NCBI RefSeq assembly: GCF_000003605.2
Contig: NW_003128868.1
Coordinates: 160,334-224,333 of the forward strand
Origin: Saccoglossus kowalevskii
Lineage: Eukaryota; Hemichordata; Enteropneusta; Harrimaniidae
Direction of reading: 5' to 3'
Length of the DNA stretch: 64,000 bases
The notes below the pieces were generated by a model. That model saw only the letters and a list, made by a program, of their open reading frames with translations, was not told the DNA's origin and searched no databases. Shown piece by piece: positions 1 through 64,000 of this stretch (its first letter is position 1; the number at the start of each line of letters is the position of its first letter). Both the position numbers and the translations under genes were made by a program.

Positions 1-235
1 GGTTTGACTTTTGTAACCAACACAGTTACTTCCTTGACTTCTGGGTCGTCAGGTTGAAGATCTACATGGTTGATTTCTGGGATCAACGTCGCTGCTGTCG
101 ATAGGAATGTTGGTCCCTTCCACCACAAAGTACTCTGGTTCAATTCCTTTGCGCTGACACCTCTCGACGCTATGTCTGCAGGATTATCTTTGAACTCGTG
201 GAGAGAATTACAAATTCACGTAAAACTCTATTCCG
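1..235 (-). mobile_element. BEL/Pao retrotransposon pol fragment (fossil)
   Basis: Read on the minus strand, this stretch gives the NPADIASRG motif followed by an LWW.GP.FL motif. Both are typical of the late pol region of BEL/Pao elements, after the RNase H part. The piece is cut by the left window edge, so its full extent is unknown. It is a broken fossil. It points opposite to the gag-like piece at 604-905, so the two are not one simple copy. Confidence 0.7.
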
Positions 236-603
236 GGGATCGGTGCTAAATACAACTAAAACTTTGTTGTTTTATCTTCGTCAATCAAATCCGACTAACT
301 TTCTCTTCAAGATGGCATGTCTTGGTCTGTTTGTTCGTTAACTACAGAGGGCGCTATACAAGTAAAATCACTAAACTACATAGAATAGCGTTATCGCTAT
401 TAAAACAACGCCGACAGTCGTTACATCATCAATGCACATACGAACGGTAACAAGGACTGGACATTAGCCACGCTAAGTAAATGCATGCTTCAAGAAATAC
501 GTGTTCTCAATGTCAGACATGAAAACTATATTCTCAACCCGGACACGTACCCCTCATCAGTCGCCGCGTTCATGGAGGTATTTACCTCCATGTCGCGTTC
601 AAC

Positions 604-905
604 ATGGTGACGCAGGCCATTCAAAACAACCGCCATGAAATATTCGCGTTTCACGGTTCGACTCAACACAGCCCTTCAAACCCACCAGCGACGACCGCCA
701 ACCATGGATCAAATTCACCACCTCCCACAACTCAACACTACTGTAAAAGCCGGCATTCGTCGAACGATTGCCAAACCGTAAGTACACGTGACTCAGACGT
801 AATCAACTGTTTTAATTGTTTAGGCAAACATTGTTTAAAACAGTGCCGTTCACGCTTCACCTGTAGGAAATGTAAAGGTGATCATCATACGTCCATACAT
901 TGAAT
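604..905 (+). mobile_element. BEL/Pao gag-type zinc-knuckle fragment (fossil)
   Basis: An open stretch of about 99 codons ends in a cysteine/histidine cluster. One CxxC...H...C knuckle starts at NCFNCLGKHC and is followed by CRKCKGDHH. The paired knuckles ending in HH are usual in gag of BEL/Pao elements. Weak gag-like sequence also lies just upstream (about 440-600). The copy is a short broken remnant with no LTR that I can see. Confidence 0.6.
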
Positions 906-2261
906 GACTAACTGATTCTCTCATTAAAAGGTGTTGTTGTTATCCATCGATATTATTGTCGGTTATATGAAATGCAATTTTAAATTCAGCGTTTACGATG
1001 TCGAACGCAGAACATCACCATCAATAAAAGGCATGATGCAAAAAAAAAAAAAAGATTCCGGAATTTTGAAAACCCGTAGCTGCAGAAGAAAGCTCCCTGA
1101 AAAAACAACTCAGCATGGCAGCATGCGTACTTCCAGTGACTTTTGTCCTCAGTATCCATCATGCAGTGTGACAAAATAATGATTTTATTAGCAGTCAGTA
1201 GATTCTATTTTTTGAAAACAGTAATTTTGAAACATGGAAATACATTGTATTGTTTTCATTTTTATTTTTTTAGTTTGTCAACTATTACAGTATTTTAATG
1301 CATATTTAAAACTCAACTGACTGAAAATACTCGACCTAAATTTTAGAATGTTGAATGTCAGACTTAAAATTATAAAAACTCATTCCTCATAAAAAGATTA
1401 CTGGTACATGTAGGTTGTAGTTTACAGTTGATTAAAACAAAAACATTAGATTGAAAGTTTGTTTTCACACCAAAATGTTTTTGGTTTAATTTTTTTTTAA
1501 AGATAATTCCAAATATCCTATTGTATGACATTGGTACAAAAATAAAAGTTTTTTTTTTTTTGCCTAAGCGTTGTTAATGATAAGTGATACCGAGCGATTT
1601 TAAATTCAGTGTTTACGATTATTGTCTGATTTGTTCATTTTATGTTGCGTCATTTTATGTTATTTTCGACTTTTTCTTGAAACACAATCACTTTGTTTGT
1701 ATACCTTGCATAGATTTTGTTAGATTTGTTCATTTAGCTCTATTTACATTTATCCACTGTAAGAGTCATTCAATAACCTTTTCAATAATCATGATGGCAT
1801 CACCAAGCTCTATGGAGACAGCGAAGCTATTGTGACCGTTAGGTCGCTTGTTTTAATAAGGGTTCATTTGATTTGATAACCTTTATTTCACCTACTTTCC
1901 CCCTAAATGGTCAAATTTTCTGGGCACAACCTATATTCACACTTTACCTTAGAAGGTCTTCTTACTACACTTTAACTCGTACAGATGCTAACTACATATA
2001 ATGATGACTCCATCTACGCAGCACCATTGGTTTTTCCTATGACAATATGTCAGTTCAAGACTAACAGGAAAATAAAAAAACAAAAGCAGCTAAAAGTTTC
2101 TACTCTCATACCCAAATTCCGGATGAGCATCTACCTCATTGCCGTTCTGGTTTCCTATATTTCACATTAAACTCATCAAAAATCAGTGAAAATAAATTCC
2201 ATTCAAAATGCCCAAAAAGCCGTTTCGGGGAAAATTAATTCCAGCGAAAATAAAGTATTCC
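906..2261. other. No gene recognised
   Basis: AT-rich sequence with no credible coding signal. One oddity is a near-identical 22-base string (TTTTAAATTCAG, then C/TGTTTACGAT) at about 979 and again at about 1599 in the same orientation. This may mark the ends or internal copies of an old repeat. Confidence 0.5.
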
Positions 2262-3310
2262 ATAGTATACATTAGACATTATGGGACCTTAATGCAAATA
2301 ATTTTGTTTTTCAGATAACATTCTAAATGGCCGACTGGCGGCCATTTTGTTTTAATGAATGGGCTTCTAGACCCATATCTCTGACTTGTTTTGACTGATT
2401 ATGTTCAAATTTAAAATATTCATTATGCATCATGTCATAGATAGACAGATATATTGGTTTGACGATCCTATTCAAAATGGCCGAATGGTGCCCGTTTTTG
2501 TGCTAAAAATTCATCAAATATCAAGCATTTCTGGCATTTATGAATGGATTTCGTTCAAACTTGGTACATACATTAGACATTATGGGTTTGACGATCCTTT
2601 TTCAAAGTGGCCAAATGGTGGCTATTTTTGTGCTAAAAAAATCCTCAAATATCAAGCATTTCTTGCAATTATGGATGGATTTTGTTCAAACTTATAACAT
2701 ACATTAGACATTACAGGTTCCTGATGCACGTCATTTTATTTTTCAGATTGGATTCAAAATGGCTGACCGGCAGCCATTTTGTTTTAATGATTGGGCTTCT
2801 AGAGCCATATCTTTTAAATGCTTTGACTGGTTATATTCAAATTTTATAGATTCGTTATACATCATGTTATATATATATACATGTATTCAAAATGGCTGAT
2901 TTTGAATGCTGTTCCAGATCAATATCTGTCAATATGGACAAGTACTTGTTTGACGATCAGATACAAATGTCAATCATTTTAATGTTAAAAAAAATCATAT
3001 TCCTGACTTGGTTATATTCCAGCTATATTACTATTAACGGGGACTGTGCCATGCATCCTTGTTTAAATAATAGTTCATGTTCAGATGATGTTCAGGATGT
3101 ACACAAGAACATCCTATCTCTTGGGATACATGTATGCGTGCATGTCCATATGTTTCATGATCAGATTGAAGATGGCCTAATGGCTAAATAGTCATAAAAA
3201 TCAAGCATTTCTGCCATTTCTGAACCTGATCTCAATTGTTCATATACAGATTTTGTTCAATCTTGGTATTTATATTGAACATAATGGGACCTTGATGCAT
3301 GGTTGTCTCA
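2262..3310. repeat. Degenerate tandem repeat, nested 131 bp and 432 bp periods
   Basis: The string CATTAGACATTA recurs at about 2270, 2571 and 2702, and a worn version lies near 3275. The blocks 2440-2571 and 2571-2702 are near copies about 131 bp long. Both contain TTTGACGATCC, then an AATGGCC-like word, then ATCAAGCATTTCT. The block starting at 2262 resembles the block starting at 2694 over about 180 bp, including a GGCCATTTTGTTTTAATGA-like stretch, with an offset of about 432 bp. The array is imperfect and has no coding signal. Open frames inside it are chance. Confidence 0.75.
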
Positions 3311-5299
3311 TATCCATTGTACAAAGAAATCCAACAAGAAATGTGCTTTGTGGAAGTACATTTCAGCTTCTGTAGATGGTTTTTATTTGCCATAAATTTT
3401 TATATGTACAGATGCAACTCTCATTTTGACTTTAACTGTCATGACTTGTAATGAACAGTTAACTCAAATCACTCAAAAAGAGAATGAATTACCAGTAACA
3501 TGATACATCATAGTTTTTATTCAATATACTAGTAAGCAGCACCATGAAATTTGATACACCCAATGTAAAGGATCAATAGTTAAACATCAAACACTACCTA
3601 GAACAGCAACACATTCTAGAATCTGTAGTTCAGTGACCATGGCACTAATAACTCCTGTTTTTTTTACTACAATGTCTGTTTTCAAGACAGAAACATGAAA
3701 TAGATGTACATTATAATAAATTTATCACAGTTCTGAAGACTTGTCAGTTTCTATTATTTTGACATGGTTGATCAATTGCTAGTAGAAATTTCATGTTTTG
3801 GAGAAAAGTGTTTGGCAAACCTCTTTGGCTTGTCAAATATGAAGTTCTTAAACATTACAGCATATGCCTTCAGTACATGTTGATGAAATTTATTTTCCTC
3901 TACAGCACATGTATACTAATAGTTTTTGAAATTATGTATGATAATGAAGTTAATTACACAACACAGATTTGTCATGTAATAACCCCTAAATTACTTTGCA
4001 GTTATCAAAATGTGTGGGGTTGTATATATATGGTATTCATAAAAGATGGGAATAATGTATTAGATCCAGCTATACATAGCTCTGCGGTCATCAAAGATGA
4101 CATTGCAGTGCTGTTCATATTACTGATTGCTCAGTGTCTATCCATCTGTCACCAATTGTTTTTGAAAACAAGTAGCAGAGTGCTATCAAGTTTGGTATAC
4201 AAGTACCTTGCGTGGTTCTCTCTGTTTTGTTCATTGTGATCAAAACTGGCATTTCGACTTCAAATTTGCTGTTAAGTACCTTTAATGATTCTTTAATACT
4301 TGATAAGCAGGATCTTTTGGGGGTGCACCAATATGGGATTTGCCGTAGTAAGAGGATTGCAATTGCCATAGCAACAAAAATATAAACTTTCTTGGTTATG
4401 ATATGGCAAGCATATTGTGATAACAATAACTATTGCAAATAGTTAATACTTCTTCATACATATCATTTTCAAATTTGTATTGAGGAAGATAGTCTACAAA
4501 GACAGCAGAGCTATTTTGTCCTTGAAAATGTTTTCGGTATTATTACTGACGTATACATCAGTTAACAATTAAGTCCTATATGCTTCCAAAATAAATTGAG
4601 ATTAATAAAAGCTACATTTCTTGTATCAACATTTAACTTGATAAAATGCGAATATAATGCACACATGTTCGCTACAGGCGTTTGTTTTAACCAAATATGT
4701 TTTGTTGGTTGATTAGTAATTCTGTTGTATACAAAATATTGGTATATAATGTGTAGTATGTATAATCATAGACCCTATTGTCTTTGGTACAATAGAATTT
4801 TAACAATAAGTAGGTTAAATCACAATATTAATTTATAACAGTTTAGTTTGAATGGCATTCATATTGAGAAAAAAAAACTCTTACAAATACATGTAATTTT
4901 AATTTAATGTACCATTTTCAGCAAAATTAAAGTAGAGGAATGTATACAGAAATTGTTCTAATACACAAAACAATGAATATATAGTGAGCAGTTGTAGAAA
5001 AGAAATCACATTTATATTTCTACATAGAACTGAGTTATGATTCAAACATCAAAAAGAAAGAATTTGCTGATAATAGAAAGAAACATTTCCTTGTATATGT
5101 GGATAATACCTAGTATGAAATTCACAACTTTACTTCACCTTGTCATTTGTGTGTTGTGATACAAAATATACTTCATTATCTAATATCACCAAGCTTTACT
5201 TTATAAGCTGTAATCCATTGTTCTATCCCTATAGACCCTATTACCTATATGTATTGTTTTGAAATTCCTGATCTGACCCCCCCCCCACAATAACATTGA
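3311..5299. other. No gene recognised; downstream flank of the minus-strand gene
   Basis: AT-rich sequence. The longest open frame (3793-4239, plus) is rich in Ile, Leu, Phe and Cys and has no domain or splice context. Its 3' half reads like common dispersed repeat DNA. I see nothing functional here beyond the poly(A) signal at its right edge. Confidence 0.5.
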
Positions 5300-5305
5300 T
5301 TTATT
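5300..5305 (-). promoter_or_regulatory. Poly(A) signal AATAAA
   Basis: On the minus strand AATAAA lies about 58 bases after the TGA stop of the U-box exon. It would give the SAM-VWA-E2-U-box gene a short 3' UTR. Confidence 0.5.
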
Positions 5306-5362
5306 AGTACATTTCATTAATGTGGTAATAATGAGATGGTGCGTCTCTGGGGTGTTTCATTC

Positions 5363-5638
5363 TCATTGTTGCCACCATGTATCTGCTTTAACACGCACGG
5401 TTCTGTATTCAGTTACAAGTTTGAATATACCATTCTTTGGCTTCAGTTGCCCTCTCTGTAGTGGTTTCTTTGCCATAGGGTCATAGTTTGACTTTGACAG
5501 ATGATCTTCAATAGCATGTCTTTCGTACACGTGGCCGTATGGCGTCACTACCGGATCAACAAATAGCTCTTTAGTTAAGGGGCAGATTAAATGAGATGGC
5601 AGGGGTTCGGCCTCTCTCTCTGCACTGCCGAGTATCTC
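5363..5638 (-). CDS. Exon 26: C-terminal U-box (E3 ligase domain) and stop
   Basis: Ninety-one codons and a TGA. After EILGSAEREAEPLPS comes a canonical U-box: LICPLTKELFVDPVVTPYG, then HVYERHAIEDHL and YDPMAKKPL. U-boxes recruit charged E2 without zinc and act as ubiquitin ligases. Here the E2 is in the same chain, immediately N-terminal. The protein ends KADTWWQQ. Confidence 0.92.
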   Translation of the reverse strand, partial: EILGSAEREAEPLPSHLICPLTKELFVDPVVTPYGHVYERHAIEDHLSKSNYDPMAKKPLQRGQLKPKNGIFKLVTEYRTVRVKADTWWQQ

Positions 5639-8600
5639 CTGGAAGAGAGTAAACTATCGGTAAACATATGAAATTTGGTCATTTGCACACGAGCTAGATT
5701 TGGGAATTTGTCATAATGTTCATTGTGTAACTCGCGTAATAACAAGCATGACACCTTACCTGTTGACATTGTCGCAGGGTCCTGTACGCATGGTTCTTTG
5801 TATATTGTTTTGCAGTTTCATAATATTTGTCTTTGTCAGAAAAGTATTCTTCTGCCAACACGCTGTGAATATTATGACAAACATTTCGATATTCAAATTA
5901 ATTCTCCCTATAAAGCTGGAGTCCATATTAAACGCTTCACTTATCAAAATTGTGAATACATCATTGCTTTCATTCTTGCATGTTTCTCATGTGATTTATA
6001 AACAATTTCAGCAAATCGTGCAGATTTTGCACTTGTTATCTTTTCACATTCTGTCATATAAAAGAATTGCCATCTTGTAAGATTATTACGAAAATCTTGT
6101 ATCTGATGGGATAACTACTGGCTTAAATTCTATTTAATGCAGAGAAATGATCTTGAGAGTTCTCTGTAAGGATTGCCATTTGTCATTGGGTTTATTTTTA
6201 CACCATTGTGTTGTCCGGTTTATTGTTTAAATATACTCACCTATCTAGCGGATCATCAGGTTCTGGAGTGATCAGCAATCCAAATACGTACATTAAAATA
6301 GTACTGACTGGTGTATCTGGGGTATAATTTCGATCAAAAATACTGTGACAAATACGACCTGCAACATTGATGTTACAGTGGTATATCTGGAGTTATTGTT
6401 AAAGACTGTGGTATTTGAATAACTGATCTATGTTAAAAGAAAATATGTTGGAACCTGTACACTGAATATATCAAAGTTACAACTAACTGCAACTTTGTTT
6501 TGTTGCATATTATCAATGTACATCATCCCATTTGCCATTTTGATTACACGTGATATATTACCTGACATAGTCATCCATACATGGTTGATTCATTTCAGTA
6601 ATTTTTTGATAATTGTAATCGATTATGCAGATTATCACAAGTGTTGTGAAGTGAAATGATAACTGTATTGCTAAAAAGGATACAGGTGTGAGGAATCTAA
6701 TCTGAGGGGGAGATAATGGATACTTGTCGGGGAAATCGACATATAGTACAAATACTCCTCCCTCATATGGTGTGTTCTGTGGGCCAACAAGAAGTACGCG
6801 CCAAAATCCAATGCTGTAATAAAGAAAACAAAGATCAAACACTATGTATGCATCACTGTTCAAGTACAAACGCTATTTGATGCTAACTAGCTTTAACCAA
6901 TGTAGTATTTCGCTACAACTGCATTGCATGTCCATGTATGTGAAAACAGGAAGTGTTATGGTGATTTTAACAAATGTACATTAATATAGTTGATACAAGT
7001 GTAGGACGAGTGGTTCTTCCATGAGATTCACTTGTTGGAGTTTTCACTGGCAAGCCTGGTGCAAAATGCTTCTTTTGAAATCTTCATATAATTTTGTACA
7101 ATTTTCACAAACTCAATGGTATTGGTGTATTTTGTGGATCATGAATTAAGGAATGGTTTTCCTGGTACAAGCAATCTAGTCAATATTATTTTGAAAACAA
7201 CTGGTTTGGTTTGTATGTATATGTGTGAAATTGAAGGTCCCATGAAGCCGGCAAAGTACATGACTGTCACAAATGAATCTTAAGCTGATGATAAACATAT
7301 TACATTTATCTAAAATTGTGGATTGCGCTTTGAAACTACTTACTTATTGTCGCACGGGTAAATGTGTATATGTGCATATGGTTCTCTATTATAAGCTGAG
7401 ATTTCCCGGAGAATTCTCTTCACACGAGCGGAAGCAGTTGATAAACCTTTAGGTGGATCAGTGGCAACCTTGTTCAGGATTCTATAAGTATAATATTCTA
7501 ATATTTAATCGCAAACCAATGATTTGTTAATGCCTCGGCTAATGTGCCCAACTCAAATCAATTGAGAAAATATTGTGTGTGACATAACAATACATGATAA
7601 TTGTTGAATTTGTTAGACAATCATTTGTTAATATTAAATATGCAAAAATAAATTTGATTTTACACGTGTGCTGGTGAAACAGGTCGTCTTATGTCATCAG
7701 GGACATTGTATCCGGGTGGTTTGTCATAGTCAATTGCCATGTATTTGTAAAGATCCATCTGTAATACAAATTAATGGATACATTAAAGCATGGAAAGCAA
7801 AAATATTACAGTGAAATAATGTTTATATCTAGTAGAATTAGTTTAACATGGGTACTGACGCCAAATCATTACTTGCGTTCAATAGGCACATTCATTTTCT
7901 CAACCTGTTGGTTCATATGTTGAGACAAATTTGCTAAGTATGCTGCAAAATCTTTGCAAATCGGGCAAGCACTACACACGTATTCAATATTACATAGTAT
8001 TATGTTATTGTTAATCCGTTGGTGGAGACCATAAGCAAATTGAATATTTAGTAATGATTGTTAAACTTTCTAGAATAAACAAGAATAACTGAAACTAAAT
8101 TTTAAAAATTTGAGTAGCTTAGATGTAATGTTAATCATGAGGATATTATTAGAAATAATTTTAGTTTTGACACGCAAGGTGTAATTTGAGTTGACAAGTT
8201 GGAAGTATTCTTACTTGTGACATGTAATAAGTATTTTGGATTGCGACATGTAGGTAGTAATTTGAGTTGTGACAAGTAGGAAGTAATCTTTCTTGTGACA
8301 AGTAGGAAGTAATCTTACTTTTGACAAGTAAGAAGTAATCTTACTTGTGACAAGTAGGAAGTAACTTGGATTGTGACAAGTAGGAAGTAACTTGGATTGT
8401 GACACGTAGGAAGTAATCTTACTTGTGACAAGTAGGAAGTAACTTGGATTGTGACAAGTAGGAAGTAATCTTACCTAAGACAAGTAGGAAGTAATTTGGA
8501 TTGTGACATGTAGGAAGTAATCATACTTGTGACATGTAGGAAGTAATCTTATTTGTGACATGTAGGAAGTAATCATACTTGTGACACATAGGAAGTAATT

Positions 8601-9318
8601 TGAGTTGTGACATGTAGAAAGTAAACTTATTTGTGACATGTAGTAAGTAATTAGAGTTGTGAAGCATATTATAAGATGTAATTTGAGTTTTTAGTAACAT
8701 AAATACAATACTACTACAAATCGGGCCCTCTATTTACGAAGTACTCCTGTGACATAAATGGGTGACACTAAGGCCACCCAATTTGTTAATATCGGATTTG
8801 ATCTGCTGTAATCGTCTGTCAACAAAAACAACTATACAAGCAAACACAGTTGTAGATTTGAACGACCCATATACATCATTTTGACGTCACCGAAGCACGC
8901 CATCACTAGTGGGTATGTTATACAGTATTGTGACATTCAAAGGATAAGTATGTTGTTATCTATGCATATTTTAGTTGAGTAGAAATATCACATGGCCACT
9001 TCCCCTATGATAACTATGCTGATTAATGAACGATTGGCATAACATAAGACATTTTAGATTATGTGCAAAACAAATGTTATACACATTTTGATTATAGAAA
9101 TACTGTAAACGTCATTGGGGTATAGTAAATTTGAAATGTGAATTAATTGCTTGAATACCTGTTTAGTTATTGTCTTTGCCTTCGTCACTGTTTTTCGTGC
9201 TCTAACCGAAAGAACCGTTTCCATTTCAAATAATTTCAGAGCTTCTTTCAGAGATGTCGGATGAAAACAACAACCCCCTAAATTATTAATGTATAATAAA
9301 CATTTGTTTATGAATATG

Positions 9319-9372
<54 letters not shown>

Positions 9373-12300
9373 GTTGGTATTTTTCAATCACTATTAATAT
9401 TGTAATATAAAACCTACCTGTACTTTTGGTCAAACTCTTCAAGTTGTCATTAGCACCGCCAACCAAAACAGAGTCCAGGCAAACATTTGATCTCTGTAAA
9501 TACATATTCAAATAGTCAGTTTAGCAATTAATATGTAAAATAGTCCTTATTAAAAGTGAAAAATGCCTAGGTTCTAATTTTCAGAACTAACTAGAACACA
9601 TGTTGGAAGTTTGGCGGCGTTATAAATTTAATATTTTGGTCCCAAAAGACGTTTTTTAAATACATAGAGTACATAGTGAAGTCACACCAGGAACACAGAG
9701 ACTGTCAATCGTTTACATACGAAGCTACACAGACATCGAAATTTTTGAGCAAATTTTTCTCTCTGTCGATTTTTGGAGAGTTGTCAAATGATGACAGTTG
9801 TGAGGATGGAGCATTCATAATTGGAAATATTGGCTCGATTGAACCATATAGATGGATTCAAGCCTGCTTGACTGAATAACTTGATGGGGTGGTATATCAT
9901 GCGACAAATTAATGACATCTTCAAGTGCACAATGCCCACCCATATTGAAGAGACATGTGATTTATACAATTTATTGCCCCTTGTAAAAAGGTTTCTTAGT
10001 TTCATTTCAATGTATTTGTATTATGTTTAACAATTTCATTAAATTGCTGTATTGGTTTTGTAATGATAATGACACAAATATACTAAAACGAACTCTTGGC
10101 TGACTGATTGTAGTATTATCAAGGATTACCGGGTATTATACATCTTTCACCGTAACGCTATAAGTTACGGCGTGCCGTAATTTTGTGGTATTTTACGGGG
10201 TATTTTCACCCTACCTTACAAGGACAATGCGATAGTACGCCGTCGCATCGACCTCTGCTGCGCATACTCTGAGGTATCCTCGTAATAACCTTATATTATT
10301 TTCAATCAAGCAATAGTGCTGTTCTTACAGGATATATGATTTTATTAGCACTATGGGTACTGTTACCACCATTCTCAGTACACCTAAAGAAAGCCTCGCG
10401 ATAATGGACGGCATCTAGTCTAAAACACTGGCCACCCAAAATCATATATATATATAGGAAGGTAGTCGATTATTCCAGGTGAGAGTGTTCGATACTAAAC
10501 GATGAGTTTGTAGATATATATATATATATGTGAGTGAGGTACTCCATGTACCTTACGAAACAGTACTGTAGAGTGAACTTTACTCATGTAGTCGTGTCTT
10601 AATGTCTCTGTCCACGTATGTATATATACATACATGTTAATTTAATTCTACCGCAAAACAACATATATCTATATATAACATTACATTTAAAAATAATACA
10701 ACTGACACTTTTTATGAACAGACTTACTTGTAATGAGGTTGCAGCTTCCACTATGGATTTTTTCGAGACATTGTCGTAACCATCTGTCAGGCATAAAATT
10801 CTCCTGCAGGCAAACAATATTGTAAAATAAAACGTTATAAAAAGATTATTTTTTGTTTATAAAAAATACAGTTGATTGATCATCTCTTTCCAAAACAGGA
10901 GATACAATATGTGTGCCGAAGTAATCTATACCCACACGATATTGATATGTCTATACTGTATGTAACTGAAAGTTGAATAACCTTTTGCAATTAGGATAGG
11001 TCTCACCAATTTCGTTAAGTTGTGACACTGCATTTATAACTGCATCATACATTGCAGTTGAATCTCTTGGAAATACTTGGTCAACTTTCTCCTAAAATGA
11101 TTTCAATTTATTGAAGGAAAATAATTATTAGTGAGCAACTTCAATGATTTATATGTAAACTAGCCGAGTGATTGACAAGACCAGAGTAGTAAAACAATTT
11201 TCTACAGCAATAAATGACATGTCATGACGTTATTGGCTACAATTTTCTACTGTTAACTTTAAAACAGCTTGCCCGAAAGTTTCAGTGTTATTTTAAATGG
11301 CAAGTCATAAAGCTGACTGCTATGAGGTCAGTGTAGCAGGAGGAGGAGTTTGGAGAATTATTTATTGATGGGCGAATTATGTTGCATACTAATTTATTAT
11401 GTTACCTACGTACATACTTGCTGCTTCAATTTAGTAATAGGTAACACAATTCCCCCATCAATAAGTAATTGTTAAAATTCCACCATCTGTTGCACTGACC
11501 TCTTAGCAGCATTCCAATTTTAAAACAAACAATATTAAGTGGTAATATTTTTCGCTCACTTTGAAGCTGTTCAATGCTTCAGTGCATTCATCAACAACCA
11601 CGATGTCTGTGCAGAATGTTGTCAGACCGATTACATGCCAGAAATCATATGCTATACTTCTATCTGCAAAGGCATGGAATAAATGCTTGACAGCTTCGAT
11701 CTTTTTCATTGACTGTCTACAAATTAAAGATGACAGGAAAATAATAAAAAACAAAGATAATAGTATACACGAGTAATAAATATGAAGTTGACATTATGTT
11801 TTTCATTATCATTTTCATATTTTTTTACCATTATTTCCCAAGTTGCATCTGAGATACCGGGATTGACTAACCACAGACTAGTCATGATGCGACAGACAAC
11901 TCACAATTTGGGCATTGTTATTTTTATTTGAGATATTGACAAGCACCCCCAAAATGCGCGACCCATTGTGCATGGTGAGGAATAGTGAGCAGATCTTGCC
12001 CTACATGCAAAATTTTGTGCCGCCGCATCTGATTCAACATGTAACTCAATCGCTAGAGTTACTTTTTAAAGAAGACAAATCCACAGTATAGCTGCAAATA
12101 GAGAGGATGGCATTGAGCAAATACAGTCACCCGGAAATGAACAAATCAACAGCGTAACTGGAATCTTTTTTTTCAAAGCAAGTTCATGTCACAATTATCC
12201 CAGTGAAATTTCTCGTTGACTTGAGAGACTATGAGTTCACAGATGAACCATTAATGACATACTACCCTGAATAACACAAAACTACTTTTTATTGTATTAG

Positions 12301-15300
12301 GTGGAAACAATTGTTTGAATTTGCAAAAAGAATTGATGCGTTAGACAAAAAGAGCTCATTCCTAAAAACCTTAATACAGTTCAACAGATTCTGTTGGTTA
12401 CGTATGGTATTTGGCATATCCATGGTGTTTGAACAAGTTTAGCATAGACAAGACCAAATGATTGAAGGATGTAAATCCATAGTTGATTATACTGACTTAT
12501 AGTGAATTGTGAACCATTATGAAGTCAAGCACTATGAGACAGTGAGTCCATCATCAAACAAATAAAAAATGCATCATTCCAGGACTGCAAGTTGGGACTG
12601 ATCAGTTTGCATTTTGTGGAAATGATTATTTGTCACAGTTCAATTACTTGGAGGTTGACTAATCGAACGACACAACAGAGAAAAGCTCAAAAGACGACTT
12701 GCTTGTAACGGGATATCTGATACATGATGAATCATTCCTAACAATCAGCACTGCAATGGAGAGGTAGAAAAGTTATTAAACCAGAAAATAGCATGAGAAA
12801 GACGGCTGGAATAGATCACAGACTATCAAACCATACTGGATTTTAGAAAAAAAACTGAACTCTAGTTCAGTGCCATGCAGATATTGAAAAACAGTGCAAG
12901 ACAAGCGCACTCCTATAGCTAATGACCATATATCTCAATACACTACAAACAGGAGATACTGTCAGGAGAATGCCAAGAACTGTAATCTGTAAAAAGACCT
13001 TAGACATACATGAACACATAATTTTAAAACGAGCCACAAATTAATAATTGTATACCTTTCAGTGTTCTTAACACGGTAAGTTTCCATTTATTCTCAATAT
13101 TTTGTAACTATATATTTGTCAAAATGCATATGTAAAATCATCTAGTCAAGCGAAAATCAGATGATTTTTTGTAAATTATATAAAGATTTAAGTTTTCTGA
13201 AATATTTATTACCAGCGAGCTGACAACTTACTTTTCCATATTTAATAATCATGCTTGCGTAACAAGACATAATGAATATTAATATAACTCACTTCAAACA
13301 TAATTCGGCCATTGAAGCACTTATGTCTAACAGCACCTGCATACAATAGAATATAATACATTGCAAATAATATACATTGAATAAAACAACTGTATGTTAC
13401 ATCATAATACCTGTGTAACAATGTTTGTAATATGTACATAAGCAACAAAAAGATTAATATTTCAGAGATGCCTTAGTCCCGGGGGGGGGGGTACTTGCAA
13501 AAATTACTGACATGGGTGTGTAGCTGACTGTTTGAAACCCCTACTCCTTATCAGACAGAAACAAACTCAAATTTACAAACTGTGGGTATTTGACACTCCT
13601 TTTCAGACTGTAAGCATACTAATAAATGGCACCAATGGAAAGGCAGGTGGGCTTGAAAGGCAAAATGCAGTCATCAAGTTTCACGCACAATCAAAATGAA
13701 GTTACAAAAAGATGAATTCAGCTTCAATTTCTCCCGATTGTTGAATCACTCAAGCTCTAGAAACAGTCTTTGGAAAATATGGACCCCTTTTCAGACAGAA
13801 ATAATAAAATAAGCCTTTTTCAGACAGACAGGGAAAATAAGATACCCTTTTTCAGATAGAATTGGTGAATTTGGGACCCCTCTGGCGGCACATATAGCAC
13901 TTCAATGTGAGTACCCCGCTAGGGCCTTAGTCCATATGTTACTTACAACAATTGCTTCTTGTGGCTCTCTTGTAAACTTTGCATGGGTGTGCTTTGCCGT
14001 GGTGCAACTATACTCAGAAAATGGATGATCCTTTAAACTAGAAATAACAAGAAGACAAGCAAAACCCATTTAGTTTTGTTTTACTTTGTGACTGTTAAAC
14101 TTTAACAATTTGAAATTTGTCGAATTTATTTTCATATGTTAAATTTAGTATATTTAATGCATACATAATTTCGTTAGTGCTGTTTAAAATGACAATCACT
14201 TACACAAGAAACGTGATTTGTGATTCTCCACACCCTCATATATGAAAATTAGTAAATGTTACGTTAGGCAGATTTATGCAATAAGTTAGGTCAGACATCG
14301 CTGGCCAAATAATATATTATTCAAATATCCTAAATAATAGTCAAATTTTCATTTACACTATCAATAATAAATAGTATATGGTTAAGTCATTAATGTGATA
14401 TCTACCATCTATGTGACCCTGTAGTGTTGGCATTTGTTTACCAGTCCTACAGCTTCTACAGTTCGTCGCCTAACAAACTCAATCTATTGCAGAAAGTGAA
14501 AATGTGATCTTTAACGCAATGCATGCCAAGGCGCCGAAATACTTTACATTACGTATGAATGAAGTAAAAGTGATATGGACAGCATTGTGTTAAATTGTTA
14601 TAAAATAAACATGACGTCATGTGATAAAGTAATGGAGCTAATCGTAATACCTGAGTGCTAAATCATCTAGTTCGTGATATTCATCGGCCATCTTTAATGG
14701 ATTGTGTACAACTACTTTGATGGGGCCTAGAGATTTTGCCCGTCTCTGGTATATGACCACAAGAGCTGAAATTTTTCGAAAAAAATTACAAAATGTTGAA
14801 ATTAAGTCTGCAGAACAGGCAGATAGATATAGAAGCAATCCTTAAAGCGTGGCTTCGCAATCCCAAGGATTGCACCAATGCGTATGTAATTTGCATGATC
14901 CACCCAGTTGTTTACTTGGTACACAGCTATTATCATTTCAACCGAAGGTGTTAATTCCATAAGCTAACGTCATGCATTACGCTATTATCCGATTTGAAAG
15001 GACTTATTAAATCGCGTTCAACACTTACGGTGTCCCCGCAATCTTTTTAAGGTATTTTTCTTACTTGCATCATAGAGCTTCTTATTTCCGTGTTTACAAC
15101 GAAAATTGTGGTTTATTTTAATGACATACACAATGTATTGTTAGCACATAGTACACCGTGTGCCATAATGTGTCTTGCCAGCTAGGCAATAATGACGTTA
15201 TGCAACGTTAAATAAAAAAAATACTTTGTGTTGCGGCTGTGCGGCATACCCAGTTGCCCGACGCCAAATATACACGAATAAACGTGCAACTAATAAGTTA

Positions 15301-18300
15301 CAATACAAAGACACGCATACCTTTTTTACGCAATGTTGTCGGTCAACAATCATTTCATTGCGGGGATATAGATTAGGGAACATACCATTTTTGCGGGATC
15401 TTTAATTTTTTTTGTCTCGAGTCACATTTGTACTTTTGAAATTGCCGAGAACGTCATATATCAAATTCGAGAAGCATTCGCATATTCAAAGCATATAGTC
15501 GGGGATTATTTGTTGACGAACCCCTCGAACGAGCCCCGCTATTATCATGACCAGCCAGGCTCGTCACATCCGCTAATCTGGGACAGTACTCACAGCTTGG
15601 TTCGTCATCGACAGTAGGGTGAAAACACATTAACATTGCTCAGAAATTATTAATTAACATCGAAATTGTATCGCGCAAATATTCATGTTTGTGTATGACA
15701 GGAAAATAAAGCATCACATGCGTTAAGATTGCCTGAAAGAGTGATTTAGGGGAGTACCCTGATGCGATGTTTCACGCCTTAGTTACATACTGAAAACCGG
15801 CGGCCATCTTTCCTTCTATACATCTGGACCCGCGGTTCAACATCAAATAGGACAACTACTTACCCTTGTGATCAAGTGTCAAACATGGAACTGGTACATT
15901 TTCTTTTAGTTGGAGAGGGGAGTAGATTTTTAAAAACTCGAACTCTGAAATTGTCTTTTCCAAGTATTCAACTGACATAGCTTCTATGTTACTACATCTA
16001 AAGTAAAAATAATGCAAACACCTGCTATTAACAGAAAAATAGAATAATCTCTGTTCATGCCATTACAGTACTCAGATGTACTTTTGATTGATAAATATTG
16101 ATATCAATTAAAAAAGTAATCCACATTACTTGTGTTTATATCCCGGAGGCATGGGCCATACGTAACATTCTGTGAAACTATACGGCCAGCACTGCAAATA
16201 TCGTTCAATTTCACATGCAGGTTCGAGGTTATCAGCTGCAGCAGAAGGTAGAGAATATCCCGCAATTATTTCGCCATCTGTCGATAAATATAATATAATA
16301 ATATAAATGCTGCTGTGTATGACACGTACTACAATTAAGCAACAATACAGGTAACACCCTATAAAATGGCAATGGTGTGTCTGCACTTTTACATTCAATC
16401 GTAATTTATACAATAGAATAACACCAATTTGCAGAGAATGCACAAACAAATCAAAGGGCTCACCACAGATAAATAAACCTACGTTATCCCAGTCCAATAA
16501 AAAATAAACAAAAAGTAAAAGCTGTTTCTAATATAGAGCTATGTTTGGGTTTTGTTGTGACCTTCTATTTTTTGAATGGCAAAACTCTTTTCACAGATAA
16601 ATTGTCGACCATTGTCCATTGTAATAGTCACAGGTTCCATTAGACGTTCATACGTCTGTGAACAAATAAGGCTATAACTTGTTTTATCGGAATTCTTGCC
16701 GACTCCCTGAAATGGTAAATACAAATAATAGTTATTAGTGGCATAATAATACAGGCGAGGGTGTTGTATAACATATTTATATATCAATCACCAGACCTTA
16801 TTAGACCCCTATGTAAACACATAGTCCATCAGTAAAAAACGATTTGTAAACTGCAGAAATTAACTCCTATCTAAAACATGATAGTAAGCATAGTTTCATT
16901 TTAGTCGAAACAAAAGACGAAAATTGAACAATGTATTTGGGGATATAGTTAAAACACGGACGTTATAAAGTACATGCATATTACGAACACATAAACACGC
17001 AAGACGAGATGAAATTGCGGGCAAATGAAAAATAAGATGGCTAAATTTAAATTTAAATTCAACATAGTTTATAACAGAGAAAACATTGAGTGGTTTACTC
17101 GTGTGTTTGAAAGTAATTAACAATCTTACTATAGTTTTGTCAGAGATATTTTTAGTTCCCTGTAACATTTCATAAACAGAAGATGGTTACAAAAACAATA
17201 CCTGATGAGGATATTGTATCCATATCTATTTTATTGATTTTTTATCGATTTAAATCAACATCAAATATTCCGCTTAGAGAATCATTTATTTTTCTGATAG
17301 AAAGGTATTTGTGTTGGTATTGTGTTGACATACAAACACAATGTTTGAATTTCAAATTTCATTTAGCCACAATGGAAAACTACCTTATATTGTCAATTAC
17401 TCATCTAGAATCGTCCAATAATTTCAAGAATAGAACAGTGACCTACCTTAGCACCATTGAGTATGTAAGCCCAGCATGCACAGGAATATTCGAATACACA
17501 TTCATCGGTAACACAATTTGAGAGCGATACTGAAATAAACAGGTAATTATAGATTCTGTGTACTCAACCATCAAAGTAAATAATTCACATTATGTCTATA
17601 TAAAAAATATTGTCAAACATACTGTTGTTTACTTTTAATTCATGTCACATTTATGTTCTGATCTGCATATAGCAAATGCACATGTTATAAGGTATGTCAG
17701 AAAGATATGTGTATCTGAGTGCAAACAATTGTTGATACTAATCGAAAGATAAACTCCGAGCCATAGTTTAATAAAATTAAGCAACGGTGCATGTCACTGA
17801 TACAGCTGAACATGTGGTCTTATTGGCCGACATTCCACCATTGTTGCCGTATTTATACCTTAAATGTCAGAGTTTAGTTTGTATTGTAATGTTGAAGTGT
17901 CAAATTTAGTAAGATTGGTTTGATAATCATTCAGATGGTTTGTGACAATCTAAATGCCCCTAGTTGGCCAGTTTGTTATTATATTCTAAAACACGTTGGA
18001 CAAAAGAACGATTGCATAAGTTGCAAAACATGAGCAGCAAATGATGAATATTGATAATAATAAATTACTCACCATTTGGTGAAGGTAGTATTCTTCTAAA
18101 CAGGAAATACAACCCTTCAATTAACGCAACCTAAAATAATCAAATAAAACAATGTACCTGGCACTTCTTAACGCTTCTGAACGAATTTGTACAAACGTAA
18201 ACAAAAAAATGAATCACCTTTTGTGGAAAACATGTGCTCTTTTGATGAAGTAGGTTTGCTAAAGAACACGCCAGGGCTGAACTCCCTGATAAATGTTGCA

Positions 18301-21300
18301 CATGGGCTACGATATCATTTATCTCAAAGTCACCTATATGTTGTATCTGAAAGATATTAAACAATTAACAAATTCAACTAGATTATAATTTGATATTTGA
18401 CATAGTGGAACCATACATACATTATAACAAATACACAATTCTGACCAAAATTCGACACTATACCTCCGTATTGATAGAAATTATGCCCCCATCGATTTTT
18501 TTTGGCAGAAGCTGCTTATGATGATGAAGTGATTAGAGGGGGTTGGGTAAGGCAAGTACGGCTTCACTTTGTAAAACATCAAATTATCACCTTAGTAAAT
18601 TTGTTAATTTTACTAGTTTAACCATACTTGACTTACATCCAAGTCGATTGAAATTCTTACAACTCCTGAAACGAAAATAGCACATGTAGGTGTTGCGCAA
18701 TCTATCAAATATAAGTTGATTGAATCCCCAGGGGCACAATCTAAATTCAGAGTAACATTGTTGCATTCTAGTCTAGCATCACGAAAATAATTGTTCACAT
18801 AATTTACATGGATCTGGAAACTTGTGTGCATATTGCATGATGTCTGATACAGTGGTAATTTTAAGAAATTTCAATCCCAGCTAGATCATTGAACGATACT
18901 TACTGCATGACCTAGATCATAACATACCCTGATATCACATGTTTCAACTCAATTTTCCAGTGTCATTTATGGTTTATATAGGGGTACCTGGCAACATGAT
19001 TAAATTTTATGAATCCATAGATTTCCCTCACCCAACATTAAAATCATTGTGAGCGGCTGTTATGATGCTAATCCACAATGAGATAAAATCCAATCCTGTT
19101 ATTTTTTTTAGCGGTCCAATGTGTCAAAAGAATCCACAGTCACGAGTATTAAGTGGTATCCTTCACAGGCAGGAGTGGGATGTGTTACAATTTATTAAAC
19201 ATATCCAAGATATTGTTGTATTTCGAATTCCTATTCCAGCATTTATTCACATGAATGGATATTTGTTTCACTTGCATGTATTGAAGTCTTTATTGAGTAT
19301 TAGGTTAATCGGTTTTATTAATGTTTTTCACATGGCCTTTTCAATTCCATATGCCACCTGATTTGCAAGAAACAACTTGTAACATGGTGCAACAAGAGTA
19401 AATCAAGTGAGCGACATTGTGTTCACTTTGACAAAAAGGCTGAAGCCCGTAAATTTATGATAGGTGATACAATTTTACTGTTATGGCTCACAGCAACAGA
19501 CAAGTTCAGATTGCAATGGAATGCCCTTTTCTAGTTATAGAACAGGTGGGATAGGTTGATTATTGAATTGATAAAAAGGGTAAAACCCTTGCATTATATA
19601 AAATATGGGGAAAGCAAGGTGAAAGGTGAGAGTATAAAGAATGTTGGCATTCATGGAACGCTACTTTGTGTATACCTAGGTTTGGTCATGGAACGACCAG
19701 ATGATGAAGGAGAGGGTTGACCTCATTGAGTTTGTCCCCTTGAAATGACAAGAGTCAACCAATGATGTACATTTGTGTCCTAATTCAGATAGCAAAATTA
19801 AAAAGATGAGGGATATACGCTGACACCTTATCTTATATGCCTGGTAGGTCAAATGTAGGTGTTCATGGGATCAAACTTACCACCGATTACCCAGTGAGTT
19901 TCAAGGCGTATGCTAATCCCTAATGCTTTACAAAACCATCATTGAAAAGGTTCAAGAGATGTCCTGTATGGCCATTATTGAGCACTCTGATTTCCGCCAA
20001 TTGAATTGTATTAATGTATTAGATGTTGAACCGATGCCAAACCCCGAGGAGCTTTTTTTCACATCTAGCAGAGGAAATGTATGTGACAAAAAATTTTCTT
20101 ACATAAGGCTTTTTGTGGATTTCATTGGCAGATGATGCCAAACCGCAGACTGCATCATTGACACTGGTAGGTCAGTACAAATACAGTATCTTAACTTGTG
20201 GACGAATAGTACCTACCCTGAGTGAGTGTGCCACAGACTCAATGGGAAGACCAATCCACTGGCCGAGATTCATTCATTCACTGTGACTTTGGGGGAACCT
20301 TGGTTAAGGTCCTCAGGTGATTGTGTTTGACCGAGCCTGGTTGATAGGAAGATGGCCGCACAGCCGTGTCATGTAGTCCCAAACAGAAAATTACTTCTGT
20401 GGCAAAATTCACTATGTGTCAGCACTTGCACTTGCACTTGCAATTTGCACATTCAAAAAACTGTCGCATGGCACAAAAACATTAAATAATAACAAAAAGT
20501 AGCCTAAAAAACTGGTTTAAGCCTAACCATCTATGTGTTACATTAGCTTCACACAGCTACAGTTTGTTGAATACGTCATTGGAATGGCGAAATATGCACT
20601 ATACGCACAAAAATCGAAGCATTACAAGCAACTTCACAACAAAGGACTGTGCACCAGGTGCATGCATTTGTTGGGTTTGCGGGATTCTATGATAGGTTCG
20701 GTTCTAACTTTATTTTAATTGCTGCACCATTGTATGAGCTATTGCACAAGGGTATGCCAAACAAAAATGGGAACAGAATCATCAAGTAGCATTTACACGG
20801 CTAAACAGTGCCCTAAGCACCTCCTATTTTGAACATTTCTGCTAAGATCTGACACAGCCCCCAATCCTACATTTGATGCATTACCTAAATATTATGAAGA
20901 CGTAGCATTTCCACTTGCTTTTGCAAGCCGGAAACTTACACAGAGAGAATCACATCACTCAGTAATAGACAAATAATGACTGTTACACTTTCAGCAGTAT
21001 GTTGGATAGTATTTTGGATCACAAACCTTTAAAGTATATTAAAAGTGCACAATACACACATTACCGCGTTATGAGATGGGCCCACGAACTCCAACTTTTT
21101 GTTACCGAATAGTAGCAATCATAACGTGGGAGCAGACTACCAAAATAGAGCTGTGTCAGACTGAATGTATACAGACCGGATACAGTATGAAAAAGATGGG
21201 TTGTTGAGATAAAATTTAGTAACAAGTATTACAAGATATTGCTGAAATATAGTAGTAAAACGTAAAGTAAATATCGTCCTCCCTAAATTGTTGATATCTA

Positions 21301-24300
21301 TTTATTATATATCTTCAAAAGCTTGGCTACATTTGTCCATATCATATTACCGGTAATGAGTTCACGCGACTTGATATTTTTGTGGATTACACATGTATAT
21401 TCACATGCATTCCACTATGTGTGGTGTTCATACGATTGCCAATAACATCTGAAAAGAATTCTAAACTATAACCTTCAACTCTAAATAGACTCACCAGCAC
21501 ATAAAGTGATGAATAGAAGGCAGAGAGTCCACACTGCGTTTGATTAATATGAGGCTTCACATCAGCTTTGAAGAGTTCAATCTTTGTTTCATAAATCGGT
21601 CGAACGTCAGACGATATTGCAATCATAATCGTATCACCATCTTCTATGTGACTGTTCCTCAATGATTGTCCGGGAATCACTTCGGAGGCGTACATTCTAG
21701 AAGCGAACCTTACACTGTTTATTCATCATATACGCTATCGACGATTCGCTTCAAATTTTATCCAAATGTTATTAAATTCTATTCTGTGTCAATATATGCA
21801 ATGTGGATGTAAATAGGGTTGAACTAACCATATAGTTTTCATACAGTGATACATACAATGATTCATTTTGACCTTACAAATTCATAATGCGAATCATATG
21901 ATAAAATTATTTCCACATATCCCAAATGAATTTCGCACCACGTCGTGTTCGATACGCGATATATCGCATGTACACTACACAAAATTCGAAGGCGTTTTGT
22001 GTGAAAACTGTAGCATTCCAAACTATATTTAAAATTTATTTATATGTTATTCAATCGAGGTTGTTACAATATTGTCTCATTTGCTTATTACAGAAACATG
22101 TGTTATCACTTTTGAAAAATAAAGCGCAAGTAGTCGAATAGTCGTTCCATTTAAGGTCAGTAAGTATAAACTATATTTACCGTATTTTCTGACAGGAAGT
22201 TGGAATATCAGTCAGTGAATATATCTTTTGTTTCAGCGTCTTTTAGGGAAAAATTACAAAAAGGTCGCTAATCATTAAGACACAAGCAAAATCATAAATC
22301 TTTGAGTTCAATGCTATTTCACGATATACCATTATATTGTACCATTCTCAAAAAATATTCTAACAAGAACCAGGAATCACCATACTTGCACTAGTTTAAA
22401 GGGGAGCAGAGGTCTGGTTTTTGACACACTGTACATAAAATTAGTTTTAACTCGTACAATATTTATTTACTCACTGTTTACTATAGCCAGAACTCTGTAA
22501 TGTCTTCACTTTCAGGTTAGTTCTTCTGCCGATTTCTCGCAACCAACAACGTATTTTTTATTTGGGATTTCGAGAAACTTAACATGAATCGTTATAGCAT
22601 TCATACGTTATAGCATTCAACACCTCGCCATGTTTCAACTTTTAAGTTGTCAGTTAACAAGGTCTTTCATAGTAGCATTTCTATGGGATCGACGTACTAG
22701 AATGAATTGGTTCAATTATCACTGTTCACTGATGACATCATTTGGTTGGCCCTCTAGAGACGAAATGACGCCAGGCCAAGTGGATGTTTGTCGTCTGCTT
22801 CACCGCCCGTTTTATACCCGATATTTAGGGCATTTCGCTGCACATACACGTTGTTTTTGTCGACAGAATTCATTCATAGATCTCAAATTTCATTACAGAG
22901 TGTCAAAAGCCAGACCTCTGCTTCCCTTTAATGTGCCATTTGATGTTGAAACAGGAAAATGGCACACTTCAATAATTGTTTACATTAAATAGTGGATGAA
23001 AATAAATTAATATGAAACTAATGCAGCACAATTTTAAATTACCTCATCAGTGTCTTGCATGAGATCAACATGCACTTTATAAGTACGGCCCATCATTATA
23101 TGGACATTAAGTACATCAGCACCTTCTGTATGATCAAGTTTGTCTAATGTTGGTATACCATCATCTTCTGACCGCCTAGAATGGAAAATTGCAAAAAGCA
23201 GGGCACCAGACTCTATCTTCCTCTGGTCTAGGGTCCCTATGTGAGAAAATATAACAATTCGCTGGTCATAGAACTGTTTCTGAAAATACTAATATACTAG
23301 TTGACTAACTGAATCTTGAATAATTAAAGTATACGTATATTCAATCAAAAGAAACTTGGGTGGAGAATGCACAGAATAGTAATTCAACTGAGTTAGGATT
23401 AAGGTATGTAACCTAGTTACACCTGACAGACCTGCTTGGCGACTAATTGCAATGTCGCAATGAAAACCCCACAATGTGAATTTCTAAATATGATATCAAT
23501 GGTAAAATTATGGCTACGCAGTTGGGAATACATGACATGCAATTGATCTTTTAGGCAAACATTGTATACTTACAAGTGTTGAAGAAAACGTCATAAGTTA
23601 ACGGAGTTCCATTTTCATCATACAACTGAGCGTCTACATCACATGATTGCCCTTCTTTTTGTAGTATCAAGTTAACCAATTCGGACATGGTAAATGCATA
23701 AGGATTCAAACCATTGATCTGTCGTGTTTCTTGTCTAATTATATTAGTGAATGTCTTATAATGCAGCACGTACTCGCAATGTTGCAAGTCATCTGACGCG
23801 ATGGAACTGGCGGATGACGACATATCTGTTGTCGTTGCTGACATCGAATATGAACTACTCATTGACAAGCGTGTAGCTGAACCAAATGAATCACGCATCC
23901 GAACAAAACGGTTAATCTCAACTGTTGTCATACCTGTAATTTATTTATACAAAATTGTTATTTAAACAATAATGAACGACCATAATGGCGAAAGCTCACT
24001 TTGAGCGACATATATGGGCGAGGAGTAAGCCAAGTACATTGAACGTTTGCTTGAGTCAATTATGATTTGGCGGGGAGTTCATTATTGTTATTATGTTACA
24101 GCGTTGTCAATACCAGTGGATTTGTTGCCACTAAAAAGCGGAACGTGAACGTAGCATTTTCACAGCCCGTGAATCTGCATAACTTAAAATGTCTATCTGG
24201 AAATTGTTTCCACAATGACAAACTAAGAAATAAACTATTTTTAATCTATCAAAAATATTTGTATTCACAAATTTACATCATGAGTGGACGAGAGAGTGAT

Positions 24301-26159
24301 GTGGAGTAGCATTGTGTTGATCGCCCGAGCGAACGGCACGCTGTGGCTGGTATGCTGTTTCAGTGACCGCCACGGGTTTGCGATACTCTATGCTAGATGG
24401 CAGCTGTGGATCGACTGTACGTAGGGGTGTGTACCCGAGGTACATGTACGTAGTCGTATCATTACCCCATACTAGAAGTGTTTTCAAACCGTCAAGGTAG
24501 ATGTTACTGACAACTGTCTTGTCTGTGTAATATTTTTTTCAAATTCGACGGGAGGCCGGTGACGAATACTTTGAAGCCAAACGAAACTTAGCGAGTGAAT
24601 ATGCTGAAAAGCTAATGGGTGTTATCCATCCTAGAAAGATATGATTTTAATCAGAATGTATAAATAAAAAAAATTAGAACACGGATACTTTTAATAATTT
24701 TAGGTTAGGGTTATTATATTTATAGCATAGTACCCGGCAAATAGTATACACACACCACACTTTTTTATTATCAAAATACGAGGGTTTATGAAATTCCACT
24801 GTTATGTATTCCTTACCTAAATTTGTCAGTAATATTGTTTAGGTAAATGTTTATTAACTTGTGGTAGTTATTACCACACATACAGGTAAATGTATAGGAA
24901 TTGCTTACACAGATTATAGATTAAAAACAAAACAATCAAAAAAGCGTCTCCTCCCACAACTCAATAATAAATATGTAAATCATGACTTCGTTTTGGCGCG
25001 GCTTTGTCACGCCATGAAACACTGTTTCCTATTGAATTCGGGAGCATAATTTCGCACTTTATAACCAATTGCGACCACACATCTGCGTGATTTTAACAGG
25101 CAGATACCATGACTATTCGTAATGTTTTGTATTGATCCAAGGGACAAACGGATTTTGAGTTTGCCGACGATGCGTTGCTGCTAAGTTGTTTTTGCCGTTT
25201 TCTCGGTTAAACAAAACAGCGATTTACAGCAACTGTAGACCTTTGATCTCGAGTTCTAGTGGACGCATAATACTAATTTTTCGCACAGACACTCATCGAT
25301 ATGTTCCCTCTCAAGCAGCTCTGGGATTTGTTTCGAAATTACGTTCTAATTTTTGAATACCGGAAAGAACCAGATCGCATTGTTTTTTCAAGATAGCTAA
25401 AAAAAAATATTTTCTCCAACTATCATGTAGTTACATATCCCAATCAACGCAGAATGGTGGTGAGCGTCGTCTGAAAGTCTGTTTTGTTGAAAATATTCTA
25501 CTAAATTCGTTTATTTATTGATTCAATTATTGTTTTTACCGAAAATGGCTTTTTGTGTTTACACATAGATCACGTGACTATACACGTACATACACACACT
25601 CTCTTGTCGAATTTAAAACCAGTGTGAAATAGGCTTTTTATCAATATATAGCTTTGTGTGGTTCATTACAATCATATTTATTATATATCAGTTTAGAAAA
25701 TCAATACAAAAACGTATACAGCATCTTTAATTGTGTTATTATATTGAACATTGAAAAGGAAAATTATAAATTGTAGACGAACTCGTAGTAGCATATGCTG
25801 TGGTGATCGCGTGATGCACTACTCAGGGCAAAGGTAACTTAAATACAGTGACCTATATATATAATTCCGATTAAGTAATGCGTCACAATGACTCATAGGA
25901 AAATAATTTGAGTGAATGCGGGTTGTGTATATGGTTAACCGTTCCTGGAAAATAGAATCGAAAGAGAAATATATATGTAGATCTCTAACTAGCGCGACTT
26001 ATTTAGCCGTGGTTTACCTATTGTTTTCAAATTGGCTTCCGTCACGTCATTAATGTCTTCAACAACATCAACGCCTAAGCTCCGCAATGCTTCTGAGTAT
26101 TTCTTCAATCGATTAACTCCTAATAATATGTCCAAGTCTTGAGGTGAGCAAGACGCCAT
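5363..26159 (-). CDS. SAM-like / U-box-like / VWA / E2 / U-box multidomain ubiquitination protein (whole gene, 26+ exons)
   Basis: Exons in order of transcription, each with an AG acceptor and GT donor: 26159-26018, 23933-23574, 23279-23043, 21696-21495, 18813-18637, 18346-18218, 18130-18073, 17529-17447, 17159-17130, 16706-16562, 16277-16130, 15997-15864, 14765-14651, 14037-13947, 13336-13293, 11716-11560, 11091-10982, 10803-10728, 9493-9418, 9277-9159, 7758-7664, 7481-7344, 6813-6684, 6386-6241, about 5769-5642, 5638-5363. Phases agree at all joins except 2/3, 3/4, 24/25 and 25/26. The product is about 1,170 residues with SAM-like (1-65), U-box-like (about 485-520), VWA (about 680-850), E2 (about 910-1085) and U-box (about 1090-1165) parts. 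No signal peptide or membrane span is visible, so it is probably cytosolic or nuclear. By inference it carries both ubiquitin-conjugating and ligase modules. I know no characterised protein with this full order. Confidence 0.88.
5642..5769 (-). CDS. Exon 25: C-terminal helices of the E2 (boundaries unresolved)
   Basis: The reading LLLRELHNEHYDKFPNLAR, then QMTKFHM, fits the last helices of an E2. The acceptor that gives this frame does not match the phase 2 end of exon 24. Its frame also differs from that of the U-box exon directly downstream, although only 27-50 bases separate them, which is too short for a usual intron. An assembly indel, a very short intron or real damage would each explain it. 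Confidence 0.55.
6241..7758 (-). CDS. Exons 21-24: ubiquitin-conjugating enzyme (E2, UBC) core
   Basis: Exons 7758-7664, 7481-7344, 6813-6684 and 6386-6241, all in phase. A short leader (MDLYKYMAIDYDKPPGYN...) precedes the UBC fold. RILREISAYNRE gives helix 1 and GFWRVLLVGPQNTPYEGG the central sheet. FPDKYPLSPPQIRFLTP is the usual E2 run, followed by IYHCNINVAGRICHS. The last motif holds the HPN box as HCN, and the catalytic cysteine sits ten residues after the histidine, as in active E2s. TPEPDDPLD is the normal stretch ahead of the C-terminal helices. The asparagine and cysteine are kept, so thioester chemistry should be possible. Confidence 0.92.
8194..8661. repeat. Minisatellite, 18 units of 26 bp
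   Basis: Eighteen head-to-tail units of exactly 26 bp, most starting ACAAGTAGGAAGTAA or ACATGTAGGAAGTAA. Two main variants of the unit's second half (ATCTTACTT and ACTTGGATT) sometimes alternate, which hints at a 52-bp higher-order unit. It lies in the intron between the VWA block (exon 20) and the E2 block (exon 21). Open frames across it are by-products of the repeat. Confidence 0.95.
9159..14037 (-). CDS. Exons 14-20: von Willebrand A (VWA) domain with intact MIDAS
   Basis: Seven exons (14037-13947, 13336-13293, 11716-11560, 11091-10982, 10803-10728, 9493-9418, 9277-9159), all in phase. The metal-ion site is complete. DISAS (DxSxS) spans exon 15, DSTAMYDAV in exon 17 supplies the threonine, and LCLTDGYDN in exon 18 supplies the late aspartate. 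Exon 19 ends the fold with VCLDSVLVGGANDNLKSL. Exon 20 carries FHPTSLKEALKLFEMETVLS. VWA domains with a MIDAS bind partner proteins through Mg2+. Here the domain would be a substrate or scaffold receptor in front of the E2, by inference. Confidence 0.9.
9319..9369. repeat. (TA)n microsatellite
   Basis: About 25 TA units in the intron between exons 19 and 20, some 50 bases from the exon 19 donor. Confidence 0.95.
12060..13020 (+). other. Degenerate, possibly once-coding intronic sequence
   Basis: A more GC-balanced stretch in the intron between exons 15 and 16, with broken reading frames on the plus strand that read like worn coding DNA. No domain is recognised. Its first half is shared with 43290-43800, as part of the segmental duplication, so it predates that event. 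Confidence 0.35.
13480..13924. mobile_element. hAT-like MITE with 8-9 bp target duplication
   Basis: CCTTAGTCC occurs at 13471-13479 and again at 13925-13933, immediately flanking the element. The ends are inverted: the left end runs through a G tract into GGGGTACTTGCA, and the right end, reversed, reads CCCTAGCGGGGTACTCACA. An 8-bp target duplication with C/G-rich inverted ends fits a non-autonomous hAT element. No transposase is present. It sits in the intron between exons 14 and 15, and its right end is only 16 bp from the 5' splice site of exon 14. Confidence 0.75.
14651..16277 (-). CDS. Exons 11-13: linker between U-box-like segment and VWA domain
   Basis: Exons 16277-16130, 15997-15864 and 14765-14651 join in phase with each other and with neighbours. 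They encode about 130 residues, including CEIERYLQCWPYSFTECYV, PMPPGYKHKC, an acidic helix SVEYLEKTISEFEFLKIY and VVVHNPLKMADEYHELDDLA. The function is not recognised. Confidence 0.75.
16562..16706 (-). CDS. Exon 10: U-box-like segment
   Basis: Forty-eight codons plus one base. The product contains YSLICSQTYERLMEPVTI, then MDNGRQFICEKSFAIQKIE. This lines up with the pattern LxCPxTxELMxDPVxxxxGxxFxRxxI of U-boxes, and with LICPLTKELFVDPVVTPYG in the last exon of the same gene. The proline after the cysteine is changed, so it may be a degenerate or structural U-box. Assignment is by pattern only. Confidence 0.55.
17130..17159 (-). CDS. Exon 9: 30-nt small exon
   Basis: Ten codons, phase 0 to phase 0, acceptor ATGTTACAG and donor GTAAGA. 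It reads GTKNISDKTI. This resembles the first residues of exon 10 (GVGKNSDKTSY), so exon 9 may be a partial duplicate of that start. Skipping it would keep the frame. Confidence 0.6.
17447..18813 (-). CDS. Exons 5-8: cysteine-containing middle region
   Basis: Exons 18813-18637, 18346-18218, 18130-18073 and 17529-17447 all join in phase. They encode a region of about 150 residues with scattered cysteines, including CAPGDSINLYLIDCATPTC, a helical stretch GSSALACSLANLLHQK, then ALIEGLYFLFRRILPSPNG and NCVTDECVFEYSCACW. No family is recognised. The clean phases and splice sites support it as coding. Confidence 0.75.
19060..21240 (+). mobile_element. Gmr1-like Ty3/gypsy retrotransposon (fossil)
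   Basis: On the plus strand, integrase-like pieces come first (about 19100-19560). Reverse transcriptase follows (about 19930-20160, with MPNPEELF and a worn middle, and again about 20560-20760). RNase H comes last (about 20860-21010, FASRKLTQRES). Integrase upstream of RT is the reverse of ordinary gypsy order and is the mark of the Gmr1 clade. It lies antisense inside intron 4 of the SAM-VWA-E2-U-box gene and is split by a SINE at about 20335-20515. It is heavily broken, with many breaks, and looks old. No LTRs recognised. Confidence 0.65.
20335..20515 (+). mobile_element. SINE copy (same family as 60276-60526)
   Basis: The segment starting GATGGCCGCACAGCC and running through TGTAGTCCCAAACAG and GCACTTGCAATTTGCACAT to an A-rich end is the reverse complement of the element at 60276-60526, with scattered differences. 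Its A-rich tail is short. It is inserted in the Gmr1-like fossil and is therefore younger than it. Confidence 0.65.
21495..21696 (-). CDS. Exon 4: middle region, unassigned fold
   Basis: Sixty-seven codons plus one leading base. Acceptor GCTTCTAG, donor GTGAGT. The text MYASEVIPGQSL...HIEDGDTIMIAI looks like a beta-rich fold with a turn at IEDGD, but I cannot name it. It ends in phase 0, matching exon 5. Confidence 0.75.
22181..22188 (-). CDS. Possible 8-nt microexon between exons 3 and 4
   Basis: A strong acceptor (CCAACTTCCTGTCAG on the minus strand) is followed by 8 bases and then a donor GTAAATATAG. Eight bases are exactly what is needed to turn the phase 0 end of exon 3 into the phase 2 start of exon 4. 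The join then reads E-K-I-R-M-Y-A without a stop. The match could be chance. RNA reads spanning exons 3 and 4 would settle it. Confidence 0.35.
22400..22927. mobile_element. MITE with 34-bp inverted ends and TTAA target sites
   Basis: The left end AGGGGAGCAGAGGTCTGG and the right end read in reverse, AGGGAAGCAGAGGTCTGG, continue to match for about 34 bp with a handful of differences. TTAA flanks both ends (22396-22399, 22928-22931), as in piggyBac-type insertion. A TA duplication is also compatible. There is no transposase. The open frame at 22630-22992 crosses the element's right end and is not a gene. It lies in intron 3 of the minus-strand gene. Confidence 0.8.
23043..23279 (-). CDS. Exon 3: middle region, unassigned fold
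   Basis: Seventy-nine codons (237 bases), phase 0 at both ends, with acceptor TTTTCAG and donor GTAATT. The product starts KQFYDQRIVIFSHIGTL and ends MQDTDE. It seems to continue the fold at the end of exon 2. A small exon may be missing between exons 2 and 3, or the assembly may carry an indel, because the phases differ. Confidence 0.75.
23574..23933 (-). CDS. Exon 2: end of SAM-like domain, Ser-rich linker, start of middle region
   Basis: Acceptor ATTACAG at 23934-23940 and donor GTAAGT at 23573. The exon opens with GMTTVEINRFVRMRD, which closes the SAM-like fold begun in exon 1. Then follow a serine/threonine/methionine-rich linker (residues about 65-90) and a region ending LYDENGTPLTYDVFFNT that resembles a small ubiquitin-like or adaptor fold. 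I do not recognise it with certainty. The exon ends in phase 1, which does not match the phase 0 start of the next exon found. Confidence 0.8.
26018..26159 (-). CDS. Exon 1: start and first part of SAM-like domain
   Basis: The chosen start is the ATG giving MASCSPQDLDILL. An in-frame ATG further upstream (26240) would add 27 residues that look unlike a domain. The exon ends after 47 codons plus one base at G|GTAAAC. Residues such as LGVNRLKKYSEAL and DINDVTEANLKTIG fit the helical pattern of SAM domains, which are protein-protein interaction modules. The split glycine codon is completed exactly by exon 2. Confidence 0.8.
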
Positions 26160-26224
26160 TATACCAGATAGCACCCGTATATTTGGTCGAGACAGTAACA
26201 CTGATCGCATGTGATTAATAATCA

Positions 26225-26720
26225 TGTGACTGTAAAGCACGCTTGCGCACTGACCCGATCGCCAATAGTAACGGGTTCAAGCCCTTTCAGGGCTGGACCC
26301 CTTTTGATATCGCTGGTATTGGTATTTTTTCCGTCGTTTTTTCGTCAGCTCGTTTGAGAAAACTTGCTGTGATGATTGGAGGTGATGTGAACTTGTGCAC
26401 TGAACTTTCTAAATTTGTATTGGTTAAAGCGGGGAGTCGTCACCTGCACATGCGTCAGATGGCCATAGCATGTCATTGTTTACAAACAAGCATCTACCCA
26501 TGAGCCTTTGCGTTTTTAGCATGGGTTGTTATCGTCGCTTGGGACTCAATTCCCGCGGGTGCGTAGGTGACGACCCTCCCGTTTTAACTGTCATGGCCGC
26601 TATCCAGGGTAAAAACTCGACCAGAGGGGGAGGGGGGTAATCCCCCCTTACAGAAGGTCTAGGGCTTTCATTTTTTTTAAAATGTATATAGTAGTGCCTA
26701 AGTGCGATGAATATCGCCAA
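26225..26720. repeat. Possible tRNA-like repeat with internal inverted copies
   Basis: GGGTTCAAGCCC at about 26271 matches a Pol III B box, but no clear A box precedes it. A word like GGGAGTCGTCACCT near 26432 returns inverted near 26563 (AGGTGACGACCCTCCC) together with a nearby GCCAT/ATGGC pair. It may be a SINE-like or foldback element just upstream of exon 1 of the SAM-VWA-E2-U-box gene. The evidence is thin. Confidence 0.25.
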
Positions 26721-26729
26721 TAACAACTT

Positions 26730-28425
26730 CGGCGGTCACGTGACTTTTTGTGCTATGTACATTTAATAAAAAATGCTGATTTCCCCCCATTAAAACCTCT
26801 TCATCTCCTGGACAACATGGACGATCGCTATGAAACTTAGTACATAGCTTCTACTAACCTATATCCACTTACTTTGGAAAACAAAATTTGATTGGTCCAT
26901 TAAGTATCTAAAAGTGTTTGCAAAGAAGTAGCAAATTATTGTTCAATATTTATTTTCGTATTGTATTTAGTGTATTAATAAAATTTCTAGATAACAGTTA
27001 AATGGTTATGTATTATTAGAGACCTAGATGAGCTTATTTAAATTAGACTCAAATCTGCACAGGTGTGTGGTAATCACCATATTGGAATTCAACACCGAGG
27101 CTCCTGCAATAAAATAATGGCTTTTAGTTTCTCTTATAACTTGTGTACCTGACGTATACATATATACACTTATACAACATGCATACTCGGGTGTTGTACC
27201 TTGAAACATTACATTTGTTCACCACGTGTCGCAATTTCTAGTTGTACTTAGGCTGGTAAGACCATATATTAAAAGAGTTTTTGTGAGTTTTGTGAGTTTA
27301 ATTTTCATCAAAACGTGTTTAAATGCATCACTATCAATTACTAAATCATTTGAACATGCTTTATTAATAAAAAACATTAACGATGCGAGTAAATGCTAAC
27401 GATCAAATGTTTTGAATACATAGTTAACAAATCTATGTAAAAACATTAAGGAAATAGCAACGAATTAAAATTGTATCAGTACAGACTGTTAGTGTATGTG
27501 AATAGTTAATGCATAGTATTATTCAACTAATCATTGTTAATACTGAGACATGTTGATACACACTTCTCTCTAACCTAACACTAAAGTAGAGCAAAAAGTG
27601 CCATATAAACCCAAACTAAATCTTCAATACCAATTTCAGGTGAATGTGTTTATATGACAAGTATGTAATAAACATAGTAGGTATTTTTTTGTCAAAATAA
27701 ACACATCGCAATGATTTAAACAATAGAAAAAGTGGGCAATACTTACGAAAATGGCCGTGTATTGGGGCGATATTTCGAAGGAGGTCGATATTTTGCATGG
27801 CGAGGATATCACCCCCCCTTTTCTCGACAGGACATCAGAAATTACATTTCTGATATTCTGCCTGATTTCTGATTATCACTCTGTCGGTACAGTTGTGATA
27901 TAATTTCGCGGCAAAGCCGAGTTATGATATTGCGACCTACCTCTGAATAAACATGCAAACAAGAAAATTATGAATATTTATTACGTCATAGCTGATCAGT
28001 TATTACATAGATTGGAAACGAAAAATGAAATCAATCGATTTTTATATAGTAATATTAAAAACAGTTGTAAACATTAGATGCTTCATCTTCATGTCGGTTT
28101 TCATTTTTAAAACTGAAACGTCTTGATCTGAACAAGACGAGCTGGCACCATTTTAAATATTGCCGACTTCTCCAAGTTCTGGGACGATCGTTTATAGATA
28201 AGAACTCTTATTGAAAAAAGGGACAGTTAGTTCTCGTACAAGATTGTGATGCTGCCGCCGCCCACTTCACGACATTACAATACATACATACATACATACA
28301 TACATACATACATACATACATACATTGTTCTATTCATCCATGTCATAAGAAATGGTCCATTATCAAACCTCTTCAAAACAGAATCGTTGCCGAGACATTT
28401 GACCATTTCATTTTAAAATACGATG
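26730..28425. other. No gene recognised; (TACA)n microsatellite at 28281-28324
   Basis: AT-rich flank upstream of the minus-strand gene. The only clear object is the run of about eleven TACA units. A short minus-strand stretch at 27798-27750 (MQNIDLLRNIAPIHGHF followed by GTAAGT) looks like a first exon, but it does not join in frame to exon 1 of the downstream gene. Confidence 0.5.
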
Positions 28426-28926
28426 NNNNNNNNNNNNNNNNNNNNNNNNNNNNNNNNNNNNNNNNNNNNNNNNNNNNNNNNNNNNNNNNNNNNNNNNNNN
28501 NNNNNNNNNNNNNNNNNNNNNNNNNNNNNNNNNNNNNNNNNNNNNNNNNNNNNNNNNNNNNNNNNNNNNNNNNNNNNNNNNNNNNNNNNNNNNNNNNNNN
28601 NNNNNNNNNNNNNNNNNNNNNNNNNNNNNNNNNNNNNNNNNNNNNNNNNNNNNNNNNNNNNNNNNNNNNNNNNNNNNNNNNNNNNNNNNNNNNNNNNNNN
28701 NNNNNNNNNNNNNNNNNNNNNNNNNNNNNNNNNNNNNNNNNNNNNNNNNNNNNNNNNNNNNNNNNNNNNNNNNNNNNNNNNNNNNNNNNNNNNNNNNNNN
28801 NNNNNNNNNNNNNNNNNNNNNNNNNNNNNNNNNNNNNNNNNNNNNNNNNNNNNNNNNNNNNNNNNNNNNNNNNNNNNNNNNNNNNNNNNNNNNNNNNNNN
28901 NNNNNNNNNNNNNNNNNNNNNNNNNN
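28426..28926. other. Assembly gap (501 N)
   Basis: A run of N. Nothing can be said about its content, and the open frames across it have no meaning. Confidence 1.
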
Positions 28927-28947
28927 GGTTAGTTTTAGAAACATCTT

Positions 28948-29184
28948 CTACATACTTCCACTAGGTGGTTCAAACAATGTTATTTGAGGATTGTTGAAAC
29001 GCAATGAGCGATCTTCCACACCACTTTTCAAAGCATTAGTTCCATTAGAAATATAATTGTTCGTAGTAGTACACGAGGCAAATTTTCCATACGGCATCTG
29101 TTTGTCCTCTCGACATTTTTCCGTTTGTTTAACGTTAGTTCCCAGTCCTGTACGTGATAATAGTTTCATTTCGGAATCTAACAC
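28948..29184 (-). CDS. Hypothetical 78-codon open frame beside the gap
   Basis: The frame reads MLDSEMKLLSRTGLGTN... and ends PPSGSM at a TAG. Composition is more protein-like than most frames here, and a possible acceptor (TTTCCGTTAAG) precedes it. It could be a terminal exon of an unseen gene, or chance. No domain is seen. Confidence 0.2.
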   Translation of the reverse strand: MLDSEMKLLSRTGLGTNVKQTEKCREDKQMPYGKFASCTTTNNYISNGTNALKSGVEDRSLRFNNPQITLFEPPSGSM

Positions 29185-29452
29185 TTAACGGAAACCTTCA
29201 CATTCGACAGTTAGGAAATTAATACGTTGTTTGCGAATATAGCACATGTAACTTTGTAATCCCATAATCAGTCTACCTTCTTCACCTCTAAAATAAATTT
29301 AGTCAACCAACAAGTCACATCTTTTATATCCATTACATCGAGACTTGATATTGATGATTTTCACGTGCTCGTCAGAATTGAGTTCCATACGCGGACCATG
29401 ATGGCCCATTCGTTGAATGCACGAAGTGTCCACAGGTTGCGTCGCTGTGTAT

Positions 29453-31421
29453 TCATAGGAATTGCATCTTTAGCAACTGCTCGTACTGTTGAATCACAGG
29501 GTCAGTAAAAAGTCCATGTGGATGTCTCTGAAACAATATAAATAAATGACATGTCATTAAGTTTTTTTTAGATCTTTCATAAAACAATAAACGGTGTTCG
29601 TTATTATTATTTATAATCAATGAGCACAATATCACGTACCTTAGGAACATGCAACTCTTGCAAATCAACATTTTCCATGCCGAGTTCATTCAGATACTCT
29701 GCAGCCTGGGTAGCCTCGATCAACTCGTCCTTACTGACGTCTGAAAATACAGGGTAACTCATTGTCCCAACAATGCCAAAAAGAGAGGAATGCCTCCTGG
29801 GCTTCTTATTTATACCCCTCGATACCGTGTTTTGCGAATCACATCATTTTCAGAATCATGGGATATATTTCAATCAATCTGATTGGTTAAAATCTTAATT
29901 ATTTGTCGATTCTATGGAAAATTACGAACAATAGGGTGAAACCTTTGTTCTGATATCCACCTCAAATGAGAATACAATTGATTTGGGGTTATTTCATTAT
30001 ACAATAAGGGGTCTTCCCCTGCAATTCATCGCTCGGTGTGTTTGTTGGATATAGCACGACTACCTCGGACTACCAACCGTAGGTTGATATTATGGCTATC
30101 GCCTCGGTAGTCATGCTATATCTAACACATGACATCTAATTAGATGTAGGTTTCCACACCTTGATACACTTCGGTCACAATATGTATTAATTGCATCGTT
30201 TGTTTTGGGGAGAACATTACTGGCATAATATGCTTTTTTTTTTATAAATCACTGAACTTTTGACTTCTAAAATGTTCATGTATCAACAATTTCAGATGAT
30301 TTAGTCTATGAAACATCAAGTTTGTACTGGCAACAAGCACATGGCGAAGCTCAAATCTATTAAATTTCAATCATTTCACTTCAGGAGATAAATGATAAAA
30401 GAAAGAGCAAAAAATGAACAATAAGAGTAACATAAATAGAGAACAGATTGTTTTGATGGTACACTATATATAATTTCAAAAAGAGTCATAACACACTAAA
30501 CTGAACAAGTTAATGAACAAGTAAATTTAAACAAAAGACAAGGATACTGACATTTGATTAAATACTCTTCCTAGCATTCCTGGAATTTTATCTTCAGAAA
30601 CTGTCGACAGAAAATCGCGACATGCATAAATCTCAGGAACAGTGATCATGGTATGAGGTCGGCCTACTGGGCAATTTGTATTGGGTGATCTGCTAATAAG
30701 ACGGGAGTTCCATTCAAATGCAACACCATTTAGCTCGTCCTAGTACAAAAAGTCATTATTTAACAGGTAAATTTAACTAAGTTTTCTTTTCAAAATATAT
30801 GCGATTTGGACCACCCCTGGAATTATGTTCGTGTTGCTATCTTCAAATCTTAGTTTAAACGGAGCTTAGTTTCTTATCATATAATTCAATGTTTTTTTTT
30901 TAAATATAAAAAAAAACATTAATAAAACAAGTTTAACAGTCAGTAAATGCTTTAATTATTCATTGGATGTTAAATTTACTCGCTGGTGTAATCTGATAAA
31001 ATTAATTCTCTGAACACTTGACATCACAATGGACCCTGTAAATATCCTCAAATTAGTAAAATTAATAGCAATGAAGAATAATGTCAGTATACACATACAT
31101 CTATGTACCACTAGCATACATTATATTACAATATTTTTATGCAGTGCGAATGGTGTAGAATTATGGAATATTTAAACTACAGTCTTATTGGAAATATACA
31201 TGAATATGCGTGTGATTACCTGAACCATTTTTTATCTGGCGTGTCACCACTAAACTTCTGGAGAGATTCAACAACGTAGTGTGCTCTATGCCCAAGCATC
31301 TCTCTATTCGTTGATTTAAATGGCTCGTTCCGCGGTAAAAACAAGAATACTCATTTCGTGATAACGTTTGCATTTGTTCCATATGCTCAATCTCAGTACC
31401 ACATTCAGACCGTATTTTAGA
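29453..31421 (-). CDS. Integrase-core-like gene, 3' exons (partial, integrity uncertain)
   Basis: Four exon-like blocks on the minus strand: 31421-31220, 30739-30552, 29740-29640 and 29527-29453. The first carries YRGTSHLNQRIER, the second FEWNSRLISRSPN and CPVGRPHTM. These match the late part of the integrase-core proteins found as multi-exon host genes of unknown role in many animals. The third and fourth blocks join in phase (GMENVDLQELHVPK, then RHPHGLFTDPV) and end at a TGA. They may be the tail of the same gene or a small separate one. The whole does not read through cleanly, so it may be decayed. Earlier exons are not seen, and a LINE lies directly upstream. Confidence 0.5.
30045..30125. 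repeat. Foldback element, 24-bp stems
   Basis: TTGGATATAGCACGACTACC at 30045, continuing to CTCGG, pairs with CCTCGGTAGTCATGCTATAT at 30102, continuing to CTAA. Only two positions differ over 24 bp, and the loop is 33 bp. Weaker pairing extends outward. It lies in the intron between the second and third integrase-like blocks. It is likely a small snapback transposon, or a structured RNA if transcribed. Confidence 0.75.
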
Positions 31422-31464
31422 CTAACTGATGAAATAACTCTAGTTGTATGTCGATGGGTAGAAA

Positions 31465-32560
31465 TTATTTTTTTGCCTTCATCAGTAAGCTAAACATGGC
31501 ACGTCTGGCCTGGTTTGTCTGTTTACATATTGCTTTTCTGAATTTGTTACTATAATTGAATGTTCTGCCAAGATAAATATAGTCAAATATTACTTCAATG
31601 GTTTCATTACCAAACTTAAACGCGGGGAACTTTTTAACTTTCCCACGCGAGAAAATTCCAACCTTCGTTTTATTAGCATTTACAGTTAAATGCCATTCAT
31701 TACAATAAGTATAAACAGCATTTAGTGCAGATTGCAATTCTGTTTTGATTCAGACAGTACAATGGTATCATCAGCATATGATAAAGTGAATAACTTAAGA
31801 AATACTTCTATATCCTCATTACTTAAATATGTTTTAATCTCGCTAGCCATATATTTTAGAGCATTATAGTGATTACTAATAAAATACTCAAAATCGTTAA
31901 GATAAATAGCAAACAACAGTGGTTAAAGATTTCCACCTTGTCTAACGCCAACATTACAATTAAAGAAATCAGATTAAACGCTTCCGTCAATAACACAATA
32001 ATTTTCTTGATTGACATATTTTAAATAACTGTAATAATTTTACCATTTATATGGTTGGAGATTTGTTTAAACCATAGACTTGTCCTGTCAATCAGATCAA
32101 ACGCTTTTTTATAGTCAATAAAAGCTAAATATACCCGTTTCTTATTATGCAAATATAAATCAATAACCGAGCGTAGGACAAACATATGATCTAGCGTGAA
32201 TATCCCGCCCTGAAACCTGTTGCTCTTCACCAATGAACCCACACAATTCAAATAAGATGTCAGCCTGTCATTAATAACAGCTGTGAATAATTTGCCTAGG
32301 CAACTAAGTAGCGTAATGCCTCTGTAGTTGCTAGAGTCACTAGGGTCACCTGTACTCTTAAAAAATGGTTTATACAGCCCATTGTCCAGATGTAGGAAAT
32401 GTACCAGTGTCCAAAACTATATTAAACAATTATACATCAAAGGATATAATATCATCCCGACTGTTTTTCAGAAATTCATTTATAATTAAATCTACACCTG
32501 CTGCTTTATTATTATTTAACTTTTTAATTTGAGTCATAACCTCATCCACTGTAATGCTGA
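31465..32560 (-). mobile_element. LINE reverse transcriptase fragment
   Basis: Three overlapping frames on the minus strand show non-LTR RT motifs in order. NRFQGGIFTLDHMFVL is at about 32200 and FIDYKKAFDLIDR (motif A) at about 32120. YADDTIVLSES (catalytic box) is at about 31760, followed by WHLTVNANKTKV and DYIYLGRTFNYS (thumb). Frames shift at about 31720 and 31960-32030, so the copy is dead. The endonuclease and 3' end are not seen. A short region of TCTCGTGA-like repeats (32560-32645) lies at its 5' side. Confidence 0.85.
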
Positions 32561-32829
32561 CAGTATCTCGTGACAGCATCTCGTGATAGTATCCAGTGAT
32601 AGTATCTGGTGATCTCGTGGTAGTAACTCGTGATTTCGTGATCTCGATTTTTTATCATATGACCCGAACAAGCTTTTATAGGGTTCATATCAATAACAAT
32701 ATATGACTTTTTTTCAGCATGCTCTTTGATTGACAAGTCACTGTTGATATTATAAGCAAATGAGTTGCTGGCCTCAGTTACAGAGCAGCGTTGTTTGACT
32801 TCCTGTTGTATCAATAAAACGTTTCACCC

Positions 32830-35547
32830 TTATCTCGCAAACATGTCGACAACTTCTAGCTTGGCATCTTTCAGATGGTATACTGTGAAATAATTTGATT
32901 TTTATTTCCCCAAAGGCGTTTTACCACTGAAGTAAACATTTTTCGTTTCGCTGTAACGATACTCGTGCTGATTAAATTGCGATGCAATGGATAAACACCA
33001 CTGCTGTTGCTATCATCAACAACTAAATTTCAGTGTCAAAATACGCAAATGTAAAACCTTCGGTTAATTGAAAACAAAGAAATACCCTGGACATTACAAC
33101 AAAATCGGCAACAATATGCTGTTTTTAAACACCGCGGAAAAATCAAGCACTCTGGGATGCCATTTTGGTCACCTTGATCGGAAACCCCTCTGTCACCTAT
33201 CATGCACCGGTCGCGATGTCACGAAGTATGTTGTTTGGCCGTGCTGAATGAAGTATTTCCACAGGTCAGGGCTCGTCTCATTTACATGCCTCGATTTATA
33301 TTAGTTTCTCTTCTTATGCGACTTCATTTCGAATTTGTCTCTCCGGCGTTTGAACGAATGAGTAGTAAAAACTGCGAATAGTTATTGTGTAGCAAAATAT
33401 TACAACCCATTTCATCCGGGTCGTCTAACTGAAATTGGAATGGTGTTGAACTTCGCACGGGGATTGCGGAAAAACTGCGCTATACAAAATATTTGGGAAA
33501 AGGTTTGAGAAAAGGTCAATATAAATATTTCTGAAACTGTATGACGATATCACGTAATAGACTGTGTATTAAGTATTTCTGAAACAACTGTATGACGATT
33601 TCTGAACCAAAACTGTTAATACTAAAAGTAAAGACACTTAAATACTTGTATATTACTTAATTTAAAACCAAGTATATATATATATAATTAATTAAAAAAA
33701 AGGACATCGAAATGCCCGTGTAAAATGGCACGTCACTCAATGTGATTTATCTACTGCCCAAAAAATCACTAGTTTACACTCCAGAATAAACCGAATATCT
33801 TTAAACAAACCTGTATTGCCAACACTTATTGTCATGAAATAACTGGCATCAACATATATAACGATGGGTGTGAATTTCACAATGAAAGAAAATCATTATG
33901 TTCTTTTATGCCCATTACGTATATTAACAAGATTAAAGTGGTAAAACATTTTTTTATATGTTACCACCACTGTTTGCTTGATTTGATAAGGAGATATTTC
34001 TCTATGGCATCACTAATGTCGGCAACAGTACTTGTAACGCTAATTTCAAATACTGAAGATTGTATATTTTTCAGAAGAAAGCTATGGGTCGAAATGTACG
34101 CCCTGGTCGAAACTCTGGGCCGAAACGTGCGCGGCCGAAACGCCCAGCATTCATTTCGATAACTTGTTAGATACTCCCGTATAGTGAACTACTTGTCGTC
34201 GTCTACGTCATATGCATGGTATACTGCCCACTGATTTTTTTTAGAGAAATGTACAAATAAATGAATATATGTTGGATACAGGGAAAATAGACAACAACAG
34301 CGATTGCCACGAAGTCCATAGCAAAATACTGGAGTAGTTCGCTTTAGGGGTGTATCGAACAAGTAGTCGAAATACCTCCTCGAGTGACGTCATATTGTCC
34401 TCGTTAGATCCGAAAAAATAACTTTCACCGGTTTTTTGTCACGCTTTTGGTTTATTGAGAGTTTAATGAACATACTATCGATCGGCATTAGCTTCGATGG
34501 TGTGACGCGGGAAAATATTCTGCTTTTGTCGACTTCTCTTCTGTACAGATAAAAGTTCGAATGTCTGAAAGACGATGTGTATTTCGTTACACTCCAGAGT
34601 GTGCACACAAAAAAAGATTTATATAAACAATGAACTTTAACGTTGTACTTCGTTGATTCGGTATAATCTGTTGTATGGACTTGAGAACAGTTGCGACCAT
34701 AGAGGGCGCTGTAATCTTAATGATAATAAATATAAAAATATAACATACATAAACATATCAAATACATTGACCAAGAGTCCCGAGAAGTCAAGATGTGTCG
34801 TTTATTCGTTATTTGACACTGCCATTGATGAGCACATAGCAAATCCCACAATGCAATACTTCTTATAACAGCTGATATGTCTCATATATTTAATGCTACC
34901 GTATCTATAGCAACAGTCAAATAGACTATACATCCACTGGAACAACGGGGTACAGGAAATGAAATAACTCAGGATTAGTTCTGTTACTATTGACTCGTAA
35001 TATCGTGGACACTTGGTAAAACTGACTTCACGTAATTTCCTTAGTTACTGTATCCAAGGTCACTCAGTGTCATTGACTTCTACAGGAATAAATGATCTAC
35101 TGCGTGAAAATACAACACAGTACAACAGTATTCATATAAAATTGTATAAAAGCAAAATACTGAATTAATCGCGGTAAAATATCTTACTGAAAGGATAACT
35201 ATTTATCGGTATATTAGGTCAATCGAACACGTTCACTTCAATTATAACGGCGTGAGGAATTGTCAGTTTTATGGAATTCAAAATTAGCCAAACAACTAAA
35301 TTACAATACAATTCCTGTTGCAACGTTATAAATCCACATTCATCCTAAACTCATCCAATGTGGTAGTGTAACACAGGGAAAATCAATATAAATAACCCAC
35401 GCTCGTCGGTAGCAATTGTTACACTCAGTTATCGTTGATTTTAAACTACATGGATCGGGCAACACATGATGGTAGTAATAGTTTGTACAAACCTCCAGCA
35501 AATCGTCCACGCTGGTCAGCGATGAGTGATAGTTCCAGAAATACACT
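32830..35547. other. No gene recognised
   Basis: No domain or exon-like block is seen on either strand. A short patch of repeated GTCGAAA-type words lies at 34085-34150 (GGTCGAAA, GGCCGAAA), perhaps a tiny minisatellite. The 5' exons of the integrase-like gene, if any, could lie here unseen. Confidence 0.45.
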
Positions 35548-36076
35548 TGTCACAATTTCTCTGAAACGCAGATTGTCTCAGCAGATGTCGGTGAAACTTT
35601 AAGCTTGGCGATGATTCCCATGGAAGGCAGTAGAAAGTTCATTTACAATTCCCACCTCCGGGTGTGCTTTAGCTGCTCAGTTAGGTTACTTGCACCCGCT
35701 CCGGTGTTCGGCGTGTCCGACAATACGGTCTGGCACTGATTCGATCGTTAATTCAGGGAAATATTGATATGTGTCTTGAGCACCCGGGTAAGAAAGTTTT
35801 TTATCAATGGCGCTCTCGTTGCTTTCAACTGCGTATGCGCAGCACAAAGTCTCAACAAATTTAAATCTTTTGGTTCATTATGATGCCGCGCTGTGTACAT
35901 CTATGTGATTGTGAAATATGAAATAAAATATGCAATCATCCAAACCTTGCATACATATCGAGTGACCTAATAAACTCGGACAAAATACAATGGTCCAGGA
36001 TAAAACAAAAGTAGGAGACCTCCTAATCTGTAAAATATTAGCTAATTAAATTGGGCCTGAAAACAAGGTGTGACAT
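35548..36076 (-). mobile_element. Ty3/gypsy 3' LTR (fossil)
   Basis: On the minus strand the segment begins TGTCACACC and ends TTGTGACA, giving the short inverted TGTCACA/TGTGACA ends expected of an LTR. It is preceded by a polypurine tract (AGGGGGAGAA). Length about 529 bp. It belongs to the minus-strand gypsy fossil on its right. I found no second copy of this LTR in the window. Confidence 0.7.
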
Positions 36077-36079
36077 TCT

Positions 36080-38720
36080 CCCCCTACAAATGGTGCTCCA
36101 TCCTACCACCCACTGGCCGGCTACCGATCTATGAGGGAAGAAAAGCACAATAACCCTGCCCAAAGGGTATATTAAACTTTTTTCTTGAATCTTTGAGGTC
36201 GCCAGCCTATGAAATGAACAAAATCAGGCAAACTGCTCAGTCTAATAATGCAGCATCGTTCCTTCACTGTCATCTGTTGTGTAGATCTTCCTCATAACTA
36301 TCACCTTGCTAAAGAGAGAATAACGAGGGGCTCCCATGGGAGTAAGTCATTCCAGCTAAAGGAGATCCATCAAGACGATTTGTGAATGTACACAACAACA
36401 ACAACGGTCAAATGAGAACAAACACGCCCCTGATGGTCAACATTTTCACTCCTCAATCCAGGCCTTTCTAAATCAAACCTAGAGAAATAGACCATTTACA
36501 TTCCAAAATATGTGCACTGTCTGAAAAGCACAAGAATATAACAGCTGTGGAGGCAGGCACAGTACCATCATCACCCATTCGGCCAGCCAGGCAAACTCCC
36601 AACCGGAACCCTAGAAGAAAATGGTCGAAAGATACACGTAAAGACAGATAGAAACAGAAAGATAACAGAAACGGAGACCTTTTGCTGAGTAGATCATTAT
36701 GGGGTTCCCGAAAGTGTACAAGTAACATAACATAGGCACTCATCTGGGTTGGTTCGCTTTTTGCCTCCATCCTCAGGATTTATGACATAAACAGGGATGT
36801 CTTCATGGACTCTCTTCACCACGGTGCTTGCAGTGTGCTCCCACTTGTCTGATAACTTGTGTTTTTCTCTGATGAACACATTCCGGACCAGCACACGGTC
36901 TCCGGGTTCTAGTTCGGTACCCTCTAGAGATTCCTTATCATAGCACTCTTTGTTTTTCAGTGCTCGTCCAGCCAGTATTTTACCAGCAATCTGGTATTCC
37001 TCATAAAGATTCAGTTTCCACTGTTGCACATAAGCTACCTCCAGTAGATTCAGCTGGTTCTAAACCGAGATAAATATCTATGACGACTGCAGGTGTTGTC
37101 CTCTCATAAACAAATATGGTGTGTATCCGGTCATGTCCTGGCAAGTATACAGTTGTAAGCGTGTGTGCGTGTCATCACTTTCACCTTTGCATGCCAATTC
37201 TTTTTTTGGTTAGGTTCAGACTGCCCAACATATTCATTGGGTCTGGGGATGATATGGTGATGATCACGATTTTCGAAGCGATTACATAACTGAGCAACAA
37301 GTCTGCTCTCAAAATTCCGCCCCTTATCGATATGGATCCGCACAAAGGCATATTTTGTAAAATGGTCCGTCATGATCAAGATGTCTTTCATTCCTATGTC
37401 TGGCGGTTCTAGTGTCAGAAAGTCGATACAAAGCAGTTCAATGTGGCATAGTGGTTAAAATGGGTACCATGGGCGCAATTACTCTCCTTTGGCTGTGATA
37501 TTGTGTCGTGTGCATGTGTCACAATCGCGGACATGTGTCACATCACGTGCCATCCTGGGCCAGTAGAAACTTTCTCTCACTAATTCCAATATTGTGTTCT
37601 GTCTAAGGCGGCCAACTTCCTCGTGGAGTGCTTTCATAGCTACTTCACGCTATATAACGACAGATATAACTGGTAGATAGTCCTACCATTTGAGTCAATC
37701 ATTTTGTGGTACAAGACACCGTTACAGATACAGTATCTCTTCCACTCGCGTAATGTAGCTCACACTCCTTTGGCTTCCTGTGTGCGGTGGTACTGATCAG
37801 GTGGAATTCCACCTAGCATGTATGGGTAGATATCTCTATTTGTATGGTCAGCTTGCTGTAACTGTTTCCATTCTTCATGGGTCACTTTAAGTAATGTTTT
37901 GGTGCTCTCTGGGAGTACATCAGCCACTGTTTGAGCATAACTCCGGGGAATGGCTCATACTAGTACCCATTTGGCAAAGTCGACTATGTAAGACTGCTGT
38001 TGCAACTTGGCTACTAATTACTTCTGGTGTTATCCAGTCCAATCATTGAGGACGTCCTTCATCGGTGGTCATGTAGCATTTTATCGGTCAGCGAGTGTCA
38101 GCATTTCCATTTAGCGTGTTGGCCCTATAACAAATTCGGAAATCAAAATCGACTAGTCGTGTCATCCATTGATAGCCAGTATCGTCAAGTTTGGCCATTG
38201 TAGCTACGTAGACCAATGGGTTATTATCTGTCAATACCTCAAAGTGTCGTCTGATTAGCCACTCTAATTCTAAAAATTCGAGTTTGTGAGCGGGATAGTT
38301 TCTTTCGCTTTTAGACAGACATCCCAGAAAGCACTGGGGTTGGCCATGGGCCGTGTGGCTCTGATATTCTGTGGCTCTGATTGGGGCGTCTGGGTCGGTT
38401 TGGGCATCCCCTTGAATCCCCTTCAATCGTATGGGCAGTTTCTAAGAAAATGTGCTGTGTCACCACACTCGTAATATCCTCTCTGTGGTATATAGGCGTC
38501 CACCACTGTAGGTGGCATGAAGGGTACAGATGCACCTGTAGCGCTGGAAAGGTTAGCTGACTGTTGTGCCTTTGTAGGAGAAAGCCGAGCTTCCAGGGCT
38601 TCGAATCAACCCAACATGTGTCATACTGCGTCTTGAGAGCACATGCAAATTGTAACATTTCTTTTCTCTGGTCAGCTTTGACTTCTTTGGGGCGCTCTTC
38701 ACCATCGTCTGACTCTGGTG
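36080..38720 (-). mobile_element. Ty3/gypsy retrotransposon, left inverted copy (fossil)
   Basis: On the minus strand it shows a gag-type zinc knuckle region near 38430-38475, RNase H-like sequence at about 38090-38300 and integrase at about 37130-37950. The integrase C-terminal region is at about 36720-37020, followed by the polypurine tract and LTR. The reverse transcriptase part is absent. Sequence at 36700-38290 is the reverse complement of about 39620-41050. The copy is broken in several places. Confidence 0.75.
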
Positions 38721-38789
38721 GTGTGGTTCCCAATGTGGCTTGGTGAGCTGTTGCTTGGTGGACACGGTAGTTTGAGGTGTGTCGCTGAA

Positions 38790-41110
38790 GTTTTCCCGCA
38801 CATTCAAGAAAGTATGGAGATGTTTAAAGATTCCTGGTTTTCTACTATTGATTTAAAGCATTCCTATTGGCAACTAGTCATGGCAGAAGAGGATATTGTG
38901 ACACTGGTCGGTCACTACGAGTGTTTGTGGAAGTCAATGGGACTCTGTAACAGCGCAAGCAGTTTCCAGAGAGCCATAGAAAAATATCTGGCTGACATCA
39001 TCAACAAATCCTGTACAGCGACATTGTGGTTTACTCACAGACATTCAATGAGTATCATCCATGAGTCGATGAAGTCCTGCAACTGCTGAGTAAGAAAAAT
39101 GTGAAAGTGAAAGCATCGAAATGCGAATTCTGCAGACGAGAAGTTCACTATCTAGGACACATCATATCTGAAGATGGTGTAAAGATGAATCGAGATAAGA
39201 CTGAGGCTATCAGGAATTGGCCAGTACCACGCAATGCTAAGGATGTTAAAACAGTCCTTGATGTTGCCGACTAATACTGACGGTTCATTGAAGGTTTTTT
39301 GAAGATCGGACTGTACACTAAGAAACGTGGCAAGACTGGCCTACTAGTGAGACAGAAGGCACCAGATTTTAATTAGACGCCAGAGTGTGAAGTTGCTTTT
39401 GAACCCTGGAGGATAGATTAACAACCCATTACAAATTACATACTGACACATCCTTTTTAGGATTAGGTGCAACGTTATGTCAGAAACATGAAGGGAAGAC
39501 TGAGTCGTCACCTATGCGAGCAGAGGGCTGTGTGAAAGCGGAAGAAACTATCCCGCTCACAAATTCGAAATTTTGGCATTACATTGAGTGATAGTGAACA
39601 AATTCCCAGATATGCAAATCGAACGACACTTTGAGGTATTGAAGACAATAACCCATTGTTCTACGTAGCTACAACAGCCAAACTTGATGCTACGAGCCAT
39701 CAATAGATGTCACGACTAGCCAATTTTGATTTTCGAATTTGTTATAGGGCCGGCATGTTAAATGGAGATGCTGACGCTCTAAGTCGCCGACTGAGAGAAG
39801 GCTACACGCCCACCTGCGAAGACGTTCTCAGTGGTTGGACTGGATAACACCAGATGTTCGTGATACAGAAGTAATGAGTAGCCAAGTTGTAACATCAGTC
39901 GACTTTGCCCAATGGTGCCTGCCATGGAACAGGTAGGAGCCATTCCCCGGAGAACACCACAACATTACCCGAAGTGACCCATGAAGAATGGAAACAGTTA
40001 CGTTTATACAGCAAGCAGACCCTACAATTGATCTACAATCTATCGATACATGCCAATTGGGATTCCACTAGATCGGTACCACTGCACACAGGAGAACAGA
40101 GAAGTGCCAACTGCTTTACATGAGTGGAAGATATACTGTATCCGTAATGGTGTCTTGCACTGCAAAAAGATTGACTCAAATGGTAGGACTATCTACCAGT
40201 TATATCTGTCGTTTGAATAGCGTGAAGTGGCTATGGAAGCACTCCGCAAGGAAGTTGGCCACCTCAGAAGGACATAACTCAGGAATTAGTGAGAGCATGG
40301 TTCTATTAGCCCGAATGGTGTGATAAGCGATTGTGACAGATGCACACAACACAAGATCACAGAGTAATTGCGCCCATGGTACCCATTTTAACCACAATGC
40401 CGCATGAACTAAATTTGTATGACTTTCTGACACTAAAACCGTCAGGGACAGAAAAGAAAGACATCTTGATCATGACTGACCATTTTACAAAATATGTCAT
40501 TGCTGTTGCGACGCGCAACCAGACCGGCAAGACGACAGGTAAAGTGCTTATGGCGACGTTTATTGTCGACATTTGATTCCCCAAGCAGACTTATTGCTAA
40601 GTTATGGAATCACTTCAGTGTCCGGAAATCGCGATCATCGCCCTATCATCCCAAGAGTCAATGCATAACAGAGAGATTCAACCAGACTCTAATTGGTATG
40701 TTAGGAACTCTGGAACCTAATCAAAAGAGGAATTGGCACGAAAAGGTGAAAGTGATGACACACGCTCACAACTGTATGCGCCATGACGTGACCGGATACC
40801 ATATTTTTTAATGAGAGGACAACACCTGCAGTTGCCCATAGATATTTATCTCGGTTTGGAACCAGACAAATTTACTAGAGGTAGAATGAATGCTTATATG
40901 GGAACAGCAGGCCTACCAGATTGTTGGTAAAAGTTGTCAGACAAGTGGGAGCACACTGCTTGCACCGTGGTGAAAAGAGTCCATGAAGACATCCCTGTTT
41001 ATGTCATGAAACCTGAGGATGGAGCTAAAAAGTAAACCATGCACAGGAGCTAATGCCTGTGTATGCCCTGCCACCAAATCCACCAGAAAGACCCAGAAGA
41101 GTGCCTAGGG
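38790..41110 (+). mobile_element. Ty3/gypsy retrotransposon, right inverted copy (fossil)
   Basis: Conventional gypsy order on the plus strand: RT (38800-39290, with STIDLKHSYWQL), RNase H (about 39450-39780), integrase (about 39900-40800) and the C-terminal chromatin-side region to about 41050. It is the same family as the minus-strand copy on its left. The two face away from each other around a centre near 38.3-39.6 kb. It is broken in many places. No LTR was found on its right side. Confidence 0.75.
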
Positions 41111-42454
41111 ACCATCGTAACCGACGATGACGCAGGATGGTAACACATTTGACACATCATGCAAACCATTCCTCGTCAAATTCAACCTCTGATTCATATA
41201 CCAGTCTTCTGATGAAATCATCGGAGTTAGACGTGATGCATATACAACCAGTGCAGATACTATGTTTGAATTGCAGGGAGAAACGCTTGTTGAGAATGAA
41301 AGAAATACCGCACCTGATAATGATCGGACTGACTCTGACATATGGTATGAGTGACAAATTACAGTCTTGACTACATGATGTCCATCCTATCAGAAGCCAT
41401 ATCGCTTCAGTTGCTGGTGACTATGATCAAATTCAACCAGAAACCCAACCGCTATCCGACAATGCGACTTCCAGTAAAAGTGGTGCAGAGGCCGAGAAAA
41501 TACATGAACCCCCCGGAACTGCAGGTTGGTTCTGAGATTGCCAATGTCGCCAACCTAAACGAGATTTCCATTGATGAGATGTTGTATTACATTCATTCAG
41601 TAGAATAGGCTAAGTTCCTACAGTCATGTACACACACACAATTCTTCTCTGTTGGTATTTCGGAGTTCTCAGATGGTGACAGATTTGAGGATGGAGCACT
41701 CAAAATTTGAAATATTGTTCGATTGGCTACATAATTTTGATATGTCATGTGATAAATTGATGAGATCTTCAAGTGCACATGAACATACGTGATTTATACA
41801 ACTTTATTGCCCCTTTGTAAAAGAAATTACATCGGTAAATGACAAAACGTAACTTTCTTCCTTTTATTTCAATGTATTTGTATTCTTTGGAATATGTTAA
41901 ACAATTTCTTTTATTTTTGAATTAATTTGTAACATCAATGACATCACTAAATTGCATGAACTACTGGCTGACTGTACTGGCTGTAGAATCATGTTTCAGT
42001 TTTCAATCACACAACATTGCTGCGCCCAAATGATGTTGATAATAAGCGACTCGGTTAAATAATAGAGAGACAACATGTACTGTACTACACTGTTGTGATA
42101 GGTAATACTCATGCAAACATTTCCGGTGTAAAAAATTACTCGGCAATAACGAGCCAAAATAACTGGGAGTGGCTTACTATCTTGTCTTTCTATATCGTGT
42201 ATTTGGGATTTTAAAGGTGAAATTAACAGTGCTCATTCTACAAGGGTTAATTCTGTGAGGGCGATGATAGGCATTTTCCAGGCACTTCAAGTCATTGTGA
42301 GAATACTTGATCGTCATGATGTTGATCCATTCATGAAATATTGTATTACATCCATTGTATTTACAGTCATGTACATATAGATATACTTAGTCTACCATAT
42401 ACATATATCTACATATAACCTGGCCATCATAAATGACAATTGACACATTATATG

Positions 42455-42521
42455 AACATACTTGTAATGAGGTTGCAGCTTCCACAATGATTTTTTTGTG
42501 AGCCATAAATTCTCCTGCAGG
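42455..42521 (-). pseudogene. Relic of VWA exon 18
   Basis: TTACTTGTAATGAGGTTGCA matches the 3' part of exon 18 at 10725-10744, apart from the first base. The sequence then runs through GCTTCCAC and ends at CTCCTGCAGG like the exon 18 acceptor. A central deletion removes the stretch coding the LTDG metal-site motif, so the copy could not encode a working VWA. Confidence 0.75.
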
Positions 42522-42714
42522 GAAAAAAAATATAATGAAACCGTTACAAAAACTTGATTGTATGCTTATAAGAAAAAATACAGAAGGTTGAGTGTTATCT
42601 TATTCCAAAATACCAGATACAATATGTGTAGTGAGATAATCCGTAGCACATAATACCGATACTAGATTGATTTGTCTGAGTGTAACTCAGTAACTGGAAT
42701 AAATACTGTTGCAA

Positions 42715-42800
42715 TTACGATAGGTCCCACCAATAACATTCATTTGTGACACTGCATCATACATTGAAGTTGAGTCTCTTGGTGATACTCCCTCACAAAA
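42715..42800 (-). pseudogene. Relic of VWA exon 17
   Basis: TGTGACACTGCATCATACAT and the following bases match exon 17 (10982-11091), with a short internal loss (the copy lacks the TTTATAACTG-like stretch) and scattered changes. It lies at the expected distance from the exon 18 relic. Confidence 0.7.
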
Positions 42801-44149
42801 TAATAATTAGTGAGCAACTTCAATTATATATATGGGTCCAGTGTTGTTGCAGAGAAGTTATTTTAAGGTAGAGATGCAGTTTACCTGACAGGTATTTCAA
42901 TTAGTTAATTAGGAAACCAAGATGACCTCCCTTGTCCACAAAACTATATATTTTCGGAAAGCTTATTGTATGAATTTAAAAAAAAAATTAGTATTTTTTT
43001 TAAGGACACTGTAGTTTGAAATATGCACAAAATGTGCTTTTTTGGTCAAAAGTGATTTAAAAAAAATAGCTTCTAAACCATGATTATGTTTCCTGTCAAA
43101 ATTGGTTTATGGGTACATCTGTTTACTATGAAGAAATCGCCGTCTTGAAAACTGTCTACCACTTGTCAATTTTGCAGGGCAGCAGCCCAAATTTCACTAC
43201 TTCAAGTTTATGCATAAATTAACACCCAGGAAAGAAAAAAAAATATTTTAACTACAAGAAAATTAACAACTTTGCAAAAAATTAAAAAACCTAGATAAAT
43301 CTACAGCATAGCTGCACATATAGAGAATGACATTGAGCAAATACAGTCAGTAACTCTTTCACCTGGAAATGAACAAATCAACAAGACAACTTGGAAGCCC
43401 TTTTCCAAAGCAAGTTCGTGTCACAATTATCCCAGTGGAAGATCTCGGTGGCCCGAAAAACTACGAGTCGACAGATGCAAACAGATGTAAAGTGACTAAA
43501 GAAAGATCAGAAAAGTAATAACCATTGATGTCATACTACCCTGAATATTAAACTCAAAACTGTTTTTTAACATGATGAGTTAACAAAAAGACCTCGTACC
43601 TAAAAACCTTAATACCGTTCAACAGATTATGTTGGTTATGTATAACATATGACATATCTTTGCGCTTGAAAATGTTTAATATAGACAATACCAAAGTATT
43701 GAAGGATGTAAAATCTATAATTGATTACATTGTCTGAGTATCAGACTGAGTGAAGTATGTGAACCATTACGACATCTAACACTGTGAATGATTTTACATC
43801 GAAGTTCATCATCAATTGAAAATAGGAAACAACTAGTCCTAGTACACCAAGTGTTAAAATACTACAACAATGAAGAGAAGTTAAGCTTACAAACTGAAAA
43901 AAAAATATTGGTGCCACTGTAACCCATAAGAAACCATCAACATTTACCAGTAGAGCATTAACAGATATGGGAACAGGATGGAACAATTTCATCAGTATAC
44001 ATACGACAGACAATACATAAATCTTTAGAAACACAATGCAGTTGCAAAGAATGCTGTTACAATTACGGGCGACTAACCTCTACTCAAGTGATTTTCAGGC
44101 ATGCATCACTGTATTAACAGTAAGGTCTATATTGGTCTGCTTTCTCTCT

Positions 44150-45240
44150 CGAATTGCTAAACTCTCATAAATTAATTACATTTGATTGTATTAATCTACT
44201 TAGGAGGCATGCACAATGCTCAGATATATCCCCTGGCCTACTGGTCCAAATATCTGTGACAATACAATTATATGCCATGACTTCGTTTGTAACAATGATT
44301 CACAGGAGCACATGACTCAAATTAACGTTATAATCTATCCATGATGTGTTACGTATAAATTGCTCTGATGCAATATTTGACCTTTTTCGGTATTACTCCA
44401 TATACGGTTCATAGCACTCTTTCCGCGCAAAGTTTATTTACATTTGCACAGAAATTATTTTTCTTTCTTGTGAAGCTCCTCAAATATTAGAATTATTCTC
44501 AAATTGTTGTTGCCTTGGTTAGCTAATACTAGATTGATGAGTTTCCAACTATTGAAAGAAACAAGACTAGAATAAATAATTAATTATTCACGATACATAC
44601 CGCACTTTGTTGTTTTCTTGTGAATCCAATGTCCCATTTGTTACTTCGGATGTAAACACACTAAATACACTGTCGCAGTCTTTATTACTGTGATACTAGT
44701 TATTGTCAATAGAGTGGCAACCCGTTATACCTCTTCATTAAAGTGTGTCTTCATCTACTATAGCATTTCCAATGACCATAGTTATAATATTATTTCATAA
44801 TTCACATTTTTCATTTATTACATTGATAAGTACTCCACTTTTTGCTGAGTTTTTGCTTGTAGTTGACCTAGAGCCAACTATACGTAATGCTACGGGGAAA
44901 AAACGGAAATTGCGGGGCGGAGAACAAAGACGGCTGACAGGGAAGTTCGTGAGGATAATTATTCAGTTCCCGGAATTGGCACAATGTTCGGTCGTGACAA
45001 CAACTCTATTAGGCGTTCTGCAGATGTCGGTATGATTTCGGAAGTACGAATGTATGTTTCCGTTATACAGTCATGGCCCGAGAACGTGGAGGAACTCGTT
45101 CAAATAAGTTATTTTTAGGTTCGACCAAACGTAAAAACACAAAATAATTGCAGCTGACCCAGCCACACTAACAATAATTATACTCTGACTGGATTGCAAG
45201 TTTTACACAGCGTTTGATTGTATAACAACACAGAACTGAA
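44150..45240. repeat. Duplicated segment, copy 1 (matches 50440-51120)
   Basis: Shares long stretches with 50440-51120 in the same orientation: TATAATCTATCCAT, GTCTTCATCTACT / ATCTTCATCTACT, then GTACGAATGTATGTTTC, and AATTGCAG.TGACCCAGCCAC. Neither copy keeps a long open frame in common, so it is probably noncoding, either an old repeat or a local duplication. A further short repeat (AATCGGACCCACG, GCGATCATGG) follows at 45240 and again at about 45578. Confidence 0.75.
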
Positions 45241-45949
45241 TCGGACCCACGAGAGTTGTCATAAAGCGATCATGGTCCAGAGCAAAACACGTTTTGCGTG
45301 CTGCTGAGCCGTGAACCAAGCCGAATTTCTTTCGTGCTTACGAAAGTCTGGTTAATGTGTTAACAATTTGTTTTGTGGTTCACATTTACCAGATTCTGGT
45401 GCTACTTTAGGATATACGGTCACTGCAACGCGGATGTACTTGTTCGGATGATAAATGATTTAATCAAGTGTTGTAATTCCAAGCGACATACATTCCATAC
45501 GCAAACGCATTAGGGCATATGATAAATCATATTAGTTGAAAAGGAAATGGTTTGTTTTTATATTGACGTAGAAAAATCGGACTCACGCACTCATTCACCA
45601 AAGTAAAGCGATCGAGGCCCAGCATAAAACATATTTTTCTGAAAATAAACCATACTCTTTGCTACTGTTCTATGAATCACATTATTAAATTACATTACCA
45701 TACGATATTGCATATCAAACTCATTCAAACTCACTTTGAATATTCCGCTGCGGCTTTACATCAAACGTAATACTTTTAATTATGAGAACGTGTATACACG
45801 TACTCGTGTGTTTGATTTTATTTGACAAAATCAACTGTAGAATTCAGTTGACCCATATACAACAGCAAATAGTAATATAATTGACAGGGCAGTAGTAGAC
45901 GCGCCAAGCATGTGCGATATATAGTCTCATATAAACAAAGATGGCGACT

Positions 45950-46004
45950 TTGACTGTTGCGCAGATGAACGAGTACAAACTGATACGCTACCAAGATTTA
46001 ATTA
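45950..46004 (+). CDS. Possible orphan first exon
   Basis: AAGATGGCGACTTTGACT is a strong start context. The frame MATLTVAQMNEYKLIRYQDL runs to a donor AG|GTATTG. I found no second exon that continues it before the lectin gene begins. It may be a dead 5' exon or chance. Confidence 0.2.
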
Positions 46005-46009
46005 GGTAT

Positions 46010-47761
46010 TGTGCTAGATGAATGAACAGTATCACCGGCGGTAATTAGTGAAAGTCGCGCTCAGATCGAAACTCATACTTGATTTCCATTAGAAGAGCAC
46101 ATTGAATTGTGGGAAAAGCAATGTTTATCAACACAAATGTCGCACATGCGCGGCGCGACGACCACCGCCTTTAATGCAATTCTTGCACAGTACTAAAATA
46201 GAATCCGGTCAAAAAACAGAATCCGTTTAAAGCATTTTGCCATATCGTTATAAATAAATTTATCAAAGTCTACAGAAGCGTCACTGCCTCACCGTTGTTT
46301 CTATTCCCAGATACAGCAGTTGAAGTGATACAAATCATGATTCGATCGCACGATTTTGTGACTGTTCCCTCCGCAAATATGTGAAGGCAGTCGGTTGGGA
46401 AATAATACCTTGAAAACTGAAGATGATGCAAATAGCTTACTATAAACAACCACTGACAGTACCCCCAAAACATGTTGCTATGAGTAGTGACCAGAGTGAC
46501 AGGCACTACGTATGACTTCCTGAACTGTCTGCTCTATTATTCCTCTGTCAATGATGTTTTTGTTTAGGTTGCTCAGTTGGCTTTCAACTGTTTATCGGGT
46601 TGTTTGTCGACGTCACATGACAAACCGGATAAATATCAGCTATTTCTTTGCAAAATCTCAAGGTTGATGTCAATGCGATAATTTAGGGGGTTGGTCGTCA
46701 TCACTAGAAAACAGAAAACATGTCAAAAATGGAGCCTATATCTGTGTATAGGATTGTGATCACATTATAGATGAATATATTGTTAAGGAAAACGCTTATG
46801 TTGAAGAATCAGTAAAAATAACAACAACAAAAGCAACAACAACAATTGTTTCTGCTACTACAGTGACAACTGCACTCACGTTATCAACTTAAATCTAAGG
46901 TCATGGCATTCGATAGTGTTACAAGATGCCAGGTTAAATTGAATTACAGTTGAATTGCTTGATGTAGTCTCCTTAATTTCAAGTTCGGTTGGATATTCCA
47001 TTAAACTGTAATCACTATATTTAGGATATATTTATTATAGAAATACATTTACAATTATCGAATGAGAAATGTTTTGTATATCTTTCATTTCGAACAAAAT
47101 TTTAAGAAATTTAGCTTCATACATTGTATTTTATATACGCTAATTGCCATCCTCAGTACACATACATATTGTACAAATAATACGCAGCCAGCGACATATA
47201 ATAATACTACAATCATCAGACAGAAGTTGTTGATTATAGTGTGAGCACTTAAATGTGCAGACTGAACTAAATTAGTCTGCGTAGGTAATTAGGAAAACAA
47301 TTGATTCAGTTATGAGACATCTGTTTATTTCAACAACAGATGTTTTACGATTCGTAAATATAATAAAATACCACCACTGGATATTTGTGAAACAATTGGT
47401 GGGCTGTCTACCTGAAAACAAGAGGTATTTTTACCAGGTAAGGGTCTACGTTGTATCGTGTTTAGGCGCATACATTTAAGAATGTCGTTGTACTCACATG
47501 TGGACTGTTGCTGTATATTTCATAATCCACTTTATTCTTAATGTTTTGGCAAAATAGTATTGTTTTCCATTAATCACACATATTCATTTAGTCCATTAAC
47601 TACACATTTCCCCTTCTACATTGAGTCTTAAATTACAACCAGAAATGTATTGCACAGATTGAAAAATAAACTTCCGCAAATTTTATAATTATCAGGTGGT
47701 TTATAACTATTCGCCGTAATGTACAAAACCGATTAATGTATTTTTTTCTTGCGTCACAGTC
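46010..47761. other. No gene recognised; upstream flank of the lectin-astacin gene
   Basis: AT-rich, with no clear exon. Just before the ATG at 47762, TTTTTTTCTTGCGTCACAG looks like a 3' splice site, so an untranslated upstream exon may exist. No convincing TATA element was identified. Confidence 0.4.
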
Positions 47762-47810
47762 ATGGAAGCATTGTGGAAGATATCTTTTGTGTTCTCAGGA
47801 GCTCTGTTGG
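47762..47810 (+). CDS. Exon 1: signal peptide
   Basis: [17 protein letters not shown]: a short basic start and a hydrophobic core, continued by STVALIHC in exon 2. Donor GTAAGA. Typical of secretory proteins; cleavage is probably within the first residues of exon 2. Confidence 0.8.
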
Positions 47811-50800
47811 GTAAGAAATGCTTTTATTTTAATTACCAATTTAATAAAATCAATCAATATTAATAATCAACGATAATCAGACACACTGCGCATTGACGTG
47901 AACTGTCATAATTAACCTTCCCCGACGTACAGGTACAGCATAATAATAAATTAACTCTTTATAATTTGTAAGATATGTATTAGCTGACATAAATAAATCC
48001 ACAAATATGTCTGCTTTGAATTGTGGCACTAGACACCAACCCGACATCTATTCTATATCCTCCATCTAGGATCCACTGTGGCACTCATACACTGCGACGT
48101 TAAATTGTTAGATAGATGTTACACTGTCCCAGACTACTCTCTGGGATGGACGGAAGCACGGATCAAGTGTCAAGAACTTGGTGGTGACTTGGCTGTTCTT
48201 GAGAGTGAACACGTCCGTGATGCGGTCAACGTACTGGCAACAAGGTAAACACGATAGCATTAACATTGCACATAGTTTGAAATAACAATGTGTTGACCAA
48301 GTATATACACCAATGAAGATTCTATGCACATTTTCAGTGTTCACGGTCTTTGGCAAAATTGCAATATTGTTGCGCCAGGGAGTCATATTATTTCGAACCA
48401 GAAATACATCGACAATTTCAAACTGGACATGAAAATGTGAACGATCATACAAATACTTATATAATTGAACAAGCACTCAAATGGCATCAACTGTCGACCT
48501 TCCATTTTGAATTGATGGTCAAATTATTGATTAGTATCAACATATATCATGAATAATGATGATTAACGCACATCTTCTGATAATAATGGCATGTACTTGG
48601 ATTCATTTAATAATGTAAAAGTATTGAATCGTGGTCTATATTTACCATGTTTTGTGATAACATTATTATGTGTCTAATATAAAAATAGCAATAAAGTACA
48701 ATTAACCTGGTTTAGTAACACGGAGATAAATACACATATCCTAGAACAATTATATAGAACATACTTTCGCATGAATCAGCATAAACCAACCAAACAAAGT
48801 GGAAATGCGGAATATAATAATTGAGGCCTAAATCTAAACTATGCAGTAAATACAATGTGCAGCCAAGGCGATGTATGCTGACATGTTCCTAGCATTAACA
48901 TTTGGCTTTTATTTCCCATCACACTCACCTGACTACTTTTAAGACTTCATATAGTTTATGGCTACCACATAGGAATACAGAAGCACTCGTAACAGACGTA
49001 ATAATACGTACGTATCATTCATGATAAATCAATAGTGTCGATGAAATAAGAACATGTTTTAACTCTGATTTGAAAGATAGTCTATGATCTATATCTTTAA
49101 GAAATAAAAGGAGAGTGTCCCAGTGCTTGACAGAGGCACACGTTATATTATATTTAGTAAGAACCTCGTTTGATAATTGGGGTGTTCCCATTGGAGGATG
49201 TTTTTGTTGGTTAGTGATGTGGTTGTTGGTTTAAATAATCACTGATATCATGGGCAGTGTGTTTATTTTTTTAAATCAAATATGAAAAGGCATCAATGAA
49301 GTTAACTAAGTTTATTTAGTTCAAGAATACCAAGTTGTCGAAATAGGAAAGCGGAGTGTGCAAGGTACTAGTAATAAGCGAAGGTGTTAAGCCGGACCAT
49401 CTTTTTTTGTAACCGACAAAGGGGCATTAGTGATGTGGGACATTTCCCTCAATTTTTTCCCACGTCACGGACGAATCAATTGTCACGGCTAGGTATGCAG
49501 TCTGTCCATGGTGAACTATCTAATTGCAATCTGCCTTGAATGTTAGTTGGTTTGGGAGAGTTTTAAAGATTATATAATTTGTTTTCTCTATACTAATTGT
49601 ACGCTTCTGTGCTTTGCACCAGTCATACACATTGGCTAAATTGTCATTAATAGAGTTTAAGTTCTATTCATTTAAATAGTATCATCGGCAATAAGTCAAA
49701 AATCGAAGTAGTCTGGTGATGTATTAATGTCTTTAAAGGGGAAACTTCCAAGCCCAGGGATTGCACCAAAGAATCATGGGACACTATTGTTTATGTTATT
49801 TACAAAGTTAATCTAGTTTTTTGTTATCTATTGTAATTTTAATACAGAAAGTAAATTTGATGTGAGATTAGGTTTAACTGGAAGTGCCCCTTTAATGTAG
49901 ATATGATATCGATATGGCCCAAAGACACAACCTTGGGGGACACCGCACTTAATCGAATTGAGGAGCGACGTGCAACCATTAATACCTATCGGCGGATTTC
50001 AAGACAGTTTCGAAACCGAAGAATTGGAAGACCCTTTATCCAATAGTATTTTAGTTTGTGATATCATGTTCTTCAGTATATAAAGCTAGTTTGAGGTCAA
50101 TAAAGATACCAAACGATTTACCTAAAATGCCCTGTCCATGTTATAAGCGATGGTAGAAATAAGACCTGTCAGGTTAAAATTTGACCAGTACTTTTTCGAA
50201 ATCCATTTTGAGTGATTCAACTATTTCGCTAAAACAATGGTAAAATTGAGATTGGCTTATTATTATTGACATACAAAGCATATCCCTTTATATATAGAAG
50301 TGACTTTTGGAAACTCAAATGGATCTGGAAATTTGCCTTGGGTCAAAGAACAATTTATGACGAACCTCTACTAAATTCTGGTAGCGATATGGAGAATTCA
50401 TCGCGGCATTGGCAGTTACGTCTATACTAGTTTTCTTTCTTTCTTTAATTGCTCAACTTTCACAAAATGTCTAACATTATAATCTATCCATAGTGTGTTG
50501 CGAATAATTTACCCTGGCATAATAATTGATTCATCTTAATTCGGATGTAATATACCGACTTTATGGATCAGTTCACCAATTGGATTCTTTGTTACTGTGA
50601 CACTAATTGAGTGGCAATTTGTTCTTTTCATTAAATTGTATCTTCATCTACTGTTGCATTTCTAATGACTCTTTTCACATGTACAGCAGTATTTCACAAT
50701 TCTTGTATAGACAAGCACTCCACGTTTTGCTCAGTTTTTGTTTATAGCTGGGTCAACTATAGATAATGCTATCTTCGGAAAAACCAGAAGTTATGGAGCC

Positions 50801-53800
50801 GCAAATTATGGCTGACAGGGGAGTTCGTGAGGGTAATGATTATTTGGTGGCTGAGTTTTGCACAATGTTTCGGCGTGTCAACAACTCTATTAGACATTCT
50901 GCAAAAAATCGGTATAGTTTCAGAAGTACGAATGTATGTTTCTGTTATACAGCCACGTCTTCTAGAATGACGGTCTCGTTCGAGCGTGTCTCGTTCGAGG
51001 TACAAACAAACACAGGAACAGGCAACAAAGCAAAAATAAAATAATTGCAGATGACCCAGCCACACTAGCAAGTACTATATCCTGATTGGATTACAAGTTG
51101 TGCACAGTATTTGTTTGTATAAAGGGCCCAGAGAAAACACAAATCAAGCCGATATTCTATTAACGAGAGTCCAAGTAATTTGTTACGTTTTGTGGTAAAT
51201 TCTCAAGAGCAACGTTTTTATATGTACATCTATACCAAAACCCGGTGCCATATACGGTCTAACAAACTAATTTATGAAGAAACAAATCAGGACTAGTTTG
51301 GACAATGTTTTGTACGCCTTGGCATTCATCGACAGTCTGCCGTATTTTTTTGTAAATTCAAATAATAATAATCAAATGCCGTTTACAAAATACAGAAGCC
51401 ATCTCAAGTTAGGTCCAGGCTTCTACTCGCAAGTATTGGTTATTTCAAAGACTACAACTGAGACTACAAATGGCTGTGTCCCGTTCTGGACTTAAGCAGA
51501 CTAAATCAGTATGAGCTACCTGGAAACGCAGAGCACCATAATATTCTCCATGCTCTGTTTCTACTGCTTAGCCTTGCTAGATTTGAGTGATACTTACCAG
51601 CACATACCGATACACCCAGTGAGTCAGCGACACCCTTGATTCGCCCAGTTGGGCCAAGTGCAAACACTTGATGTGGGAAACAGTCTTCCTATTCACCCTT
51701 GCCTCAGATAGGCGTCAGGATGAACTAAGTCCAGAACCAGGCACAGCCACTTGTGGTCTCAATATTTGCGAGTATTTGTGTATAGTTGGTAAGCAAACTA
51801 TCTACCTCCTATCCGATTGCTCCCGCTTTGCAGGGTTCCCTTAGTTGTGCCCCAAACAGGGGCTGGTTCCAGGGGGATGGAGATTGCATCATGATTTTGT
51901 AACCATGTATCGCCACCTGGAGAGTCCAGGGATCAGTTAAACGCTTCCTCTGAACCAGTGCGAGAGGGATGTGTGGGTTCGGCGGTTCTACATCGGGTTG
52001 ATCTCTCCTCTGCCAGGGTGAGACTCCGCAAGGCCTGTAGAAGTCGATAGGTACTGACTCTGCATCCTGCTGAACATGTGTCCATCCTACTTGTCGCTTC
52101 TGAAGCATCAAACCTGCTTCCCCTGCAGCTGGATAAGTGACCCATGAGGATGAGGGGGAGGCACCACCTGGTTCCTTCTTCCTGAGGGGTGCGTTTCCCA
52201 TTCCCTCTTGCCTCCTGGCTACTTCTGACCAGTGGGTGCCAACTTTGGGCGTTACATTTTCTCAGCTTAGGGTCCTTACTGTCGCTTGCCCTTGTCAGAA
52301 GCCAAACTGGCTCGCGGGTCTCACCTGTGCCATCTGGTCAGTTGGATCCCGAAGCACCGAGACTGCTCCTTCCATACTCAAAATAGAAGAGGGTGGGGGA
52401 GTTCCAGCCGTCATAACTGTTGCAGTTGTGCGTCCAGTGAAAACAGCCAAAACTGCATTCCGCTTTACAGAGGCAGCCCCTGCCACGAGAGACAGATAAC
52501 ACTGCAGAATATCCCGCTTAGCCGTGTGGTGTCCCACCAATGGCTGTGTCTGCTGGTCTAGGAGGTTTGTGCATTCCATCATTGGGACTTCAGAGTGCTG
52601 GGGGCGCAAAACAATTCGTTCCAGTGGGCTGGCCATAACTTGAAGGTTGGGGGTCGCCACTCTGCTCTCAGTCCTTGGATTGTGTCCGACTAACCGGTCA
52701 AAATATTCCATGAATGCCGCCACCCCTTTTTCCGTCCCACCGAACCCAAACCATTTGTGGTACTGGGGTCGGGGCAGAACCGAAGGTTCCGATCCAGGTG
52801 CGTGATTTGACTCCAGACTCTGCTGGCTCTGGTCTCAAACACCGCTTGATGAGGTAGCGCTTGGTCCAGCAGAAAAGGTTTAGCATAACATTTATCTACC
52901 CTAAGAACTTAGGCCTTTATTCTGCGGGAACCAAGGTTCACCCCTCAACACCTTCTGTGCGTCCTTTCTACGTCCAGAACTCGGCGGGATCCTAAGCAAT
53001 ACTGAATGCAGGACTCTGGATCCCGGAAGTGACAGTCCTACCGGGAGTGACTCTTTCAGGATCAAGGTTGGGGGTGGAGGGTTGGGGTGAACATCAGGGT
53101 CACTAGGATCAATTTTCCCCCTCCCCCAAGGCGTGGCTCATGGAGTCATTACAAGGAACATACTCCGAGTGGCCGCCCGAGGTTGCACATATAATGATAC
53201 AATTTTGACGGCCATTCTGCTTTTATGAAAATGGAATTTTTGTTCAATCGAATGTTTCACAATCACATACATTCACCGAACCATATCGCAGCAACTTGAA
53301 TATCTAAAAAATAGTTATATTTTCCATGTTGTAAAAATGCACCAACTGGCAATTTTGAATATACGCAAATTAGCTATATTTCGGAAGCCTAGATTTTTTG
53401 TCAATCTAGGCATCTCCCCGAAATTTATTGTGAAGAAATTATTTCTGTTGCAATTTCAGATGGGTCAAACCATAAATTGATTGGACTATTTGGGAAATTA
53501 ACTATTATATTCATAACTTACCCGTACCAACCGTTGTATTAACATTATTTTCACTGATATAGCCCCATTCACTTTTAGTGACTGTGTCAATTAGCAATGT
53601 ATGAGGTTTACAGATCATAACTGATTGTTCGGACAGTACTCATTATGTTACATACGAACAGAGTGGCAGCTACAAGCAATAAAACCGTTCCCATGTCGCA
53701 CAGGGATCTGGGAAATTGATGACTAGTTAATCAATAAAGCATGTAAGATCATAGTATCTGACAGCTCACGAGACCCGTCAACTATAAGGTATGTGACAAA

Positions 53801-56800
53801 TCACGTGTTTCTAGTTCTCACTCGATAGTCACCACATACATCCTAAACTACTTGTAGTTCAATGTGCCAACTAAAATGTATGATGTTTCATTTGACACAA
53901 TGGTGAATATCCATATAGTTTACTTGATCATGATTGATTCAAGTGGCTGATTATTTATTTCGGCAGCATGGCAACCGAGAAACGTACTATTGCAGGTTCC
54001 ATTCACCCTGTCAAAGTGTGCATTTCTTCGTATAGTTTAGTTGTGTGGTACGAATTTGAATACATCCCAGATAGTCTAAATACACACGTAATTAGCTTTC
54101 AATCGGAGACTATGCGCTATTCAATTTAGCTTAGTGTTAAATACATATATTCACACTCACTGGGACTGTTAATAACCAATGTACTAAACCATGTATGTCT
54201 ACATCTTGTGTCGGGTGACATGTTGGACAGGTGATATTTCTGCTGTTTGGAGAGTGTTTGAACATGATCTGTTTTATTTGGATGAAAGTATGAGCTTGGT
54301 GAATGTATGTACATGTTAACTGTTCGGGAACAACGAAATCACCTTGTCAACGGCACTAAGAAGATGTCATTCTGTTCGCATGGACAATTCAGTCGTGTCA
54401 TTGTTTGGCAAACTATGTCCTTTGTTTAGGATACAGCTATACAATAGAATCTGGGAGAATGCTCGGTGGCCCACCAATCAAAAGCGGTGGAATAACCTAG
54501 CCAGATGGACAAGTAAAAAGGCGTCTAAATCATACCTCGTGGCAGTCATTTACTACTGGGGATCCCTCCATGCAGCACGGGATTCCAGGGAAGAACGTGA
54601 CGAAGTGTGTGCTATTGGATGTTGGTTGTTCGCCGGTAAAGACGAAGAGTACATTGAAGATTGACTCTCCACAGTTTGAAACATCTGCCTTGGTGTCAGA
54701 CGACTACATGTACCGGAATTGCCGATGTCGGAAAACTACAGTGAAGAGTAACACTCTGTGTGACCACATATTGGAACGTCGGACTTTGCGTCAAGAGACT
54801 GGTTAGTAACAGGTCCCACAAACACATTAGAATAGGCGCATAGTTGTTCCGTGTGTTTGTTTCGCATATTTAGGTCTTGTTCCAAATGCATGTAGTCTTT
54901 GCGAATCGTAATTAATTTTAAGTAGCGTATTTACAACAGAGATAGGCCACTAGTCACTTCATGTCCTCGTATGTATTATTAACCTAATAAATGCGGTTAG
55001 TTTGACCGTGAAAAGTATTATATTGTCTGTGTCACCATTACAAAATCAAAACGACAAGATGTGGGATGAAGAATCTATCACTCCATCGTCGGACACCATT
55101 CCACCTTGGGAACCCAAGGCCTTGATCAAGCTTGGAAATCCGCCAGGTGCGATTGATCAGTACACCTATACATTATGTGTTCAGACGCGAGCACAGACAA
55201 AAGTAAAACCTGCAAACAAACTAGTTGTGCTGAACTTGATAGCGAGGATTATACTAACAATGCTAACAAATAAAACCTTGATAATCCCTTTCAAACATGC
55301 TGAAACAGGTAAAATTAATCAATGTGGGAAGAGTGCCCAAGCAAAATTTCAGACAGAGGGAAATCTTTTGTATCGCTTGTGCATGGCAAAAAATAATAGA
55401 CAAAAAATAAGCCAGCTGGTGGTTCCTGAACATTTAAGAAGGCAGGTCATGAGAGTCGACCATGACTCAATTATGGGTGGACATCTCGGTACTCAGAAAA
55501 CAATTGACCGTATACATCACAATTTTATTGGCAGAACTTGCATGCAGATGTAAAACGTTATTGCCAATCGTGTGTCAACGCACAATTCCTAAAGGTAAGG
55601 TTGGTAAAGTACCGCTGGGAAAAATGCCATTGATTGGCATCCCATTCCTCAGGGTCAGAGTAGATCTTGTGGGTCCTTTTAAATCTCATAATCCTCGCAA
55701 ATTCCAATATATTTCGGTGTTGGTAGATTATGCCACACGATATCCTGAAGCAACACCTCTTAAGAATATCCGGGCGGTTACCGTGTCCCTTGTAGATATT
55801 TTAATAGAGTAGGAATACCTCGTAGATCCTTTCCGACTTGGGGACTCAATTTATCTCAGAGGTCATGGCCGAGGTCACTCGACTGTTAAGTATTCGTAGG
55901 TTAACCACTACACCGTCCACAGTGCGATGGTCTTACAGAGAAGTTCAATGGCACTCTTAAGCGTATGCTTGTGCGTATGTGTGAAGAACAGCCCAATGAT
56001 TGGGATAGGTTTATAAACCCTTTGATTTTCGCATATCGAGAAGCACCCCAAGCCAGTTTGGGCTTTTCACCCTTTGAACTGTTGCATGGTTGTGAACTGT
56101 GAAAGGCCCTATTGCAATACTGCGTGAACTTTGGACAGAGGAAAATGTAAACTCTGAGGATAAGCTCACCTATCAGTATGTCTTAGATTTGAGAAATAGC
56201 CTTGAAGAAACTTGTAAAATGGCACAAAAAGAACTTCAAAAAATTAGTGACGTTTATCGCCGACATTTTGATAAATCAGCAAAACCGAGAGAGTTCCAGG
56301 TGGGTGATCTGCTATTGTTACTTTTACCTACAGTGAGTGATAAATTGCACCTACAATGGCAGGGACCATTTCCTGTTGTGGAGAGGCTGGGAGAAAATTA
56401 TTATAAGATTATAAAAAATGGAAAATCAAAACTGTTTCATGCAAATATGCTAAAAAAATACCAAGCAAATTTGACACAAATGATTCTGGTGTACTAACGC
56501 AGGTAAATGTTAGCTTGATTGATAGTCAGCCACATGAGCATGGTATTGGGGGACCCACTACAGAGTTCTCAGAATTAGTGGAATTGCTCCCCATAATGGG
56601 CAAACAAACAATAAAAGATGTTTATATAAGTGATGATTTAACACACATTCAAAACCGAGAGGTGATGAAAGTATTGTATAAATAGTATTGACTGATATAC
56701 CTGGACGTACGCATGCAATAATGCATGATATAAAAGTGATTACTGATGAACCAATTAGAAGTTCTTATTCACCTCCTTTGGCGGCACGAAAAATCATTGT

Positions 56801-59800
56801 TAAAGAAATCAATGACTTGTTGGATCTTGATGTGATTGAAATATCTCAATATCTTAATTCGTCTCCTATTGTCTTGGTAAAGAAACAAGATGACACTGTC
56901 CGTCTATGCAATGATTTCCGCAAGTTAAACAAAATCACTGTTTTTGATGGAGAGCCGATGCCCAATCCAGAAGAATTATTCGCTTGCATAGCAAAATACA
57001 ATTATTTGAGCAAACTTGACAATACAAAGGGTTTTTGGCAAATTCATTTAACTGAAACGGCTAAAGAAAAAAACTGCATTCCAAACACCTTTGGGTCATA
57101 TGGAGTATAAAGTTCTTCCATTTGGGATTGTAAGTAGTCCGGCTGGATTTTCAAGAAGATGCGAATAATTCTTGATGGTTTAAAAGATCAGGTAGTAAAT
57201 CTTGTAGACGATATTTGTGTGTATAACCACACCTGGGACAATCATTTGAAATCACTGGAGACCGTGTTGAAACGACTGGAACTTGCTGGACTTACAGCAA
57301 AACCAACTAAATCTTTCATTGGGTATACTAAGTTAGAGTTTTTAGGCCATATTGTGGGTGGAGGAAAACTTGAAATGATGAAATTAAAGGTGGATGCATT
57401 GCTAAGGGCATAGCCCCCTACTACTAAAACACAGGTCCGAAGCTTTATAGGCCTTTGCTCATATTATAGAAAATGTGTCCCAAACTTTGCATCTATTGCG
57501 GCTCCTTTGCATGACCTGACTAAGAAAGGTCAGTCTAAGCTAGTAAAATGGGAACCTATACACCAGAATGCGTTTGTACAGCTAAAACAAACTTTGAGCT
57601 CCAAACCCATCCTGCTGCTTCCAGATATGAACAAAACTTTTGTGCTTAGAACGGATGCTTCCCAGGGAGGGTTGGGGGCCGTGTTATTGCAATACACCAA
57701 TCACATCGCATTTTCTGTTGCATATGCAAGTCGAAAACTTAGTGATCAGGAGTGTAGATATTCAGTAATTGAAAAGGAATGTCTAGGCATTATCTGGGGT
57801 TTACAGAAATTTCGAAAAATATTTGTTGTTGAACCAGTTTTGAATAGAAACAGACCATCAACCCTTTTTGTATTTAAATAGAGCTAAAATTCACAATGGT
57901 CGATTGATGCGGTGGGCGTTCTATCTACAGGTATAGAATTGTAGCCATAAAAGGTTCACAAAATCTTGGGGCGGACTACCTTTTTTCATGTATTCACACC
58001 ACACTACTACTGCGTTCTACAACTACGAGATACTATGATTGTAGTTTCTGGCTTGGTTTCAAGAACCCACACAAGTTGGAATATCTGCATTATTTTGCAT
58101 TAATTGGTTCACACTAGTCTCATCGCAATTTTCTGGCCAGTTTATGAAAACAGATGCAGTGATCTCTTGACACACCCCAAGTGGACTCTTCACAGTTTTT
58201 TGTACTTCCCTAGCGTCAGTTTGATTTTCTTTGAGATGTCACATTGCTTCCAATCATGCAAATACAGGAACTGTAATGGATAATTTAGGGAGTCCACCAT
58301 TGACAAGGTTGATGTTTGGTTAATGTTCTCTTGATGGAAGTTGTCAAGTACACTGCCAAATAAAAGGGTTTTCAATTTGTTGTGATTTTGACTTTCTTTC
58401 CTTTCGTGAAATATGTCGTTCCGTGTATATTCAATTATCTTCATTCATATTCCTGCATCTTTGCTCCTGATTACGGTTTACCATCTCCTCATCTTCACTG
58501 TTATCGTCTTTATGTATAGTGTTGAATGCTGATTGTACCAACCTTATGATGCTGAACTGTATATGGTCAAATTTTGTTTTAGTCAACCTTACTATCACGA
58601 GGCGTCTGGATCGTACTTTAAGAAGCTAATTATGTATTGTTTACAGACTCAATTGTGTATTTAATTATTGTAATGTATTACACATTACACACACGATGTA
58701 ATTATGTATTTATTAATTTATTGTCATCGTATAAATTGATAACGGCTCAAAGGTAGGATCTACAGCCCAGCATTTGAATGAAATAATGAATGAAGTTTAT
58801 TTCACTATAAAACATACATTAATAATATACAAATGAATTTGATAAATAAACAACTGAATAAATATATATTTATGTATATTGCCTATAGTGAGAATCACGG
58901 AAATCCGTGACTCTTGAAAAAAAATAAACAAAATAATAATTATTAATAAATTATATACATAGTACTTAGTTTTGTAAATAATTATACATAAAAAACAATG
59001 TTTTTTCCTAAATCTCTACACAGTAAGAAATTTGGGGAAGAATTAACGAATTATACAGAAGGAGAAAAATTTATCTAACAACATAATGCCGAATCTGTGA
59101 GATAATACCCATTTTCCCAGGGCTTAATTTAGTTAGTATATCTATATAGAGTTTCTACACTTAATTGCAGTCAATTGTTGCCCCTAAATAGTGTGTGGAA
59201 CAAAAGCCCTCTACTGGTGACCCAAATTGATCTCTGTGGTAATTGTTCTCTGTGGTGACTTATAGTCATCGAGTTTGTTTTTGTTTCTAAATAGTAACTT
59301 GGTCAGCATTGCACCATTCATTAATATGAAGGAAATATATTTAGATTGTCAGCAAAAAAACGAAAATCAAAAAAAATTGCAGGAATTTATAATATCATTG
59401 GTATAAACTAAAACTACAATAGGGCCTAAAATCGATCCATGTGGTACACCACACTTTATTTCCTTGAATGAAGATAGTGTGTTATCAATGTTGACAAATT
59501 GTTGTCGATTGGAAAGGTAGTTTTCAAACCATTGTAACATGAGACCTGGACTAAAGTTTTGGAAGTCATATTTGTAAATGCCGCTTTCTTGTATAAAACA
59601 TATTTTACGTAACTTTTTAAGGATACCAAATAAAATGGTGACCAGTTTAGTATGATAGAAGTCGTGTACAGTTTTCAAATGGAGGGTCAAGACTGAGTAT
59701 ACGTGATTCCGGCGTTTCATAATAAATGCTTTCTATCAATAAAATGATATTAATCAGTTATGTCTAAGTCATATCTTCGTTAAAGACCATTAGAATATTG

Positions 59801-62800
59801 TGTATGCAGTGTGCATGCTTCGGCCCCCCTTTACCGTATTCCACAACCGATGCAAATCCACAAGATCTGTACACACTCCTACCATGTCATACTCTGTATA
59901 GCTATACTGAGTGTTTTTAAATTAAACTGAATAGTGTATTTTTGTCGAAAAATAGTGTACTGGGTATTTTCATCTTATCATATTAGGAAACGCGAATTCC
60001 AAATATGGAACGGTTACGCGCGTACGCGTCCTATGATAATAAAATCACAAACTTGGCTGCCTGCAGAAGTTTGCTAAACAAAATGTTTTGGATTTCGGCA
60101 TTCTCATGAGGAAAATATGTATAATAATAAGGTTATTACATGGATACTGCAAAATATACGCGGTCGACCGACGCGCATGCTCCCTGTACTGTCTTTGTAC
60201 ATATTTTGTAGTATCCCCTTAATAACCTCATAGTATGCAAATACAATTCTTGTTCCTCAATATATCTGGATTGTTTTTTTTGTTTTTTTAATTTAAATAT
60301 TTTTGTGCCAGGCGACAGTTCCGGACATTGAATTTCACTGTTGTCTCTCCTGACTTTTTTGTATGTGAAAATTGCAAGTGCTAGTGCATTTTGCCACATA
60401 AATCATTTCCTGTTTGGGACTACGTGACAGGGCTGTGCGGCCATCTCCCTATCAAATGGCAATTTAATGCGCTATCCTGGCGTCAACCAGTAGAATTTGA
60501 ACTTGGGTCTACCGATCATGAGTAGTAATATATCTGGATTGTTGAAAAACCCGAGTAGCAGTGTTGATTGTCTGGATGAAATTATATGCATTGAGAAGAA
60601 TGAAATAGTAGCAGGTGCGGTTTAATGTGTAGTGTCAATATTGACGTCACAAAGGATGATGCACTTTTCATCCATAGCTTTAACTGGGATAGGTATGCTT
60701 CTGTAAATGCGTTCCTGATAAGAGATGCGAGAGAGAGAGAGCTGTGAATGTATAAAGCTACACCCCCATCGTGAAAACTGTCTCTATTACAAGTGATTGC
60801 ATTATATTTTGGCAAGTTAAAAAGGATTAAACCATGTTTTACCAAGAGCTAAAATAAGAAACAAATTTTGATTCAATAAATTGAAATATGTAACAAAATA
60901 TTTCGAAATGTTTTGAAGAAGGAATGAATACTGAGATGTAGAAAAGAGTAGGCATGTAGTAAAATAGATGAATTTAAATCTTCGGGGGAATAGTAAATGC
61001 AATTATAATTATATTAGGACTCACAATTTGTATTCATTGAACGAGGGTGTTATGACTGATGTTACCTTAATTATGTTAGGATATACGTTGGGCAACTTGC
61101 AAGGACGAGATTTTCAGAGCGAGCGATCCCGACTCTTTTCGTGTTTCGCACTAGGATATTTCCATTATCAGTCCAGAGATACTTCCATTTGCCTGAAAAA
61201 GTTTCTTGCCCTTCTAAGTTAGTTGTTCATTTATGTAAATTTTGATCAGATGTTGTTTTGGCGTGCATATCCTTCTTTTCCTTGTACTATTGACTGTGGA
61301 CTCTCCGACGCGTGGAACAGACGATTATGTTGGATATTGCTTGCTCACTATTACGTGGAAGTCGATGGCTGATGCTGATGTCGTGTTCGGAAACATGTAC
61401 TCCCACGGCTTCGGCTACATAGATGACTATGTCGTCAATCAGTTTCATCTTCTTTTTCTGGTATTACCTGGATTATTAGGTTGTTACGTCTAGTGTATTG
61501 TTATAGTGATTCATTCTGAGGCCCGTTGAACTCTACTCTGTTGTGATAAGTTGTTCTAATAGTGATTTGTTTTCGCTGTGGAGTTGTTTTTTAAATTCGT
61601 CGAAGAAAAGTTCATGAAGTTTACGGACTTTTGCACTACACACAATGTAGATTGTATAGTCCACTATGAGAGGACACCCACAGAGTGACTCACACTCGAC
61701 AGGAGTTTTTTCACCGATATTATGGGATAGACAAGACAATAGTACTGGAAATGAAATACACACACACCAAAATATATATTGTCTGCCATCTTGCCTTTGT
61801 CTCCAGGTTTGCTTGTCTCCTCGGGAGAGGAACAATTGGCACAAATGCAAGTTTTCTTGGCATAAACGAATACTTCTTGCTTCACCACAGTCCTCGCACT
61901 TCATCGTTAGAATGAACCTTGCAAAAATGTAGAATAATTACTATAATGCAATGGGTTTCTCCTCCTTTAAAAACAAATTCCTTTTTTATTCTGTTTTATT
62001 TTAATATTCATCTACTTATAGTGGCGTCAAACTTTGGATTGGATTACGTAAACCACATGGTAATATGAGACCAGTATGGGTCGAAAGAGCGATTCCATAC
62101 AATGAGAACACAGCTTATCCCTGGGCACGATTTCTAGCAAGCGACGCTAAGTGTGTAATCGGTGTAGGTAACAATGAAAACGTCTTTGAATGGCAGTTTT
62201 CAAATTGCCAAAATGCTGAATCATTTCTGTGTGAATTTGCAGAATCAGGTAAGACAGAATAATTGTTCATAATTTACCTGTATGTCACTGAGCTCAATCG
62301 TAACAGGATATAGTAACGGATCATGAATACTCGGCTTTATGTGCATTGCAGTTTGTAAGGTCAGGGGCGGTTTTCTTTGGGGATGTTCACTAGAGTTGTG
62401 TAGAGAGGTGCGAGCCTATTTTCAATAGTGAAGCACGTTGCTGTAGACGTGAATTCAAATATTTATATCACGAAGTACGCATATAATTAAGGAACTGCAA
62501 ATAGAATACATATTGCGTTTTTCTAATACGATGCATTACATACAGTAAATAGAAATCCTGATGAAGCCAAATCTACTAGACGGGCCCATAGTAACCCATC
62601 CATTGATGATATTCTACGAATCAATCGAAATTTGAGTGAGTAATTAACGAGCTTCTTTTGTTGTACTAAAAGTATTATTGTATGGAGTAATGATTTCGAA
62701 AGACTCTCATTGTAATACTTATAAATTTCGATTGCTGAACAAAATTGTCTAACAATTTTTACCCGCATCTATTCAATATATACAACGTGAAATCAACTAC

Positions 62801-63904
62801 AAACGAATACATCAGATAATTTATGAACGAACATTTTTATCAGAACATTTTTGGATACAACTGCCTTAAGTTATCATTTGAAAGACACAACAATTAAAAT
62901 CTTGTAATAAACCAATCGGTGCTATATATTATAGGTCGAAGCCTTTTTTTACAGACTTATTTCAAGGTGATATAAAGCTGACAGAAGAACAACAAAGAAG
63001 ACATAATGCAGGAATGCCCATCTTGTCCAATCATGAGTAACTATAATTGATAGTGTTCCGTAAACAAGTATGTCACTACAGATACACTACTTCTGTCAGA
63101 GTGTGCGCCTATGATTATGAAGTCGACACAACACAACACAACCTAATGCAATTTGTTCTGCTTTCAGAAAAAGAGGAATCACAAATAATACCGACTTGTA
63201 TTGGACTGATACGGTTATTCATTTCGTATTTGATAGGAACCCTCCCAATGCCAGTTCATTAGGTAAGTCGATTCATGAAAATATACTTGTAGATGATACG
63301 ATACAAGATACACCAAAGTATAATAAGTAAAAAATAAAAATTGTCGTATATGTAAGCAGTTAAAATGGTCAAAATTTACTTCATGTTAAACACTAAAATA
63401 GTTACGCCAATTCTCGTCACTAATTTCAGCAAAGTTCATTTGAGTCAAAGCATGTCCGAGAAATAGTTAAGGACACATTGTATTTAAACATGTCGCCATT
63501 CGGTCATTTTTAAGAAAACGACCGTAACTCATCATGTGTGATGTTCATTCAAAGTGCGGATGAAAAAGTTGAGGACAACGTTGATTTAGTGATTTTTAAA
63601 TACATTCTGATAATAAATAACTGAAGATATTTTTAAACAAAATCTGTGAATATGTATCTAAAAACAGATTTGGCTACTTTCTCTTTCATTTTATAATTGA
63701 CGAATAAAATATAAACATTAGAAGAATAAAAAGCTAATGATTCACGGTGTAAAATAAATACAAATGTTCCTTTATTTGCGTAGACGAAAATGGGAGGAGA
63801 ATCGTACGGAATGCATTGAAATATCTAGAAGAAGCAACAATGGCATGTATAAGATTCAAGGAAGGTGTGGCAGACGATTATATAAGTATAATCAATGGGG
63901 ACGG
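47762..63904 (+). CDS. Secreted C-type lectin-astacin metalloprotease (whole gene, 3' end outside window)
   Basis: Seven exons, every join in phase: 47762-47810, 48070-48244, 62022-62248, 62546-62635, 62955-63036, 63168-63262 and 63784-63904, the last with donor GTAAGA. Parts in order are a signal peptide, a full C-type lectin domain, an astacin propeptide and the start of an astacin catalytic domain. The product should be secreted, bind a glycan or other ligand through the lectin domain, and cleave protein once its propeptide is removed. Roles in immunity, matrix or digestion are all possible. The zinc-binding HExxHxxGxxH lies past the right edge. The second intron is 13.8 kb and is full of mobile elements. 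A lectin domain N-terminal to the astacin propeptide is unusual. Confidence 0.9.
48070..48244 (+). CDS. Exon 2: first half of C-type lectin domain
   Basis: Acceptor CCATCTAG, donor [26 protein letters not shown], then [15 protein letters not shown], is the classic first half of a CTLD. It contains the first two disulphide cysteines, the WTEA helix, and the GGDLAVLES strand ahead of helix 2. It ends in phase 2, as needed by the exon at 62022. Confidence 0.9.
48950..50200 (-). mobile_element. LINE fragment (reverse transcriptase and 3' part)
   Basis: On the minus strand [10 protein letters not shown] (RT motif B region) is coded at about 49930, and an ADDT catalytic box lies at about 49690 after an in-frame stop. 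Downstream sequence to about 48950 reads like the worn C-terminal part. The copy is interrupted by the MITE at 49737-49891, which sits between the two motifs. It lies antisense in intron 2 of the lectin-astacin gene. Confidence 0.65.
49737..49891. mobile_element. Short MITE with TTAA flanks, inside a LINE
   Basis: The left end AGGGGAAACTTCC and the right end in reverse, AGGGGCACTTCC, are flanked by TTAA on both sides (49733-49736, 49892-49895). It is 155 bp long and noncoding. The start of a similar sequence (CCCAAGGATTGCACCAA) is at about 14862, so the family may have a second copy there. Confidence 0.7.
50440..51120. repeat. Duplicated segment, copy 2 (matches 44150-45240)
   Basis: Direct-orientation partner of 44150-45240, but shorter by several internal deletions. 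The best shared part is about 50640-51110 against 44745-45215. The plus and minus open frames at 50766-51071 are not kept in the partner and are therefore doubtful as genes. Confidence 0.75.
51540..51745 (+). mobile_element. DIRS-type retroelement piece: RT joined to tyrosine recombinase (fossil)
   Basis: [14 protein letters not shown] is the DIRS/Ngaro reverse transcriptase motif. About 90 bases later a leucine-rich stretch with a DRRQDE word resembles the start of the tyrosine recombinase domain. The middle of the element is missing. A short broken fossil. Confidence 0.5.
51810..52890 (-). mobile_element. DIRS-type retroelement piece, opposite strand (fossil)
   Basis: On the minus strand a stretch with [16 protein letters not shown] fits the beginning of DIRS reverse transcriptases. 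It follows about 700 bp of GC-richer, open, proline- and arginine-rich sequence that may be the gag-like region. Base composition is clearly higher in GC than the surroundings. It is inverted relative to the piece at 51540-51745. Broken. Confidence 0.45.
52900..54330. other. No gene recognised (intron 2 of lectin-astacin gene)
   Basis: The left part (to about 53180) keeps the GC-rich composition of the DIRS-like region. The rest is AT-rich intron with no feature that I can support. Confidence 0.45.
54340..57990 (+). mobile_element. Gmr1-like Ty3/gypsy retrotransposon (fossil)
   Basis: Parts in order on the plus strand: a gag-side region and a protease-like site (VLLDVGCS, about 54625), then an integrase zinc-binding region (about 55370-55530), integrase core (about 55620-56090) and integrase C-terminal region (about 56290-56450). 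RT follows (about 56690-57400) and RNase H (about 57600-57980). Integrase ahead of RT marks the Gmr1 clade. It is broken by several changes but is far better kept than the relative at 19060-21240, so it is younger. It lies in sense orientation in intron 2 of the lectin-astacin gene. No LTR pair recognised. Confidence 0.75.
58900..61930 (-). mobile_element. LINE copy with ORF1, endonuclease and RT parts
   Basis: On the minus strand an ORF1-like part comes first: a Cys-rich start at 61930-61800, then [14 protein letters not shown] near 61600, then [15 protein letters not shown] near 61380. The apurinic endonuclease part follows ([13 protein letters not shown], about 60770). RT comes last ([14 protein letters not shown], then [10 protein letters not shown], about 59540-59410). 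Frames are interrupted at many points, and the SINE at 60276-60526 sits between endonuclease and RT. The 3' end is not defined. Confidence 0.7.
60276..60526 (-). mobile_element. tRNA-type SINE with 17-bp target duplication
   Basis: The insert is flanked by AATATATCTGGATTGTT at 60259-60275 and 60527-60543. On the minus strand it starts with a Pol III B-box-like word (AGTTCAAATTC) and runs about 250 bp. It ends in an A-rich tail directly before the target duplication. These are the marks of LINE-driven SINE insertion. A second copy is at about 20335-20515. The A box seems lost, so the 5' end may be truncated. Confidence 0.8.
62022..62248 (+). CDS. Exon 3: second half of C-type lectin domain
   Basis: Acceptor TACTTATAG, donor [14 protein letters not shown] is the WIGL core motif. 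KCVIGVG, WQFSNCQ and ESFLCEF give the late strands and the last two cysteines. The usual EPN/QPD and WND calcium residues are not present in plain form: the WND position is replaced by FEWQFS. Sugar binding through Ca2+ is therefore doubtful, and the ligand may be protein. Confidence 0.9.
62546..63036 (+). CDS. Exons 4-5: astacin propeptide with aspartate switch
   Basis: Exons 62546-62635 and 62955-63036. [12 protein letters not shown] leads into [15 protein letters not shown]. FxGD is the motif by which astacin propeptides place an aspartate on the catalytic zinc and keep the enzyme latent. Donors are GTGAGT and GTAACT, and phases are 1 to 1 and 1 to 2. Confidence 0.85.
63168..63904 (+). CDS. 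Exons 6-7: start of astacin catalytic domain (cut by window end)
   Basis: Exons 63168-63262 and 63784-63904. [15 protein letters not shown] has a basic cleavage site before the mature enzyme, followed by TVIHFVFDR, the first strand. [20 protein letters not shown], then [17 protein letters not shown], matches the conserved astacin helix, first cysteine and strand that precede the active site. The active-site exon is to the right of the window. Confidence 0.88.
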
Positions 63905-64000
63905 GTAAGATAATTCTTTGGTATTATAATACTTCGACTTGAATAATCGTGATAATCGGGTGGTATATCTGCCTTTTATCTGATAAGATTAGCTGAGGGT

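Follow-up and report, generated by a model that had tools for sequence, protein, structure and literature searches.

Introduction

The locus described here raises the question of whether a single animal gene can encode both a ubiquitin-conjugating enzyme (E2) and a U-box ligase (E3), and whether such a combination is a real and maintained gene or a product of gene modelling. It lies in a 64,000-nucleotide stretch of the Saccoglossus kowalevskii genome, the whole of which is referred to below as the window. The reading that we prefer, with a probability of about 60%, is that a single intact animal gene at this locus encodes an E2/E3 hybrid of 1178 residues, in which a cysteine of the E2 part (C1017) would be charged by E1 and transfer of ubiquitin would be aided by the U-box. 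The evidence bearing on this reading comes from the exon structure, the related genes in the same genome, the pattern of substitutions and the two catalytic parts themselves, each of which also bears on one or another rival explanation.

Gene Structure and Domain Order

The original prediction had described a gene of 26 exons, nearly all in phase; its start (26159) and stop (5363), on the minus strand, proved exact. From 26159 to 5363, the 26 exons splice to one frame of 3537 bases (1178 residues), the sole stop being the end of the frame, with GT-AG borders at 25 of 25 introns; an AATAAA stands at 5305, 57 bases 3' of the stop. Our first model comprised 25 exons placed by eye (exon labels E1-E25, among which E5, E10 and E13 correspond to exons 6, 11 and 14 of the final model) and had three joints out of phase, all of which were resolved via homologous exons of the sister genes described below: the exon 3 acceptor was set to 23236, the exon 17 donor end to 10982, and a 59-base exon (22181-22239) was added. 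After these sister-guided repairs all joints are in phase, so that the whole of the predicted exon set now reads as a single frame. For the joint between exons 2 and 3, a microexon had also been considered; it was abandoned once the sister genes pointed to a later acceptor.

The N-terminal half (like the rest of the gene, on the minus strand) begins with exon 1 (26018..26159), which holds the start codon and the first part of a SAM-like domain and has a 39% identical stretch in the sister gene on contig C685, followed by exon 2 (23574..23933), with the end of the SAM-like domain, a Ser/Thr-rich stretch and the start of a middle region; homologous exons of exon 2 are present on contigs C3729 and C685. 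Exon 3 (23043..23236, acceptor picked by homology) continues the middle region and encodes the first strands of a ubiquitin-like domain, the helix of which is provided by the added 59-base exon 4 (22181..22239, found via a sister exon of the same length) and the end by exon 5 (21495..21696). Exon 6 (18637..18843) is uncertain, as no counterpart was found in the sister genes and the frame holds without it. Exons 7 (18218..18346), 8 (18073..18130) and 9 (17447..17529) belong to the middle region, exon 10 (16562..16706) encodes a stretch with an unproven likeness to the first half of a U-box, and exons 11 (16130..16277), 12 (15864..15997), 13 (14651..14765) and 14 (13947..14037) form a pre-VWA region, the last of them adding the first VWA residues.

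For exon 10, an alignment with the U-box of the family (hhalign) gave E 0.003 yet a probability of 10%; no Pfam match was obtained up to E 10, and a comparison with PDB returned two matches to ribosomal protein L2 at E about 1. Just upstream of this exon, an open stretch on the minus strand (16896-17186) contains GTKNISDKT, to be compared by eye with GVGKNSDKT at the start of exon 10, and is perhaps a decayed duplicate of the exon.

A Pfam scan of the spliced 1178-residue protein matched ten families up to E 0.1, those other than the ones described here being relatives of the main domains or weak. The predicted protein begins with the SAM-like and ubiquitin-like domains, continues through the middle region and the VWA, and ends with the E2 and the U-box. 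A domain search had been proposed along with the original prediction, and three of the four domains named there (UBC, U-box and VWA) pass their Pfam cut-offs, whereas SAM does not: the SAM_TNK match (residues 17-57) scores 17.8 bits in the whole protein (0.0034) and, in a scan of the N-terminus by itself, 23.5 bits (6e-05), against a cut-off of 25. A SAM domain at the predicted N-terminus is likely, though below the Pfam threshold. The ubiquitin-like domain was absent from the domains first listed; its Pfam ubiquitin match (residues 211-280, 6.7e-05) reaches 23.0 bits and is likewise below its cut-off of 25.4, while the corresponding segment of the C685 sister, joined by eye, lies above it (9.3e-08, 32.2 bits).

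The VWA domain extends from the end of exon 14 over exons 15 (13293..13336), 16 (11560..11716), 17 (10982..11091, donor set by homology), 18 (10728..10803), 19 (9418..9493) and 20 (9159..9277), where it ends. Its Pfam match (residues 688-855, 3.6e-06) scores 27.8 bits vs. a cut-off of 23.8, and all five MIDAS positions are present, as had been claimed: D693, S695 and S697 in exon 15 (motif D693-I-S695-A-S697), T768 in exon 17 and D800 (LTDG) in exon 18, these being kept in three of three copies. The VWA profile found one match in PDB, a chloride-channel protein (E 0.0015). Exon 21 (7664..7758) encodes the linker from the VWA to the E2, and the intron that separates it from exon 20 contains a minisatellite (8192-8651; 26-base unit, 17.7 copies, 81% matches).

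Two retroelement pieces were seen elsewhere in the window, one at 31465-32416 (reverse-transcriptase match of 29.3 bits, just under the cut-off of 29.6) and one at 54954-57881 (integrase zinc-binding match), with reverse-transcriptase-like frames noted by eye near these pieces. A separate observation concerns the mitochondrial contig G000:C4830 (17037 bases; L055, L057, L058), where TGA stands for Trp in COX1, one AAA occurs at a Lys site and ATA occurs at sites that are presumably Ile in other animals; this codon use tentatively hints at a hemichordate-like code.

Sister Genes and Selection

Relatives were sought across the 572-Mb genome with parts of the window protein. For the non-E2 parts, two further contigs, C3729 and C685, carry relatives (C2318 appearing only at E 0.73), and the C-terminal part yielded 28 matches, comprising nine in the window gene itself, ten on C3729 and nine on eight other contigs, the last group being confined to query residues 128-267, that is, to the E2 region. 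At C3729:165926-185604 lies a complete sister gene of 1049 residues, whose 25 in-phase exons run from the ubiquitin-like part to the U-box with the order kept. In this model, for which the window gene served as a guide, the entry phase agrees with that of the window gene in 24 of 24 shared exons, with lengths that are equal in 15 and differ by multiples of three in the other nine; the sister is without window exon 6, has a short and uncertain first exon and uses one GC donor. No SAM was found upstream of it in the readable sequence (158865-165926), and an N run occupies C3729:145001-158864, about 7 kb upstream of this gene.

Two partial copies complete the picture. The second C3729 copy (196673-206385) covers E10 to E25, all 16 of which are in phase provided that the first is placed by homology; it has an in-frame stop codon in exon 14 (E13). 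On C685 (about 66000-57300) the N-half alone was found. As N runs (C3729 189580-195600 and C685 28477-56148) lie about 1 kb from these partial copies, the missing halves of both cannot be judged. It is this division into halves that would favour a merger, by our model, of two adjacent genes, one SAM-like/ubiquitin-like/U-box-like and the other VWA/E2/U-box, and the frame of exon 10, which runs a few residues to a stop inside its intron, would fit it too. The nearness of the N runs, however, deprives the two partial copies of weight on this point; moreover, the exon 10/11 junction is in phase not only in the window gene but also in its complete sister, and the exon 11 acceptor occurs in three of three copies, with position and frame preserved in the two sister copies. 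Since this holds for the E10 acceptor of the partial C3729 copy as well, the C-half does not resemble a gene starting there, and we regard a merger of two genes as improbable. The predicted gene is, in our assessment, a real one, whose parts are retained in a second full copy, and it belongs to a small gene family of the S. kowalevskii genome.

Substitutions were compared between the window gene and its complete sister, giving pS 0.77 and pN 0.28 for the C-half (642 codons) and pS 0.77 and pN 0.38 for the N-half (359 codons), with no dN/dS ratio for this pair because silent sites are saturated. The E2 exons are the slowest at replacement sites (pN 0.19). For the pair of C3729 copies, the dN/dS values are 0.16 (C-half), 0.15 (E2), 0.14 (U-box) and 0.23 (pre-VWA region), with none computable for the VWA; as one of these copies has a stop, part of this history may predate its decay. 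Replacements are fewer than silent changes in each part compared, and the substitutions fit purifying selection on the predicted protein. That stop in one partial sister copy is also what a decayed locus might lead one to expect; the window gene itself, on the other hand, keeps 26 exons without a stop or frame break and shows pN well below pS, and decay of this locus appears highly improbable to us. With a second gene that has the same exon phases and with replacements much rarer than silent changes, the predicted domain combination is not a matter of chance. The second intact copy suggests that the combination is real, that it is under selection and that it can perhaps mark proteins with ubiquitin where no separate loading enzyme is present.

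The E2 Part and Its Active Site

The predicted E2 occupies exons 22 (7344..7481), 23 (6684..6813), 24 (6241..6386, with the active site) and 25 (5760..5862, with the end of the E2 and the linker to the U-box). Pfam UQ_con matches residues 937-1073 at 1.9e-35, covering profile positions 1-139 of 140, and the alignment with UBE2D1 is ungapped over 149 residues (62 identical), UBE2D proteins being the best matches in PDB. The UBC fold with a catalytic cysteine (GRICHS) and an HCN variant of the HPN motif, both pointed out at the start, are borne out: C1017 (codon 6350-6348) aligns with C85 of UBE2D1, H1007 with H75, C1008 with P76 and N1009 with N77. The cysteine is conserved in three of three copies, and HCN replaces HPN in the same three, with H and N retained; some active E2s also depart from HPN. 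The surrounding active-site block, TPIYHCNIN.AGRICHSIFDR.YT, is common to the three copies and invariant save two positions.

Relative to UBE2D1, the changes in the window E2 include C in place of P76, S for D87, L for F62, E for N114 and, at S94-P95-A96, TPD (TSR in the two sister copies), while the D116-D117 pair is retained. Among the UBE2D positions that we take to be important, K4, R5, P61, P95 and D117 are kept and F62, S94, A96, D87, L104 and N114 are changed. The altered E3-contact residues allow two readings, a private interface or a loss of pairing, between which the sequence does not decide: they may belong to an E2 tuned to a private partner or else to one whose pairing is weakened.

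These same changes (HPN to HCN, D87 to S and those of the E3-contact loop) are what would be expected if the E2 were a fossil or scaffold, not chargeable or incapable of transfer, in a protein acting as an ordinary U-box ligase with a free E2 such as UBE2D. Such a loss is harder to reconcile with the retention of C1017, of H and N in the HPN motif and of the D116-D117 pair, with an active-site block shared by three copies and with the low replacement rate of the E2 exons, and we consider it unlikely, though it is the strongest of the rival explanations. An active E2 as part of one intact hybrid gene is the reading followed below; as regards the protein itself, the predicted enzyme activity is plausible.

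A pattern search of the genome contig collection matched 126 stretches, none of them a relative, and a search of viral contigs matched 25 stretches, one of which encodes a relative. This viral contig (L054, IMGVR_UViG_3300010885_064935) has 36% identity in the best segment, and its match spans query residues 10-163, hence the E2 but without the U-box.

The U-box Part and the Possible Pairing of the Two Halves

A canonical U-box immediately after the E2 had been claimed, and exon 26 (5363..5638) carries it: the Pfam match (residues 1101-1160, 7.3e-14) is above cut-off and starts 27 residues past the end of the E2 match (1073 to 1101), the exon also providing the C-terminus and the stop. The presence, in one gene, of an active-looking E2 followed directly by a U-box is thereby supported. 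The U-box profile matched 27 distinct sequences in PDB, including CHIP (2oxq_C, 1.9e-08) and UBE4B (2kr4_A, 2.8e-07), the top single match being a bacterial effector, LubX (5.9e-17 as the sum over two U-boxes). At the position that we take to be linchpin-like, presumably equivalent to R272 of CHIP, the window protein has K and two copies have R and G. Of seven U-box matches in the genome, the strongest (9.7e-17) lies in a 501-residue open frame at L001 (G000:C2923:102307-102519).

Five PDB entries (2oxq, 3l1z, 4wz3, 7xed and 9ye9) contain one chain that matches the E2 half and another that matches the U-box half. When the joined E2 and U-box alignment was compared with PDB, the best 60 of 273 matched sequences all ended by column 172 of 266, so that none of these 60 reaches the U-box; among the same best 60 of 273 are E2-RING chains (8v0d, 7jzv, 4r8p and an RNF168 series), which are fusions judging by their titles. 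A single-sequence fold prediction of the U-box exon has a pLDDT of 35 and gives pairing within one chain no structural support.

It is conceivable that the E2 and the U-box are both active and serve other partners, the fusion merely placing them together. The departures from UBE2D at F62 and in loop 7 agree with this, as does the short link between the two parts. Against it may be set the five PDB entries in which near relatives of both halves co-occur and the side-by-side arrangement of E2 and U-box in three copies, and we judge separate partnerships to be quite unlikely, more so than a fossil E2.

Proposed Mechanism

If the preferred reading of one intact gene for an E2/E3 hybrid is correct, E1 would charge C1017 with ubiquitin, and the U-box would bind the charged E2 of its own or of a neighbouring chain and speed the transfer. 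The SAM-like domain may bring neighbouring chains close, the VWA (via the MIDAS metal) and the middle region may hold the substrate, and the ubiquitin-like domain could either dock the protein on a ubiquitin receptor or restrain it until needed. The original prediction of a self-contained ubiquitination machine holds insofar as E2 and U-box are found in one predicted chain, but goes too far in that E1 and ubiquitin would still be needed and the U-box may use an E2 other than that of its own chain.

A broader interpretation, which we offer tentatively and believe somewhat less probable than its opposite, is that of an animal family in which a UBE2D-like E2 became fused with its U-box partner and the altered faces of the two co-evolved to form a private pair, working in SAM-assembled clusters that would require no more than E1, ubiquitin and a VWA-bound substrate. 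Such a family would perhaps descend from a VWA-U-box lineage believed to have disappeared from animals.

Comparison With Known Systems

No description of an E2-U-box or VWA-E2-U-box protein was found in the text retrieved from open-licence PMC literature, nor is the complete domain order mentioned in the portions consulted of PMC4327156, PMC6548493 and PMC11354881. The premise that E2 and E3 are normally separate and that no characterised protein has the complete order accordingly agrees, in its second half, with the literature covered, in which this order was not found, but needs qualification in its first, as E2 and E3 parts in one chain are already known from BIRC6 and UBE2O (PMC13061254, in part). 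As far as could be seen, the predicted protein is a new combination of known parts; it may already exist unnamed in databases.

BIRC6 and UBE2O are termed E2/E3 hybrids in the excerpted text of a 2026 compendium of human E3s, which gives BIRC6 as an example of an E3 able to transfer ubiquitin without an independent E2 (PMC13061254). The window protein, by its predicted sequence, is like them in having E2 and E3 domains in one chain and differs in having a UBE2D-like E2 with an adjoining U-box as the E3 part; the BIR domain of BIRC6 is absent from its ten Pfam families up to E 0.1.

Combinations of a U-box with the other domains are also on record. A VWA-U-box gene (Mb_UBOXa) from Monosiga, Naegleria, Trimastix and Spironucleus is described as ancient and stated to be absent from animals in the consulted part of Marin, 2010 (PMC3087547). 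Its proteins share VWA and U-box with the window protein and are set apart by their description there, in which no E2 is mentioned; a VWA-E2-U-box gene in S. kowalevskii would bear on that 2010 statement. VWA is listed among the extra domains of Chlamydomonas U-box proteins (PMC4378952, in part), and WDSUB1 and related SAM-U-box proteins resemble the window protein in the U-box and, probably, in SAM, but WDSUB1 has WD40 repeats and neither VWA nor E2 is mentioned for it in the passages seen (PMC3087547). No WD40 family occurs among the Pfam matches of the window protein up to E 0.1, and identity with WDSUB1 was not found.

With respect to its single parts, the closest E2 is UBE2D (UbcH5), from which the window E2 differs by HCN, S for D87, changed E3-contact residues and its being embedded within a long protein. 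The U-boxes of CHIP and UBE4B are significantly like that of the window protein, and to our knowledge neither of the two proteins carries an E2. TPRs in CHIP and the Ufd2 core in UBE4B (PMC3087547, in part) are features of their own.

The nearest counterparts in arrangement are chains of PDB entries 8v0d (UbcH5B-MIB1 RING3), 7jzv (BRCA1-UBE2D3) and 4r8p (RING2-UBE2D3), each of which joins UBE2D and a RING protein and which we infer from their titles to be laboratory-made constructs; in 8v0d, by title and matched range, the E2 comes first, as in the window protein. Laboratories thus fuse UBE2D to RING proteins, and a natural E2-U-box fusion would show evolution's answer to the same problem, including whether a private E2/E3 pair can do without the general contact residues and what determines the range of substrates where neither E2 nor E3 is used by others.
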